This document shows, in pieces, positions 1 to 64,000 of a stretch of DNA of 64,000 nt. A program made the translations under genes and the position numbers. The notes beneath the pieces are model-generated. The model had not been told where the DNA came from and did no database searches. It saw nothing but the letters and a program-made list of their open reading frames with translations. How positions within the stretch are numbered: the first letter of the stretch is position 1; each line of letters opens with the position of its first letter. Origin of the DNA: Zoroaster sp. YZ-2022. Lineage: Eukaryota; Echinodermata; Asteroidea; Forcipulatida; Zoroasteridae. Location of the stretch: the NCBI GenBank assembly GCA_029582265.1, contig CM055819.1, forward strand, positions 39,856,761 through 39,920,760. The letters are read 5' to 3'.

Positions 1-554
1 GGATAATATTCCTTTCCTAAAACAAAAAAACAGTAAACAAGAAAAACTAAAAAAACATCAATAGTACAATGTACATGTAACTCTGTTCCATAAAGTATAT
101 AAAATTGATTAAATCACAGGCTGTGAGAACACTTACATGTAAAATTTATCTGTTTATCTGTGTTTTTGGTGACATGGTTGTGTGTGATATTGTAATTAAA
201 TAATTAACGGATCCTTTACTGTATGGTTTGTGATTTACATGTAATCTAAGCCTTAAATTAAAAGACGATGTTATTTTAAATTAACCCTCCTACTATAGCT
301 GCACAAGTTTACTTGGCAAGTACGTGTAGCTACAGAGGTCAAAATCAGTCAACTGCCTGTTATGACTAGTGTTGACCCAAATCTGCACAGGGGGGCATTG
401 TTGACTGGATTTTTACTGTCATTTTGACCACCCTGAACAATACCAGACAATGCTTTTACCAGTCAAAGAAACGGTCAAATCATTTTGACCTGTAGATGTA
501 CTTACTACACGTAAGGTTTGACAGTGTTCAACTTTTGCGTGCACTAGATATACC

Positions 555-767
555 TTAACCCTAACCCTCCAGGGTATTTTGGCTAGAAACCCTGCCAGAT
601 GCATCAGATTGCATCGTTTGTCAAAGTGACTTGGCTGCCCAGTGCAGCAAGATCCATCTGGTCACAAATCTCAAGGTCGAACTGCCTCAGAGTCTGTGGT
701 CACCAAACAAGTGCACCAGACTTTTCCACCTGATGCACTGAGCTGCGTCTGGCAGGGTTAGGGTTAA
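555..767. mobile_element. TTAA MITE family B3, copy 1 (nested)
   Basis: TTAACCCTAACCCTCCAGGG at the left, GGCAGGGTTAGGGTTAA at the right. It sits in a TTAA at the edge of the palindromic element that follows, which itself interrupts family A copy 1. Confidence 0.8.
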
Positions 768-926
768 GTAAGACTAATTGCGGTGACACCTTATGAAATT
801 CTCAGTTGAGTAGTAATAAGAACCTTCAGTTCTTTTCAGAACTTATTACTACTCAATTGAGAATTTCACATTGTGCCACCGCAATTAGTCGTACTTCTCC
901 TCTTCACCATGCAAAGCTACAAGGTT
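768..926. mobile_element. Palindromic C-family element, copy 1
   Basis: Inverted arms around GAACCTTCAGTTCTTTTC, bounded by GTAAGACTAATTGCGGTGAC and its complement, with the tail CACCATGCAAAGCTACAAGG. The 12-mer TAGATATACCTT occurs at 545-556 and 927-938, consistent with a target duplication from the insertion into family A. Confidence 0.75.
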
Positions 927-1512
927 TAGATATACCTTGGCGAGTATATAAACATTTTGACTGATTTTGACCCTTGCAGTCTCAGCAGGGTTAACCTGTA
1001 TACTGTGTACATATACAGTATGTATTTAAGTACACTCACGGAATTTAAAAACACATCAACTTATATTTCTCAATAAATACAATGTATGTATAACAAATAT
1101 GCAGTGATAAATTGAAGCCATAATTATACAGCACTTGTATTGTGTCAGTATGATGTGAAAATTTGCGCTCATGCTTGACTGAGAAAGTATTGATTAAAAT
1201 ATCATAAATATCTGCTGTTGAAAAAAATGTGAAATATTGGGATGATGCGTTTTTAAATTCCGTGAGTATATTTATTCACCTTGGGGAGGGGGGGGGGGGG
1301 GAGGTCACACTGCAAAAAGTAAGGAGGAACACAGCCAAAAAAGAAGTGAAAAAAAGGAGAAAAAAAAAACAGGACACACATGAAAATTTATACATTATAT
1401 GGTAGATTTACAAGCATGATCAGTGAACAATTTTCCATATACATGTATCACATAGCAAAATGCCACACAAACTTTACAATTTGCTAATTAAAATTAAAAA
1501 TTAAAACTTACA

Positions 1513-1741
1513 TTAACCCTAACCCCCAAGGTATTCTGGCTAGGAACCTTCCTGAATCCTCCAAAATGCACCATGCATTTTCATTGATCTTTCATATTCA
1601 GCACTTATGGCCTGTACTTCTTGCCAGGTAGTAATTTGGCCCCATTTGAAGAGGTGAAAGTACCATGTTTCCAACAGTGCTGAATTTTCCCCAAAAGTGC
1701 CACTTCGAGGATTTTGCAGGATTTGGGGTGGTTAGGGTTAA
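1513..1741. mobile_element. TTAA MITE family B2, copy 1
   Basis: TTAACCCTAACCCCCAAGG at the left and GGGTGGTTAGGGTTAA at the right; both ends keep TTAA. Related copies occur at 49426-49691, 34625-35111, 32436-33546 and 52411-52681. Confidence 0.8.
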
Positions 1742-2082
1742 CATGACACACACAAAAAATTTTCCTGTCTGAAGGTTTCTGCTATACTGTAGATGCAAAT
1801 TCTGTGAATAAATTGTTCCTTGATTGTGATAAAAAGGGAGTGTAATGAACAGGGGTCTGAATATGTACAATGTACCTGACTTGCAGACGTACATGGTATC
1901 GGCCATGGCAATTTCCAGAAATTATTATTTTTTCATGGGAACATTGCTTTTTTTCCTCCGGAGCAAGTGAAAACAAATTATGCTGTAAAATGACACATTA
2001 TTCACAATAATCGGGAGAAACATGGTTTTAAAATCCTTGTATACACTGTACAATGTAGCTTGATACCTCAAAACCCTATTAA

Positions 2083-2793
2083 TAAACCTAACCCTCCAGG
2101 GTATTTTGGCTAGAAACCCTGCCAGATGCATCAGATTGCATCGTTTGTCAAAGTGACTTGGCTGCAGAGTGCAGCAAAGTGCAGCTGTGCATTTTGCTGC
2201 ATGTGGCAGTCAAGGGTGTATAGTGTATATCAGTGGTGGGACAAGTACCATGCAAATTCCATCAGTATGCACCCGTAGATGCATCAAAAGTTGCTGGGAG
2301 GGTAGTAGGTTTTCTTGGTTGCTGGGAAGGTTTTGTTTGGCTTTGAATATTTGAAACAAAATATCATCACTGCCTCTTCTTTTTTATGTTTTCCTTTTGT
2401 TTACATTCTTTTCTGGGTTTTCTGCTATTGAACTCAAATTTTCTTTTTTTATATGCATTTCTTCATTTTCTTCTTTTCTTCTTTATTTTCTTCTTCTTTC
2501 TTTTGTTCCTCTTATTTACATTTTGTTTCTTTTTCAAACTTTTTCTTTGGGCCATACATGTACAATGCATCATCCCAGACTGCACTATGAAAGTAGAGTG
2601 AAACCCGAGACATACCCTTCAGACCAGGGACCCAAAGTGGTTTGCCCAATTCCCCAGCACTTAGCTGGTTTGACCTCAATTTCCATCAGTATTGCTACAA
2701 AGTTCACAGCAGTTAGTGGTTGCATTTTGCATCAAAGTGCACCAGACTTTTCCACCTGATGCACTGTGCTGCGTCTGGCAGGGTTAGGGTTAA
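2083..2793. mobile_element. TTAA MITE family B3, copy 2 (long form)
   Basis: Left end AACCTAACCCTCCAGGG (TTAA decayed), right end GGCAGGGTTAGGGTTAA. Shares the GCCAGATGCATCAGATTGC segment with 555-767. The middle (about 2200-2700) holds extra T-rich sequence not in the short copy. Confidence 0.65.
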
Positions 2794-2976
2794 AAACGAA
2801 TGGGTATGAGAATAGGAGGGTTTTTAAAGAAAATATGTACCGAAATGAATTCATTGTGGGTCCCGATATAAATACATTTTGGCATTTTTGTACTTGGTTA
2901 AAACCAAGCTTCTGACAACTATTTTTTTAATGTATCTCATTTCAAATTATTTGCTTTCCTTTCTAAAAGAAAATTC

Positions 2977-3308
2977 TTAACCCTCCTACTCTAGCTGCAC
3001 TTTAGTGGCAAGTTGCTATAGAGGTCAAAATCAGTCAACTGCCTGTTTTGACTGTTGACCCAAATGTGCACACAGGGGCATTTTTGACTGGTTTTTACTG
3101 TCATTTTGACCACCCTGAACAATACCAGACAATGCTTTTGCCAGTCAAAAAACGGTCGACTCATTTTGACCTGTAAATGTACATGTACTTACTACATGTA
3201 AGGTTTGACAGTGTTTGACTTTTAAGTGCACTAGATATACCTTGGTAAGTACATGTATGTCAACATTTTGACTGAATTTGACCCTTGTAGTTAGCAGGAG
3301 AGTTTTAA
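2977..3308. mobile_element. TTAA MITE family A, copy 2
   Basis: TTAACCCTCCTACTCTAGC to GAGAGTTTTAA. Two positions carry TA changed to TACATGTA relative to other copies (3180-3187 and 3250-3257). Confidence 0.85.
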
Positions 3309-3531
3309 TGTTCCAACGAAAGGAACAATTTGCAGAAAAAAAAGTGACACATCTCTAATGGGTAGTTGACATATAACTGACTTAATAATGCATGATCATG
3401 AACAATGTACATGTACGTATGTGTGCAGTTAGCAGCAGGTGGTATTTCAAAATGCATCAATTGTGTTCACTGCTTGGTTTGGTTAGGCAAACAGGATTCA
3501 GTTGAATAGGTTTGCATAGAGGCAAGCAACT

Positions 3532-3723
3532 CTATGGGGGAGTATTCACTTTGGCACCAGGGCTTTGATGACTTCCTTTGAGGTGAACCAGCAAGGCATT
3601 GAAAGTGACCAACAAGGTCACATATATCTCACGCAGAGAACTCTCTATGGGCTGCCTGATAGTGTTACGGTCCCTGTAGAGTTGGTTAAAGATCATCTTG
3701 CTAATTGCGTACAAACCAGGATC
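3532..3723 (-). CDS. Possible terminal exon of an unidentified gene
   Basis: On the minus strand a T-rich acceptor ending TTTTTTAACAG precedes an open stretch DPGLYAISKMIFNQLYRDRN, then TIRQPIESSLREIYVTLLVT, FNALLVHLKGSHQSPGAK and a stop. Codon use looks natural. I do not recognise the family. Upstream exons would lie at higher coordinates, overlapping the 5' part of the TMC locus. The plus strand is also open here (from about 3515), so strand is not certain. Confidence 0.35.
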   Translation of the reverse strand, partial: DPGLYAISKMIFNQLYRDRNTIRQPIESSLREIYVTLLVTFNALLVHLKGSHQSPGAKVNTPP

Positions 3724-4094
3724 CTGTTAAAAAATAAAAAATAAAAAAATAAGGAAAGAACAAAATTAATGATGGTAGTCTTCACAAAGAATATTTTGTC
3801 AACTTATCATATGACCTCTGGGATGGTCAACTCGTTTATTTAGTAACAACTAGAGGCAGGTACATGTAAATCATGCATCATGAGTTGAACAGAAGCAAAC
3901 ACAAACGCTGTTTGTGTCCATGTTGACAAAATGAAACAAAATAAATTGAATTGATAAATAAAATGAATTTATCAATCTGAAGAGGGCTTACACCATTGGT
4001 AGACATGTAGTTACATGTGCCTGGACATGTAGTTACATGTGCCTGGATAGAAACCGAGTGAACTATTGATCTAGTAAGTTTATTTGGTGTCAAA

Positions 4095-4520
4095 AGGGAA
4101 GGTACATGTACAGCATTGGTAATGTTGGCCAAACTGCTTCTATGAGTATGCTTACTCTCTTTGAATCAAGATATACATGTACATTGAAGGGAAGGTACAA
4201 CATTGGTAATGTTGGCAAAACTGCTTCTATGAGTATGCTTACTCTCTTTGGATCAAGATATACATTGAAGGGAAGGTACAACATTGGTAATGTTGGCAAA
4301 ACTGCTTCTATGAGTATGCTTACTCTCTTTGAATCAAGATATACATTGAAGGGAAGGTATAACCATAGAGAAAGGCTTTGGTAATGTTGGCCAAACTGCT
4401 TCTATGAGTATGCTTACTCTCTTTGAATCAAGATATACATTGAAGGGAAGGTACAACATTGGTAATGTTGGCCAAACTGCTTCTATGATGAATATGCTTA
4501 CTCTCTTTGAATCAAGATAA
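4095..4520. repeat. Five-copy tandem array, about 81-bp unit
   Basis: Units carry GGTAATGTTGGC.AAACTGC and ACTCTCTTTGAATCAAG; starts of GGTAATGTTGG fall at 4118, 4205, 4286, 4380 and 4460. A single diverged copy in the opposite orientation lies at about 32348-32430, next to another C-family element. Open frames here are repeat artefacts. Confidence 0.85.
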
Positions 4521-4543
4521 ATATGCACTCGAAAACAATCATC

Positions 4544-4658
4544 CTGAGGACAATCAGAGCATACTGATTGAAACGTCGAGTTGTACCCCCAGTTCTTTTC
4601 AGAACTAATTACTACTCAATTGAGATTCCACATGGTGTCACCGCAATTAGTCTTACTT
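4544..4658. mobile_element. C-family element, half copy with ribozyme-like hairpin
   Basis: Contains CTGAGGA, a 7-bp stem CAATCAG/CTGATTG with loop AGCATA, then AAACGTCGAGTTGTAC, and one arm of the palindrome ending GCAATTAGTCTTACTT. Compare 32066-32327. Confidence 0.7.
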
Positions 4659-5008
4659 AACAATCATCCTGTGAATTTTTCAGCTTATAACATTGGTTTC
4701 TTTACAAGAAAATGGTGAAAATGCATGCAGAGTTGTTGTATTCATTAGAATTAATTGAAACCGGAAATGATTTGGCTATTCTTAAAAGCGAGAGCTCTTC
4801 AGACAAAATTAATTCTAGGGAAGATTGATACTGTCACCAGGTTTACACTGAAGTGCTTAACTGTTGCACAATATAATTTAACCGTATTGTCATTTTTGAT
4901 TTACCAATCCAATATCTTACCTGTAAGCAATCAACATGGACTACAGTATAATTGGTGGTTGTTGTTATTGTTTTTTGTATCATCAGTCATCACCTCATAC
5001 CTTCATTT

Positions 5009-5361
5009 GTGACAGGCTCTGGCAAAACCCTAAACTTGGACCCAATTTTCAAAAGTGAGATTTTGGTATAGTTTGATTCTCTAGATTTTCTTCTTTCATT
5101 TGACACCGGATTTGTAGAAATCAGAAGAAATTCTTATAATGTAAGAAAAAAATATATAAGAAAACATTTTTTTTTTCTGATTTCAACAAATCTGGTATCA
5201 AATGAAAGAGGAAAATCTAGAGAATCAAACTAGACCAAAATCTAAAAAATAAAAAAATCTGATTTCTACAAATCTGGTATCATATGAAAGAGGAAAATCT
5301 AGAGAATCAAAATCTTACCAAAATCGGGTCAAAGTTTAGGGTTTTGCCAGAGCCAGTCACA
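5009..5361. mobile_element. Palindromic MITE upstream of TMC exon a
   Basis: Left TGTGACAGGCTCTGGCAAAA and right CCAGAGCCAGTCACA are inverted, with arms containing TTTGATTCTCTAGATTTTC. The right arm is partly duplicated. Confidence 0.8.
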
Positions 5362-5427
5362 TTTAATTACACATCTAATTTGTTGAATAGTTTTGTTTAT
5401 TAAAATAATTATTTCTGTTGTTTTCAG

Positions 5428-5497
5428 AGACAAGTATGGCAAGGGAAAGTTAAAGGCGCTGTCAGGGTGGAAATACTTCAAGTATAATACAGCACTG
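5428..5497 (+). CDS. TMC exon a (first recognised)
   Basis: Encodes DKYGKGKLKALSGWKYFKYN and three further residues, the basic cytosolic stretch before the first membrane segment. Acceptor is TTTTCAG, donor GTGAGT. It starts with one base completing a codon and ends in phase 0, matching the next exon. A palindromic MITE ends 66 bp upstream. Confidence 0.75.
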
Positions 5498-8400
5498 GTG
5501 AGTAGTAAGTTGTTCGTATTAGTAAAGACTGTTTGCGGTGACACCATGTGAAATTCTCAATTGAGTATTAATTAGTTCTGAAAAGAACTGGAGGTTACAA
5601 CTCTCCAAAATTTTGTTCGTATTGCAATACTAATATTGACAGTTTTTTATGTAGGGATTGTTGGAGCCAACTTAACCCTAACGCTCTATACACATGTATA
5701 CACGTATTTTGGATTAGAACCTTTCTGAATTTGCACAAAATCACACTTTCAGACAGCTGTTACAATTGGGACATCTGGCCCCATGCAAAGTATCCCTGGG
5801 TGAATACATCAAAATACAACCAGCCACTGCAGTTTTAGGGGTCTGGGGTTGTTGATAGTAAATGCTTTAAAAAAATATTCAATTAAGTAAAATAGGATTT
5901 ACAAGAGACATGAGATTTATGCTTTAAACAATTTTTTTTTTTACTCATGCTGTGCTAGCCACAAGTCGATTTTCACTAGAATGCCATTGAATTTTTTTTG
6001 GGAATTTTGTCTACGTGCCAATTTCTATCCCATGACAATATCCTAAAAAATATGGAAAAAATATACAGAAATGAAATGCGTGTTTTCCACCCGCAGAGAT
6101 GGAAACACTTCAAGGAAAAGATGTACGACTTTGTGTGGCGGCTTGAAGTATGGCGTGCCTCCTTAAAAGAAGTTGAAGGTAGGTGCAGGCCAAGGACCCA
6201 GTAGATGTAGAGCCGAAAGTGAACTTTGCCCGTTTGTAAAAATCCTCATTTCTGTTTTGTCTGAAAGCCCTTCCTATGACTGCAAGGGTCAAAATCAGTC
6301 AAAATTTTGATATACATGTACTTGCCAAGGTATAATGTCAAAACCTTATGTATAGTAAGTACATTTACAGGTCAAAATGAGTCGACCGTTTTTGACTGGT
6401 AAAAGCATTGTCTAGTATTGTTCAGGGTGGTCAAAATGACAGTAAAAACCAGTCAACAATGCCCCTGTTTGCATATTTGGGTCAACAGTCAAAAACCGTC
6501 ACTTGACTGATTTTGACCACTGTAGCTTCTTGCCACTAAAGTGCAGCTATAGTACGAAGGTTAATTGTAAAAATTGTGAATACTTTTTCACATTTTTGTC
6601 ATGAGTTAGGCTCTGCATTGAACCGACACTTTCACAGGTTGGTGGTTTAACCCTAACCTTCCCAAATCCTCCAAAATCCTCTTTGCCAAAGTGAAAGATT
6701 TTGAAGGATTGAGGTTACATGCTACATGCTCTTTGCTAAAGTGAAGGATTTTGGAGGATTGTGGTTATCAGGCATACTTGTGTTTCCATGGTATATGTAC
6801 ATCCATGTTTGTTGTAGTGATTGCAAGGTCAGTGCTTGGGTCAGTGGACACTGTTTATTGCTCCATGCATGCAGGGAGGGTCCCTGGCCATGTACACGTA
6901 TCACAGATTAGAAACACATGTGTGCATACATGTCATGTGCTTGCTTTACTACTGAATGATTTTGGAGGATTCAGGTTATGTGTAAGCAAATGGGCATAGG
7001 GAGTTAGGAAGGATTCAGGTTATGTGTAAGCAAATGGGCCTAGGGAGTTAGGAAGGATTCAGGTTATGTGTAAGCAAATGGGCCTAGGGAGTTAGGAAGG
7101 ATTCAGGTTATGTGTAAGCAAATGGGCCTAGGGAGTTAGGAAGGATTCAGGTTATGTGTAAGCAAATGGGCCTAGGGAGTTAGGGAGGATTCAGGTTATG
7201 TGTAAGCAAATGGGTCTAGGGAGTTAGGAAGGATTCAGGTTATGTGTAAGCAAATGGGCCTAGGGAGTTAAGGTTAATGAATATCTTGTTTGTTCAGGTT
7301 GGTTCAAAATGACAGTAAAAAACATTCAAAAATGCCTCTGTGTGCACGTTGGTTCAACAGTTAAAAAAAAAAATCACTTGACCGATTTTGACAACTATAG
7401 CTACTTGTCACAAACGTTCAGTTACACTGTACAGTTGGAGGGTTCCAATTACAGTGGATACAAATCCGTTTCAGTGATTTGTGTGATGAGTTTATACGTG
7501 TACATTTGGACAAAGGTAAACACCCTTTACTGTACAATTATGTACGTATGCATACATTTATGAATCAACAACAGGATGTGTCAACCACTAAACGGCCCAC
7601 ATTTTGTTGTGTACTTGAAGATCGGTTTTGCTGCAATTTGTCAAGAAGCCATCAGGGGCAGTAATATTGAGTCTGATAACAACTGGTAGGGAATAATTGG
7701 GGAAATTCTTCGTGAATAAATTGTTCTGCTTCAGAAGTTTCAAACAGTTTCAAAAGGGCAATTCCGTTTATAATAATAATAGTTATAATGGACATTTAAT
7801 AATGCGCCGGTATCAGCCAAGCATGACGCTTGTGGTGCATAAGAACAATATACATTGTAAATTAAACAGAGAAACGATGACAGAACAGATGGGTTTTGAG
7901 GGATGATTTGAATGATGGCCCGAATTGTTGTTGGCGGAGTCGATCCGAATTCAGTCCGTTTCATGCCAAAATAGGAAAAATCATTGGCCCTGTAGAGGGT
8001 GGTTCCATTGTGTTAGCACAGAGCAATAAGTCCTTGCTGTATGGGTGCAGGCACCTTACACGTAACGGTGTTTACACGTTGCCAAATGCAGCAATTTTCT
8101 AGTTACAGTCCTTCGTATTCCAGCAACTGTCGGCAGCTTTCTGCAAGTGCACATAGGGTTCTCGACGGGGGTGGAGCCAGGTCGACTAAAAACACTGCAT
8201 CTGTGCACAGCTGCATTTACAATATGCACAAAATGAGGGTTTTTGATGTATGTTTTTTATAGTTTTAGCAAATATTCTAAAAAGTGTCCTTAATGAAAGA
8301 ACCACTTACTCGTATAAAATAGTCATAAACTTTAAGATTCATCTTCATCATCATCATCATCATCATTCTCGCTAATGCCCCCATCACACTTATTCTGAAT

Positions 8401-11400
8401 CAGCAGGAATAAAGCAGAACCAGCCGGAATGAAGAGTTTTCAAAATTCGTTCCACATTCGGGAGGGAATTTCAAATTGACCAAGCTTTGTAAGAATGCCG
8501 TTCGAATACTTAGAATGCGCTCAACCTCGAATGGTTCTTGCACATTCCGGGTGTATTAGCTGTGGAATGCAGCTCGAATGTAGTTGGAACACAGTAGGAA
8601 TATTTAGAATGCTGTTAGAATGCAGTCAGAATATTTAGAATGCTGTTAGAATGCAGTCAGAATATTTAGAATGCACTTCGAATGCCATACGAGTGCGGTT
8701 CGATTGCTGCCCGAATACCGCCTGAAGTTTGGTTGGAAGGTGCCTCGAATGCTGTACGAATTCATCCTTGGCGGCATGACGTGATGTTGACCAGGCGACT
8801 CTCAATGCAGACTGACGCTCCAGCGGCAGCTGGCAGCGCTTTTATGCGATTCGGCGGTGTTCTGAATTACGTCCGGACTCATTCGAGGGCCAATCGGGAC
8901 GTTCCGACTGCATTCGAGCCGCATTCGAAGCGGCAATCGAAAGATTCTGACGGCATTCAAGTGCATTCCAGCTGAATTTTTAATATCGAAATAGATTCCG
9001 CAGCAATCAAGATGCATTCGAGGTGCATTCCGGCTCATTCGAGGCGCATTCGGGACATTCTGGCAGGATTTGAAGTGGCTTGGCGTTTCGATTCTCCCTC
9101 GAATGCGATCAGAATGTTTCGAATGCTGTTGGAATGTCGTAAGAATATTTAGAATGCAGTCAGAGTGCAGTTAGAATACACTTCGAATACCGTTCGATAT
9201 TTCTCCACTTCGAATGCACCTCGACAGTTTTGAGCATGAGCAAAACATTCGGGCTGGCCACAAGAATGGGCCCGAATATTTGGAATGCAGTCAGAAGTTT
9301 TAGAATGCACTTCGAATATCCAGGAAAGAATTTTCATTCCGACGGCATTCCGGCTCATTCCGCCTCTAGTGTGACTAGGGTTTTACAGACAGCTCTGGTT
9401 CGTCGCGCTAGTTGATCATGTCTACACTTAACAGCTTATCTCAAGGGGGGATTGAGCTCATTTATTTTATTTATTATTTATTGATGAGCAAAATAAAATT
9501 GCTTTACTTACATGTAGCCCAACAGAAAACAGTTCCTTAGTTTTTTTTTTAAACTAAATATTTGTGTTTTAAAGTATTATGTTGTTTCATTTTTTAGGGG
9601 GGTTGGTGAGGGAGATGTGGGAGTTTAGTAAGAAAAAATAAGTAAACTCTGTTTGTGGTGACACCATGCAGAAATTATCTTTTGAGTAGTAAATAGTTCT
9701 TTACAGAACCGGTTCATTACAGAACCGGTTCATTTCAGAACCGGTTCTTTTCAGACACCATGCAGAAATTTTGTTTTGAGTAGTAAATAGTTCTTTTCAG
9801 AACCGGTTCAGAACTTTTTACTACTCAAAAGAGAATTTCTAAACGGTGTTACCGCAAACATTCATTCATTCATTCATTTATTAACACATATTCCAATGTT
9901 GACAACAAGAATATTGTTACAAATAATTACACAATATCAAGAGGTTGTACAAAATGCAAAAACAAATTAGTAACATGAAAAGACTATTTATAAGAGAAAA
10001 GAAACTTGTCAACATTGAGGAAAAGAAGAAGCCGGGGCTTTTATTCCTTTCCCTACCCCCACCCCTCCCCTTAATTACAAAATGACAAAGTTACTTGACA
10101 AATGCAGAAGACTACATTCAACAATAACATGGGCAGGAGATCAGACCAAATAATAAGTCAATTAAATAGCACCATTGAACAACTTAAATTTAAGCTTAAG
10201 AGAGCGAGACTGTTTGACATCATCAGCCAGACTGTTCCAGAATTTAATTCCACATTGTTGGGGACTATTTTTAAATAAAGAGGTACGATTAAAATGTTGA
10301 TACAAATGTTTCCTGGATGAGCTTCTGGTTACGTGACAATGAACATCTGAAGTTAAAATAAACGATTGTTGAAAGCAAGGGGGTAATAAATTGTTCATTT
10401 GTTTGAACATAAATTTGCCAAGATTAAGGTAATAAATATATGTTAATTTGAGCAAATTTAAATTGGTAAATAAAGGAGACTAAATAAAACAGACTACTTA
10501 TCGTTTTTCACCATGCAAAGCTACACATATGAGATATTTTAACAATTTTTGCAATGTTTTCTTTGCAGGAAAGTTTGGCACAGCTGTTGTGTCCTACTTT
10601 GTCTTCCTGAAGTGGATGTTGTTCCTTAACATCTACATCTTCGTTTTGATGTTTGGATTGATCGTCATTCCACAGTTTATCCTCCGCGATGGATACGTAG
10701 AGAGTGAGTTTCATCAAGTCTATGTCCTTTTTGTTTTTAAAAGGGAACGTTACAACATTGGCGATTACCCGATTGCAAGATTACCAAATTATTATTCCAA
10801 AGCTACATGTACATTGTAACTTGATATGAAGTTGGTAAAGCTAGCTACCACTCATCTTGAAAGATGATTCTGTCTGAAGCCCTCCCGTCTCAAAGAAAGC
10901 AACTTTTTTGCTTTAAGTGTTTAACCCTTCCACTACTGCAGTTCACGACCGCAAGTTATGCAGTACAAAGGCAGTACATTATTACTCGCAGTTACTCGTG
11001 AATGGTCATTATTCGCGAATAGTTGCAGGTAGCAACAGTTCACCACCACAACTCGCCTTCCAGCAAGCACTATTTGCAAATACTACAATGCGTATCACTA
11101 CCAGCAGTGCCTAGACAAAACGGTGCAATTGGCAGTGTTACTCGTGAATAGTAGTCACGAATAGTTAGTAAACAGTTTACGACTGCAAGTTATGCAGTGC
11201 AAAGGCAATACATTATTACTCGCAATTACTCGTAAACGGCCATTATTTGGGAATAGTTGAAGGTATTCGCGCCAGCCCGATTAATGTAAAAATTGTGAAT
11301 ACGTTTTCACACTTTTGTCATGAGTTAGACTCTGTATTGAACTGACACTTTCACAGGTTGGTGGTTTAATGTATATCTTGTTTCAAGTAAACGCACGCAT

Positions 11401-14400
11401 AGAACCGATTTTTGCAAGCATCACAGATGTTGCACTCTTTAAAGTTATAGTGAGTTATCTCCGAGCCATATTGTTTGCATTTCATATGTCCAATGTTTGT
11501 TACTGAATCAACTTTACTGTAACAAAGGTTCATTTGTTGGAAAAAACTCATAAACCTAAATAGTTTTCAAATATCAAACATCAAAGTTGCCGTTTTGACC
11601 TCTTTTCTTTTAGTAAACAGTCTATGTCTGCAAATTGCTTCTAACTGTTTGAAATATTAATTATATTCACAGACTCAACTTGTGAAATTGAGTACAATGA
11701 GAATGTTGACAAAAAGTGTGCTGAAGGCCAAACGGACCAATGTATCGTGGATTTTATAGGTGGCACGGTAAGTGGTATTTTAATCTCATTTTAATCTCAT
11801 CGTTGCTGTTGGATGCCACGGCCGAGCAGTTTACCGCTATGGCCGAGCGGTTCACCGCCATGGCCGAGCGGTTTACCGGCATGGCCGAGCGGTTCACCGC
11901 CATGGCTGAGCGGTTCACCGCCATGGCCCAGCGGTTTACCGCCATGGCCCAGCGGTTTACCGCATCGGATTGGTGTTTCTGATGGCCGAGTTATCAGAAT
12001 GTGGGTTCCAAGCCTGGCCATGACTGTAGTGCTTGTTTCCCTAAATGAGATTCTTTACCGTAATTGCTTCTCTCCAATCCATGGGTGCCTGCGATGGCTG
12101 CGAGCCATCAGAATGTGAATTTGAATCCTGGCTAAAGGGTCACGGTGCCTGTGTCCTGTGACCAAGAGACTTGACCCATAATTGCTTCTCTCCAATCCAT
12201 GGGTGCCTGCGATGGCTGCGAGTCATCAGAATGTGAATTTGAATCCTGGCTAAAGGGTCACGGTGCCTGTATCCTGTGACCAAGAGACTTGACCCATAAT
12301 TGCTTCTCTCCAGTACAAATGGGTACCTGTGAAGGCAGAGACGGTTATTGTGTTTGATCAGCCGCAGAGTATAACACCGGAAGCTCTGGCCCAAGTTTAA
12401 GAATTGAAACTGACCCGATGACCCATCTTTAATAATTGTCCTTGTTTTTTTAATTTTTTAATTTTTTTAAACAGGGCTGGATGGAACAGACGGAATTATT
12501 CTACGGAAAGTATCCCCCTACATTCGGTAATACAAACAGCACGGGCCCCGTCGCTTTCTTAGACAGCGTGTACGCTATACCTCTAGCCTATCTGCTCACA
12601 ACAGCTGGCTACTTTTTGCTCTCTCTTCTATTGATGGTCCAATAGTAAGTAACCTTCAAGTCTTGTAACTCCACATTAAGTGTAAATCAATGTATACTCA
12701 ACCCTCTTAAGTAAACTTAAATAAATGGTGGTCCCATAACGATGACTGGTCCCATAACGATGACTGATCCCATAACGATGACTGGTCCCATAACGATGAC
12801 TGGTCTCATAACGATGATGATTTTTTTTAATTGAAACATTTTCAGAATATCTACCCTATTAACAAAGAACCCAGAGGTTGCAGGTTCACATCGTGCACTA
12901 GTAAATTTTTCTTTGTTCATTCTATAAAAATAAAAATGGTAAAAGTACCTAGTCATCAACCTATACATATTGCGGAACCCGCTGCTATATAGGATTCTAG
13001 CCGGCCAATCGTCATCGGGCAAGCTCGGTGGTCGAGAGGTTAAGACGTCTGCACTAGTAAACAGGAGGTTGTGGGTTCGAATCCCGCCAGAGTCGCCTGT
13101 GAAGTACGTTGGAAAGCACTGAGTATACAGTGCTATAAATACATCGGTGTAGGGCAAATTAAATCAATTGTTTATCTATCGCCCGACGCAAGAATTTCAT
13201 CAACCTATACATATCGCGGTACCTGCTGCTATATAGGATTCTAGCCAGCCAATCGTCATCGGGCAAGCTCGGTGGTCATGAGGTTGAGACATCTGCACTA
13301 GTAAGCAGGAGGTTGTGGGTTTGAATCCCGCCCGAGTCGCCTGTGTAGTTTTTTCACAGACACTCAGAAAGCACTGAGTATACAATGCTATACACACGTC
13401 GGTGTAGGGCAAAATTGAAATCAAAAGTACCTAGTCAGTTTCCCCTGTGGTTTATTTGAGTGGTTTATATGAGTATAATGTATGATTTTGAGTATAATGT
13501 ATGATTTTGAGTATAATGTATGATTTTGAGTATAATGTATGATTTTGAGTATAATGTATGATTTTGAGTATAATGTATGATTTTGAGTATAATGTATGAG
13601 TTTGAGTATAATGTATGATTTTGAATATAATGTATGATTTTGAGTATAATGTATGATTTTGAGTATAATGTATGATTTTGAGTATAATGTATGATTTTGA
13701 GTATAATGTATGATTTTGAGTATAATGTATGATTTTGAGTATAATGTATGATTTTGAGTATAATGTATGATTTTGAGTATAATGTATGATTTTGAGTATA
13801 ATGTATGATTTTGAATATAATGTATGATTTTGAATATAATGTATGATTTTGAGTACATGTATAATGTATGATTTTGAGTATAATGTATGATTTTGAGTAT
13901 AATGTATGATTTTGAGTATAATGTATGATTTTGAGTATAATGTATGATTTTGAGTATAATGTATGATTTTGAGTATAATGTATGATTTTGAGTATAATGT
14001 ATGATTTTGAGTATAATGTATGATTATGAGTATAATGTATGATTATGAGTATAATGTATGATTATGAGTATAATGTATGATTATGAGTATAATGTATGAT
14101 TATGAGTATAATGTATGATTATGAGTATAATGTATGATTATGAGTATAATGTATGATTATGAGTATAATGTATGATTATGAGTATAATGTATGATTATGA
14201 GTATAATGTATGATTATGAGTATAATGTATGATTATGAGTATAATGTATGATTATGAGTATAATGTATGATTATGAGTATAATGTATGATTATGAGTATA
14301 ATGTATGATTATGAGTATAATGTATGATTATGAGTATAATGTATGATTATGAGTATAATGTATGATTATGAGTATAATGTATGATTATGAGTATAATGTA

Positions 14401-17400
14401 TGATTATGAGTATAATGTATGATTATGAGTATAATGTATGATTATGAGTATAATGTATGATTATGAGTATAATGTATGATTATGAGTATAATGTATGATT
14501 ATGAGTATAATGTATGATTATGATTATGAGTATAATGTATGATTATGAGTATAATGTATGATTATGAGTATAATGTATGATTATGAGTATAATGTATGAT
14601 TATGAGTATAATGTATGATTATGAGTCTAATGTATGATTATGAGTCTAATGTATGATTGTGAGTCTAATGTATGATTGTGAGTCTAATGTATGATTGTGA
14701 GTCTAATGTATGATTATGAGTATAATGTATGATTATGAGTCTAATGTATGATTATGAGTCTAATGTATGATTGTGAGTCTAATGTATGATTGTGAGTCTA
14801 ATGTATGATTGTGAGTCTAATGTATGATTGTGAGTCTAATGTATGATTGTGAGTCTAATGTATGATTGTGAGTCTAATGTATGATTGTGAGTCTAATGTA
14901 TGATTGTGAATGTAATGTATGATTGTGAATGTAATGTATGATTGTGAGTGTAATGTATGATTGTGAGTGTAATGTATGATTGTGAGTGTAATGTATGATT
15001 GTGAGTCTAATGTATGATTGTGAGTCTAATGTATGATTGTGAGTCTAATGTATGATTGTGAGTCTAATGTATGATTGTGAGTCTAATGTATGATTGTGAG
15101 TCTAATGTATGATTGTGAGTCTAATGTATGATTGTGAGTCTAATGTATGATTGTGAGTCTAATGTATGATTGTGAGTCTAATGTATGATTGTGAGTCTAA
15201 TGTATGATTGTGAGTCTAATGTATGATTGTGAGTCTAATGTATGATTGTGAGTCTAATGTATGATTGTGAGTCTAATGTATGATTGTGAGTCTAATGTAT
15301 GATTGTGAGTCTAATGTATGATTGTGAGTCTAATGTATGATTGTGAGTCTAATGTATGATTGTGAGTCTAATGTATGATTGTGAGTCTAATGTATGATTG
15401 TGAGTCTAATGTATGATTGTGAGTCTAATGTATGATTGTGAGTCTAATGTATGATTGTGAGTCTAATGTATGATTGTGAGTCTAATGTATGATTGTGAGT
15501 CTAATGTATGATTGTGAGTCTAATGTATGATTGTGAGTCTAATGTATGATTGTGAGTCTAATGTATGATTGTGAGTCTAATGTATGATTGTGAGTCTAAT
15601 GTATGATTGTGAGTCTAATGTATGATTGTGAGTCTAATGTATGATTGTGAGTCTAATGTATGATTGTGAGTCTAATGTATTATGGTGAGTCTAATGCGAT
15701 TGTGAGTCTAATGTATGATTGTGAGTCTAATGTATGATTGTGAGTCTAATGTATGATTGTGAGTCTAATGTATGATTGTGAGTCTAATGTATGATTGTGA
15801 GTCTAATGTATGATTGTGAGTCTAATGTATGATTGTGAGTCTAATGTATGATTGTGAGTCTAATGTATGATTGTGAGTCTAATGTATGATTGTGAGTCTA
15901 ATGTATGATTGTGAGTCTAATGTATGATTGTGAGTCTAATGTATGATTGTGAGTCTAATGTATGATTGTGAGTCTAATGTATGATTGTGAGTCTAATGTA
16001 TGATTGTGAGTCTAATGTATGATTGTGAGTCTAATGTATGATTGTGAGTCTAATGTATGATTGTGAGTCTAATGTATGATTGTGAGTCTAATGTATGATT
16101 GTGAGTCTAATGTATGATTGTGAGTCTAATGTATGATTGTGAGTCTAATGTATGATTGTGAGTCTAATGTATGATTGTGAGTCTAATGTATGATTGTGAT
16201 TGTGAGTCTAATGTATGATTGTGAGTCTAATGTATGATTGTGAGTCTAATGTATGATTGTGAGTCTAATGTATGATTGTGAGTCTAATGTATGATTGTGA
16301 GTCTAATGTATGATTGTGAGTCTAATGTATGATTGTGAGTCTAATGTATGATTGTGAGTCTAATGTATGATTGTGAGTCTAATGTATGATTGTGAGTCTA
16401 ATGTATGATTGTGAGTCTAATGTATGATTGTGAGTCTAATGTATGATTGTGAGTCTAATGTATGATTGTGAGTCTAATGTATGATTGTGAGTCTAATGTA
16501 TGATTGTGAGTCTAATGTATGATTGTGAGTCTAATGTATGATTGTGAGTCTAATGTATGATTGTGAGTCTAATGTATGATTGTGAGTCTAATGTATGATT
16601 GTGAGTCTAATGTATGATTGTGAGTCTAATGTATGATTGTGAGTCTAATGTATGATTGTGAGTCTAATGTATGATTGTGAGTCTAATGTATGATTGTGAG
16701 TCTAATGTATGATTGTGAGTCTAATGTATGATTGTGAGTCTAATGTATGATTGTGAGTCTAATGTATGATTTTGAGTCTAATGTATGATTGTGAGTCTAA
16801 TGTATGATTTTGAGTCTAATGTATGATTTTGAGTCTAATGTATGATTTTGAGTCTAATGTATGATTTTGAGTCTAATGTATGATTTTGAGTCTAATGTAT
16901 GATTTTGAGTCTAATGTATGATTTGAGTCTAATGTATGATTTTGAGTCTAATGTATGATTTTGAGTCTAATGTATGATTTTGAGTCTAATGTATGATTTT
17001 GAGTCTAATGTATGATTTTGAGTCTAATGTATGATTTTGAGTCTAATGTATGATTTTGAGTCTAATGTATGATTTTGAGTCTAATGTATGATTTTGAGTC
17101 TAATGTATGATTTTGAGTCTAATGTATGATTTTGAGTCTAATGTATGATTTTGAGTCTAATGTATGATTTTGAGTCTAATGTATGATTATGAGTCTAATG
17201 TATGATTATGAGTCTAATGTATGATTATGAGTCTAATGTATGATTATGAGTCTAATGTATGATTATGAGTCTAATGTATGATTATGAGTCTAATGTATGA
17301 TTATGAGTCTAATGTATGATTATGAGTCTAATGTACATTGTATATGATTATGAGTCTAATGTATGATTATGAGTCTAATGTACATTGTATATGATTATGA

Positions 17401-20400
17401 GTCTAATGTGTATGATTATGAGTCTAATGTGTATGATTATGAGTCTAATGTGTATGATTATGAGTCTAATGTGTATGATTATGAGTCTAATGTGTATGAT
17501 TATGAGTCTAATGTGTATGATTATGAGTCTAATGTGTATGATTATGAGTCTAATGTGTATGATTATGAGTCTAATGTGTATGATTATGAGTCTAATGTGT
17601 ATGATTATGAGTCTAATGTGTATGATTATGAGTCTAATGTGTATGATTATGAGTCTAATGTGTATGATTATGAGTCTAATGTGTATGATTATGAGTCTAA
17701 TGTGTATGATTATGAGTCTAATGTGTATGATTATGAGTCTAATGTGTATGATTTTGAGTCTAATGTGTATGATTTTGAGTCTAATGTGTATGATTTTGAG
17801 TCTAATGTGTATGATTTTGAGTCTAATGTGTATGATTTTGAGTCTAATGTGTATGATTTTGAGTCTAATGTGTATGATTTTGAGTCTAATGTGTATGATT
17901 TTGAGTCTAATGTGTATGATTTTGAGTCTAATGTGTATGATTTTGAGTCTAATGTGTATGATTTTGAGTCTAATGTGTATGATTTTGAGTCTAATGTGTA
18001 TGATTTTGAGTCTAATGTGTATGATTTTGAGTCTAATGTGTATGATTTTGAGTCTAATGTGTATGATTTTGAGTCTAATGTGTATGATTTTGAGTCTAAT
18101 GTGTATGATTTTGAGTCTAATGTGTATGATTTTGAGTCTAATGTATGATTTTGATTCGTTTCTTCTGATGTCTGCAGCACCGCACGTGGTTTCAAAGAGA
18201 GTCTGTCCAACCAGGAGGATTTCCAGTACAAGTCTTGCAACAAAGTCTTTGCTGTGTGGGATTTCTCCCTGACTGACGATAACAATGCCTACTTGAAACA
18301 CCGCAGTATCCACTACGAACTAGCGGTATGTGTAGTCATGTAAATAAGTCACATATCTGTTACTGACTTCACAACTAATCGAAATCTTTTTTTGATAAAC
18401 CAAACAAATTTAACATTTTGGTATTTTTGTTTGTTTCACAAAGTGTTAAATATAATTCAAAGATGTATTTGTCTGTGTCTTAGGCCCAGAAAGATGTATT
18501 TGTCTGTGTCTTAGGCCCAGAAAGATGTATTTGTCTGTGTCTTAGGCCCAGAAAGATGTATTTGTCTGTGTCTTAGGCCCAGAAAGATGTATTTGTCTGT
18601 GTCTTAGGCCCAGAAAGATGTATTTGTCGGTGTCTTAGGCCCAGAAAGATGTATTTGTCGGTGTCTTAGGCCCAGAAAGATGTATTTGTCGGTGTCTTAG
18701 GCCCAGAAAGATGTATTTGTCGGTGTCTTAGGCCCAGAAAGATGTATTTGTCGGTGTCTTAGGCCCAGAAAGATGTATTTGTCGGTGTCTTAGGCCCAGA
18801 AAGATGTATTTGTCGGTGTCTTAGGCCCAGAAAGATGTATTTGTCGGTGTCTTAGGCCCAGAAAGATGTATTTGTCGGTGTCTTAGGCCTAGAAAGATGT
18901 ACATGTATTTGTCTGTGTCTTAGGCCCAGAAAGATGTATTTGTCGGTGTCTTAGGCCTAGAAAGATGTATTTGTCGGTGTCTTAGGCCCAGAAAGATGTA
19001 TTTGTCTGTGTCTTAGGCCTAGAAATATGTATTTGTCTGTGTCTTAGGCCCAGAAAGATGTATTTGTCTGTGTCTTAGGCCCAGAAAGATGTATTTGTCT
19101 GTGTCTTAGGCCCAGAAAGATGTATTTGTCTGTGTCTTAGGCCCAGAAAAAAAGTCTTCGGTTTCTGGTCTCCGTGTCCGTCACCTCAGACCTCTGCGAC
19201 GGCATTTTTTATTTCAATTTTTTTTTTGCTATGAAACAATGTCCAATTGCAGCCAAAATTGCTGGATCGATTTGAATCTTGCCGTGCTGTGCTTTGAATG
19301 ACTTTTTCACATAGGGGTATGAACGTTTGCCCGATTTGTGATGCCTCTCTTAGCCACCATATGTTGTATATGGGAAATTTGGTCCCCGTGTATACAATGT
19401 ATCTCGTATTTCCCTGTTTGCAAAAAGAAAAGATGGCCGAAAAAAAGCGTCACCGCACCGATTTTGAAGCCGACCGATGACCAGAAACTGGAGACAGTTT
19501 ACTTTGGCCTTAGCCATTTTAACGGCAACTCCAGGAAAGCTATTTTCATCAGAACATTGCTATGGTACTCGTGGGAGGGAGAACAAATGCTATAAAATAA
19601 CACATTTCAATAATTGTGACAAGCATGGTTTCACAGTTAACATGTGAATTTATGGTGGGTCCTGTCCTAAATAAATTTGGGCACTTTTTTTATACTATTA
19701 ACGGGCCTGTGATTTCTAAGGATTTTTGACAAATCTCTCTAGCCACCAAGGAAAGAAAGAAGTAGCCTGTATCGTGTCCAAACCTCTAATTTCTTGTTTG
19801 TGGGGATGTGGAGAGTCTGTAAATCCTCCAAAATTCAACATCCAGAAAATTAAACATCCAGGAGGTTCAGGGGACTTTGTCCTCGAGACCCAAGGGAGAC
19901 CCAGGCCTGCTACCCACAGGAGGTTCAGGGGACTTTGTCCTCGAGACCCAAGGGAGACCCAGGCCTGCTACCCACAGGAGGTTCAGGGGACTTTGTCCTC
20001 GAGACCCAAGGGAGACCCAGGCCTGCTACCCACAGGAGGTTCAGGGGGCTTTGTCCTCGAGACCCAAGGGAGACCCAAGGGAGACCCAGGCCTGCTACCC
20101 ACAGGAGGTTCAGGGGACTTTGTCCTCGAGACCCAAGGGAGACCCAGGCCTGCTACCCACAGGAGGTTCAGTGGACTTTGTCCTCGAGACCCAAGGGAGA
20201 CCCAGGCCTGCTACCCACAGGAGGTTCAGGGGACTTTGTCCTCGAGACCCAAGGGAGACCCCAGGCCCTGCTTCCCCATTTTTCAGGATTTTTTGCTTTG
20301 GTCAAATCACACCCCTGAATTAAACCAAACTTCCAACAACTATTTTGTGAAATATGTCATTTAAAAATATTTGTTTTCCTTTCTAAAATAAAAAAGAAAT

Positions 20401-21887
20401 TATCGTCGCATCAGTGCAACAAGGTCGTATCTAAAAAAAAAAATGCAACAAGGTCGTATGTGCGATAGTACATGAATTTGCATACATTAAAACAATTTGA
20501 ATGCAACAACGTCGTATCTTCTTCCATAGGTTTTGTGTGTTCATCCTGGAACTCTGTAAAAAAAAAAGATACGACCTTGTTGCACTGAGCAAAGTCCATG
20601 TCTGCAACAAGGTCGTAACTATGATACGACCTTGTTGCACTGAGCAAAGTCCATGTCTGCAACAAGGTCGTAACTATGATACGACCTTGTTGCACCGATG
20701 CGACGTTATCACTGTTCCAGTCAACATCAAAATTCCCAAAGCACAGGGTGGTGTCAGTAACAGGTCATTTCTGGATCGTTTGTGTATACTGAAAGCAGTA
20801 ATGCTTATTCCATGTTTGTATGTACAAATGTATATATATGCAGTGTGACAGTGTGCAACACGTGACATTCACTGCCTCAATTTAATCCTGCATTTCAATA
20901 AAAACAAATATTGAAGCTTTGACAGTTCCCTTTATCAGACTGCGGCCATCTTGGTCTGATTCCCTGCATACACAATGGCAATGACAGTTGTTATTCTCAT
21001 TTCATAAAAAAGGTGCCAGACTATTTTTTCCCCTTCCAGCCTCGGTTTGGTTTACATTGATTTGAATGGAAGAAAAACAAGATGGCAGCACCATGACTAA
21101 AGGTCGATAGATTCATCTGTCTATAATTGTGTTTATTTTTTTGCTGACATTCTAGACGGATCTCGAAGAGGAGAGACAGAAACTCAAACGGGAAAAAAGA
21201 ACCACCTGGCAAAAATTTAAACTTTATTTCCTTCGTCTGGTGCTCAATCTACTGGTCCTAATCATACTCGGTGGAGCTGGGTACCTCATCTACTACACCA
21301 CCGACCTGTCTGTACAGGTAAGAATTACTCATCGTTTGTCATCTCTTCCCCCAAAAAAATTGGTGTAAAGTTGCACATGATATAAGATTTAAGGCTTTTC
21401 ATGGTAGAGTATTGATATCGTGTCGGTTTGCGGTAACACCGTGTGTTTATCTCAACTATCGCTAAGTGAGGTAACGGGTTCTGAAAAGAAACTTATCGCA
21501 CAACTCGTATCTCGACTGTCTCTATAGTGAGATTATGGTTCAGGGGAAGAAGCATTTTTCAGGAGAATGAAGAGATGTAGCACTTTAAGTAGTATTTGCT
21601 AGGATTATGTGTTGAATGACAAGTTGCACGCCCGTGACCATGCCCCAAACCGGTCGTTAACCTGCGTCCAAACTATTATTCCCATTCATAAGTGCCTGTG
21701 AGGGCAGAGTTGGTTGTTGTGTTTGATTAGCCATATATGCGCTGTAATGGCAGCAATTGAGCTGTATACTCCCTAGGGAGCTGAGATGGTTTCAGGAATG
21801 ATTTATGAGCCTGATGAGCAGGGGTAATAATGTCATGCGCCTTGAGCACCAGTTTGGTGGATACGTGCGCCATATAAGTCCACATTC

Positions 21888-21918
<31 letters not shown>

Positions 21919-24900
21919 GCCCGTATTGATTTCGTTCTCAAAATGTCAAAATAAAAAAAATGTAATTTTTGTTGAATAAAAGCCAAATAGAAATGGGCAA
22001 ACTCATGTTTTGGGGACGCCACGAAACACTTCCAAAAGTACGTGTGTCTGGCTCGTGATGCTAATCTTCGTCACTCTGATTGGTTGGAATCCGCATCACG
22101 CGTCGCACAAAAGAGCTGGTGAACAGCTGGCACATACCCACTGCTCTGATCTTGATAAGCCACTCTATACCATCTGTTAATACGCCCCGGTCGTGACACT
22201 TGTGTCCTTGAGCAAGGTACTTAACCATAATTGCTTCGTCCTTCGGATGGGACGTAAAGCCGTAGGTCCCGTGTGTTGTGTAATGCACGTAAAAAAGAAT
22301 GCGCCTTGAGCACCACTTAGTTGGTGGATACGTGCGCTATATAAGTCCACACATTATTATTATTATTATTACATTTTGTCCAGTCAGATTGTCTGAACTG
22401 TCTTGGGCACTTATGAATGACAAATAATGCATCTTCACTTTTTGTTATCAACATAATGAAATAAGCTGAAACTTTCACAGGTTGGTTTGTATATGTGTAC
22501 GTATCTTTTGAGGCTTTGCATGGTGGAATATCGATATCGTTTCGGTTTGCGGTAACACCATGTGTTTATCTCAACTAACGTGAAGCTGAGGTACAGGTTC
22601 TGAAAAGAACCGTATCGTACAACTCGTATCTCAACCTTCGTTAAGTGAGAAAGGTTCAAGGGAGAACCAATTTTGGGCAACTCGTTTTTCTCTACTGTCG
22701 CTAAGTGAGAAATATGGTTGAGATACGAGTTGTACGATACGGTTCTTTTCAGAACCTGTACCTCAGCTTCACGTTAGTTGAGATAAACACATGGTGTTAC
22801 CGCAAACCGAAACGATATTGTACATATCTTCTTGATTCTTACAAAGTATTGATGCATTTACAGACATTTAACCAAAGTGTACACTGGCGTTCAACAATAA
22901 CACAGAAGAATTTCTGGAATCACTGTAGAGCGTTGTCAAGTTTCAGTCAATAATTTAACCTGCTTTTTTACAAATAGTGTGGATTGAATTTAAAGGTCCC
23001 ATGAAATGGTAATTTTTCACACTACATTTTGGGGGCTTAATATATGGTTTTGTATTAATAAAACATAATACTTACTATTTTTATAAGTTTGTCATGAGTT
23101 ATAACAATTTAATTTGTCCCCAAAATTTGTGTTGTCCCTTTTGATATCGCATTTCGTGACGTAGACCTAGGCACCGAATGACAAAGGACATTGACAATGC
23201 ACATTCCTGACCATTATGCTCTGGTAAGCTTCACTGCAGCCGTCCAAACAAATTCGTTGATATTTTAGATCTGATGGGAATCTGTGCAGACTGACACCAT
23301 TCTTTAGAAGTGTTGCTGTAATCAGCAACAATACACCTTGGCGGCATAACAACAAAAACAGTTACATAAGTTTGCACGTTGTATCATTCATATGTATCGA
23401 TCGATGCGCGCCAACAAACAGCATGTTCCTAGGTCTACGTCACAAATTTGTCCCCTTTTAGGGGCGCGGGTTCATCCCAAATTTTTATTTATTATTTTTT
23501 TGCGATGTAAATCTCCAATACATTTTTTTTTAAATTGCATTTATAGGTTAATGTGTGCATATTTTATAGTTTACAATGGAAAAAATTTCTAATTCATAGG
23601 ACCTTTAAAAAACTAATTTCCTTGTTTCATATTATTTTCTCAGCATTCCAATGAAGCAATCACGATGAACGCATTTGCCAGTCTTCTGATTGGTTACCTC
23701 CCGTCCATCACCATAACGATACTCAACGGTGTGGTGCCGATGATCTTCAACGTCATCGTCCGATTTGAAGACTACAGTCCGCAGTTTGAAATTGGCATTA
23801 CGCTAGTCAGGTAAGGGCCCTCAAAGTCGGGACTCCAGACATTACATAACCGTCTAAAGATTCCCTAACCGTCCCTCTATCAGTCCCATTTTTAAAACAA
23901 TCATCTGAGGTCACTCCAAACTATTGCAGTTGATGCCAATGACCTCATATGTCTAGCCTTCTGTGTAATGTAAAACCACTTAACGGGCCGTCCAAAGTAG
24001 TCAACATTTGCAAGGTAATATAGAGAGTACTACTTTTCAAGACCCCCTTCCCTCAAAGTAATACTTATTAACATTTTATTTTATACAAATTTGAATTTTC
24101 TCCTGTTTATAAATTTTTCAACATTTTTAAAGTCGTACGTGGCCGCTGAAACCCCCCTCCCCCCCCCCCCCCGTAGTACGTTTTGTACTACCGTGAAAAT
24201 GTTGACAACTTTGGACGGCCCCTAAGATACACTACCCCTCGGACTATCAAATGTATCAGATCAGTAGTCCTTCTGTTAACCGTAACTCCCTAGGCCCATT
24301 TGCTTACACATAACCTGAATCCTTCCTAACTCCCTAGGCCCATTTGCTTACACATAACCTGAATCCTTCCTAACTCCCTAGGCCCATTTGCTTACACATA
24401 ACCTGAATCCTTCCTAATTCCCTAGGCCCATTTGCTTACACATAACCTGAATCCTTCCTAACTCCCTAGGCCCATTTGCTTACACATAACCTGAATCCTT
24501 CCTAACTCCCTAGGCCCATTTGCTTACACATAACCTGAATCCTCCAAAATCCTTCAGTAGCACATGACATGTATTCACACATGCCATGTATGCACACATG
24601 TGTTTCTAATCTGTGATACATGTACATGTACATGGCCAGGGACCCTCCCTGCATGCATGGAGCAATAAACAGTGTCCACTGACCCAAGCACTGACCTTGC
24701 AATCACTACAACAAACATGGATGTACATGTACCATGGAAAGGCAAGTATGCCTAATAACCTCAATCCTCCAAAATCCTTCACTTTAGCAAAGAGCGTGTA
24801 GCGTGTCACCTCAATCCTTCAAAATCCTTCACTTTAGCAAAGAGGATTTTGGAGGAAACGAAGTACGTGGAAGTTCGGTAAGTGTTCATCAAAGACTGCT

Positions 24901-27900
24901 ATTCAGTTTCTGAAATGTTACATCAGATTTTTTAAAAGTGGGTTTCGGGTAACCGTAACCGGTAACAAGGAACTTGGTATTGAACTTAACAGTTGGGTAC
25001 CTGCAAACCCGGGTACCCAGCACAGGCCTAGTATACAATCCCATAACCCTCCTACACATGTAACCTCAATCCTTCAAAATCCTTCACTTTAGCAAAGAGG
25101 ATTTTGGAGGATTTGGGAAGGTTAGGGTTAACGCGCTGATGGGCTAGTGGCAATTTCTACCCCTGCCTTTGGTGTCCGTGACTCGGACAATCCACGCATT
25201 GAAATCTGTCTTTCTCTTCTCAGGACCGTGTTTCTTCGTCTGGCGTCACTGGGGGTCTTATTCTTCTCGCTCTACCCACAAATCGTGTGCGACAAGACCG
25301 ATGAGACTGATTGCGGCGTCTGCAAATCCGGAAGCGTAAAGGTATCCAAGAACTTCTGTCATTTTTTTAGTAGCCCACCCGGCCTGTCAATGTCACAAAG
25401 TTAGGATGTGCCGGGTATCCGGATACCCTGATAACCGGCCCAGCCTAACCGAATCTGTCATTACCCTGTTCCATTTTTCAGTTCCAATTACCCGTAAACG
25501 ACTTTTGAAAAATTTGACTGAATATGTAAGCCACACAAATGGAAGTCTCCGATTTTTTTGGATAACAAAATGTGTGTGGGGAATGGGGATGCTACAAGTA
25601 ATTTTTATTATAGAGGCGGGAAATTATTACAGAAAGTCGACATTTATTATTAGTCTAATAAAACAAGAGAATCTTATATATTCAGGGAGTATTTACGTGT
25701 TTTTACAATTTTTTTTACAGGTATCCGGGTATCCAAAGATTTCCAATTTCGGGTATCCGGTTCCCGAAATAACCGAAAATACACAGCCTTATCACAAAGG
25801 AACTATTTGTGGTCTCCGTGGGAAAATACTAGTTTTGTGGACATGCCGTCACATGATAAAATTCTATCACTTGATAAAATGAATGAAAAACAATACACAC
25901 AAATATAATTTATAAATATTTAACAAATTCAACAAATTTTTCCACAAATCAAATTAAACTGCCACTTCAAATACAAAATTGTGAACTTTGATTTCCAAAC
26001 TTATTTAAATTCTAAGACCGCGTAACCCTCCTACTCTAGCTGCACTTTAGTGGAAAGTTGCTGTAGAGGTCAAAACCAGTCAACTGCATGTTTTGACCGT
26101 TGACCCATATGTGCACACAGGGGCATTTTGGACTGGTTTTTACTGTCATTTTGACCACCCTGAACAATACCAGACAATGCTTTTACCAGTCAAAAACGGT
26201 CGACTCATTTTGACCTGTAAATGTACTTACTACACGTAAGGATTGACAGTGGTTGACTAGATAGTGCACTAGATATACATGTACCTTGGGAAGTATTTCA
26301 ACATTTTGACTGATTTTGACCCTTGTAGTAGTAGGAGGGTTAATTAAATAAGCTCAATTTTTCTTCGCACGGTTTACAAAAAGTAAGTTTTAGGTAAATG
26401 TTGACTAATTGATTATTTTTGTATAATTATTTATTTATGAAATTATCAATTACATGACTTAATATATGTATATGCATTTGTTATTTATCCATAAGTGCTG
26501 GGAGACCTATGTCGGCCAGGAATTCTACAAATTGACCATCACTGACTTTGCTGCTGTCGTACTTGTAGTGCTGATCGTGGAGTTCCCTCGGAAGTAAGTA
26601 ACTATTTTGATTTGATTCCAAACCGGATATTGAACTATAGAAGGTAACTACATCACTCAAAACAGAGTGCCGACCAATTTAAAAAAATACTCACAATAAG
26701 TATTATGAAGGTGAGAACAGAATTAAAATCCATCAAGAATTTTTAATGATAATCTTAAAATATTATCATGAGAATATTCAGTGTTTCACATGAAAGATTG
26801 CAACAATTAAGCATAATATATTAACAATAGTCTGCTTAGTGACCAACCTTATTTGACCTTTTGAGAAACGTTCCCCAAACTCCCTCCATTCCATAGACCA
26901 TTTCGCAAATGCCACAGTGCGCATAATGATTTCTAGCTAATTACTGCAAAACTGACCATATCTCCCTGTATATTGTCCATCAATGTTACACTGAACAACA
27001 GTTACACATGATTTTCTTTGATTTTATGTGTTCAGTTAAACTTTATGATTTTTATATAACACCCAACTAGATCATTGTCATTTGATTGGAGGATTGTAGG
27101 TCATGTGGCATTCATTAATCAAACCATTACATGGCCTACGTCATAAACCGTGCATTTTGGTTCCATTCAACGTGCATTTTTGTTCCATCCCATTTGATCT
27201 ATTGCACGCTAGACCACATCATGCGTTATATGCACAGCAGTACAAAACGCCCTCTGTTGACAAGACACAACCATTTGAGCAAACCGTGCGTCATAAGCCG
27301 AAAAATAAAGTAGTGGATGCCAGAATACAATCTTGTATATTTTATTTATTCTTATGGTTTTATCCTCCAATCAAATGACAAAGATCTACTTGGATGTTAT
27401 ATAAAAGAAATAATGAATGTTTTGCATTCGTGCAATGGAGAGAATATTTTCATTCGTTGAAAGATGGAATGTTCCATTCAACTCATGAAAATATTCTCAC
27501 CATTGAAAGATGGAATGTTCCATTCAACTCATGGAAATATTCTCACCATTGAAAGATGGAATGTTCCATTCAACTCATGAAAATATTCTCACCATTGAAA
27601 GATGGAATGTTCCATTCAACTCATGGAAATATTCTCACCATTGAAAGATGGAATGTTCCATTCAACTCATGAAAATATTCTCACCATTGAAAGATGGAAT
27701 GTTCCATTCAACTCATGAAAATATTCTCACCATTGCACTCATAAACATTCATTATTTGTATAATAAACTACACAGTGACATACGGAGAAATGGAAACATT
27801 GATCGCTAGTAAGATGGGATGTAACACGTGCATATATTCGCAAAGTCGTCTACAGACCTTTGTCATGGTGCATCCATCTTGTTTTTTCTTCCATTCAAAT

Positions 27901-30900
27901 CAATGTAACCAAACCGAGGCTGGGAGGGAAAATAGTCTGGTACCTTTTTATGAAATGAGAATTAGAACTGTCATTGTCATTGTGTATACAGGGAATATGA
28001 CAAAGATGGCCGCAGTCTGATAAAGGTCTATTGCTTTGAACTTATGAAGCAGTTTGTTGAGATATGATATTATGTCATTTGTTGATTATATCGCAGGATT
28101 GCTGCTAAGCACCTACACTATGGCTTAGCTCAAACACTTGGTCACATGGAATTTGAGATCCCCAAGAATGTGCTGGCCATTGTGTACTCACAGGCCCTGT
28201 GCTGGTTTGTATAAATATTTATCATTCATTCACGAATGCTGCAGCTGAGTGGTTTAGTAGACTAGTGGTCTGGTCTGGTGGCTGAGTCTTGTATGAGAAT
28301 GTAGGTTCAAGTCCTCCCCAGAGTGGTCTTGATGCCTTTGTTCTATAGCAAGATACATAAATGCTTCCCTCCACCCAGGAGTATATTTCCCATATACAAA
28401 GTATGGCTAAGAGAGGCCTCACAAATTGAGCAAACCTTCATACCCCTATGTGAAAAAGTCATTTAAAACACAGCACGGCAGAATTCCATCGTTTCATGGC
28501 CAAACAAAAAAAAAAAATCTAAAAATGCTGATGCGCGAGTCTGAGGTGACACCTTATTTCACCTTTTTTTTGGCCTTATTTCACGCCTTATTTCACCTTT
28601 TTTTTGCCTTATTTCACCTTTTTTTTTTTTTTATTCAAATGACAGCACCTTAGACAAAATTTTTCTAGGGATGTTTGACACCATCATCATATGCTTTCCA
28701 CCAAGTGAGTTTGACATTAAAATTCCACTTATTGGTAATGTTTGAATAACCATCTCTATACCTCTAATTGGTTGATGATTTCTTCCTGTAGGATTGGTTC
28801 TTTCTACTGCCCGCTGCTCCCAGTCATCAGTCTCTTGAAGTGTTTCATCTTCTTCTATCTGAAGAAGTGGAGTCTGCTCTACAACATGGTGCCCTCGTCT
28901 CGGCCGTTCCGTGCCTCGCGGTCGGGAATCTTCTTCATGGTTATACTGCTGGTTACGTTCATGCTATGCATTATACCGGTGGGATACTCCATTGGCGCGT
29001 GAGTAGTCAGTCTCAGGGAGGGTAATCAGTTGGGGGAAGGGGTGGGGTGGTATGGGGAGGGGAGAGGACGGGGTTGGGGAGAGGACGGGGTTGGGGAGAG
29101 GAGGGGGTTGGGGAGAGGACGGGGTTGGGGAGAGGAGGGGGTTGGGGAGAGGATGATGTTGGGGAGAGGATGATGTTGGGGAGAGGATGATGTTGGGGTT
29201 GGGGAGAGGATGATGTTGGGGTTGGGGAGAGATGGGGGTTTGGGAGAGGATGGGGTTGGGGAGAGGATGGGGTTGGGTGAGAGGATGTGGGTGGGGAGAG
29301 GAGGGGGTGGGTGGGGAGAGGAGGGGGTTGGGAAGAGGAGGGGGTTGGGAAGAGGAGGGTGGGGAGAGGGGGTGGTGGGGAGAGGGGGTGGTGGGGGGAG
29401 GGGGTGGTGGGGAGAGGGGGTGGTGGGGAGAGGGGGTGGTGGGGAGAGGGGGTGGTGGGGAGAGGGGGAGGGGGTGGTGGGGAGAGGGGGAGAGGGTGGT
29501 GGGGAGAGGGGGAGAGGGGGTGGGAAAAGGGGAGTGGGGAGAGGGGGTGGGGAAAGGAGGGGTGGGGAGAGGATGGGGTGGGGGAGAGGAGAGGAGAGGA
29601 TGGGGTGGGGGAGAGGAGAGGATGGGGTGGGGGAGAGGAGAGGATGGGGTGGGGAGAGGAGGGGGTGGGGAGAGGAGAGGATGGGGTGGGGGAGAGGAGG
29701 GGATGGGGTGGGGGAGAGGGTGGGAGAGGGGAGGGGTGGGGAGAGGGGAGGGGTGGGGAGAGGGGTGGGGTGGGGAGAGGGGTGGGGTGGGGAGAGGGGT
29801 GGGGTGGGGAGAGGGGTGGGGTGGGGAGAGGGATGGGGTGGGGAGTGTCTGTAAATACTCCGTAATTAAACATCCAGGAGGTTCCGTGGACTTTGTCCTC
29901 TAGACCAAAGGGAGACCCAGGCCTGCTACCCATTTTTCAGGATTTCTTTACTTTTGTCAAATCAAACCCCTACTTTTAAATCAGGTTTAAATCAGAGGTG
30001 TGATTTATCCGGATTTTTCTGGATTTATCCGGATTTTTTCAAATCGCAATGTTGTGATCCTCCAGATTTTAAAGATTTAAGCAATAAAGGAAAACAAAGC
30101 AAATGCTCAGAACTATAGATTTCACCCCAGCGCTGTTCACAACAGCGGCCCCAATACCCCTAGATAAATTTACGTGGAATTTTCCAAAACTTCCCAATCG
30201 CACCCCTGCTAAATATTTTACCGAGTACTGTGTGAAAATGTCTGTAGACATCCGATGATGTTACACATGAAATAAGTTCAAACACAACACTTAAATCTGC
30301 TCAAATCTGTGGCTCAAACCTTTTTCTCAGGATTGAACCTTCCCGTGGTTGCGGGCCGTTTCGTGGCCACAAAACGATGTGGTCCACCATCGCCAACACC
30401 GTGGAACAGTTCAATAACTTCTTTGAGGATTTCTTCACGTTTGTCGGCTCAGCGGCGTTTGTGGTGCCGTTTGTTGTCGTACTCCTGTGAGTATTGTAAC
30501 TGAAACCACTTGCCAAAGGTGTGTATGTGTGGGTGTGTGTTTGCACTGCAAACCGTCCAAGGACATTCAAGAAATGGAACAATAGATCCTCGGACGGCAG
30601 TTCTTTGTTGTCCTCGTGTACAAAACAATGGAGATTGCTTCAAAAAGTTAGAGTCCAAACAATAGAACAATAGAGGTCCTCAGACGTCTTGAGATTCACG
30701 ACTGTGTGTGTGTGTGTGTGTGAGTTTGTGTGGGCATTCAAACCGGGGACCTATAACAAAAGGGACAATACGGCCCCGGTTGCTATCACAATGGAGAACA
30801 ATATGTCCCCGTTTTCCAGGACAAAGGAAGTCCCCGATTGCAGGCAAAAACACACACAGTCCGTTGTTGCATACCGTCTGTGGACATTCCTTTGTTCTCC

Positions 30901-31325
30901 TGTACTTAAGGATAGGAATTCTTAAAATCGTTCCCATTTCACACAGAAGAGTGTTTTGAGAGCGGTTTTCGTCCCATTTTTCCGTTTTAATAATCTCTTC
31001 CGATTTAAGTTAAAGAACCTGCCTAGACAAATCTCTAATTTCCGAGATATTCGTACTTTTCCAAAGTCCAAAAACGTTCTGTGGACGTGTGTAAGTCCAC
31101 AGAACGTTTCACCTTCCTGCATAGTGTGGACATCTTTTGTTCTCAGGTCCACAGAGCGCTTGTAACACCGGTACACTTGTGTGTGTGTGTGTTCGAGCAC
31201 TGGCCGCGTTATGGGGGCAGAGAACAAAAGAGGGATCCGGAATTACTTAGCTGTGGGGACATTTTGTGTGTCCCCACAACGTTTTTAATCCCCAAAATCC
31301 TTTGTATTTTGTCCCCTAGCGCCGC

Positions 31326-31363
<38 letters not shown>

Positions 31364-34300
31364 CAAGCACTGGCCGCGTTATGGGGACAGAGAACAAAAG
31401 AGGGATCCGGAATTACTTAGCTGTGGGGACATTTTCGTTGTCCCCGCGTTTTAATCCCAAAATCCTTTGTATTTTGTCCCCACAACGCCCGTTGGATTGT
31501 GTGTGTGTGTGTGTGTGTGTGAACGTACACACATTCGTTATGGGGTCCAAAACACAATAGAACAATTGGACCCCACAAGGTAACTATAGAAAATCTTGTA
31601 CCCCACAGGAGAATTATAAGGAAAAGGGATAATAGAACGAACAAAGGAATACCCCACAAATCAATGTGCGTGAGGGTGTGTGAACGTACACACCATTCGT
31701 TGTGGGGTCCAAAACACAATAGAACAATTGGACCCCACAAGGTAACTATAGAAAATCTTGTACCCCACAGGAGAATTATAAGGAAAAGGGATAATAGAAC
31801 GAACAAAGGAATACCCCACAAATCAATGTGCGTGAGGGTGTGTGTGTGTGTGTGTGTGTGGGGGGGGGGGGGATGTTGAGTTTCCATTTTTTAATTTTAG
31901 CCTTTTTTTTCACAAGCGATCCAACCAGTTTGGTAGACTCGTTCTAAGTTGAAAGAGGCCTTTTTTGCAACTAGAAATGTATATCTTTTTTCTTTACGTA
32001 TTAAATTATATATTTTTAAAATTATATTTTGTTTAAAATGATATATTGTTAACATCACAATGTTAAGTAAGACTGATTGCGGTGACACCATGTGGAATCT
32101 CAATTGAGTAGTAATTAGTTCTGAAAAGAACTGGGGGTACAACTCGACGTTTCGATCAGTATGCTCTGATCGTTCTCCTGAGGACGATCAGAGCATACTG
32201 ATCGAAACGTCGAGTTGTACCCCCAGTTCTTTTCAGAACTAATTACTACTCAATTGAGATTCCACATGGTGTCACCGCAATCAGTCTTACTTATCATCCT
32301 CACCATGCAAAGCTACAAGTTTTACCTATCACAATGTTATTTAGATGAAACTTTCATAAATGTGTATCTTGATTCAGAGGAAATAAGCATACCTGTAGAA
32401 GCAGTTTTGTCAACACTACTAAAAGTTGTACCTTATTAACCCTAAAACCCCCTAGATATTTTGGCTTAGAACCTTCCCGAATCCACCAAAATCCAACACC
32501 ATGTGTGGGCTATACAACTGTTGGACTTAGCTAGAATTGGGACACCCGGCCCCATGTAAAGTATCCCTGTCTGGGCTATACAGGGTGTCCCCATAAAAAG
32601 TATACCGAGATAAAAATTACTGTAATGGCAAAACTACTTTATATATGGGAAAGAGAAATATATCTCTAGAAAGGGCAGAATGTCCTCTTTGCAATGGTAT
32701 ACAGCTTGTGATGTTATTGACACAGATGAGTGAACAAACTAGACAGATGTTAAGGGTACTGAAAGCAGGACTGTGACAAGTTTGCATATTTGAATAACAT
32801 AGCTCAACCATGCAAGTGTGCAGAATACCAAATGCCTTTGCTTTTTCAACACATTCTTGAAAACAAGGAATGTACCTAAAACAATGTAATCTGCTTTGTT
32901 TTCGCTACTTACCTCAAAAGTTTAATGTGCAGGTTTTAAAAAATGTTTTTTGGACCTTTGTTATTCAAATATGCAAACTTGTCACAGTCCTGCTTTCAGT
33001 ACCCTTAACATCTGTCTAATTTGTTCACTCATCTGTGTCAATAACACCACAAGCTGTATACCATTGCAAAGAGGACATTCTGCCCTTTCTAGAGATATAT
33101 TTCTCTTTCCCATATATAAAGTAGTTTTGCCATTACAGTAATTTTCATCTCGGTATACTTTTTATGGGGACACCCTGTACAGTACTGAGTCCATCAAAAT
33201 CCAACACCATGCAGTAACACTACCACACAACTGTTGGACTTAGCTGGAATTGGGACACCCGGCCCCATGCAAAGTATCCCTGTCTGGGCTGTACAGTACT
33301 GAGTCCATCAAAATACAACACCATGCAGTAACACTACCACCCAACTGTTGGACTTAGCTGGAATTTGGACACCCTGCCCCATAGATAGATTTTGGCGCAT
33401 TTGGCGCATGTTGCTACCATTCCAGAAACACTAGGGCAAACCCATTCTCTTTCACGATAAGACCGCTCGGCCATGACAGTACTGAGTCCAATCAATATAC
33501 AACACAACCATCTGTTAGAGTTTGATGGGTTTTGTTTTAGGGTTAATAAAAGTACATTGACCCAGATGTTTTTTTGTTGGTCATAACTTATTAACCCTAA
33601 CTCCCTAGGCTCATTTGCTTACACATAACCCGAATCCTTCCTAACTCCCTAGGCTCATTTGCTTACACATAACCTGAATCCTTCCTAACTCCCTAGGTCC
33701 ATTTGCTTACACATAACCCGAATCCTTCCTAACTCCCTAGGCCCATTTGCTTACACATAACCTCAATCCTTCCTAACTCCCTAGGCCCATTTGCATACAC
33801 ATAACCTGAATCCTCCAAAATCCTTCAGTAGTAAAGCAAGCACATGACATGTATGCACACATGTGTTTCTAATCTGTGATACATGTACATGGCCAGGGAC
33901 CCCTCCCTGCATGCATGGAGCAATAAACAGTGTCCACTGACCCAAGCACTGACCTTGCAATCACTACAACAAACATGGATGTACATGTACCATGGAAAGG
34001 CAAGTATGCCTAATAACCTCGATCCTCCAAAATCCTTCACTTTAGCAAAGAGCATGTAGCATGTAACCTCAATCCTCCAAAATCCTTCACTTTAGCAAAG
34101 ATGATTTTGGAGGATTTGGGAAGGTTAGGGTTAATAACCTTATTTTTGTTTATGTTGTATGCAGATTGATCCTGTATTACTACCACGCCATTGCTACTGC
34201 GCACATGGAGCTTGTCAGCAAGTTAAAAGAACAACTTGTACTGGTGAGTTGGTACCCACTCCTCGGTTACCAGATGAAAAGGTCAAACAAAGGTCAAACA

Positions 34301-36364
34301 CAACCACACGTTTTCTTCAACTCTTGATTTGTCTTCACTCTGTGCCCTTGATTGCACGATCCCGTTCACAATTTGTATTCTCAACTCAAGGGAATAATGT
34401 GCAGGAAATCATGTTTTCAGGGAATAATTTTGTTCAAAAGTATGGAAAAAAGTTTGAGTTTTGAAGCTCTCTGCGTTTATAATCTGTATAATGTTTCATG
34501 CCAATGTCGACACGACTGGCAGGTGTAGAGTTATAGTGTGCAATGACGGAGGGATGTCAGTATCATTTTTTACATTTCAAAATGAACTGCAGCCATTTTA
34601 AGTTTCCTCGGGGAAAGGATCTGTTTAACCCTGACCACCCCAAACCCATCAAACTCAGCAGTTGTCCTTTTTACTTTGTTTTTTTACCTCGCCCTTTTTA
34701 AATAACTTTTTTAAAAATTTCAATGTCAAAATGTCAAACGTCAAAAGAAATGGTTTATGATGTTTTTGTGTTTTAGTTAATACAGTTTTCTTGCTAATAT
34801 TACCTTTTTATAATGTTTTTTGTTGTTTACAACTGACTGTGTTTGTTTATTATTTATACTCACTGTTCTGGTTTAATCTCTTTTTAAAGATTCTTTCTTT
34901 GTATGATAGTTTTTATGTAATCTGGCCGCAATTCAGCTGTTGGCTGCGATGGTCGATTTTAAATAAACCATTTATAATAATAAAAAAAAACTCCAACAGC
35001 TGGTTGTGTTGCATTTTGATGGCCTCGGTGCTGTGTAGCCCACGCATGGTGTTGGATTTTGGTGGATTCGGGACGGTTCCTAGCCAAAACCAAATAGGGG
35101 GTTAGGGTTAAAGTACAAATAACAAGATGCAAGAAATAATTTCATTCAAACGAGAATTTTCATTCTTGTTTGGTAAACGCTTTTTATATTTTTAGGAGAA
35201 AACTACCAGGGGTGTGATTTTTCCGCTTTTTTCCGGATTTTTACAAATCGCAATGTTGTGATCCTCCAGATTGTAAAGATTTAAGCAATAAAGGAAAGCA
35301 AAGCAAATACTCAGAACTATAGATTTCACCCCAGTGCTGTTCACAACAGCGGCCCCAATACCCCTAGCAAAATTTATGTGGATTTTTTTTTCAAAACTTG
35401 CCCAATCACACCCCTGAAATTACACTAGACAATATCAGAATGCCTGTGGGAGCGTGTTAACAAGCGCCAAGGCAAGGGCAGTGGAGGACACGGCCTCTGT
35501 GAAATTTGAAAGATTTGAGGCTTTTCATGGTTTCGATCGATAGGAAAGTCTGGATTTGTGGTAACAACCACAATATCTCTTGAGATGTTTGTTTTCTCTG
35601 TGTTTTGACACATATAATAATAATAATAATAATAATAATGTGTACTTAAACAGCGCACGTATCCACCAAACTGGTGCTCAAGGCGCATTACATTATTACC
35701 CCTGCTCATCAGGCACATAAATCATTCCTGAAACCATCTCAGCTCCCTGGGGAGTATACAGCTCAATTGCTGCCATTTCGGCGCATATAGGGCTAATCAA
35801 ACACAACCAACTCTGCCCTCACAGGTAACCCATTTACCCCTGGGTGGAGAGAAGCAATTACGGTAAAGTGTCTTGCTCAAGGACACAAGCACCACGGTCG
35901 CGGTCGGGATTTGAACCCACATTCTGACGACTCAGCCATCAGAACACAAATCCGATGCACAAAACCGCTCGGCCATGGCACTCCATGGTGTAATCCTCCT
36001 CTGGAGAGGTATCCTTGATGTCGGATTTGAGGCTTTTGCACGGTGGAGACCGATATAATCGAGTTCTTTCGGGTGACACCATGTATTGATCTCTTCTTGG
36101 AAGAAGTGATGGCTCTGAGAAGAGCCGGTTTTGTTCTCAACGTATTCTTATTGTCGTACTATCATCTCTGTTTGTGTCATTCAGGAGGGCCGCGACAAAC
36201 ACTTCCTCCTTACCCGTCTCCACGAGCTGGAACCAAACAGCAAGGGACACAAGAAACGGAACATCTTCCACCAGAAATCCCTCACCCATCCCCCCACGCA
36301 TCCATCGGAAGCTTGGTCATCCGGTGGGCCAATGGAGTCGCATCCTTTCGCCAGTGGACCCTAG
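5428..36364 (+). CDS. TMC family channel-like membrane protein, TMC5/TMC7 type (15 exons, N terminus missing)
   Basis: Gene-level entry. Fifteen exons (5428-5497, 6097-6178, 10569-10703, 11673-11767, 12475-12644, 18178-18325, 21156-21317, 23644-23810, 25224-25341, 26496-26593, 28097-28204, 28792-28998, 30331-30486, 34165-34243, 36185-36364) each have AG/GT borders, and every phase joins in frame to give 657 residues and a stop. TMC hallmarks are FGTAVVSYFVFLKW (about residues 53-66), LPSITITILNGVVP, the signature CWETYVGQEFYKLT (383-396) followed by EFPRK, the CGPFRG loop and the tail motif EGRDKHFLLTRL. About ten hydrophobic segments fit the TMC fold. Known family role: multi-pass membrane proteins related to anoctamins/OSCA, with TMC1/2 forming mechanotransduction channels; TMC5/7 function is poorly known. 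TMC5/7 rather than TMC1-3 is inferred from the loop WMEQTELFYGKY and from LAYLLTTAGY. The first exon or exons were not found in 1-5427 and may lie upstream of the window. Confidence 0.93.
5521..5605. repeat. C-family fragment
   Basis: GTTTGCGGTGACACCATGTG, TCTCAATTGAGTATTAATTA and TTCTGAAAAGAACTGG match one arm of the palindromic family. It starts in the intron right after exon a. Confidence 0.6.
5672..5853. mobile_element. TTAA MITE family B2-like, decayed
   Basis: TTAACCCTAACGCTC at the left, interior TTGGGACATCTGGCCCCATG shared with 32436-33546; right end degenerate (GGGGTCTGGGG). Confidence 0.55.
6097..6178 (+). CDS. TMC exon b
   Basis: Encodes RWKHFKEKMYDFVWRLEVWR then ASLKEVE and one base of Gly. 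The motif RLEVWRASLKEVEG is the family's conserved helix just before TM1. Acceptor CCCGCAG, donor GTAGGT. Confidence 0.88.
6267..6564. mobile_element. TTAA MITE family A, copy 3 (inverted)
   Basis: Opposite orientation to copy 1, ending ...GTACGAAGGTTAA. Left end decayed (CCCTTCCTATGAC). Carries TACATGTA at 6313-6320 where other copies have TA. Confidence 0.8.
6647..7277. mobile_element. TTAA MITE family B, copy 1, with internal tandem array
   Basis: TTAACCCTAACCTTCCCAAA at the left and GAGTTAAGGTTAA at the right. About seven 44-bp units containing GTTATGTGTAAGCAAATGGG occupy 6964-7275; the full copy at 59499-59899 has only one such unit. A paralogous empty site is at 11364-11385. Confidence 0.9.
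7290..7446. repeat. Family A fragment, copy 4
   Basis: Begins GTTCAGGTTGGTTCAAAATG and ends TTGGAGGGTT; matches the right half of family A with many changes. Confidence 0.6.
8377..9381. mobile_element. Degenerate foldback element built of GAATG/CATTC words
   Basis: GAATGC- and GAATATT-containing words dominate the left half (AGAATGCTGTTAGAATGCAG) and ATTCGA/CATTC words the right half, with related ends CCCCCATCACACTTATTCTG and CTAGTGTGACTAGGG. It may be a decayed inverted-repeat transposon. No coding signature is visible in its open frames. Confidence 0.6.
9650..9860. mobile_element. C-family element with repeated GAACCGGTTC
   Basis: GTTTGTGGTGACACCATGCA at the left, CGGTGTTACCGCAAAC at the right, and a centre with GAACCGGTTC repeated four times. 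A direct internal duplication is visible. Confidence 0.7.
10569..10703 (+). CDS. TMC exon c (TM1)
   Basis: Encodes KFGTAVVSYFVFLKWMLFLN and the rest of a long hydrophobic helix ending IVIPQFILRDGYVE. Acceptor TTTGCAG, donor GTGAGT. A piece of the palindromic C-type repeat (ACCATGCAAAGCTACA) lies about 40 bp upstream. Confidence 0.95.
10921..11284. mobile_element. TTAA element family I
   Basis: Begins TTAACCCTTCCACTACTGCA and ends at a TTAA after GCCAGCCCGA. The interior repeats GACCGCAAGTTATGCAGT twice. The ends are not good inverted repeats, so the class is uncertain. Confidence 0.5.
11673..11767 (+). CDS. TMC exon d (extracellular loop 1)
   Basis: Encodes STCEIEYNENVDKKCAEGQT and on to FIGGT, a cysteine-bearing loop between TM1 and TM2. 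The split Asn followed by S-T makes a possible N-glycosylation sequon. Acceptor TTCACAG, donor GTAAGT. A SINE with an expanded head begins about 45 bp into the intron. Confidence 0.85.
11814..12420 (+). mobile_element. tRNA-Leu-headed SINE with expanded A-box array and internal duplication
   Basis: A 21-bp unit GGCCGAGCGGTTTACCGCCAT (shown here as GGCCGAGCGG plus TTTACCGCCA) repeats about seven or eight times at 11819-11970, then the usual SINE body (GCATCGGATTGGTGTTTCTG). A 119-bp segment starting TTGCTTCTCTCCAATCCATG is duplicated (12063-12181, 12182-12299). Confidence 0.75.
12475..12644 (+). CDS. TMC exon e (loop and TM2)
   Basis: Encodes GWMEQTELFYGKYPPTFGNT, an NST sequon, then the helix AIPLAYLLTTAGYFLLSLLL. 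The WMEQTELFYG and LAYLLTT motifs are typical of the TMC5/7 branch. Acceptor AAACAG, donor GTAAGT. The next exon is 5.5 kb away, across the giant minisatellite. Confidence 0.93.
12722..12818. repeat. 18-bp tandem repeat, five copies
   Basis: Unit CCCATAACGATGACTGGT repeated with minor changes. Confidence 0.9.
12953..13415 (+). mobile_element. Two tandem tRNA-derived SINE copies
   Basis: Each copy (12953-13180 and 13196-13415) has a tRNA-like head: A-box region CGGTGGTCGAGAGGTTAAG, B box GGTTCGAATCC (GGTTTGAATCC in copy 2), a SINE tail with AAAGCACTGAGTATACA and a shared leader CTATATAGGATTCTAGCC. They are not functional tRNA genes: no clean cloverleaf acceptor stem was seen. Confidence 0.75.
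13471..18151. repeat. 4.7-kb minisatellite, 19-bp then 21-bp units, in TMC intron
   Basis: About 240 units. Order of variants: GAGTATAATGTATGATTTT (13471-14020), ...GATTAT (14022-14610), a mixed zone, GAGTCTAATGTATGATTGT (to about 16770), ...GATTTT (to 17185), ...GATTAT (to 17400), then 21-bp GAGTCTAATGTGTATGATTA-T (17400-17745) and its ...TTTT form (to 18145). The long open frames here, on both strands, follow from the unit lacking stops, not from coding. Confidence 0.97.
18178..18325 (+). CDS. TMC exon f (cytosolic loop)
   Basis: Encodes TARGFKESLSNQEDFQYKSC NKVFAVWDFSLTD and ends KHRSIHYELA. The blocks NKVF..WDF..TD and LKHRS are diagnostic of TMC proteins. Acceptor TGTCTGCAG lies only about 26 bp after the end of the 4.7-kb minisatellite; donor is GTATGT. 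Confidence 0.93.
18459..19150. repeat. 31-bp tandem array, about 22 units
   Basis: Unit AGATGTATTTGTCTGTGTCT plus TAGGCCCAGAA. It starts about 135 bp after the donor of TMC exon f. One unit (18900-18907) has TACATGTA in place of TA. Each unit contains TTTGTCTGTGTCTTAGG, resembling a 3' splice site. Confidence 0.95.
19153..19505. mobile_element. MITE family W, copy 1
   Basis: AGTCTTCGGTTTCTGGTCTC at the left and GACCAGAAACTGGAGACAG at the right are inverted. Related sequence at 49885-50185 and, partly, at about 28380-28560. Confidence 0.65.
19710..20310. repeat. Repeat family S with seven-copy 58-bp array
   Basis: Array 19860-20265, unit starting GGAGGTTCAGGGGACTTTGT and containing GGCCTGCTACCCACA. 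Flanks (GATTTCTAAGGATTTTTGAC on the left, CAGGATTTTTTGCTTTGGTC on the right) match single-unit copies at 45534-45830 and 29850-29965. The open frames across it are repeat artefacts. Confidence 0.85.
20404..20705. mobile_element. MITE with GCAACAAGGTCGTAT repeats
   Basis: Terminal inverted repeats CGTCGCATCAGTGCAACAAG and its complement (GTTGCACCGATGCGACG), flanked by TTAT at 20400-20403 and 20706-20709. The motif GCAACAAGGTCGTA recurs in both orientations inside, with a 52-bp direct duplication. Confidence 0.8.
20929..21107. mobile_element. MITE family X, copy 1
   Basis: Contains CAGACTGCGGCCATCTTGG and CAGCCTCGGTTTGGTTTAC. An inverted relative lies at 27850-28030. Confidence 0.65.
21156..21317 (+). 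CDS. TMC exon g (TM3)
   Basis: Encodes TDLEEERQKLKREKRTTWQK, a charged helix, then the membrane helix LVLNLLVLIILGGAGYLIYY. Acceptor ATTCTAG, donor GTAAGA. Length is 54 codons, phase 0 at both ends. Confidence 0.92.
21390..21550. repeat. C-family copy 5 (subfamily 2)
   Basis: GGCTTTTCATGGTAGAGTAT, CGGTTTGCGGTAACACCGTG and GTTCTGAAAAGAAAC match 22508-22819; the second arm is decayed. Confidence 0.6.
21660..21925 (+). mobile_element. SINE, 5'-truncated, ATT-repeat tail
   Basis: CAATTGAGCTGTATACTCCC, CGCCTTGAGCACCAGTTTGG and a (TTA)n tail match the minus-oriented copies at 35612-35985 and 42369-42720. It lacks the tRNA head. Confidence 0.75.
22180..22375 (+). mobile_element. SINE relative, internal variant
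   Basis: TGTGTCCTTGAGCAAGGTAC and CGCCTTGAGCACCACTTAG with an ATT-repeat tail; lacks part of the central body seen at 42369-42720. Confidence 0.7.
22508..22819. mobile_element. C-family palindrome, copy 6 (subfamily 2)
   Basis: Arms of about 110 bp between ATATCGTTTCGGTTTGCGG (22534) and its complement ending 22818; interior TTCTGAAAAGAACCGTATCG. Flanked by GTACGTATCTT (22497-22507) and GTACATATCTT (22820-22830), a 10/11 match taken as the target duplication. Confidence 0.85.
22990..23608. mobile_element. TTAA element family K
   Basis: TTAAAGGTCCCATGAAATGG at the left, TTCATAGGACCTTTAA at the right. It ends 35 bp before TMC exon h. Confidence 0.7.
23644..23810 (+). CDS. TMC exon h (TM4)
   Basis: Encodes HSNEAITMNAFASLLIGYLP then SITITILNGVVPMIFNVIVR and FEDYSPQFEIGITLV. 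The LPS.TI..LN.VVP..F motif is conserved across TMC and related families. Acceptor TTCTCAG, donor GTAAGG. A TTAA-bounded element ends 35 bp upstream. Confidence 0.95.
24276..25131. mobile_element. TTAA MITE family B, copy 2 (inverted, expanded and interrupted)
   Basis: TTAACCGTAACTCCCTAGGC to GGGAAGGTTAGGGTTAA. About six 44-bp units at the left end; near 24860-25040 it contains a hAT-like fragment (CGGGTAACCGTAACCGG ... CCGGGTACCCAGCACAGG). Confidence 0.85.
25224..25341 (+). CDS. TMC exon i (TM5)
   Basis: Encodes TVFLRLASLGVLFFSLYPQI then VCDKTDETDCGVCKSGSVK, a helix followed by a cysteine-rich loop. Acceptor CTTCTCAG, donor GTATCC (weak). A hAT-like element begins 60 bp downstream of the exon. 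Confidence 0.9.
25401..25791. mobile_element. hAT-like MITE family U, copy 2
   Basis: GGATGTGCCGGGTATCCGGA at the left and ACACAGCCTTA at the right; perfect 8-bp duplication TCACAAAG at 25393-25400 and 25792-25799. The 158-residue open frame here is non-coding. Confidence 0.85.
26022..26343. mobile_element. TTAA MITE family A, copy 5
   Basis: GTAACCCTCCTACTCTAGC to GTAGGAGGGTTAA. TACATGTA at 26276-26283 replaces TA of other copies. Confidence 0.85.
26496..26593 (+). CDS. TMC exon j (CWET signature, TM6)
   Basis: Encodes CWETYVGQEFYKLTITDFAA then VVLVVLIVEFPR. CWE..VGQE.YKL is the defining TMC-domain signature. Acceptor ATCCATAAG is weaker than average; donor GTAAGT. Confidence 0.97.
27052..27408. 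mobile_element. MITE family R
   Basis: About 45-bp inverted repeats: TTATATAACACCCAACTAG, CATTTGATTGGAGGAT at the left and the complement (ATCCTCCAATCAAATG, GGATGTTATATAA) at the right. Contains a CGCCCTCTG word. Confidence 0.8.
27411..27757. mobile_element. MITE with six-copy 46-bp internal array
   Basis: Ends are inverted (AATAATGAATGTTTTGCATT / CATAAACATTCATTATT). The array (27459-27735) has unit GAAAGATGGAATGTTCCATT plus CAACTCATGAAAATATTCTCACCATT; units 2 and 4 carry GG instead of GA in CATGAAAAT. Confidence 0.8.
27850..28030. mobile_element. MITE family X, copy 2 (inverted)
   Basis: CCATCTTGTTTTTTCTTCCA, AACCGAGGCTGGGAGGGAA and GATGGCCGCAGTCTGATA are the complement of 20929-21107. It ends about 70 bp before TMC exon k. 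Confidence 0.65.
28097..28204 (+). CDS. TMC exon k (TMC core)
   Basis: Encodes IAAKHLHYGLAQTLGHMEFE then IPKNVLAIVYSQALC. The block F.IP.NVL..VY.Q.LCW is conserved in TMC proteins. Acceptor TATCGCAG, donor GTTTGT (weak). Phase links to a split Lys before and a split Trp after. Confidence 0.92.
28215..28560. repeat. tRNA-like SINE fragment followed by W-family fragment
   Basis: GCAGCTGAGTGGTTTAGTAG and GTAGGTTCAAGTCCTCCCC resemble weak A and B boxes. From about 28380 the sequence (TCCCATATACAAAGTATGGC, CAGCACGGCAGAATTCCATC) matches 50015-50135. Confidence 0.5.
28792..28998 (+). CDS. TMC exon l (two membrane helices)
   Basis: Encodes IGSFYCPLLPVISLLKCFIF, FYLKKWSLLYNMVPSSRPFR, then ASRSGIFFMVILLVTFMLCI and IPVGYSIG. 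G.FY.PLLP..... K.F..FY.KK is a TMC/anoctamin-like feature. Acceptor CCTGTAG, donor GTGAGT. A G-rich tract starts about 25 bp after the donor. Confidence 0.94.
29024..29850. repeat. G-rich GGGGAGAGG minisatellite
   Basis: About 830 bp, almost entirely purine on the plus strand with very few C, built from degenerate GGTGGGGAGAGG units. It begins about 25 bp after the donor of TMC exon l, on the transcribed RNA's own strand. Open frames on both strands (Gly/Arg- or Pro/Ser-rich) are compositional. Confidence 0.95.
29995..30208. mobile_element. MITE family T, copy 1
   Basis: AGAGGTGTGATTTATCCGG to CAATCGCACCCCTG. Core AACTATAGATTTCACCCCAG shared with 35207-35416 and 38701-38829. Confidence 0.75.
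30331..30486 (+). CDS. TMC exon m (CGPFRG loop, last TM begins)
   Basis: Encodes IEPSRGCGPFRGHKTMWSTI, ANTVEQFNNFFEDFFTFVGS, then AAFVVPFVVVL. CGPF[RK]G is a TMC hallmark. Acceptor TTTCTCAG, donor GTGAGT. Confidence 0.94.
30520..31885. repeat. GT microsatellites interleaved with duplicated GTGGGGAC/GGGGTCC units
   Basis: (TG)n tracts alternate with two unit types. One (31190-31330 and 31372-31498) carries GCACTGGCCGCGTTATGGGG and TTAGCTGTGGGGACATTTT. The other (31521-31675 and 31681-31840) carries CATTCGTTATGGGGTCCAAA and CAATTGGACCCCACAAGGTA. Open frames are artefacts. Confidence 0.85.
32066..32327. mobile_element. C-family element, complete palindromic copy 7
   Basis: A near-perfect palindrome (about 32065-32292, arms about 114 bp) plus the tail CACCATGCAAAGCTACAAG. 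Perfect 12-bp duplication ATCACAATGTTA at 32054-32065 and 32328-32339. The centre holds CTGAGGA (32178-32184), stem CGATCAG/CTGATCG, loop AGCATA and AAACG. Confidence 0.92.
32436..33546. mobile_element. TTAA MITE family B2, copy 4, carrying a nested mariner-type MITE
   Basis: TTAACCCTAAAACCCCCTAG to TTTTGTTTTAGGGTTAA. Interior has GGGACACCCGGCCCCATG repeated three times and is split by the 32581-33177 element. Confidence 0.8.
32581..33177. mobile_element. Foldback Tc1/mariner-type MITE
   Basis: CAGGGTGTCCCCATAAAAAG at one end and its complement at the other, arms about 225 bp, flanked by TA (32579-32580, 33178-33179). The arms produce nearly identical 63- and 64-residue open frames on opposite strands; these are not genes. 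Confidence 0.92.
33591..34134. mobile_element. TTAA MITE family B, copy 3 (inverted, about five 44-bp units)
   Basis: TTAACCCTAACTCCCTAGGC to GGGAAGGTTAGGGTTAA; both TTAA intact. It ends 31 bp before TMC exon n. Confidence 0.9.
34165..34243 (+). CDS. TMC exon n (end of last TM)
   Basis: Encodes LILYYYHAIATAHMELVSKL then KEQLVL, completing the last helix and entering the cytosolic coil. Acceptor TGTATGCAG, donor GTGAGT. A TTAA-bounded element ends 31 bp upstream of the exon. Confidence 0.9.
34625..35111. mobile_element. TTAA MITE family B2, copy 3
   Basis: TTAACCCTGACCACCCCAAA to AGGGGGTTAGGGTTAA; interior T-rich and mostly unlike other copies. Confidence 0.7.
35207..35416. mobile_element. 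MITE family T, copy 2
   Basis: CAGGGGTGTGATTTTTCCG at the left, CAATCACACCCCTG at the right (13-bp inverted ends). Confidence 0.8.
35505..35600. repeat. C-family fragment
   Basis: GATTTGAGGCTTTTCATGGT and TGTGGTAACAACCACAATAT are decayed relatives of 22508-22819. Confidence 0.5.
35612..35985 (-). mobile_element. tRNA-Leu-derived SINE
   Basis: On the minus strand: head TGGAGTGCCATGGCCGAGCG with A box, B-box-like GGGTTCAAATCCC, body CTTGAGCAAGACACTTTACC, tail (ATT)n. Nearly full length. Confidence 0.88.
36015..36130. repeat. C-family fragment
   Basis: ATTTGAGGCTTTTGCACGGT and TTCGGGTGACACCATGTATT, ending at GAGAAGAGCCGG; it ends about 55 bp before the last TMC exon. Confidence 0.55.
36185..36364 (+). 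CDS. TMC exon o (last coding exon with stop)
   Basis: Encodes EGRDKHFLLTRLHELEPNSK then a basic, histidine/proline-rich tail ending PFASGP and TAG. EGRDK.FL...L is the conserved cytosolic coil after the final helix. Acceptor CATTCAG. The tail after about residue 25 of this exon is not conserved and could differ by isoform. Confidence 0.9.
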   Translation, partial: EGRDKHFLLTRLHELEPNSKGHKKRNIFHQKSLTHPPTHPSEAWSSGGPMESHPFASGP

Positions 36365-36591
36365 AGTGTCCCCTCGACTTCCCATAAAACCAAGGACCAC
36401 ACAGTTAGAGGACCCCATAAACAGCATTTTTTTTTTTTGCGAGAACACAGCAAATGAAAGCATTTCTAATCCCATCGGTGATACTCGAGAATACCAATAG
36501 TGTGTAGTGGCATTAACATGGGATATATGGAATGATCGGAATGTCGTAAAACTCCACACAAAAAAAAAAGAAGCAAGATGATGTACAAGAT

Positions 36592-36842
36592 TTAACCAGT
36601 TCGCATCGGAGGCCGTGTATACACGCAATTTTTGTTTGCACCACGGATCGGAGAGTGTCTAAACACGCCATAGGAAACTCCAATATATTTGTATGCATGC
36701 TCGGTTGAGCCACGCGTGTACGGTGACATGCTCGGAAGACGTGGCCACCCGCTGTGGAAGCTTCCATTAACGTGTGTGTGGGAAAAAGAAACCCGCACAG
36801 GGGCCCAGAAAAACTTTTTTATTCCCGATGCGAACTGGTTAA
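36592..36842. mobile_element. TTAA element family Y, copy 1
   Basis: TTAACCAGTTCGCATCGGAG to CCGATGCGAACTGGTTAA; perfect TTAA on both sides and 14-bp inverted ends. Second copy, inverted, at 61524-61784. Confidence 0.9.
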
Positions 36843-37530
36843 GGCTTCGATTTATGGCAGACTATTGATATTGTTTTGGCTTGTTGTAACACCATGTGTT
36901 TATCTCGGCAATCGCTAAGTGAGGTACAGATTCTGAAAAGAACATTAATCATCATCAGGGGACGTAATAATCGAAATGCAGAGAAAACCTCGAGAAGACC
37001 CTGTGGTTATTTCTCCCTGAACCACGTTCTCACTTAGGGAGGCGAGTCAAAGTCATGGTACAGCCAAGCCTTTGAGAAGCTTGGCTACCTCCTAATCTGT
37101 CTTTTTGTGAGTCCTTATCCTGTAACAATATAGTACCTGCCAATCAACCTAACCCAGGCTTCTGGAGGGCCTAGCCCAGCCAAGTAGAGCTCATTATAAT
37201 GGCTGCAGTTGTGAACAAACGACAGCTGAGGTGTCAGTAAAGTCTGTGTTAACAAAAAGAGCTATTTGAGGTCTATTCATTAGTAAAGGGTCTTTTGTGC
37301 ACAGCTAGGGGATTATATAGACCCCTGGGCCTGGGCAAAGCCTGGGCCTGGCTGGGCTTCTCAAAGGCTTGGCTGTACCACGACTTTGGCCCTCCTTCCT
37401 TAGTGATAGTTGAGAGATGAGTTGCCTGATATTGATTCTCCCCGAACCATAATTTCACTTAATAGCGATAGTCGAGATAAGAGTTGTGCGATAAGGTTCT
37501 TTTGAGATAAACACATGGTGTTACCGCAAA
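36843..37530. repeat. Diverged C-family pieces flanking unique sequence
   Basis: 36850-37050 (GTTGTAACACCATGTGTTTA, GATTCTGAAAAGAACATT) and 37380-37530 (GTTGAGATAAGAG..., ACACATGGTGTTACCGCAAA) are opposite arms of one large decayed copy. Between them, inverted GGCTTGGCTGTACCA / TGGTACAGCCAAGCC pieces suggest another foldback inside. Confidence 0.5.
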
Positions 37531-37976
37531 TCAAGATGATGTATTTACCAGTTGGCTGTGTGCCGTTTCAACTTGAGATTTCATAGGAACAGCTGTAAAA
37601 AAGAATAAATAATCTATATAACGTATATTTCGCTTTGTGTTATTGGAATTCCGTATTTCTTTTGTTGATTTATGTATTTTTTTTTGGCTGCAAAACCTTT
37701 GAAATGATTTGACTCTTTTAATTTGTTTGACGGTCACCGGTCTAAGTTGTTTATTTCTCTAAATAGCACAGCATTAACACGTGCAGTTACTGAATGTCAG
37801 TATTTGGTTATGGTTTTGTTATGACTTTATGGCTGTCTTTATCAATATTTTTCTTTTCTAGTTTAGCTTTAAATGTCGCATGCTATTTTTTTATGTTATT
37901 AAAAAAAAATTTAAGCCTTGTTTGGGGCGTATTCTATAAAACAAAACTAAAACAAAACAAACAACGAATTCATTTA

Positions 37977-38244
37977 TACTACTCAAAACAATTTAGGGAA
38001 CACCAGAATAATCTCAGTTAAAGCAATATCATTTATTTCAGATAAACACAATGTTTCACAGAATTGATGAGAAACAACTGCACAATGAAACAGATAATAA
38101 AGGATGCATGTAGTGATTACACATTTCATGACATGACGACTGAAAGAGAGAGAGGGGGTTGCAAATGAAAATCCCGGTTCATGGAACATTTCAAACCTAT
38201 TTGATGTTAAAAATCCGGTGTTCCCTAAATTGTTTTGAGTAGTA
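37977..38244. mobile_element. Tc1/mariner-type MITE family Q
   Basis: TACTACTCAAAACAATTTAG at one end, with its complement at the other; about 28-bp inverted ends, with TA at both borders. Confidence 0.85.
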
Positions 38245-38700
38245 TATTAAAGAGGTACATACACATTTCTGAATAATAATTAAAAAAACAACTATTTTGG
38301 AGGTGGGTTATCTGTATAAATTGTTCATAGTCTTCAGAAATACTTTATCATAAATTTACATATAAACAGAATTATCCTCTTCCATTGTATTCTTAAACTG
38401 TTTTAATATATTTATTACTTTGCCTTCAATTCCATTAATTTAATTAGTTCATATATATGATTTGTTTGATTTTGGTGTTGTCTCGGTTACAGACTCGTAT
38501 GTTCCTCTCCAGCTCAAATCGGGTAAAAGGGACAATTAGTAAATCATTGGTAATTTTAAACACAATTCAAACCTTGATTTCAAAGAAATTCGCAAAAACT
38601 ATCCTATGAAGTTTGATCACAAAAGGCACTCTTGTTTGTGAGAACATTGTAATTTTGTTTTGCTTTAATTTTCCTTTCCTCTCCAACTCAAATCAGGTAA

Positions 38701-38829
38701 AAGCAATAAAGGAAAGCAAAGCAAACGCTCAGAACTATAGATTTCACCCCAGCGCTGTTCACAACAGCGGCCCCAATACCCCTAGCAAAATTTACGTGGA
38801 TTTTTCAAAACTACCCAATCAGCACCCCT
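38701..38829. mobile_element. MITE family T, copy 3 (5' truncated)
   Basis: AGCAATAAAGGAAAGCAAAG to AATCAGCACCCCTG. It lies between two related flanking segments (GGTAAAAGGGACA... at about 38520 and 38830). Confidence 0.7.
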
Positions 38830-39065
38830 GTAAAAGGGACAGTAAATCATTGGTAATTTTAAAAACATTTCAAACCTTGTTTCCCCCCCCAAAAAAATCT
38901 ATCCTGTGAAGTTTGATCGCAATAGTCACTCTTGTTTTTGAGAAATTTTGATAAAAAATGTAAATTTGGTTTGTTTTTATTTTCCTTTTGAAGCTCTACA
39001 TAAAAACTCCAAATATTGCACCTTTCCCCTCTAAGATGAAAACAATACAGACAATAATTGGATGA

Positions 39066-39389
39066 TTAACCCTCCTATGCCCAGGCTGAAATTTGGCCCA
39101 GTCAGCACGGCAATCACAGACAGTCACTTGAGTATTTTTGGGTGCATTTCCAATTGGTAGGTCAAACCACAGAGTCACACAGAGCTGTGTATGTACTGAT
39201 TTATTTGAGTGCACTGCACAAAGTCAATGGGTTGGGAGTTACATACAAATTTTGAGTGTCTGTGGGTTTGACCTCCTATCACAGCCACATATGTTTGCAT
39301 GTATTTGAGTGCACTGCACAAAGTCAATGGGTTAAGAGAGACATACAAATTTTGAGTGTCTTTGAGTGTTAAACCTATAAGAGGGTTAA
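39066..39389. mobile_element. TTAA element family E, copy 1
   Basis: TTAACCCTCCTATGCCCAGG to CCTATAAGAGGGTTAA, with GCACTGCACAAAGTCAATGG repeated inside. Its right TTAA is also the left TTAA of the next element. Confidence 0.85.
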
Positions 39390-39608
39390 AGGAACAGTAT
39401 CGTCACGATCAACAGGGCATGGAATCGGAGTGCTAGTTTTAGATTAACTCAGTGACTGCCATAATATCCCACATGATAAGGTCATATTACCGTTGCTGCA
39501 GCATAAATGAGTCAGTAATTTTCAGTCACCGTGTTCATCTTAAACTACGACATCGATTCCATGCCCTGTCGAAAGTCTGAACTGATCGTGACAATACTGC
39601 ACCTTTAA
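39386..39608. mobile_element. TTAA element family J, copy 1
   Basis: TTAAAGGAACAGTATCGTCA to ACTGCACCTTTAA, with inverted CAGTATCGTCACGATCA / TGATCGTGACAATACTG. Confidence 0.85.
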
Positions 39609-39613
39609 TACTT

Positions 39614-40070
39614 TGGAAAGAATGTCGTATCCGGCCGCCACTTTTTAAGGGCTTTTTTGGATTTTTTTTGCAACCACTAACCAGTTAAAAAATCATTCTA
39701 TCGATTTTTGGTTGTACAGAAAGCGAAAACTATCTTTAAAATCCACTTTTATGATGGTTTTCAGACTTGATTTCCCTTCTAAAAAAATCCTCCCCTTCAG
39801 AAAATAGAAGGATCCTATTATAGTTGCCACTATGCATGTACAATGACCGTTTCGGTCACTAATTGTGGAGTTTACAAGATCAGACTGACATGACTGAGGA
39901 AGTCATCGTATACCAAAAATGCCTGATTTTTCATGAAATAAATATCCTGGAATAATTTGAAGTATATGTCCATCATCATCCATATGTTCTCCACCTTACC
40001 AGGTAGGTAAGATTACATTATTGGTTATATTTAATGAAAAATAGTGGCGGCCAGATATGACATTCTACCC
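39614..40070. mobile_element. MITE family N, copy 1
   Basis: AGAATGTCGTATCCGGCCGC at the left and GGCGGCCAGATATGACATTC at the right are inverted. Second copy at 55199-55653. Confidence 0.85.
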
Positions 40071-40291
40071 AATACTTTTTTGCACCAAGTAAGCTTTTAG
40101 ATAATGTTTAATTTGATCATCGGGTTATAAATAATCAATGACGTTACCTTCCCTTAATCTAAGTATTCTGCATATCATTCTAAGAGGCTGCTTTTTAACA
40201 AAATTTTTGCATGAATTTTCTTTATTATAGTTTTTTGTTCAATTATTTATTTGTTTGATTCAATTTATGTATACACTGTATTTTTTCGCAT

Positions 40292-40664
40292 ATGTGACCC
40301 GCTCTGTCAAAATGAGTCGCAAGTCGCAAATTTGAAAAAGTGAGATTTCTGTGTGACTTAAAAATTTTTATTGAATGAAATTGACGTCAATTTCAGTCAA
40401 TAAAAAATTAAAATCAATGATTTTTTTTGTGAGTAGGTTGTTTCATTTCTGTCATTTGTTTTCCTTTCGAATGCTTGTTTTCCTAAGAATTCAATTGTGT
40501 TAATTATGCATATTATTGATTATTCAAAATGGCATATCTCCATAATGCAATACGTCACACACCTCCAACATATACCAAATTAAAGCTGATGATGTACTCT
40601 TTCCAGCCACATAGAAATCTCAATTTTCAAAATTTTTGATTCATTTTCACAGAGCGGGTCACAT
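40292..40664. mobile_element. MITE family M
   Basis: ATGTGACCCGCTCTGTCAAA and the complement CACAGAGCGGGTCACAT at the right; single copy seen. Confidence 0.8.
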
Positions 40665-40777
40665 GTTAATACATCCTCATGTGATCACCTCTCAACCAAT
40701 CAGAATTTCTCAACTTTCTTGGGCATTTATGTAATTGTTTTCAATATATTCTTGTCTATATGCTTCATGCATATCAA

Positions 40778-40790
40778 CGCCCTCTGCTGG
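40778..40790 (-). promoter_or_regulatory. CTCF-like core motif
   Basis: The minus strand reads CCAGCAGAGGGCG, a match to the conserved bilaterian CTCF core. A second match in the same orientation lies at 41286-41297. Such words also occur by chance and inside some repeats. Confidence 0.4.
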
Positions 40791-42368
40791 TAAAATAAGT
40801 CCTTTGCCGAGTGTGAGGGCAAGCTTAGACTTGTCTATAGGGCCAGTGATGCTTGAGCGCTGTTTATCGTTTTTTAATATTTGGTATAAATACTCGGCTT
40901 TATTCAGAGATAGCAAGCATGCTCTGCGTTTTTCGAAATGCAGAAATATTACTTGTACAACTGAAAAACATTAAATAGAAAAACTGCCATATGTGAAACT
41001 TAATAATAACTGTTTCTTTTTTAAATTGATGGTAAGCAATCAATCAAAAAAATATTTAATTATTGACTAATTAAGTGCCTCCTTAGAAAGGTGCCTGTGT
41101 AAAAACAAATCTTGATTAAGTGTGATTCTGTAATCTACATAACTATAATTTATAATTTAAAAGAAGATAATTTTTGGTTGTATCCATGGTTGAGGAAATG
41201 CCTGGTGCGATTTTTGAAATATTGAGATGGTGCCTGCAGTGCTGTATAATGGTTTATATTACAGTACAATTCTGAAGTGCTGGTAGCCCTCTAGTGGTGA
41301 AAGGGCACTCTCCATGGTGACTATTTATGTAATAATGTGTATGTACAAAACACTGATATTCTGTTATGCACTTGATAACTTTATTTCCAGCGCCGGAAAA
41401 TAGAGTCAATATTGCACGCCAATCTGTGATATGTGCTAATACCCTGGTGACAAGTTGCTGCTGTACTTAGAAAGATGCCCTCAGCAGGTAGTGCACGGAG
41501 CAGATTGGTTTAAGTGACGTGTTCTATGTTTGAGTTACAAGATTGGTTGTGAAAGTATTCTCTTTGCAAAGACGTTGGACATAGATTTTGAAATATATTA
41601 CAGCTGTTATTATCGAAATGTAAATAATCGTTAAGAACATTTGTATTTCAGATATATTTGTTTAATTAGGGCAACTTAATTCCAAGGATTAATTCCAAGG
41701 ATTTATTGAGAATTTTCAGGGGTTTGGATGTAGTTTCCTCTTCAGGGACGTTACCAGGGGAATCATGCAGTTAGTCCAATAAATCCCCCCTCCCAATGAA
41801 AAAAAAATAAAAATCTGCCAAACTTGATGCGGATGACCAATTATGCGAATACGAAGAAACATAAGTTTCTTATAACAACAGTATCGCCAAGCAAAAATCA
41901 CAATTTGCTAATCAAAAAAAAAGGTCAACATTTGCTGATCAGGAATGTTTCCTGTACATAGGTTTGAGGAGGTGCAGTGTGCAAGAGCTGTAACATGAAC
42001 AGCAGGATATGTACCTGGTATGCCAGCCTTGTTGCATGACTTTTGTTGTTGTTGGGTTTTGATCCAGCCCTGCTCAATCCCACCTACTTGAAATTCATCG
42101 TGCCTACTATTTTTTGTTCTGTTGTTTGCAGTCTTAATAAATTAAATCCGGTTGTTACCCTCACCCCCTTCTGATAATAGAGAACTTCCCGGTGCCCCAG
42201 CTTGAAGAATATTAGTGATGCCCGAGAAAATAAAGTGGGAAAACAATATTATAGTTTCTCATAAAGGGAAATGAATACATTTCTTACAGGTTGACTGTCA
42301 TGTCCGTCGACATTGTATATTAACTTGATATGATTTGCATGCACGTGCAGAACATGGCCTTATGTGTT
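40791..42368. other. Non-coding interval
   Basis: Apart from the CTCF-like word at 41286 I see AT-rich sequence with no convincing exon or bounded repeat. The 68-residue minus frame at 40710-40916 contains the first CTCF-like word and has no recognised homology. Confidence 0.5.
41286..41297 (-). promoter_or_regulatory. CTCF-like core motif
   Basis: The minus strand reads CCACTAGAGGGC, fitting the CTCF core. It lies between the TMC and fibrinogen-domain genes. Confidence 0.4.
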
Positions 42369-42720
42369 TAATAATAATAATAATGTGTGGACTTATATAG
42401 CGCACGTATCCACCAACTGAGTGGTGCTCAAGGCGCATTATATTATTACCCCTGCTCATAAGGCTCATAAATCATTCCTGAAACCATCTCAGCTCCCTGG
42501 GGAGTATACAGCTCAATTGCTGCCATTACAGCGCATATAGAGCTAATCAACCAACTCTGCCCTCACAGGTACCCATTTAATCCCTGGGTGGAGAGAAGCA
42601 ATTATGGTTAAGTGTCTTGCTCAAGGACACGAGTGTCACGGCCGGGATTCGAACCCACATTCTGCTGCTAACACCAGAACTTGAGTCCGGTAAGCTAGAC
42701 CGCTCGGCCACGACACTCCA
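42369..42720 (-). mobile_element. tRNA-Leu-derived SINE
   Basis: Minus-strand head TGGAGTGTCGTGGCCGAGCG, B box GGGTTCGAATCCC, body shared with 35612-35985 and tail (ATT)n. Clean A and B boxes. Confidence 0.9.
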
Positions 42721-42849
42721 TTAATTAATTATGGCTTGTGGGGTTTTTCTGTGTAAAACTTATGAATTTTAAATTGTTTATAGGGGAATGTGATGAGAAG
42801 TTTCATTCAAATACACCAAACCACCGTGGTATCAGGACTGCTTGTATGA

Positions 42850-43139
42850 TAAACCCTCCTACTACTTACAAGGGTCAAAATCAGTCGAAATGTTGATATA
42901 CTTGCACTTAATTAATGCACCTCAAAATTCAAACACTGTCAAAACTTACGTGTAGTAAGAACATTTACAGATCAAAATGAGTCAACAGTTTTTGTCTGGT
43001 ATTGCTCAGGGTGGTCAAAATGACAGTCAAAAATGCCCCCCTGTGTGAACATTTGGGTCAACAGTCAAAACAGGTAGTTGACTGATTTTGACCTCTATAG
43101 CTACTTGACACTAAAGTGCAGCTAGAGTAGGAGGGTTAA
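42850..43139. mobile_element. TTAA MITE family A, copy 6
   Basis: AAACCCTCCTACTACTTAC to AGAGTAGGAGGGTTAA; left TTAA mutated to TAAA. Confidence 0.85.
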
Positions 43140-44149
43140 AAGGGAATTTTATTAAAATTAATATTAAAATGTCCTACAATCATGTGACACATTGCAAGGG
43201 TTGTGAACGGCCTTAAAAGGTCCACCACATTCAATGGAACATTTACTTCAACAGTAACAATATTTATAGAATGCTTGAAGGCACAAAATCATTTTTTGAG
43301 ACATTTGGTGCGTTTTTGAGGGGTTTAATCTTCCATTGTATTAAAAAAGGGATAATTTTATTTTGTAGGCTTATCCCAGTACACCAGTGCCTTCTTTCAG
43401 TAACCAAACAATGTCTTCTCCGTTTAAACAGTCGAGAATGTCTAACTATGTCCAACTAACTACGAATTTGATAGGTTTATGGTGTAAATAAATTCTTTAC
43501 AAATTTTGAAAATATTAGTATGGACAAGTGAGTGTGTCTGTATGTTTCTCTTGTACATGCATGGACCCCAATTTGAGCTTAAAAGCAAATACAGGGTGTG
43601 TTTTCTATATGGTTTGATTATGTTTCGGACACCGGGATCACCCACAAGCCTGGGGCCGATTCATAGTGCATTTGTTATGCACACAAATTTGCTTCTGGAA
43701 GGTACTTTCCCATGTCCCCCCCCCCCCCCCCCCCATATTTCAAGTTCCTGAATTACCACCTGATTTCACTTGCATTTTACATTTTTAATCTGAAAAGTGT
43801 TATTTCCCTTTGTAGAAAGGAAAACAAATACGCATTTAAAAAAAAATAAAAAAATTCATAAGCCTTTAAAAGTGATTTAGTGAGGCGCCCCAAATCTTTT
43901 AAACCATACTTTTGCCGAATATGTTGTGGAATATTCGTTTTAAACTTTTATTGTTTTCCATCCTTCAAGGAAAACAAATCTACCTTGGAATTGTAAGTAC
44001 TGGGTTTTGTTTCTGTAGCTTTTCAATTACAATTGCTCTTTTTTGACTGAAATTAAACATTCTTTTGAGCCAGACCTGCTATCATTCTAACCACTTGTTC
44101 AGATAAAGTCAATGAAAATAACCTGTTACTTTTTTACTTGTTCTGAAGT
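43140..44149. other. Non-coding interval with poly-C tract
   Basis: No exon seen. A C18 homopolymer lies at about 43717-43734; otherwise AT-rich sequence. Confidence 0.5.
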
Positions 44150-44157
44150 ACATATTC

Positions 44158-44502
44158 TAGGGCTGTGTGTTTTTTAGTTATTTCGGGAACCGGATACCCG
44201 GGTACCCGTGATCAATTTTGTAAAAACACATAAATACTCCCGAATGTATAAAATAACCAATATGAACAAACAAAAGCCAGCAAGTCTGTGAAAGGCAGAC
44301 GGCAAATGTTACTTCAAAAGCCTTCATCTAAGTTTTCTTCATTTTGTTAGCAAAAAATCAGAGACTTCCATAATTTTGTGTGGCTTAAAAATAATATTCA
44401 GTCGGAATTTAAAAAAATGTCATTTACGGGTAATTGGAACCGAAAAATGGAACCGGGTAATGACATTTTTGGTCGGGTATCCGGATACCCGGCACAGCAT
44501 TA
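44158..44502. mobile_element. hAT-like MITE family U, copy 3
   Basis: TAGGGCTGTGTGTTTTTTAG to CCGGCACAGCATTA, with a perfect 8-bp duplication ACATATTC at 44150-44157 and 44503-44510. Confidence 0.9.
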
Positions 44503-44623
44503 ACATATTCATGCAAAATATAATTGCCATGTATATAGCACATCAGAATTATAGATTGTCAGGACTCTAACACCAGAATGTCTGGCTGTATAGATTGTCA
44601 GCTGTTTAGCACCATTGAAACAA

Positions 44624-44924
44624 TTAACCCTCCTATATACAGTGCAGTTGCCATAGAATTGTCAGACCTTTCAAGTTTGCTGTAGTGAAGGGTTTTGAAA
44701 GGTGAGAAAACTGTCTGACAAAAGGGACCTATGGAAGGTTTCGAAAGGTGTAACAACTCTCTGAACAAACTGGTGTTGAAATGTTTCAATACCTTTCAAA
44801 GGGTATTGAAAGGTGTGGTTGTTCAGTAGCAACAAATTCTGGAGGGTTTTAAAGGGTTCATAATAATTGATAGCCATTTTGGCCCGTAAGCAGATTTTGA
44901 AAGGTCAAACCATAGGAGGGTTAA
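44624..44924. mobile_element. TTAA element family F
   Basis: TTAACCCTCCTATATACAGT to AACCATAGGAGGGTTAA, 301 bp, intact TTAA; interior has repeated GTTTTGAAAGGTG words. Confidence 0.88.
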
Positions 44925-45106
44925 TGGAAGATTTATCAGGAACTGGGCATGTTACCTTTTTTCTCTTCCAATGCCACATTGCACAAGTGTGCATAGCATA
45001 GCAATATTCCATGGCAACTATTCTAGTAGGACCATCAGTGTATTGAATTATGAACGCTCTGGTAACACTACAATTATTTTTTATTAACTTTTAATGCTCT
45101 AAAATT

Positions 45107-45434
45107 GTGGGGTGCCATGGTCGAGCGGTTTAGTGCATCGGATTTGTGTTCTGATAGCCGAGTCGTCAGAGTGTGTGGGTTCGAAGCCTTGCCGCGACCA
45201 TGTTGCTTGTGTCCTTGAGCAAGACACTTTACCGTAATTGCTGCGAGGGCCGAATTGAACCCAGCCACTGGGGATGTACAAGCCAGTGCATGCTTAGTGC
45301 CGGTCCCGAGCCCGGATAAATGGGAGGGTTGCGTCAGGAAGGGCATCCGGCGTAAAACCTATGCCAAATCAAATATGCAGATCATGATCAGCTGTGGCGA
45401 CTCCTAACGGGAACAGCCCAAAGAGGACAACAAC
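45107..45434 (+). mobile_element. Full-length tRNA-Leu-headed SINE with LINE-like tail
   Basis: GTGGGGTGCCATGGTCGAGC head, B box GGGTTCGAAGCC, then a tail with GGAAGGGCATCCGGCGTAAA and GGCGACTCCTAACGGGAACA, resembling LINE 3' ends seen in animals. A perfect 17-bp duplication TTTAATGCTCTAAAATT flanks it (45090-45106, 45435-45451). Confidence 0.93.
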
Positions 45435-45533
45435 TTTAATGCTCTAAAATTACCTTGCAAAATCGAGCTGAAGATATATAAATGAGACCGTTTACACTAT
45501 TTCAGCTCTTTAGATTTCTTTGTTTTCTATCAG

Positions 45534-45830
45534 GCCTGTGATTTCTAAGGATTTTGTACAAATCTCCCTTTGCCTCAAAATTTTCTTGATAGAAGAGAAG
45601 TAGCCACCAAGGAAAGAAAGAAGTAGCCTGTATTGTATCCAAACCTCTAGTTTCTTGTTTGTGGGGATGTGGAGAGTCTGTAAATCCTCCAAAACTAAAC
45701 ATCCAGGAGGTTCAGGGGGCTTTGTCATCTAGACCAAAGGGAGACCAAGGCCCGCTACCCACAGGAGGTTCTGTCTTCTAGACCAAAGGGAGACCAAGGC
45801 CCACTACGCATATTTATCAGGATTTTTTAC
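45534..45830. repeat. Repeat family S, short copy
   Basis: GTGATTTCTAAGGATTTTGT, GGAAAGAAAGAAGTAGCCTG and CATCCAGGAGGTTCAGGGGG match 19710-20310 but with one to two units in place of seven. Confidence 0.75.
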
Positions 45831-45957
45831 TTTTGTCAAATCATACCCTGATCTATCTAGTAAAGTCTTCACTGTATGAATGCTCTGTTAACACAATTGC
45901 TACTAGTTTATATGCTCCGAAGTCGTATTTTTGTTGTTGAATATATCTTGCGCAAGG

Positions 45958-46165
45958 TTAAAGGGGCAGTATCGTCACGATCAGAGTAGACTTTCAACTG
46001 GGCATGGAATCGGTGTCCTAGTTTAAGATGAACGCAATGACTGAAAATTACTGGCTCATTTATGCAGCAGAAACGGTAATATGACCTTATCATGTGGGAA
46101 ATTATTTTCAGTCACTGAGTTAATCTAAAACAAGCACTCCATTTCCGTGCCATGATGACTATCTA
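45958..46165. mobile_element. TTAA element family J, copy 2 (3' decayed)
   Basis: TTAAAGGGGCAGTATCGTCA at the left; the body ACTGAAAATTACTGGCTCAT matches the opposite strand of 39386-39608; right end lost near CCGTGCCATGATGAC. Confidence 0.75.
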
Positions 46166-46407
46166 TACAGAGATTTTTCAGCATTATCGAGTTTTGAATG
46201 TTCTGTTAAAGATACATCACCCATCCACAAAAATCCGCCTACAATTAGTGACAGTTAATTAAAAATACAAACTAATAAAATGATGGGTCATCGTTTTAAT
46301 CCGCAGCTTGCACGAGGACGTGTGCACTCTTCAGATTGGCCAGCGCGGCGCGGCTGTCAATCAGAATCAAGCGCATTTTAAATATCGCTTTTTTTTGTTC
46401 GTTTATT

Positions 46408-47437
46408 TTAACCCTCCTGTTACTGTACATGCCAAAACCTGTCAAATTTGCACTGTGTAATAAGTATAGGGCCCACAGCATTAACCTGCCAATGCATGTC
46501 ATAACACTTGTATAGCAAGTACATCCACATGCCAAAACCCTTTGGAGGGTTTTGAAAGGTGCTGATACTAAGTCATAAAGTAAGCTAAGTCTGTAGCAAG
46601 TACACCTACATGTTGGAAGGTTTTGAAAGGTATTGGCACTAAGTCTTAAAGTAAAGCTAAGTAATCCTCAATAAAGTTCATCCAACTGTCAAAACCTTTC
46701 AGAAGGTGCCTGAGCTACCCTGTACATAAACAGTAATCCCTAAGATATACACATCTATCAGTCTATTACTTGCCAAAGGGATTTGAAATGTGCTGTGACT
46801 AACAGTAAACAGTTATGTACACAAACTATGTATAGTACATATGACATAAAACACAATAAAGAGGGCCACTTTCCTACCGTCACGTTAGCAGTTTTTCTAA
46901 TGGTTGTAAAAATTATTTAAATGTCTGAAACCATCCAAAAAGAATTTCAACATTTGAATAGACATGCATGCTTATCCTAAAGATAATTTGAGTTGATTAT
47001 TACTATTATTTTTTTAATTACCCTAAAATTTCCATCAACAAATGGACGGAAAAGTGAGGTAACTTTTTCCTTCCAATTTTTATGGAAATTTGAGGGTAAG
47101 AAAATAAATTTAAAAATAAAAAAATAAAAATAAATTAACTCAAATTAGTTCTAGTATAAGCCTGCATGTCCATTCACATGTTGAAACACTTTTTGGTCGG
47201 TTTCAGGTACTTAAAAATAAATAACAACCATTGGAAAAACTGCTAACGTGACGGATGCAAAGTGGCCCCCTTTATTGTGTTTTATGTCATATGGTAGTAT
47301 ATCTACACCACCTTTCAAAACCTGCCAGTGTAGTGCATAGTGAAGCAACTACATAACCTTTCAAAACCCTCCGGCCGACAGGTTTTGAAAGGTGCTGTTA
47401 TCTAGGCCCAAAACTTTAATTTTTATAGAAGGGTTAA
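46408..47437. mobile_element. TTAA element family G with nested MITE
   Basis: TTAACCCTCCTGTTACTGTA to TATAGAAGGGTTAA. Interior words TTTTGAAAGGTGCTG link it to family F. Split by 46838-47293. Confidence 0.8.
46838..47293. mobile_element. Nested MITE family P
   Basis: CATATGACATAAAACACAAT and its complement, with arms continuing through GGGCCACTTT and CGTCACGTTAGCAGTTTTTC. Confidence 0.85.
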
Positions 47438-48142
47438 TAATGATATTCGTTCGCTTTTTTAAATTCTATTTTTTGGGTCTCTTGAACCAAACACTGGCAA
47501 TATATCTTTAACACAAATTGTAAGCTGAATCATTTCAGAAAACTAATAATGATGGTCGCTTATAACACTACTATACCCATGTGACTTCTTTGAAATCTAA
47601 CACGAGTGCGGCCTTCAGTATTATTAAGTATTGAATGTTCATGAACACACGTTCAAAGATTTGACCATGGATCAGGTGTAACTGGAACAACGTGCCCAGA
47701 CGCAGTAGTGGTCGATTACAGTCAATTATAATGTCATGCAGGTGATGTTACAATAGAAGTTCGCAAATCATTTCTATCTCCTTGACCCAGTTTGGTGTCT
47801 AATTCAATTTTGGGGAGTGGAATTAAATTGTATTTTATTACTGACTTCAAGAGCAATCACTATGTCTACAGACTGCCTGGTTTGACACCTTCTGTAAAGC
47901 TTGTGTGATATTTACCAGTGACTAATCGAATCCACAGTATCATTGCACAACACCTTTGTGCGAGTGGTTGATGGGAACATCAACCAATCGGAGGCTATAT
48001 CTTCCTCACTGACGCAAAGACATTGACCAATCACAGACAACTTTATGTTTTAACATTTTAGAATAAACCAATCAAATTATTTTTTTCATTTAGAACTGAT
48101 TTCCCGAGTGACCAATCAATGCCTCCGTTTTTAGATTAAGAG
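47438..48142. other. Upstream region of the fibrinogen-domain gene
   Basis: No bounded repeat or exon recognised. CCAATC/CCAATCA words recur (about 47980-48115), which could be promoter CCAAT motifs or chance. Confidence 0.35.
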
Positions 48143-48152
48143 TAAATAAAAG
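48143..48152 (+). promoter_or_regulatory. Possible TATA-like box of the fibrinogen-domain gene
   Basis: TAAATAAAAG lies about 200 bp upstream of the ATG, with a pyrimidine-rich possible start region CTTCACTTTCTCAC some 25 bp downstream. GATCAAG followed by GTATTT near 48200 could be the donor of a 5'-UTR intron ending at the ACCACAG before the ATG. This is inferred only from spacing. Confidence 0.3.
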
Positions 48153-48354
48153 ATGAAGCACAACTTCACTTTCTCACTGTCTTGTGCTGTGAGGATCAAG
48201 GTATTTTCACTTCGCAGTGATCCACTGATTATGTAAAATATTTTGCGGACTTAACACTTTAGAACTGATCTATCTATTTCAGTGCCTTTTAAAAGTAATT
48301 TGTCCCTTAATCAACTTACTTGAACAATATTTTGAAAATTGCTTTACCACAGAA

Positions 48355-49401
48355 ATGATGCAGCAGGAAAAATTGACGCGTGCTCTTCAATTAAAAATGA
48401 CTTTGTTTTGTTCAGTGTTGATACTATTAGCACAAGTGGTAAGCATTGGCAGTCAAAGGCTAGAACACAAGTGGTTTGGTGCAGCAAACAGAGCCCTCAA
48501 AAACTTTGTGTACATGAAAGAAACTGTACCCAACCATGTCATCTGTGGCCGAGACTGCAGCATGGATAAGCGTTGCAAGTCGTTCAACTACCACACAAAG
48601 AATAAACTGTGCGAGCTGAACCAAGCTACGAGGGCTCAGCATCCTGAAGACTTCTGTGAAGCTCAAGGGGCTGTGTACTTCGATGCAAATGGGAACACTC
48701 CTCACTTATCGTTGGCTGATAGTTCACAGGCTGACAAAAGGAGTTGTAAGAAGCTGATGCAGGAAGGTCATCGCACAAGCGGTGTCTACTCGATCTACCC
48801 AGATGGATGCGATGCGGGTCTGCAAGTCTACTGCGACATGGACACCGACGGCGGGGGATGGATCATGTTTCAGCGACGGCTGGACGGCAGCGTGGACTTC
48901 AACCAGGAATGGACCCAGTACAGGTCTGGCTTTGGTAATCTGTCTGGGGAATTTTGGCTGGGCAACGAATATTTGGTCAATCTGACATCTGATGAGTCTC
49001 ATGGAATGTGGCAGCTACGGGTGGATCTAGAAGATTGGGACGGGAAAACACCGTGGGCAAAATACGAAAATTTCAAAATATCTTTGGAAACTTTCGCTCT
49101 ACATATTGGACAATATGATAACAGCAGCACTGCAGGAGATTCCCTTACCAATTCACACAATGGCAGACCCTTCTCGACAAAGGATAAGGACAATGATGAC
49201 TGGGTAACGGGAAACTGTGCACTGAACCATGCAGGAGGATGGTGGTTCAGTACATGTAACCAAACCCATGAATGCCGATTAAATGGTTTTTATATCCCAG
49301 ACAACCGCCCAGTTGCTTGGGAGGGCATTGTGTGGAAAGTGGGATTAGAGCCCGTTGTTTCTTTAAAAAAATGCAGCATGAAAATGCGTGAAACTGCATA
49401 A
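48355..49401 (+). CDS. Secreted PAN/apple plus fibrinogen-related domain protein
   Basis: A 348-residue open frame in one exon. A hydrophobic signal-like stretch MTLFCSVLILLAQVVSIGS starts at Met15, so translation may begin at 48397. Residues about 60-105 form a PAN/apple-like module with cysteines at 64, 68, 74, 86 and 101. Residues about 130-345 are a fibrinogen C-terminal domain: SGVYSIYPDG, VYCDMDTDGGGWIMFQRR, the calcium-site region DKDNDD (277-282), CALNHAGGWWFSTC and the end KKCSMKMR. Members of this family are extracellular lectin-like recognition or adhesion proteins; the ligand is unknown. Odd points: an extra cysteine at 307 in an insertion after the WWF block, and no intron in the coding part, whereas vertebrate relatives have several. 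ACCACAG just before the ATG could be the end of a 5'-UTR intron. A TTAA element begins 25 bp after the stop. Confidence 0.92.
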   Translation: MMQQEKLTRALQLKMTLFCSVLILLAQVVSIGSQRLEHKWFGAANRALKNFVYMKETVPNHVICGRDCSMDKRCKSFNYHTKNKLCELNQATRAQHPEDFCEAQGAVYFDANGNTPHLSLADSSQADKRSCKKLMQEGHRTSGVYSIYPDGCDAGLQVYCDMDTDGGGWIMFQRRLDGSVDFNQEWTQYRSGFGNLSGEFWLGNEYLVNLTSDESHGMWQLRVDLEDWDGKTPWAKYENFKISLETFALHIGQYDNSSTAGDSLTNSHNGRPFSTKDKDNDDWVTGNCALNHAGGWWFSTCNQTHECRLNGFYIPDNRPVAWEGIVWKVGLEPVVSLKKCSMKMRETA

Positions 49402-49425
49402 ACTTTTAAGTAAATTATTTGGCTT

Positions 49426-49691
49426 TTAACCCTAACCACCCCAAATCCATCAAAATCCTCCAAGGGGCTCTTTTTTGGAAAAAAATTCAGCACTGTTGGA
49501 AACTGGTACTTTCACCTCTTCAAAAGGGACAAAATTACTATATGGCAAGAAGTACAGGCCATAAGTGCTGAATATGAAAGATCAATGAAAATGCATGGTG
49601 CATGTTGAAGATAAGGGCATGTTTCCAAAAGTGCACTGGTGGATTTTGGAGGATTCAGGAAGGTTCCTAGCCAGAATACCTAGGGGGTTAA
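49426..49691. mobile_element. TTAA MITE family B2, copy 2
   Basis: TTAACCCTAACCACCCCAAA to CCTAGGGGGTTAA, opposite orientation to 1513-1741. It lies in the presumed 3' UTR of the fibrinogen-domain gene. Confidence 0.88.
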
Positions 49692-49884
49692 GCGATACTA
49701 GAACTTAATTTTCAAGTGTTTTTTTTTTCAAAATGTTTTCAAAATGTAAACCTCAAACTGCTTAATGTAATCATGGAATTATTCAAAATTTCCAAATATC
49801 TTATACCTGCCTTTAATGTCAACAAAACACTGGTACAATTGATGACTTTTTCAACCAAAAGGGGACAAAAGTTATATTTATCAT

Positions 49885-50185
49885 ATAAGGCCAAAAAAAA
49901 ATTTTTCCGGTTTCTGGTCATCGGTGGGTTTCAAAATCTGTACAGTAATGCGTTTTTTGTTTTTTTTTGCCAACAGGGAAATACGTGACACATTATATAC
50001 GCGGGGACCAAATTTTCCATATACAAAGTATGGTGGCTAAGATCGAGAGGCCTCACAAATCTGGCAAACGTTCATACCCTTATGTGAAAAAGTCGTTTAA
50101 AGCACAGCACGGCAGAATTCCAATCGATCCAGCAATTTTGGCTGCAATTGGAGACCAGAAACCGGAGACTTTTTTGGGGGGCCTA
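49885..50185. mobile_element. MITE family W, copy 3
   Basis: AAGGCCAAAAAAAAATTTTT, CCGGTTTCTGGTC and the inverted GACCAGAAACCGGAGAC ... GGGGGGCCT. Confidence 0.7.
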
Positions 50186-50560
50186 AACTGTATTATAAAC
50201 TCAAAGTCTTTTGTCAACTTACATATCTAACTGAACTGACTGAAAGCCACCATTTTTAAGTATTGAATGTCAAATTTGAATTATTAAAATTTCGTTCTTG
50301 AAAATACGAGACTCATTTTCCTTGATGACGGGAACTGTTATTTGAAAATCCAAATGTAAATGGGGAAACATCTCAATGGGAAACATCTCAGTGGTGTTCG
50401 TGAAATTCAAATACAATTGTTGTATTGGTGTAATGATGAGTGTTACTTTGGCTCAAACTGACATTTCTAAGCAATGTACAAAACACTCGGTGCTTGTGAT
50501 TCCCTATGAAGCATATCCACAAGATAATCAGGTGGGATTGGGACCCAAGACCTCCTGATT

Positions 50561-50800
50561 ACTAACCCTAACCTTCCCAAATCCTCCAAAATCCACTTTG
50601 CCAAAGTGAAGGATTTTGAAGGATGGAGGTTACATGCTACATGCTCTTTGCTAAAGTGAAGGATTTTGGAGGATTGAGGTTATTAGGCATACTTGCCTTT
50701 CAATGGTACATGTACATCCATGTTTGTTGTAGTGATTGCAAGGGCAGTGCTTGGGTCAGTGGACACTGTTTATTGCTCCATGCATGCAGGGAGGGGCCAC
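50561..50800. mobile_element. TTAA MITE family B, copy 4 (right half replaced)
   Basis: TAACCCTAACCTTCCCAAAT at the left; matches 59499-59899 up to CATGCATGCAGGGAGGG, where a different array takes over. Confidence 0.85.
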
Positions 50801-51060
50801 TGTAAAAAGGGGGTGGGGCCATTGCAAAAAGGGGGTGGGGCCACTGCAAAAAGGGAAGCATATACAAAAAGGGGTGGGGCCATTGCAAAAAGGGGGAGGG
50901 GCCACTGCAAAAAGAAGCATATACAAAAAGGGGTGGGGCCATTGCAAAAAGGAGGGCCACTAAAAAAGGGGGAAGGGCCACTGCAAAAAGAGGAAGCATA
51001 ATGTAAAAAGGGGGAGGGGCATACTGCCAAAAAATGTTGGACACAAATGGAGGGGGCATA
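50801..51060. repeat. Tandem array of AAAAAGGGGGTGGGGCCA units
   Basis: Units alternate CACTGCAAAAAGGGGG, CATTGCAAAAAGGGGG and a longer form with AAGCATATACAAAAAGG. It starts at the break in family B copy 4. Confidence 0.88.
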
Positions 51061-51289
51061 GTCCTTTTTGCCACACTGAATCCACTCCCTGGCTACTGTT
51101 GGTGATGCATGAATAGTACAATCACACCTCCTTATCCAAACAAGATAAGTCGTATTCTGAACACGTTATCAACATTGCTATTTATGGATATGCTACGGTG
51201 CTAAGGTGCCGTGGTACCATGGCGCATATACACGCAGTCAACAACCCCAACAATGGGACAATAAATACACCACACTCCTAGTGTCCTCC

Positions 51290-51493
51290 CTATATCTGTT
51301 CCTTCAATTTGAAGGCACCAACCTCCGGCTCTGGCATGATATTTATAAATGTCCTCATCATCTCCTCATCGGATAATGTCGGAGCCACCGACTTCCCAAA
51401 GACGGTGTCTGGCTTAGGGATCCAGCGTTCATGAGTAAAGTACACCTTACCGGCAACCTGAGCGGAGAGGGTCTTGTCTCTTCCCTTTGTGAC
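51290..51493 (-). CDS. MRPL27: MRPL27 last exon with stop
   Basis: Acceptor TCACTTGCAG. Encodes VTKGRDKTLSAQVAGKVYFT, HERWIPKPDTVFGKSVAPTL, SDEEMMRTFINIMPEPEVGA and FKLKEQI then TAG. GRD.TL.A.V.GKV is shared with bacterial L27; the remainder matches the animal mitochondrial extension ending TFKL. Confidence 0.93.
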   Translation of the reverse strand, partial: VTKGRDKTLSAQVAGKVYFTHERWIPKPDTVFGKSVAPTLSDEEMMRTFINIMPEPEVGAFKLKEQI

Positions 51494-54400
51494 CTGCAAG
51501 TGAAACAATCCATTCTTACGACGGTTACTTTTGTTTCGTGGTGGTACTATCCGCCATTCAGGTGACCTGTTCCCAAAGAGCTGTAATGGATGGGTTTCAC
51601 GCAAATTGTGGAAACCAATCCTCCCTATTAACCATCCTACTACTACAAGGGTCAAAAATCAGTCAAAATGTTGATATACTTGTCAAGGTATATCTAGTGC
51701 ACTTAAAAGTCAAACACTGTCAAACCTTACGTGTCGTAAGTACATTTACAGGTCAAAATGAGTCAACCGTTTTTGACTGGTAAAAGCATTGTCTGGTATT
51801 GATCAGGGTGGTCAAAATAACAGTAAAAATCAGTCAAAAATGTCCCTGTGTGCACATTTGGGTCAACCGTCAAAAACAGACAGTTGACTGATTTTCACCA
51901 CTGTAGCTACTTACCACTTAAATTCAGCCTAAAGTAGGGGGGTTAATATGGTAAAGTGTGATTTAAGGGAGTAGCAACATGAAGGTCAAGTGGCTTCATT
52001 CATTGGTAAGTGCACTGACCCTCTATCCAATAAGAATACTAGAGATCAGTAGTAATACAATGCACAAGCGGCCATTTTAAAGAGCAATGCAAATGCCGCT
52101 TTATGCAACATGCACATACATGCACACCTAAAACACAATTATGCTGGAAGTTCGGAAGGATGTTATCACATTGACCAGTGCACACCTGGTTGATGAAACA
52201 CTTGACTGTGCAGAAAACTATGCTTGGCACAAAGTAAGCTCAATACTTGTAAAGATAGTGTTAACAACCAAACCCCTGAAATTCACATTAATACCTTGTG
52301 GCGTCAACAAGAAATTGTGATAACGAATGAGTTTTTGTAGTCGTTCTTTATATATGTAGAATTAAGGAAAGAGTACTTTTTTCCCAAATTTGAATTAGTA
52401 CAAATTTTTCTTAATCCTAAACAACCACATATCCTGCAAAATCCTCCAAGAGGAAACTGGTACTGTTGGAAACTGGTACTGTTGGAAACTGGTACATTCA
52501 CCTCTTCAAATGGGGCAAAATTACTACCTGGCAAGAAGTACAGGCCATAAGTGCTGAATATGAACGCATGGTGCATTTTGAAGATAAGGCCATGTTTCCA
52601 AAAGTGCACTGATGGATTTTGGAGGATTCAAGAAGGTTCCTAGCCAGACTACCGGGGAAGGGGGGGGGGGGGGTGTGTTAAGGAAAGAGTACTTCCCAAA
52701 TTTGAATTTGTAAAAATGTAACTTTTTCTTAATATGACAGCACCTCGGATAAAATTTATACTTGCCTATAAATATAAACCTTGATATCCAAGTGCGTTTT
52801 AGGTTAAACTTTGACCATTTTGGTTATTTATTTCTAAATTTTATTTTTTTTAAAGACTGATACTTACAAAGCTTCCAGGATACCATCTGTAGACCATCTG
52901 TTGTTTTGCTAGAATCATGCCACTCTGTACATATTCTCCTAAGAATATAAACAATCCAGACAAAAGAAGGAATTTAGCATGATCATTTTTAAACCAATCA
53001 TCAATAAAATTAAGAACAGATATTCCATTTTTGAATCCATCATTGAACAGATAATCATATATTAACCCTCCTACTACTACAAGGGTATTTATATTTTGTG
53101 CTGCACACCCGACCCGACCCCACCCACATATGTGACAACCAGCTCTGGTATTTGTACAGATATAGATACAAGGGTCAAAATCAGTCAAAATGTTGATATA
53201 CTTGCCAAGGTATATCTAGTGCACTTAATAGTCGAACACTGTCAAACCTTACGTGTAGTAAGTACATTTACAGGTCAAAATGAGTCGACCGTTTTTGACT
53301 GGTAAAAGCATTGTCTGGTATTGTTCAGGGTGGTCAAAATGACAGTAAAAACCAGTCAACAATGCCCCTGTGTGCACATTTGGGTCAACAGTCAAAACAG
53401 ACAGTTGACTGATTTTGATCTCTATAGCTACTTGACACTAAAGTGCAGTTATAGTAGGAGGGTTAAAATGAAAATAGGAATCTCAAACAAAAGAAAGCCC
53501 CACAACTGACAAGAGTCCTGCCTGACTTTACAAATGAAAAGTATTCGAGTGCACGCTCATGTTTTATGGTGTTACCCCCTCCTAATAAGAAAAATGCACC
53601 GTTAACAATTTGAAGCATTTGAAATACAAGCTTTTACAATATAAGTGGAACAACTGGTATGACTTTCCCCATCTCCGACATAGTTCCATACTGTATACTC
53701 TCAGTGGTTAAGAGTGTCTGTTACAAAAAAAATCCACAGGCGTCTCATCTTGAAAGCACTGAGTTCACAGTATTGAGCGACATGAGAATGATTAGGTTTT
53801 TGGGTAACACCATGTCTTCTTGGAGGAAGTGGTGTGGTTCTGAAAATAACCGGTAGAGTAGGGCTGTGCGTTTTCGGATATTTTTGGAACCAGATACCCG
53901 AAATCAAGAAACTTTGGATACCCGGATACCCGGATACCCGTTTTAATTTTCAATTTCAACAACACTTTTTTATTAATAGCACAACAATTAATGTGTACAT
54001 TCCCTATAATAACATCCCCTCTATTAACAGCTCATGGCACACACACTCCCAGTGCAGACATAAAGCATGCACTAATCCAATAACTGTAAACAATAGGCAA
54101 ACATTGTATCACACTGAATCAGTTGGAGGAAAGCGTGTGGAAACTACAAAGGCGTTATCTGGCGTTATCTAGTGTAATCTCTTGAATCTCTTCTTGACAA
54201 AAATAAAATTGAAAAAGTGTAAACATTACATCATTCAAGAGTCACAGATTTCTGTTGGCACCGCTCAAATGTCAAGTCCGAATTTTAAAAAGTCGTTTAC
54301 GGGTAATTGAACCGAAAAATGGAATTGGGTAATGACAGTTTCGGATACCCGGCACAGCCTTAGGGTAGAGAGAATAGTTTTTGACGTTTCGAACAGTGTT

Positions 54401-54645
54401 CTCCGTCTGCCTTCAGGGGGATGCTTGGCAACATGTATGTCAGTGAAGGACAACTTGGTCAATATCTTGACGCAAGAATTCCAAACGTCAGCGGAGCTTA
54501 CCATGCATTTTCTTCAGGCCCAGTCTCTTCCCTCTGCTGTTGCCTCCCAGATTCCTCTTACCACCGCTTGCCTTCTTGGATGCCCATCGTACCCCAAAGA
54601 GGCTCAGTGCTGGCCCTACTTGTTGCAGAGAGGTTGACCATAAAC
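51290..54645 (-). CDS. MRPL27: Mitochondrial ribosomal protein bL27m (three exons, first few residues missing)
   Basis: Gene-level entry. Exons 54502-54645, 52868-52938 and 51290-51493 on the minus strand join in phase to 138 residues and a stop; the human protein is 148. The joined protein reads through VRWASKKASGG, NSRGKRLGLKKMHG, EYVQSGMILAKQQ, VYRWYPGSF and VTKGRDKTLSAQVAGKV. RWASKK..GG, the G-x-V-x-x-G..I..QQ block and KGRDKTL..V.GKV are classic L27 motifs, and the C-terminal extension matches bL27m of animals. It is a large-subunit mitoribosome protein near the peptidyl-transferase centre, made in the cytosol and imported; the N-terminal stretch LWSTSLQQVGPALSLFG fits a targeting presequence. 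The first exon was not found. The introns contain TTAA elements. Confidence 0.93.
51628..51946. mobile_element. TTAA MITE family A, copy 7
   Basis: TTAACCATCCTACTACTACA to AGTAGGGGGGTTAA, in the MRPL27 intron; opposite orientation to copy 1. Confidence 0.85.
52411..52681. mobile_element. TTAA MITE family B2, copy 5
   Basis: TTAATCCTAAACAACCACAT to a G-run and GTGTGTTAA. Interior AGGCCATAAGTGCTGAATAT matches 49426-49691. GGAAACTGGTACTGTT is triplicated. Confidence 0.75.
52868..52938 (-). CDS. MRPL27: MRPL27 middle exon
   Basis: Acceptor ATTCTTAG, donor GTAAGT. Encodes EYVQSGMILAKQQMVYRWYP then GSF, corresponding to the family's YVHAGNIIATQR..RWHPG segment. Begins with two bases completing Gly and ends in phase 0. 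Confidence 0.92.
53062..53466. mobile_element. TTAA MITE family A, copy 8 with 80-bp insertion
   Basis: TTAACCCTCCTACTACTACA to ATAGTAGGAGGGTTAA. An 80-bp insertion (53087-53166) is flanked by the 9-bp direct repeat TACAAGGGT. Confidence 0.9.
53785..53858. repeat. C-family fragment
   Basis: TTTTTGGGTAACACCATGTC, GGTTCTGAAAATAACCGG; the hAT-like element is inserted at its end. Confidence 0.5.
53859..54362. mobile_element. hAT-like MITE family U, copy 4
   Basis: TAGGGCTGTGCGTTTTCGG to CCGGCACAGCCTTA; flanks CGGTAGAG (53851-53858) and GGGTAGAG (54363-54370) match at 7 of 8. Confidence 0.88.
54502..54645 (-). CDS. MRPL27: MRPL27 exon with presequence and RWASKK motif
   Basis: Acceptor CCTGACAG, donor GTAAGC. 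Encodes LWSTSLQQVGPALSLFGVRW, ASKKASGGKRNLGGNSRGKR and LGLKKMH, ending with one base of Gly. ASKK.GG at the mature N terminus is the L27 signature. A TTAA element (54667-55041) begins 21 bp upstream of this exon. Confidence 0.9.
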
Positions 54646-54666
54646 CTGTCAGGAGAGTTCACATCT

Positions 54667-55041
54667 TTAACCCTCCTACTTCTGGAACCTTTTTCATACA
54701 ATTTGATCCACCATTTGAAACCATTCGCTTTTGTGGTTTTGAATGGTGAAATAACTGTGTACAGTATTGATTTCCCCAAATGGTTTTGAATGGTAGGTCA
54801 GCTAATACAAAACCTTGTTTGGATCTTTCCAAATGGTAGTACAGCTAATACAAAACCTTGTTTGGATACTTCTAAGTGGTAAATCAATGGACCCTCTATG
54901 CATTTGAATGGATTTGAATGGTAGTAAAGCTTGCTACCAACACTGTTCAAATGGTATCACCATGTGTGTACAAAACCAATGGGCATTTTGGTAAGTGGAA
55001 ATTTTGAATGGTTTCAAATGGTCAAACAGTAGGAGGGTTAA
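54667..55041. mobile_element. TTAA element family H
   Basis: TTAACCCTCCTACTTCTGGA to AACAGTAGGAGGGTTAA. TTTGAATGG words repeat inside, reminiscent of families F and G. Confidence 0.88.
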
Positions 55042-55198
55042 TTATTTATTTGGTTACTTTTTTTCCTTCCATGATACAGACAGTTTAGCCCCATTCTAGG
55101 GCCAATATACACTGGACTCCCTCCGTATCCTTGGCCCTAGCCCCGCATGTACAAAAAAAAGGAGCGATTTTTTTTTCATCTTTTGATCTGCTAATTAG

Positions 55199-55653
55199 GA
55201 AAGAATGTTGTATCCGACAGCCACTTTTTAAGGTTTTTTTTGAATGTTTTTGCAACCAGCAAAATTGATTCTATCAAATTTTTGGGGGTACAGAAAGAGA
55301 AAACTTTCTTTAAAAATCCACTTTTATGATGGTTTTCGGACTTTATTTCCCTTCTGAAAAAAATCCTCCCCTTCAGAAAATAGACGAATCCTATTATAGT
55401 TGCCACTGTGCATGTACAATGACGGTGCTGGTCACTAATAGGGGAGTTGACAAGATCAGACTGACATGACTGAGGAAGTCATTGTATATCAAAAAATGCC
55501 TGATTTTTCACGAAATAAATATCCTGAAATAATTTGAATATATATCCATCATCATCCATATGTTCTCCACCTTATTGGGTAGGTAAGATTACATTATTTA
55601 TTATTAGTTATAATGAATGAGAAAAAGTGGTGGTTGGATACGACATTCTACCC
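55199..55653. mobile_element. MITE family N, copy 2
   Basis: AAGAATGTTGTATCCGACAG to GGTTGGATACGACATTCTAC; co-linear with 39614-40070 throughout. Confidence 0.85.
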
Positions 55654-56273
55654 GGCTACTCTATATTCTCATAAAATCATACGGAAAAATAGTATAAGCG
55701 GTCTACACTCTTTGAACAAGCAATTTCCATATTTCACATAAGAAACTTATTCAATAAAATGATAAAAATTGAATTTGTTTGCATGAAATATAGAGTCGAT
55801 TCCAAATGGAATCGTGATTCAAGTCATTGTCGACTCCATCATTTCTGTAATCGCCCAACTGCCCAATTTTAACTTAACGTTACACCATGATGTCACAGCA
55901 AACTTGGGTAAAGACGGGTATATTCGACAGGTTAAGAAACAAACCTTTATTTCTACCACAAAGAAAATAAATATAATGCTTATTTCACATGGATAAATTC
56001 ATTATTTCTTTACCTTTCCTATAAGTGGACACTGGTCAAATCCCCAACCAAAGTGACCTTTGACCCCTTGTCCGAAGTGCATATTTGGATGCAGAATTCG
56101 ACAGTCCGTTTCAGAATGTGACATGTGTGGCAGATGAATTCCACACCCATGCCATTGTGTACAAATGCCCCTTTTGTGTACACACAACATACACCTTATT
56201 ATTTTCATGAATGACAGGATCCAAGTGGAATGTGGGTGTGCTACATTTTAAAGATTGGGGTGGTAAAACGCAA
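55654..56273. other. Non-coding interval
   Basis: No exon accepted. A minus-strand frame at 56002-56208 ending at a possible donor (GGAAAG then GTAAAG) was considered as MRPL27 exon 1 but does not fit the needed phase with a start codon. Confidence 0.4.
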
Positions 56274-56592
56274 TTAACCCTCCTACTATTGATGCACTTT
56301 AGTAGAGAGTTGCTGTAGAGGTCAAAACCAGTCAACTGCTTATTTTTTACTGTTGACCCAAATGTGCACACAGGGGCATTTCTGACTGGTTTTTACTGTC
56401 ATTTTGACCACCCTGAACAATACCAGACAATGCTTTTACCAGTCAAAAACGGTTGACTCATTTTGACCTGTAAATGTACTCACTACACGTAAGGTTTGAC
56501 AGTGTTTGACTTTTAAGTGCACTAGATATACCTTGGCAAGTATTTCAACATTTTGACTGATTTTGACCCTTGTAGTATTAGGAGGGTTTTAA
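56274..56592. mobile_element. TTAA MITE family A, copy 9
   Basis: TTAACCCTCCTACTATTGAT to TATTAGGAGGGTTTTAA. Confidence 0.85.
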
Positions 56593-56975
56593 AGGAAAGG
56601 GATTTATCATCATATGGCGTCTTGAAGTCTTCATTATTTTTTTTCACTGGAAAGTGTTTTTTCAGCATTAGTTGCAAAAAAATATTGCAGATCATGAACA
56701 ACATTAAAAAGAATACGGAAACAGTTTCGTTTTTCAAGAATCATTCTCTTTGCAAGCATGAATGTAACAAATATCAATCAGTATAAGAAACATTTGGTAG
56801 GTTTATCAATCAGACCATGGATGATCCAGGGAAAGCAAAAAAAAATAAAAAATTAGAAAAAAAAGAAAAAAAAGTAAAAAAAATAAAAATAAAAATAAAA
56901 TAAATAAATAAATAAAAACGGGCACAGTAGTTTTTTCCCCATGCGGTTACATTTTTTCAGACGCACAATGCAGTA

Positions 56976-57115
56976 AGGCCGGTTTCATACTTTATACGTA
57001 TTGCGAAGCGAATTTACTTGCACCATGATTGGAAAACGGCATGTAATGATTGTTTGTGGACAAATATTTGCTTCGCTTTCACTTTCGCCCAAGTATGAAC
57101 TGGGCTTTACGCGTA
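56976..57115. mobile_element. Short MITE-like sequence
   Basis: AAGGCCGGTTTCATACTTTA and AGTATGAACTGGGCTTT are imperfect inverted ends; inside GCGAAGCGAA / TTCGCTTTCAC. Confidence 0.5.
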
Positions 57116-57330
57116 ACGCACATCACATCGGACACAAGGATCCCCGGCCCCAATGATGTGTTTGCATGCATGCAGGATTTTTTATTTAATTTTTTTTCCT
57201 CCATGTATATAATAAGTTTGCCCATCAACAAATATTCTCAATTGCTTTAAACAACTGACTCACAAAGATAATATCAACTGGACGGAAACACTCGAGAGTT
57301 GAACAACAGGTTGGATGACACACAGATTGC

Positions 57331-59336
57331 CTACAAGCAATAGTCACATAGGAAATCTAGATCCTCAACTTCCTCTGCAGACATATCCTCAATGCCATCT
57401 ATGCCAGTACAGGGCGCACATTTGTGATACCATCGGTCACAGCCATCGCAGCCAATCCATTCTGAAGCCTTGTTGTTGTACGGCATCCCGCATGCACTGC
57501 ACTCATCTTGGTTCAGGCCATCTTCGTCTTCTCTTTCAGTGTCTCCTTTGTTGCTCTTACGGGTTGCTCTGTGTTTCTTTGCCTGGCTTTTTTGCTGTCT
57601 TGCTTTCCTCTTCCATTGACGCCATTCTTCGTCTTCTGTTTTTGTCTTCTCCTTCTCGCGGAGATAAGCTATGAAGCTTGACCCGGAAACAGCTTTCGGA
57701 ACTTGGTCACGGCGGGGTGCTTGTTTCCCCATGGCTGTAAGGATACCGGGATACCAAAAATATTTCTCGAACGCTGCCGACGTAGTGCCATGTTGTGTCG
57801 CCGAAGAGCAGGCATCGGGGATGGCTGCAGTTGCAATCGTCTCAGCAACTTTCACTGTCTGATCATCACATTGCTCCTTCAGGCCTTTCCATGCCGTATA
57901 CAAGTGATCGTTCTCCAAGTTGTACCCCTCGGCCATTCGCTTGTAAAAGACCTGTTTTTTCCCTAGTGAAATGACACGCTCAAGGGCGTCAAGTGCGGCT
58001 TGTCCGGAAGAGGCGTGTTTCTCTGCGGAGGGCTGAATGGCTTGATGGAACTCTTTCTGGGCGGGTTGAATTTGAGGTTGGGGTGCAGAATTGCCATGGT
58101 CATTGCTTGGTGAGACTACAGTGTGGAAAACATTTGCTGGCTGCAACTTGCTGATGTCGACGGCTTGCCGATCCATGGGGAATAGCCCACATTTCCGGAA
58201 ACCATTGATGGCATGGGACGCAGTGGTTGTGGATTCCCAGGAAATCTTGAAAATGGCGGCGAAAGTACTCTTGGTCACCTGAGCTCCAGGGTTTTCGGTC
58301 TGGTACTGGCGGACGCAGTCAAACCACCGCTTTTTCAGCGACCGGAAAACTGCTACATCAAGTGGCTGGATTAGATGAGTGGAATGGGACAGGAGGCAGT
58401 AGAAGATGATGTTGTTATCCCATCAAAACATTGCCATCTGTAGGTTGATGTGAGTACTATGGCCATCGACGAAGAGAACTACAAGAAACTGAATTGCTTT
58501 TGACTTTACCGTGGGAAGGAACTGGTTTGCAACCCATTCATAGAACACTTCGGAATCTACCCACCCATTGGAACTTCTGCTGAAGAAAGTGCCCTCGGGT
58601 GCTCCTGCGAGTGGGTTGTATTTAAATCTAACCCCGGGAAATAACATCATCGGTGGAAAAAAGAAACCCGCTGCATTGACGCATGCCAAGACAGTTACCA
58701 GGCTCTTATCAGATGATGACTGCTGGTAGACATCTTTAGCTCCACAGGGGACCAACAAGTGGAAATCCACTTTCATCTGCATTGAAAATTCTTTCAGGAT
58801 GATCGAAGACACTGAGGTTGCCGTCAACTTCACCACCCTTGAAATAAACCTCCATTTCATCAAAACATCCATGGATTTTTTTCAATGGTCACGCATGCTC
58901 TCTCTCTCCCCAATGCCTCAGGTACTGTTATTGAAAGGTCTCGATGCCTTTTGAGGAAGCTTCTCACCCATTCCTTTCCTGGTGTGTTGTTTCTGAAGGG
59001 GTTGCTCCGCCTGCCTTCATCAAGAATCTTCTTAACAACCAATACCAGCTCCTTTCTCGTTCTACCATATCCTATTTTGGCCATATGGTTGACCCAGTCG
59101 GCGAGTTTTTTCTCCTCATCTTCGTTCAGAACAGGCTTTGGTCCTTGGGTGGTGTGAAGTGGAGTTCTGTTGTGGACTTTATCCATCAGTGTTGTTCTTG
59201 GAATTTCAAATGTCCGGCTGGCTTTATTCACCGACATCTCATTTTTTAAGATGGAGGTGTATGCCTGTTGGAGGGTCTCAGGAGTGTAAGACTTGTAAGG
59301 TGCCTGCTTTGGTGTGGTTTTCTTTAGACGAAGCAT
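57331..59336 (-). pseudogene. Pogo/Tigger-type DDE transposase with C-terminal PHD-like finger, inactivated
   Basis: The N-terminal block (59336-58860) has a psq/CENP-B-type helix-turn-helix region, with YTPETLQQAYTSILKNEMSV then FEIPRTTLMDKV and GKEWVRSFLKRH. The catalytic core follows in pieces: NADESGF (first Asp), GAKDVYQQSSSDK, FVDGHSTHINL (second Asp), STHLIQPLDVAVFRSLKKRW (third Asp). Two frameshifts are visible, near 58865 and near 58745, and there is one in-frame TGA at 58423-58425 after NLQMAMF; downstream the same frame is open to 57331. The C terminus carries CSACGMPYNNKASEWIGCDG, CDRWYHKCAPC and CDYC, a PHD-like C4HC3 finger with unusual His-to-Cys spacing. The family cuts and pastes DNA at TA sites. 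I found no terminal repeats, so the ends of the element are unknown. Confidence 0.88.
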
Positions 59337-59498
59337 GGTAAATTGATAACTTGTCCTGAAATTAAAATGTATGGAATATTGTTTAATTGAATGATAATGA
59401 AAATGGCCCCATCATACTAACATCCATCATCATAATTCCCTCGTCAACATCACAATGATAATTTTAATTATTTTTTATAACTAATTAGGCCTCATAGT

Positions 59499-59899
59499 TT
59501 AACCCTAACCTTCCCAAATCCTCCAAAATCCTCTTTGCCAAAGTGAAGGATTTTGAAGGATTGAGGTTACATGCTACATGCTCTTTGCTAAAGTGAAGGA
59601 TATGTGGAGGATTGAGGTTATTAGGCACACTTGCCTTTCCATGGGACATGTACATCCATGTTTGTTGTAGTGATTGCAAGGTCAGTGCTTGGGGTCAGTG
59701 GACACTGTTTATTGCTCCATGCATGCAGGGAGGGTCCCTGGCCATGAACACGTATCACAGATTAGAAACACGTGTGCATACATGTCATGTGCGCATACAT
59801 GTCATGTGTGCATACATGTCATGTGCTTGCTTTACTACTGAAGGATTTTGGTGGATTCAGGTTATGTGTAAGCAAATGGGCCTAGGGAGTTAGGGTTAA
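59499..59899. mobile_element. TTAA MITE family B, copy 5 (reference-length copy)
   Basis: TTAACCCTAACCTTCCCAAA to GGGAGTTAGGGTTAA, 401 bp with intact TTAA on both sides and one unit of the 44-bp segment that is expanded in copies 1-3. Confidence 0.93.
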
Positions 59900-59962
59900 T
59901 CAATTTTTTTTAAGGGAGGCTAGCTAGGCGTAGTTAAACTTTGTTATAAAAAAAACAGCTTT

Positions 59963-60137
59963 TTTTTTCCCAGAGTCCAGCATTCTCCTGAAGACGATCA
60001 GAGCATACTAATCGAAACGTCGAGTTGTACCACCAATTCTTTTCAGAACTAATTACTACTCAATTGAGATTCCACATGGTGTCACCGCAATTAGTCTTAC
60101 TTATCATCCTCACCATGCAAAGCTACAAGTTTTACCT
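59963..60137. mobile_element. C-family element, half copy with ribozyme-like hairpin
   Basis: CTGAAGA (59988-59994), CGATCAG, loop AGCATA, CTAATCG (one mismatch), AAACGTCGAGTTGTAC, then one palindrome arm and the tail CACCATGCAAAGCTACAAG. Flanked by the 13-bp AAAAAACAGCTTT at 59950-59962 and 60138-60150. Confidence 0.88.
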
Positions 60138-60677
60138 AAAAAACAGCTTTGTTGGTAAGCCATGCAAGGCCAACACCCATGATTGACATTTTTAATGCCT
60201 AATATAAACTATATTATTTTCCTAAAAAATCTTATTCTTTGATAAAATGCACTTGTAAAAAGTTGTTCTAATAATTCTATCTTTTTGTTTTTTTAGGCAG
60301 TTTAACTTGGTTTTTCATGTTAATATAAAATCAATAGACGTAGGCCCCTATTTCTATTATTACACTGAATGACATTCCCGAAACCCTGGCCACAAACTTT
60401 TGAAAACGACCCATTTATGTATTGAATCACACACGTAATTATTAACCAATAATGCACTTCACACGCTGTCGAATACTAAATCTTGGAGTGCTCTCAGTCG
60501 TTAGAATTCGACATCCCCCATAATAAGTAGGCCTATTGTGGAATTTGGCCAATAGCAATTCTAGTACATATATTACCATACCAACACCCCTAAAATATGA
60601 ACGATTCCTACTTAATATTCATGTCAGCTGGTTTCTTGGGACCCCCCACGAATGTATACCTCTTACATCATTCTTGC

Positions 60678-61294
60678 TCCACCAGTGTGGCACGGACCTG
60701 TATCCTTAGCCACACGTTGGTTCCATTGCCGCTAACGGCGGGATTTTTATAAATTCCTAGCGATATTTGCAACTATTTTGACAAACTAGATATGCTCCTT
60801 ACATGTTGAACTATCTCGGCGCTCCCCAAAAATTGTGATTTTACTTACATTTCTATTTCGTGAAATTACAAAAAATTACACGAAAAAATTACACGACGAT
60901 CAGCATTTTGCAGGTTTCAACGTGGATGGCCATCTTGAATGTATGAAAAGTCGTCAACGGAAAAACAACTTGCATGCGCAACAATTTTACGATGGCTGTT
61001 TTATGTGTGCACATAGGCCTACTTGCTGTACTTTTAGCGCGCGTGAAGAATTCCGTTTTGGGGTTGCATGCACGTGTTGTCGGTAGTACACAGCAAGTAT
61101 GTGCACACATAAAACAGCCGTCGTAAAATTGTTGCACCGAGATAGTTCAACATGAAAGGAATGTATCTAGTGTGTCAAAATAGTTGCAAATATCGTCAAT
61201 TTGAGCGCTAGGATTAGGAATTTAGAACATCCCGCCGTTAGCGGCAATGGAACCAACGTGTGGCTAAGGATTCAGGTCCATGCCACACTGGTGG
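60678..61294. mobile_element. Foldback element
   Basis: CCACCAGTGTGGCACGGACC and TTGCCGCTAACGGCGGGAT are matched in inverted orientation at 61139-61294. The left arm has an extra segment (about 60823-60970) missing from the right arm. The inner arms share CTGTTTTATGTGTGCACATA. Confidence 0.88.
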
Positions 61295-61415
61295 GGCAAA
61301 CGTCATTCAATAACAGTCAATGGCGTACACTGCGATGGGTGTACTCACCTCTACTTTCAGTGTAAATTGCTTCTCTTTCTTGGAACTCTTGGAAACTTTT
61401 ACAACATCAAGAACA

Positions 61416-61428
61416 ATGGCGGGAAAAA
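61416..61428 (+). other. Possible 5' coding exon start (ATGGCGGGAAAAA then GTAAGA)
   Basis: A CT-rich stretch TTGCTTCTCTTTCTTGG precedes ATGGCGGGAAAAA followed at once by a donor GTAAGA, a pattern seen in ribosomal-protein-like first exons. The complementary strand also has a good donor (GTAGAG then GTGAGT near 61350). Neither could be extended. Confidence 0.2.
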
Positions 61429-61523
61429 GTAAGACATATGGACACATTTGTTTTGACTACAAACTCTGACGTTTTTATTAATATGAAATATTAACGTTAG
61501 GCCTAATGTCGTTACGCATTATG

Positions 61524-61784
61524 TTAACCAGTTCGCGTCGGGAATAAAAAAGTTTTTCTGGGCCCCTGTGCGGGTTTCTTTTCCCACACAAACACGTTAA
61601 TGGAAGATTCCACAGCGCGTGGCCACGTCTACTGAGCATGTCACTGTACGCTCGGCTCGTTGCCATGTCAACCGAGCATGCATACAAATATTCCGGAGTT
61701 TCCTATGGCGTGTTTAGACGCTCTCCGATCCGTGGTTCCAAAAAAAATTGCGTGTATACACGGCCTCCGACGCGAACTGGTTAA
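61524..61784. mobile_element. TTAA element family Y, copy 2 (inverted)
   Basis: TTAACCAGTTCGCGTCGG to CCGACGCGAACTGGTTAA, perfect TTAA, 18-bp inverted ends including TTAA. About 430 bp upstream of the UTP6 ATG. Confidence 0.92.
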
Positions 61785-62214
61785 TAATAACCTATCGAAT
61801 TCTACTCCCTGTCGAATATACCCGCCTTTACCTGCCTTTAATAGTTATATCGAAAGATGCACTATTTAACTATAATTTGGGAAATATGTATTTGAACAAA
61901 TTTAGCCCTTGACCTTACCAGAATTTTCGATGATTCTAAGAGGACTTTCCCACAACCGCAATAGCTGTTTCACCAACATGGTTGACCTATGACCTGCAGC
62001 CCAAAATTTTAACCTTTACCCCAATGGTCAATCTTAAAATATGTGGACCGGTATGGCAGTGAATCTATATGGACACGAGGTGATACTGCACGTGTGTCTA
62101 CTATGCAGTATAGTATAGTATACATGCAGCGAGCTGCAGACGACAAGATTTTCGTGTGTTGATGTTGGTTCGGATTTTTAAACCTAATCCTGGCAATATT
62201 TAAGTTAAAATAAA

Positions 62215-62306
62215 ATGGCAGAATTTGTGCACCAGAATATTGAGGAAACACTGCAGGAGCTGGAACAATTAGAGCGTGTTGGGTTGTTTACAAAATCAGA
62301 AATAAA
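62215..62306 (+). CDS. UTP6: UTP6 first coding exon (SSU processome component)
   Basis: ATG followed by AEFVHQNIEETLQELEQLER then VGLFTKSEI and two bases of Lys, donor GTGAGT. This closely matches the conserved N terminus of UTP6 (pattern MAE...I...L.ELEQLER.GLF...EIK). UTP6 is a HAT-repeat protein of the U3 snoRNP/UTP-B complex, acting in the nucleolus in 18S rRNA processing. The rest of the gene lies beyond the window: no exon 2 was recognised in the remaining 1.7 kb. Confidence 0.9.
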
Positions 62307-63717
62307 GTGAGTAACGTTAAAAGTGTTTAATTACATTCCACTGCAGTTCAGAGTCTGTATAGGCCTACCCAACAGGCAACAGTGCACATCGTCAGTATGG
62401 CATATTACTTGTTGAGGGCGCTCTCTTCATGTATTGGGGATTAGAAATTTAGGTAAAAGGGAATTTTCTGTATTATTTCTTTAATTAATACTCAAAATAA
62501 TCATTTGTTAATAATCATTTTTTAAATTGACTAATTTGACTTTACTCTTTAGCATACGAAGGCATGGAACTTCATTTAGGCCTACACGATCAATTGCTCT
62601 GACAAAAAGAGTCAAAATTTCAGTATTTTTAATTTTAGCCTATAAGGTTTATCGCAAATAGCTAGGCAGTTTCATGAAAATTTGAAGTTGCTTCAATTCT
62701 TTTAAATGTCATATCACTGGATAGAGCAAAAAATTAGAAAGAAAATGAGGGGTCAATGGTCATGATAGGTTAACCCTGTGCAAAGTTACGATTTTTTGTA
62801 GATTTAAATATTTGGTCATTTTGGAGGCCAGTTTCATTTGAAAAGTTGTGACCGCATTTGCCTGCAACGTATCCTTGTAGTACTAACAAAGTGTCTATAT
62901 AGCATACCCCCTTTTATAACAAAAAAATCTCATTGAATACCAAAATCCACCCGTGCGTGACACCCCGATTAAGCGTGCGTGACACCCCGATTCACCGAGT
63001 CAAATCGCCGATAGAGGTGATTTTTTTAAAAATTTGCTGTCGGATCATTTTCCGCGAGTTGCACTGTTTTTCCACCGTTACAGTTGGCACCACGATACGG
63101 TGTATCCTTTTTTCGTGGTTTCAAGTTTCGTGAAGACCATCCAATACCTCTAAATTGATGATGAATTTCCGTCATGCACAATGATGAAAAACGGGTCGTA
63201 AACACGGCGATATTTCTAACGTCCGAGTTCGGATATTTTGCATTGAAACGAAGCAAAATTTATGAATGAATCTAAGATGGCGTCTACAGATTAACGATTA
63301 ATCCGCACAGCGACAACGCGAGCTACGGACAGCTAGCCAGCGGGAACGCTTTCGCGAGAACCCGGATGTGAGTGAGTCGGTCACAATCGCGATGTCTAAA
63401 GTTAGCTTTTGAAGTGCGCCGCCAGCGGCGGCTTGCGTGAATCTGCCTAAAATAGCGGCTGCAAAGAATCATGGGATGTCTGTGGACGCAACAGCGCCAC
63501 TGCGTGCTCCGCAAACAAACAAAATATTGTTGACGTCACACAAGGCGACAAGCCGCTCCAAACAGATGCCCCAAATTGTATCCCAGTATGCTTTGCGGCA
63601 GTTGCTTTAGCGCTATTTGCGATAAACCGTATTGATCGTTGCTGATACATTCAAAAGATAGCTGACTTGTTACTGATGTGTTCTATCCTCCATGGTTCTA
63701 TATAAATCAAATTCCAA
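62307..63717. other. UTP6: UTP6 intron 1 (part), no exon recognised
   Basis: AT-rich at first, then a CpG-containing stretch (about 63180-63620) with TGACGTCA at 63532 and inverted pieces GCTGCAAAGAATCATGGGAT / ATCCCAGTATGCTTTGCGGC. CGTGCGTGACACCCCGATT is duplicated near 62952-62995. Confidence 0.5.
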
Positions 63718-64000
63718 TTAACCCTCCTATAGGTTTAACAATCAAAGACACTCAAAATTTCCATGTACCTCCCAACCCATTGACTTTGTGCAGTGCACTC
63801 AAATAAATGCAAGGACATGTGGTTATGGTAGGAGGTCAAACCAAAACCACTCAACTGTATATGAGCCTGCTGCTAACTTATGCAGTACATACACAGCTCT
63901 GCGTGACTCTGCATATAACTTATGAAGGACATACACAAGTGTGGTTGACTTTGCCACTAACTCCAGCACTCTTAGAGAAAAATGCACATGTGTGAACAAT
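63718..64000. mobile_element. TTAA element family E, copy 2 (cut by window end)
   Basis: TTAACCCTCCTATAGGTTTA then GACACTCAAAATTTCC, CCCATTGACTTTGTGCAGTG: inverted relative of 39066-39389. Confidence 0.82.

Follow-up and report, generated by a model that had tools for sequence, protein, structure and literature searches.

Recurrent six-base gains of TACATGTA at TA in sea-star repeats and their possible origin in Tc1-type excision

Comparison of repeat copies within a 64,000-nucleotide stretch of DNA from the sea star Zoroaster sp. YZ-2022 (hereafter the window) revealed that a plain TA has repeatedly become TACATGTA, an exact gain of six bases with an intact CATG palindrome between two TAs. 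We favor, with some reservation, the view that these gains were left by excision of TA-targeting transposons with CA...TG ends, members of the Tc1/mariner kind and probably short and non-autonomous like an element located at 32581-33177. Tc1-type excision, as proposed in the initial annotation, is the best supported reading because of the ANNTANNT flanks, the resident CA...TG element with its TA duplication and empty sister site, the exactness of the palindrome and the polarity of the gains. Its support is partial; the incomplete scars typical of Tc1 are missing.

Six-base gains between repeat copies

All eight sites that had been named from the sequence carry TACATGTA in the letters of the window, and each of them (8/8, in four repeat families) shows the exact 6-bp gain, CATG palindrome intact and TA duplicated, that is expected of a Tc1/mariner footprint. 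Coordinates below are window positions, and the features carry no strand unless stated. In family A, the site at 3180..3187 (copy 2977-3308) is also a perfect ATGTAC duplication and is found in one of the eight copies with letters there, six others having TA and one TT. The sites at 3250..3257 and 6313..6320, the latter in a copy on the minus strand, occupy a common TA that shows the gain in 2/8 copies. Common descent of these two was rejected, as no exclusive derived substitution joins both copies; a very short conversion tract joining them is possible. The fourth family A site, 26276..26283 (copy 26023-26353), is present in 1/7 copies. The first unit of an 81-bp array contains the word at its start (4103..4110), read by eye because the site sits at the array edge, and at its end (4174..4181); at the former position plain TA is kept by all four later units, at the latter by three of them. 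The remaining two sites are 13854..13861, in one of 237 split units of a 19-bp minisatellite (57 intact GAGTATAATG contexts are left), and 18900..18907, in one unit of a 31-bp array versus 20 with plain TA. The last 81-bp unit is diverged at the position of 4174. A nearby substitution was seen at both 3250 and 4103.

Judged from the copies, gain is the simpler polarity: an ancestral TACATGTA deleted in the sisters was rejected, as it would take loss in about 20 near-identical 31-bp units and in most family A copies. Loss from sisters is also implied if TACATGTA is a functional homeodomain Irx-type binding site under selection. The word is reported to be abundant upstream in Phytophthora and to match the Irx preference (PMC3520976), and it clusters in 0-4.2 kb of the window, a clustering calculated post hoc with the map already viewed. 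We regard this as very improbable, as the gains are single, lie in minisatellite or array units and in interspersed copies whose sisters hold TA, and exact 6-bp insertions are not made by selection. Some occurrences have other origins: 3193 in family A is TACACGTA plus one substitution, with no insertion, and 24617/24623 is a 6-bp slippage of a pre-existing TACATG in a second repeat family. Among the window's repeat copies, no site was seen at which one copy still contains an element and another carries the scar, and a phage collection searched with a family A copy gave no match.

Indels between repeat copies were then tabulated for gaps whose two flanks each matched at seven or more of ten bases; pairs within 13400-18300 and 29000-29900 were excluded, and 13400-18300 was treated separately. 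Of 14 six-base loci, six were TA to TACATGTA and a seventh was slippage of an existing copy, and no other single gain was repeated. With 4103 and 13854 included, together with two plain duplications from the 19-bp array, the total rose to 18 loci: eight TA to TACATGTA, one its slippage, one TACGTGTA, one TAGGCCTA and seven assorted. The initial annotation had named equally common other 6-bp gains as a refutation; in the window no other single six-base gain was as common or recurred at all, and pooled, the other gains were nearly as many as TA to TACATGTA. The TACGTGTA gain (321..328, family A copy 272-556, sister TA) is probably a mutated member of the same series. TAGGCCTA at 61014..61021, in one arm of a hairpin whose opposite arm carries TA, is a second word of the same form; a full parallel to TACATGTA was rejected, as its sites show no A bias at position -3 (4/10) and polarity is unfixed with two arms. 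Two TACATTGTA units in the 19-bp minisatellite represent a change of 9 bp, which may have been a complex event.

Tc1/mariner excision is expected to leave a mixed spectrum including +4 forms. The loci listed were uniformly +6, and none of the nine four-base loci past the flank filter was a TACATA/TATGTA gain; these words occur 48 times in the window against 36.3 +/- 5.9, an enrichment that is not clear. Such uniformity would suit a TA-directed insertion or repair process with no transposon excision, for example a TA break mended with a fixed added sequence, and so would the similar form of TAGGCCTA, whose five unmasked sites are confined to 60.5-62.6 kb. On the other hand, an enzyme adding CATGTA is not known to us, whereas CA and TG would come from a transposon end with no need of a new enzyme, and the window does contain an element of that kind. 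We consider a TA-directed process of this sort distinctly unlikely.

Abundance and flanking bases

The excess of TACATGTA claimed earlier was confirmed, with 23 unmasked occurrences against 1.57 +/- 1.33 (maximum 6) in 60 dinucleotide shuffles. Among the TA-N4-TA words tabulated it ranks first and, with strands merged, is outnumbered solely by the microsatellite word TAATAATA (31). A maximal-order Markov estimate (21.8 vs 25 counted) gave no excess, which is the expected outcome when the whole 8-mer is the unit. Among similar words, TACAGTA/TACTGTA, the usual scars of Sleeping Beauty, are only mildly frequent in the window (15 vs 6.9 +/- 2.7 in shuffles; 15 vs 10.6 at order 2). TACANTGTA is enriched (10 vs 1.4 in shuffles) and has A at -3 or T at +3 in 12/18 half-sites over nine kept sites; it was rejected as a class of +1 scars for want of a clean sister-copy gain, and the case at 19393 arose via substitution.

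If TACATGTA marks former landing sites, its flanks should resemble the targets of Tc1/mariner elements. A at -3 or T at +3 was found in 25/34 half-sites of 17 kept sites (background 0.318, p 7e-7), in 12/18 for the nine kept sites without sister copies and in 32/50 when all 25 sites were retained. The eight omitted sites (3193, 24617, 24623, 24724, 33880, 33982, 50707 and 49251; 7/16) were picked by origin ahead of the -3 count on the remainder, and their omission postdated viewing of all 25 contexts and counting of the eight sister-checked sites. One of them, 49251, sits in a fibrinogen-domain frame; the 22 of 120 homologues that matched a pattern have the same WW-to-Cys spacing, and the loop right after the Cys is longer in the window than in most of these 22.

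The bias persisted when conditioned on the two nearer bases (25 observed, 10.9 expected) and with TG half-sites taken out (19/26). Control rates were 0.29 for other TANNNNTA, 0.35 for other palindromic TANNNNTA, 0.28 for TATATA, 0.22 for TACATG without TA and 0.385 for TACATA/TATGTA. TA within GTAC gave 0.416 (p 2e-5) and TA sites of the same repeats gave 0.371; therefore, the flank bias is partly context, and GTAC explains a part of the observed preference for ANNTANNT. This sequence is the reported preference of Sleeping Beauty (PMC2756404), and palindromic ATATATAT is given for ZB, SB and Bari (PMC7913693). A purine at -1 was found in 16/16 half-sites of the sister-checked sites, yet in 9/18 of the other nine sites. 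Similarity of the flanks to CATG also exceeded background (sum 17 vs 5.7, p 0.0015), which slippage predicts too.

The initial annotation had argued that slippage alone does not account for the first event. This fails at 3180, which is an exact tandem duplication of the adjoining ATGTAC, so that slippage suffices there. More generally, slippage or templated end joining might duplicate a local hexamer (ATGTAC, ATATAC), point changes then yielding TACATGTA. Consistent with this, the hexamer is perfectly duplicated at 3180 and 3408, hexamer slippage occurred at 24617, ACATGT is the top tandem hexamer class (7/34, five of the seven in second-family copies), and the excess of CATG-like flanks holds without 3180 and 6313 (p 0.0098). 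However, the inserted hexamer equals its neighbor in just 2/17 kept sites, and slippage was rejected as the general cause; the 15 imperfect cases need extra changes that always reach one palindrome, even in near-identical array units. A duplication gradient is contradicted by A at -3 where -1 is not G (12/18) and by the lack of enrichment of C at -4 (5/34). The first 4 kb contain ten TACATGTA versus one other TACATG/CATGTA. Overall, we consider short-range duplication unlikely.

A candidate donor and the proposed mechanism

A 597-bp element at 32581..33177 has the ends CAGGGTGTCCCC and GGGGACACCCTG, beginning with CA and finishing with TG, and arms of about 230 nt that are 97% complementary. 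It is bounded by TA duplications at 32579..32580 and 33178..33179, and the junction of the neighboring tandem unit (33254..33333) provides an empty site that differs from the joined flanks at 3 of 80 bases, compared by eye. A TA target duplication with an empty site is expected of a Tc1/mariner-type non-autonomous element. The CA/TG ends at 32581-33177 match the inserted bases, and the element is a candidate for the donor type; it is the one confirmed element versus 17 kept TACATGTA sites, and its landing site, CTGTACAG, differs from ANNTANNT. A literature search with its end sequence returned no transposon title among the matches listed. No Tc1/mariner-type transposase domain was found in the 146 frames of at least 72 residues that were scanned, and Tc1-type coding remnants were rejected on the same frames. 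Pogo/Tc5-like pieces (HTH_psq, HTH_Tnp_Tc5, DDE_1) were present in window frames at 57331-59411, around which the ends of a pogo-like element were sought and not found.

The favored scheme for excision is that an element would land at TA, preferably ANNTANNT, and duplicate it. A transposase supplied in trans would then cut the element out with a 2-nt stagger, leaving the terminal CA as a 3' overhang on each flank. Host end joining that retains both overhangs and copies across would produce TA-CA-TG-TA, the empty site plus six bases. The window itself shows the gain, its simplest polarity and exactness, the signature of the landing sites, and a resident element of fitting shape with its empty site; that excision took place, with a 2-nt stagger, such repair and a transposase, is inferred.

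More speculatively, and with considerable doubt on our part, sea-star germ cells may always mend the 2-nt cuts of transposons alike, both overhangs kept, with each family writing its own TA-xy-y'x'-TA word near its hop site. CA ends would then give TACATGTA and GG ends TAGGCCTA, and palindromes bounded by TA and found in excess, here or in other genomes, would form a family-resolved log of excision. Excision is usually hard to detect in genomes; if the scar reading is true, a common 8-letter word can be read as a fossil trace of where transposons came and went. Cut-and-paste traffic could be counted from sequence alone, departed and extinct families included, and germline repair of transposon breaks could be compared across animals. 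It also offers a testable alternative for a motif elsewhere taken as a binding site.

Comparison with known systems

The process resembles Tc1/mariner scarring in which full retention is unusually uniform, in view of the lack of partial scars, the 3180 duplication, the flank bias that is partly GTAC and the position of all 17 kept sites before 26.4 kb of the window. Tc1 of Caenorhabditis elegans likewise duplicates TA and keeps the terminal CA/TG, and taCATGta is a reported scar, called rare (PMC3520976); its typical somatic scar is +4 (78%) (PMC13148408), whereas the window gave the full +6 only. Sleeping Beauty and ZB have ANNTANNT-like landing flanks (PMC2756404, PMC7913693), but the cut of Sleeping Beauty falls three nucleotides inside the element (PMC7827188). 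Stowaway MITE scars in Triticeae are also historic, with TA and a few terminal nucleotides marking the empty sites (PMC1925063); their lengths vary, and those in the window are uniform. Finally, Phytophthora motif-1 is the same palindrome, TACATGTA, and is also abundant, but its authors did not expect a transposon footprint (PMC3520976).

Gain of TACATGTA in repeat copies

The initial annotation had described TA changing to TACATGTA, an eight-base TA-bounded word with a CATG core, in otherwise matching repeat copies, and this observation was confirmed at all eight named coordinates. Four of these (3180, 3250, 6313, and 26276) lie in family A, a repeat of ~320 bp with ends TTAACCC...GGGTTAA, most other copies of which have TA at each site in the alignment. 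The others are found in an 81-bp array (4103 and 4174), a 19-bp array (13854), and a 31-bp array (18900), where sister units have TA. Because the carrier is a lone unit among near-identical array units, gain is the simple polarity. It had also been argued that slippage alone does not account for the first event; this argument fails at 3180, an exact duplication of ATGTAC. Sites 3250 and 6313 represent the same TA in two family A copies that have no exclusive derived substitutions in common.

Gaps between repeat copies were tabulated motif-blind and collapsed to loci, giving 9, 5, 14, 2, and 2 indel loci of 4, 5, 6, 7, and 8 bp, respectively. TACATGTA is present in 7 of the 14 six-base loci, six being TA to TACATGTA changes and one (24617) slippage; the remainder comprise one TACGTGTA (copy 272–556), one TAGGCCTA (61014), and five others. 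Four loci add to these 14: 4103, 13854, and, within the 19-bp array, a pair of plain 6-bp duplications. Partial forms (e.g., TACATA and TATGTA) were found in none of the 4-, 5-, and 7-base loci between repeat copies of the window.

The 19-bp minisatellite (13470–18154) consists of ~240 units, some of them variants; among these, 35 reach 21 bp through an added TG. Two Rfam tRNA matches (13022–13095 and 13266–13339) lie inside a duplicated stretch. A second repeat family, starting TAACCCTAACC, occupies 6645–7282, 24276–25131, 33590–34137, 50559–50802, and 59497–59904; several copies enclose a 44-bp tandem array whose copy number varies.

Word excess, flanks, and clustering

Unmasked TACATGTA was observed 23 times versus 1.57 ± 1.33 expected (60 shuffles). 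When the spacing between TACA and TGTA was increased from zero to three bases, observed counts were 23, 10, 3, and 1 (expected from shuffles: 1.6, 1.4, 1.4, and 1.7), such that the excess drops with spacing. The one-base form, TACA-N-TGTA (10 vs. 1.4 expected), is located at 65, 1078, 1866, 2042, 2049, 7423, 7851, 10810, 19393, and 40272.

Flanks were read outwards as half-sites. The eight sister-checked sites have A at -3 in 13/16 half-sites (11/14 without 6313) and a purine at -1 in 16/16. In a second sample, the nine other kept sites, A at -3 recurs in 12/18 (P-value = 0.0025) and the -1 purine in 9/18; thus, only the -3 signal repeats. It amounts to 25/34 for the 17 kept sites pooled (P-value = 7e-7) and 32/50 for all 25 TACATGTA sites (P-value = 3e-6). 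TACANTGTA, of the TACA-N-TGTA form, shows the same bias (12/18 without 19393). Control values were 0.29 for other TANNNNTA, 0.35 for other palindromic TANNNNTA, 4/10 for TAGGCCTA, 6/20 for TACACGTA/TACGTGTA, 6/30 for TACAGTA/TACTGTA, 0.28 for TATATA, 0.22 for TACATG without TA, and 0.385 for TACATA/TATGTA; ATGTA sites are high by construction. Against a landing signal, GTAC sites carry A-3/T+3 at 0.416 (P-value = 2e-5) and TA sites in the same repeats at 0.371, indicating that part of the bias is context. Duplication of CATG beside TA, as another source of the bias, predicts G at -1, T at -2 at least as strong as the -3 signal, and also C at -4; instead, -3 predominates and -4 C occurs in only 5/34. 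The Sleeping Beauty consensus is reported as ANNTANNT (PMC2756404), and a palindromic ATATATAT has been suggested to be common to Tc1-like elements (PMC7913693).

The 17 kept sites are confined to the first 26.4 kb (probability of 3e-7 for uniformly distributed sites, in a test picked after the map was seen), and 11 precede 4.2 kb. For such elements, a tendency to hop locally and a preference for open chromatin have been reported (PMC7827188, PMC7913693), and these could have caused the clustering.

Unmasked TAGGCCTA occurs at five sites (60528, 61014, 61498, 62360, and 62577), all within 60.5–62.6 kb, and masked TAGGCCTA at three in the 31-bp array. At 61014, one arm of a hairpin has TAGGCCTA and the other has TA, differing by 6 bp; judging from this two-arm comparison, TAGGCCTA may be a second scar word.

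Candidate donor elements

A scan of TA-flanked inverted repeats revealed a 597-bp candidate at 32581–33177, with ends CAGGGTGTCCCC...GGGGACACCCTG and TA on each side, hosted by a 114-bp tandem unit. When its flanks are joined with one TA kept, they correspond to the neighboring unit junction, from which they differ at 3 of 80 bases counted by eye and at 16 of 160 counted by script. Exactly TACATGTA would remain if such an element were excised with a 2-nt overhang that was fully retained. Its landing site differs from ANNTANNT. A second candidate (~1033–1268) starts CACTCACGG after TA, and its right end deviates from TG.

Another TA-flanked inverted repeat (37977–38244), which starts CTACTCAAAACAATTTAGGG and has CT...AG ends, may also be an element that targets TA. 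At 57331–59411, pieces of a Pogo/Tc5-like transposase (HTH_psq, HTH_Tnp_Tc5, and DDE_1) were detected, with a weak C-terminal PHD-finger match (22.4 bits vs. the Pfam cut-off of 24); a search around them for element ends found none. Tc1-Mariner repeats are listed for a published 615-Mb Patiria genome (PMC10511450). The window also contains a 390-aa frame (48229–49401) with PAN and fibrinogen C-terminal domains, whose best relatives, among 120 listed of 2918, are sea-star proteins (Patiria and Asterias), mostly of 45–57% identity. On this basis, the window is interpreted as nuclear DNA of an asteroid.

Comparison with Tc1/mariner excision

The most likely reading of the TACATGTA gains, with moderate confidence, is scarring by Tc1/mariner-like excision. 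Among the open-licence papers listed for TACATGTA, PMC3520976 is the one seen to consider it as a possible transposon scar, an interpretation that it does not adopt for Phytophthora; no account was seen there of TACATGTA as a scar left by excision throughout an animal genome. The gains are classed as working like Tc1/mariner excision, short of proven membership, because partial scars were looked for and not found and no pair of filled and scarred sites was seen. Among Tc1 scars, taCATGta is described as rare and +4 as typical (PMC3520976, PMC13148408), whereas +4 gains of partial form are absent in the window. This suggests either that repair in this lineage retains both overhangs or that the process is other than Tc1-like excision.
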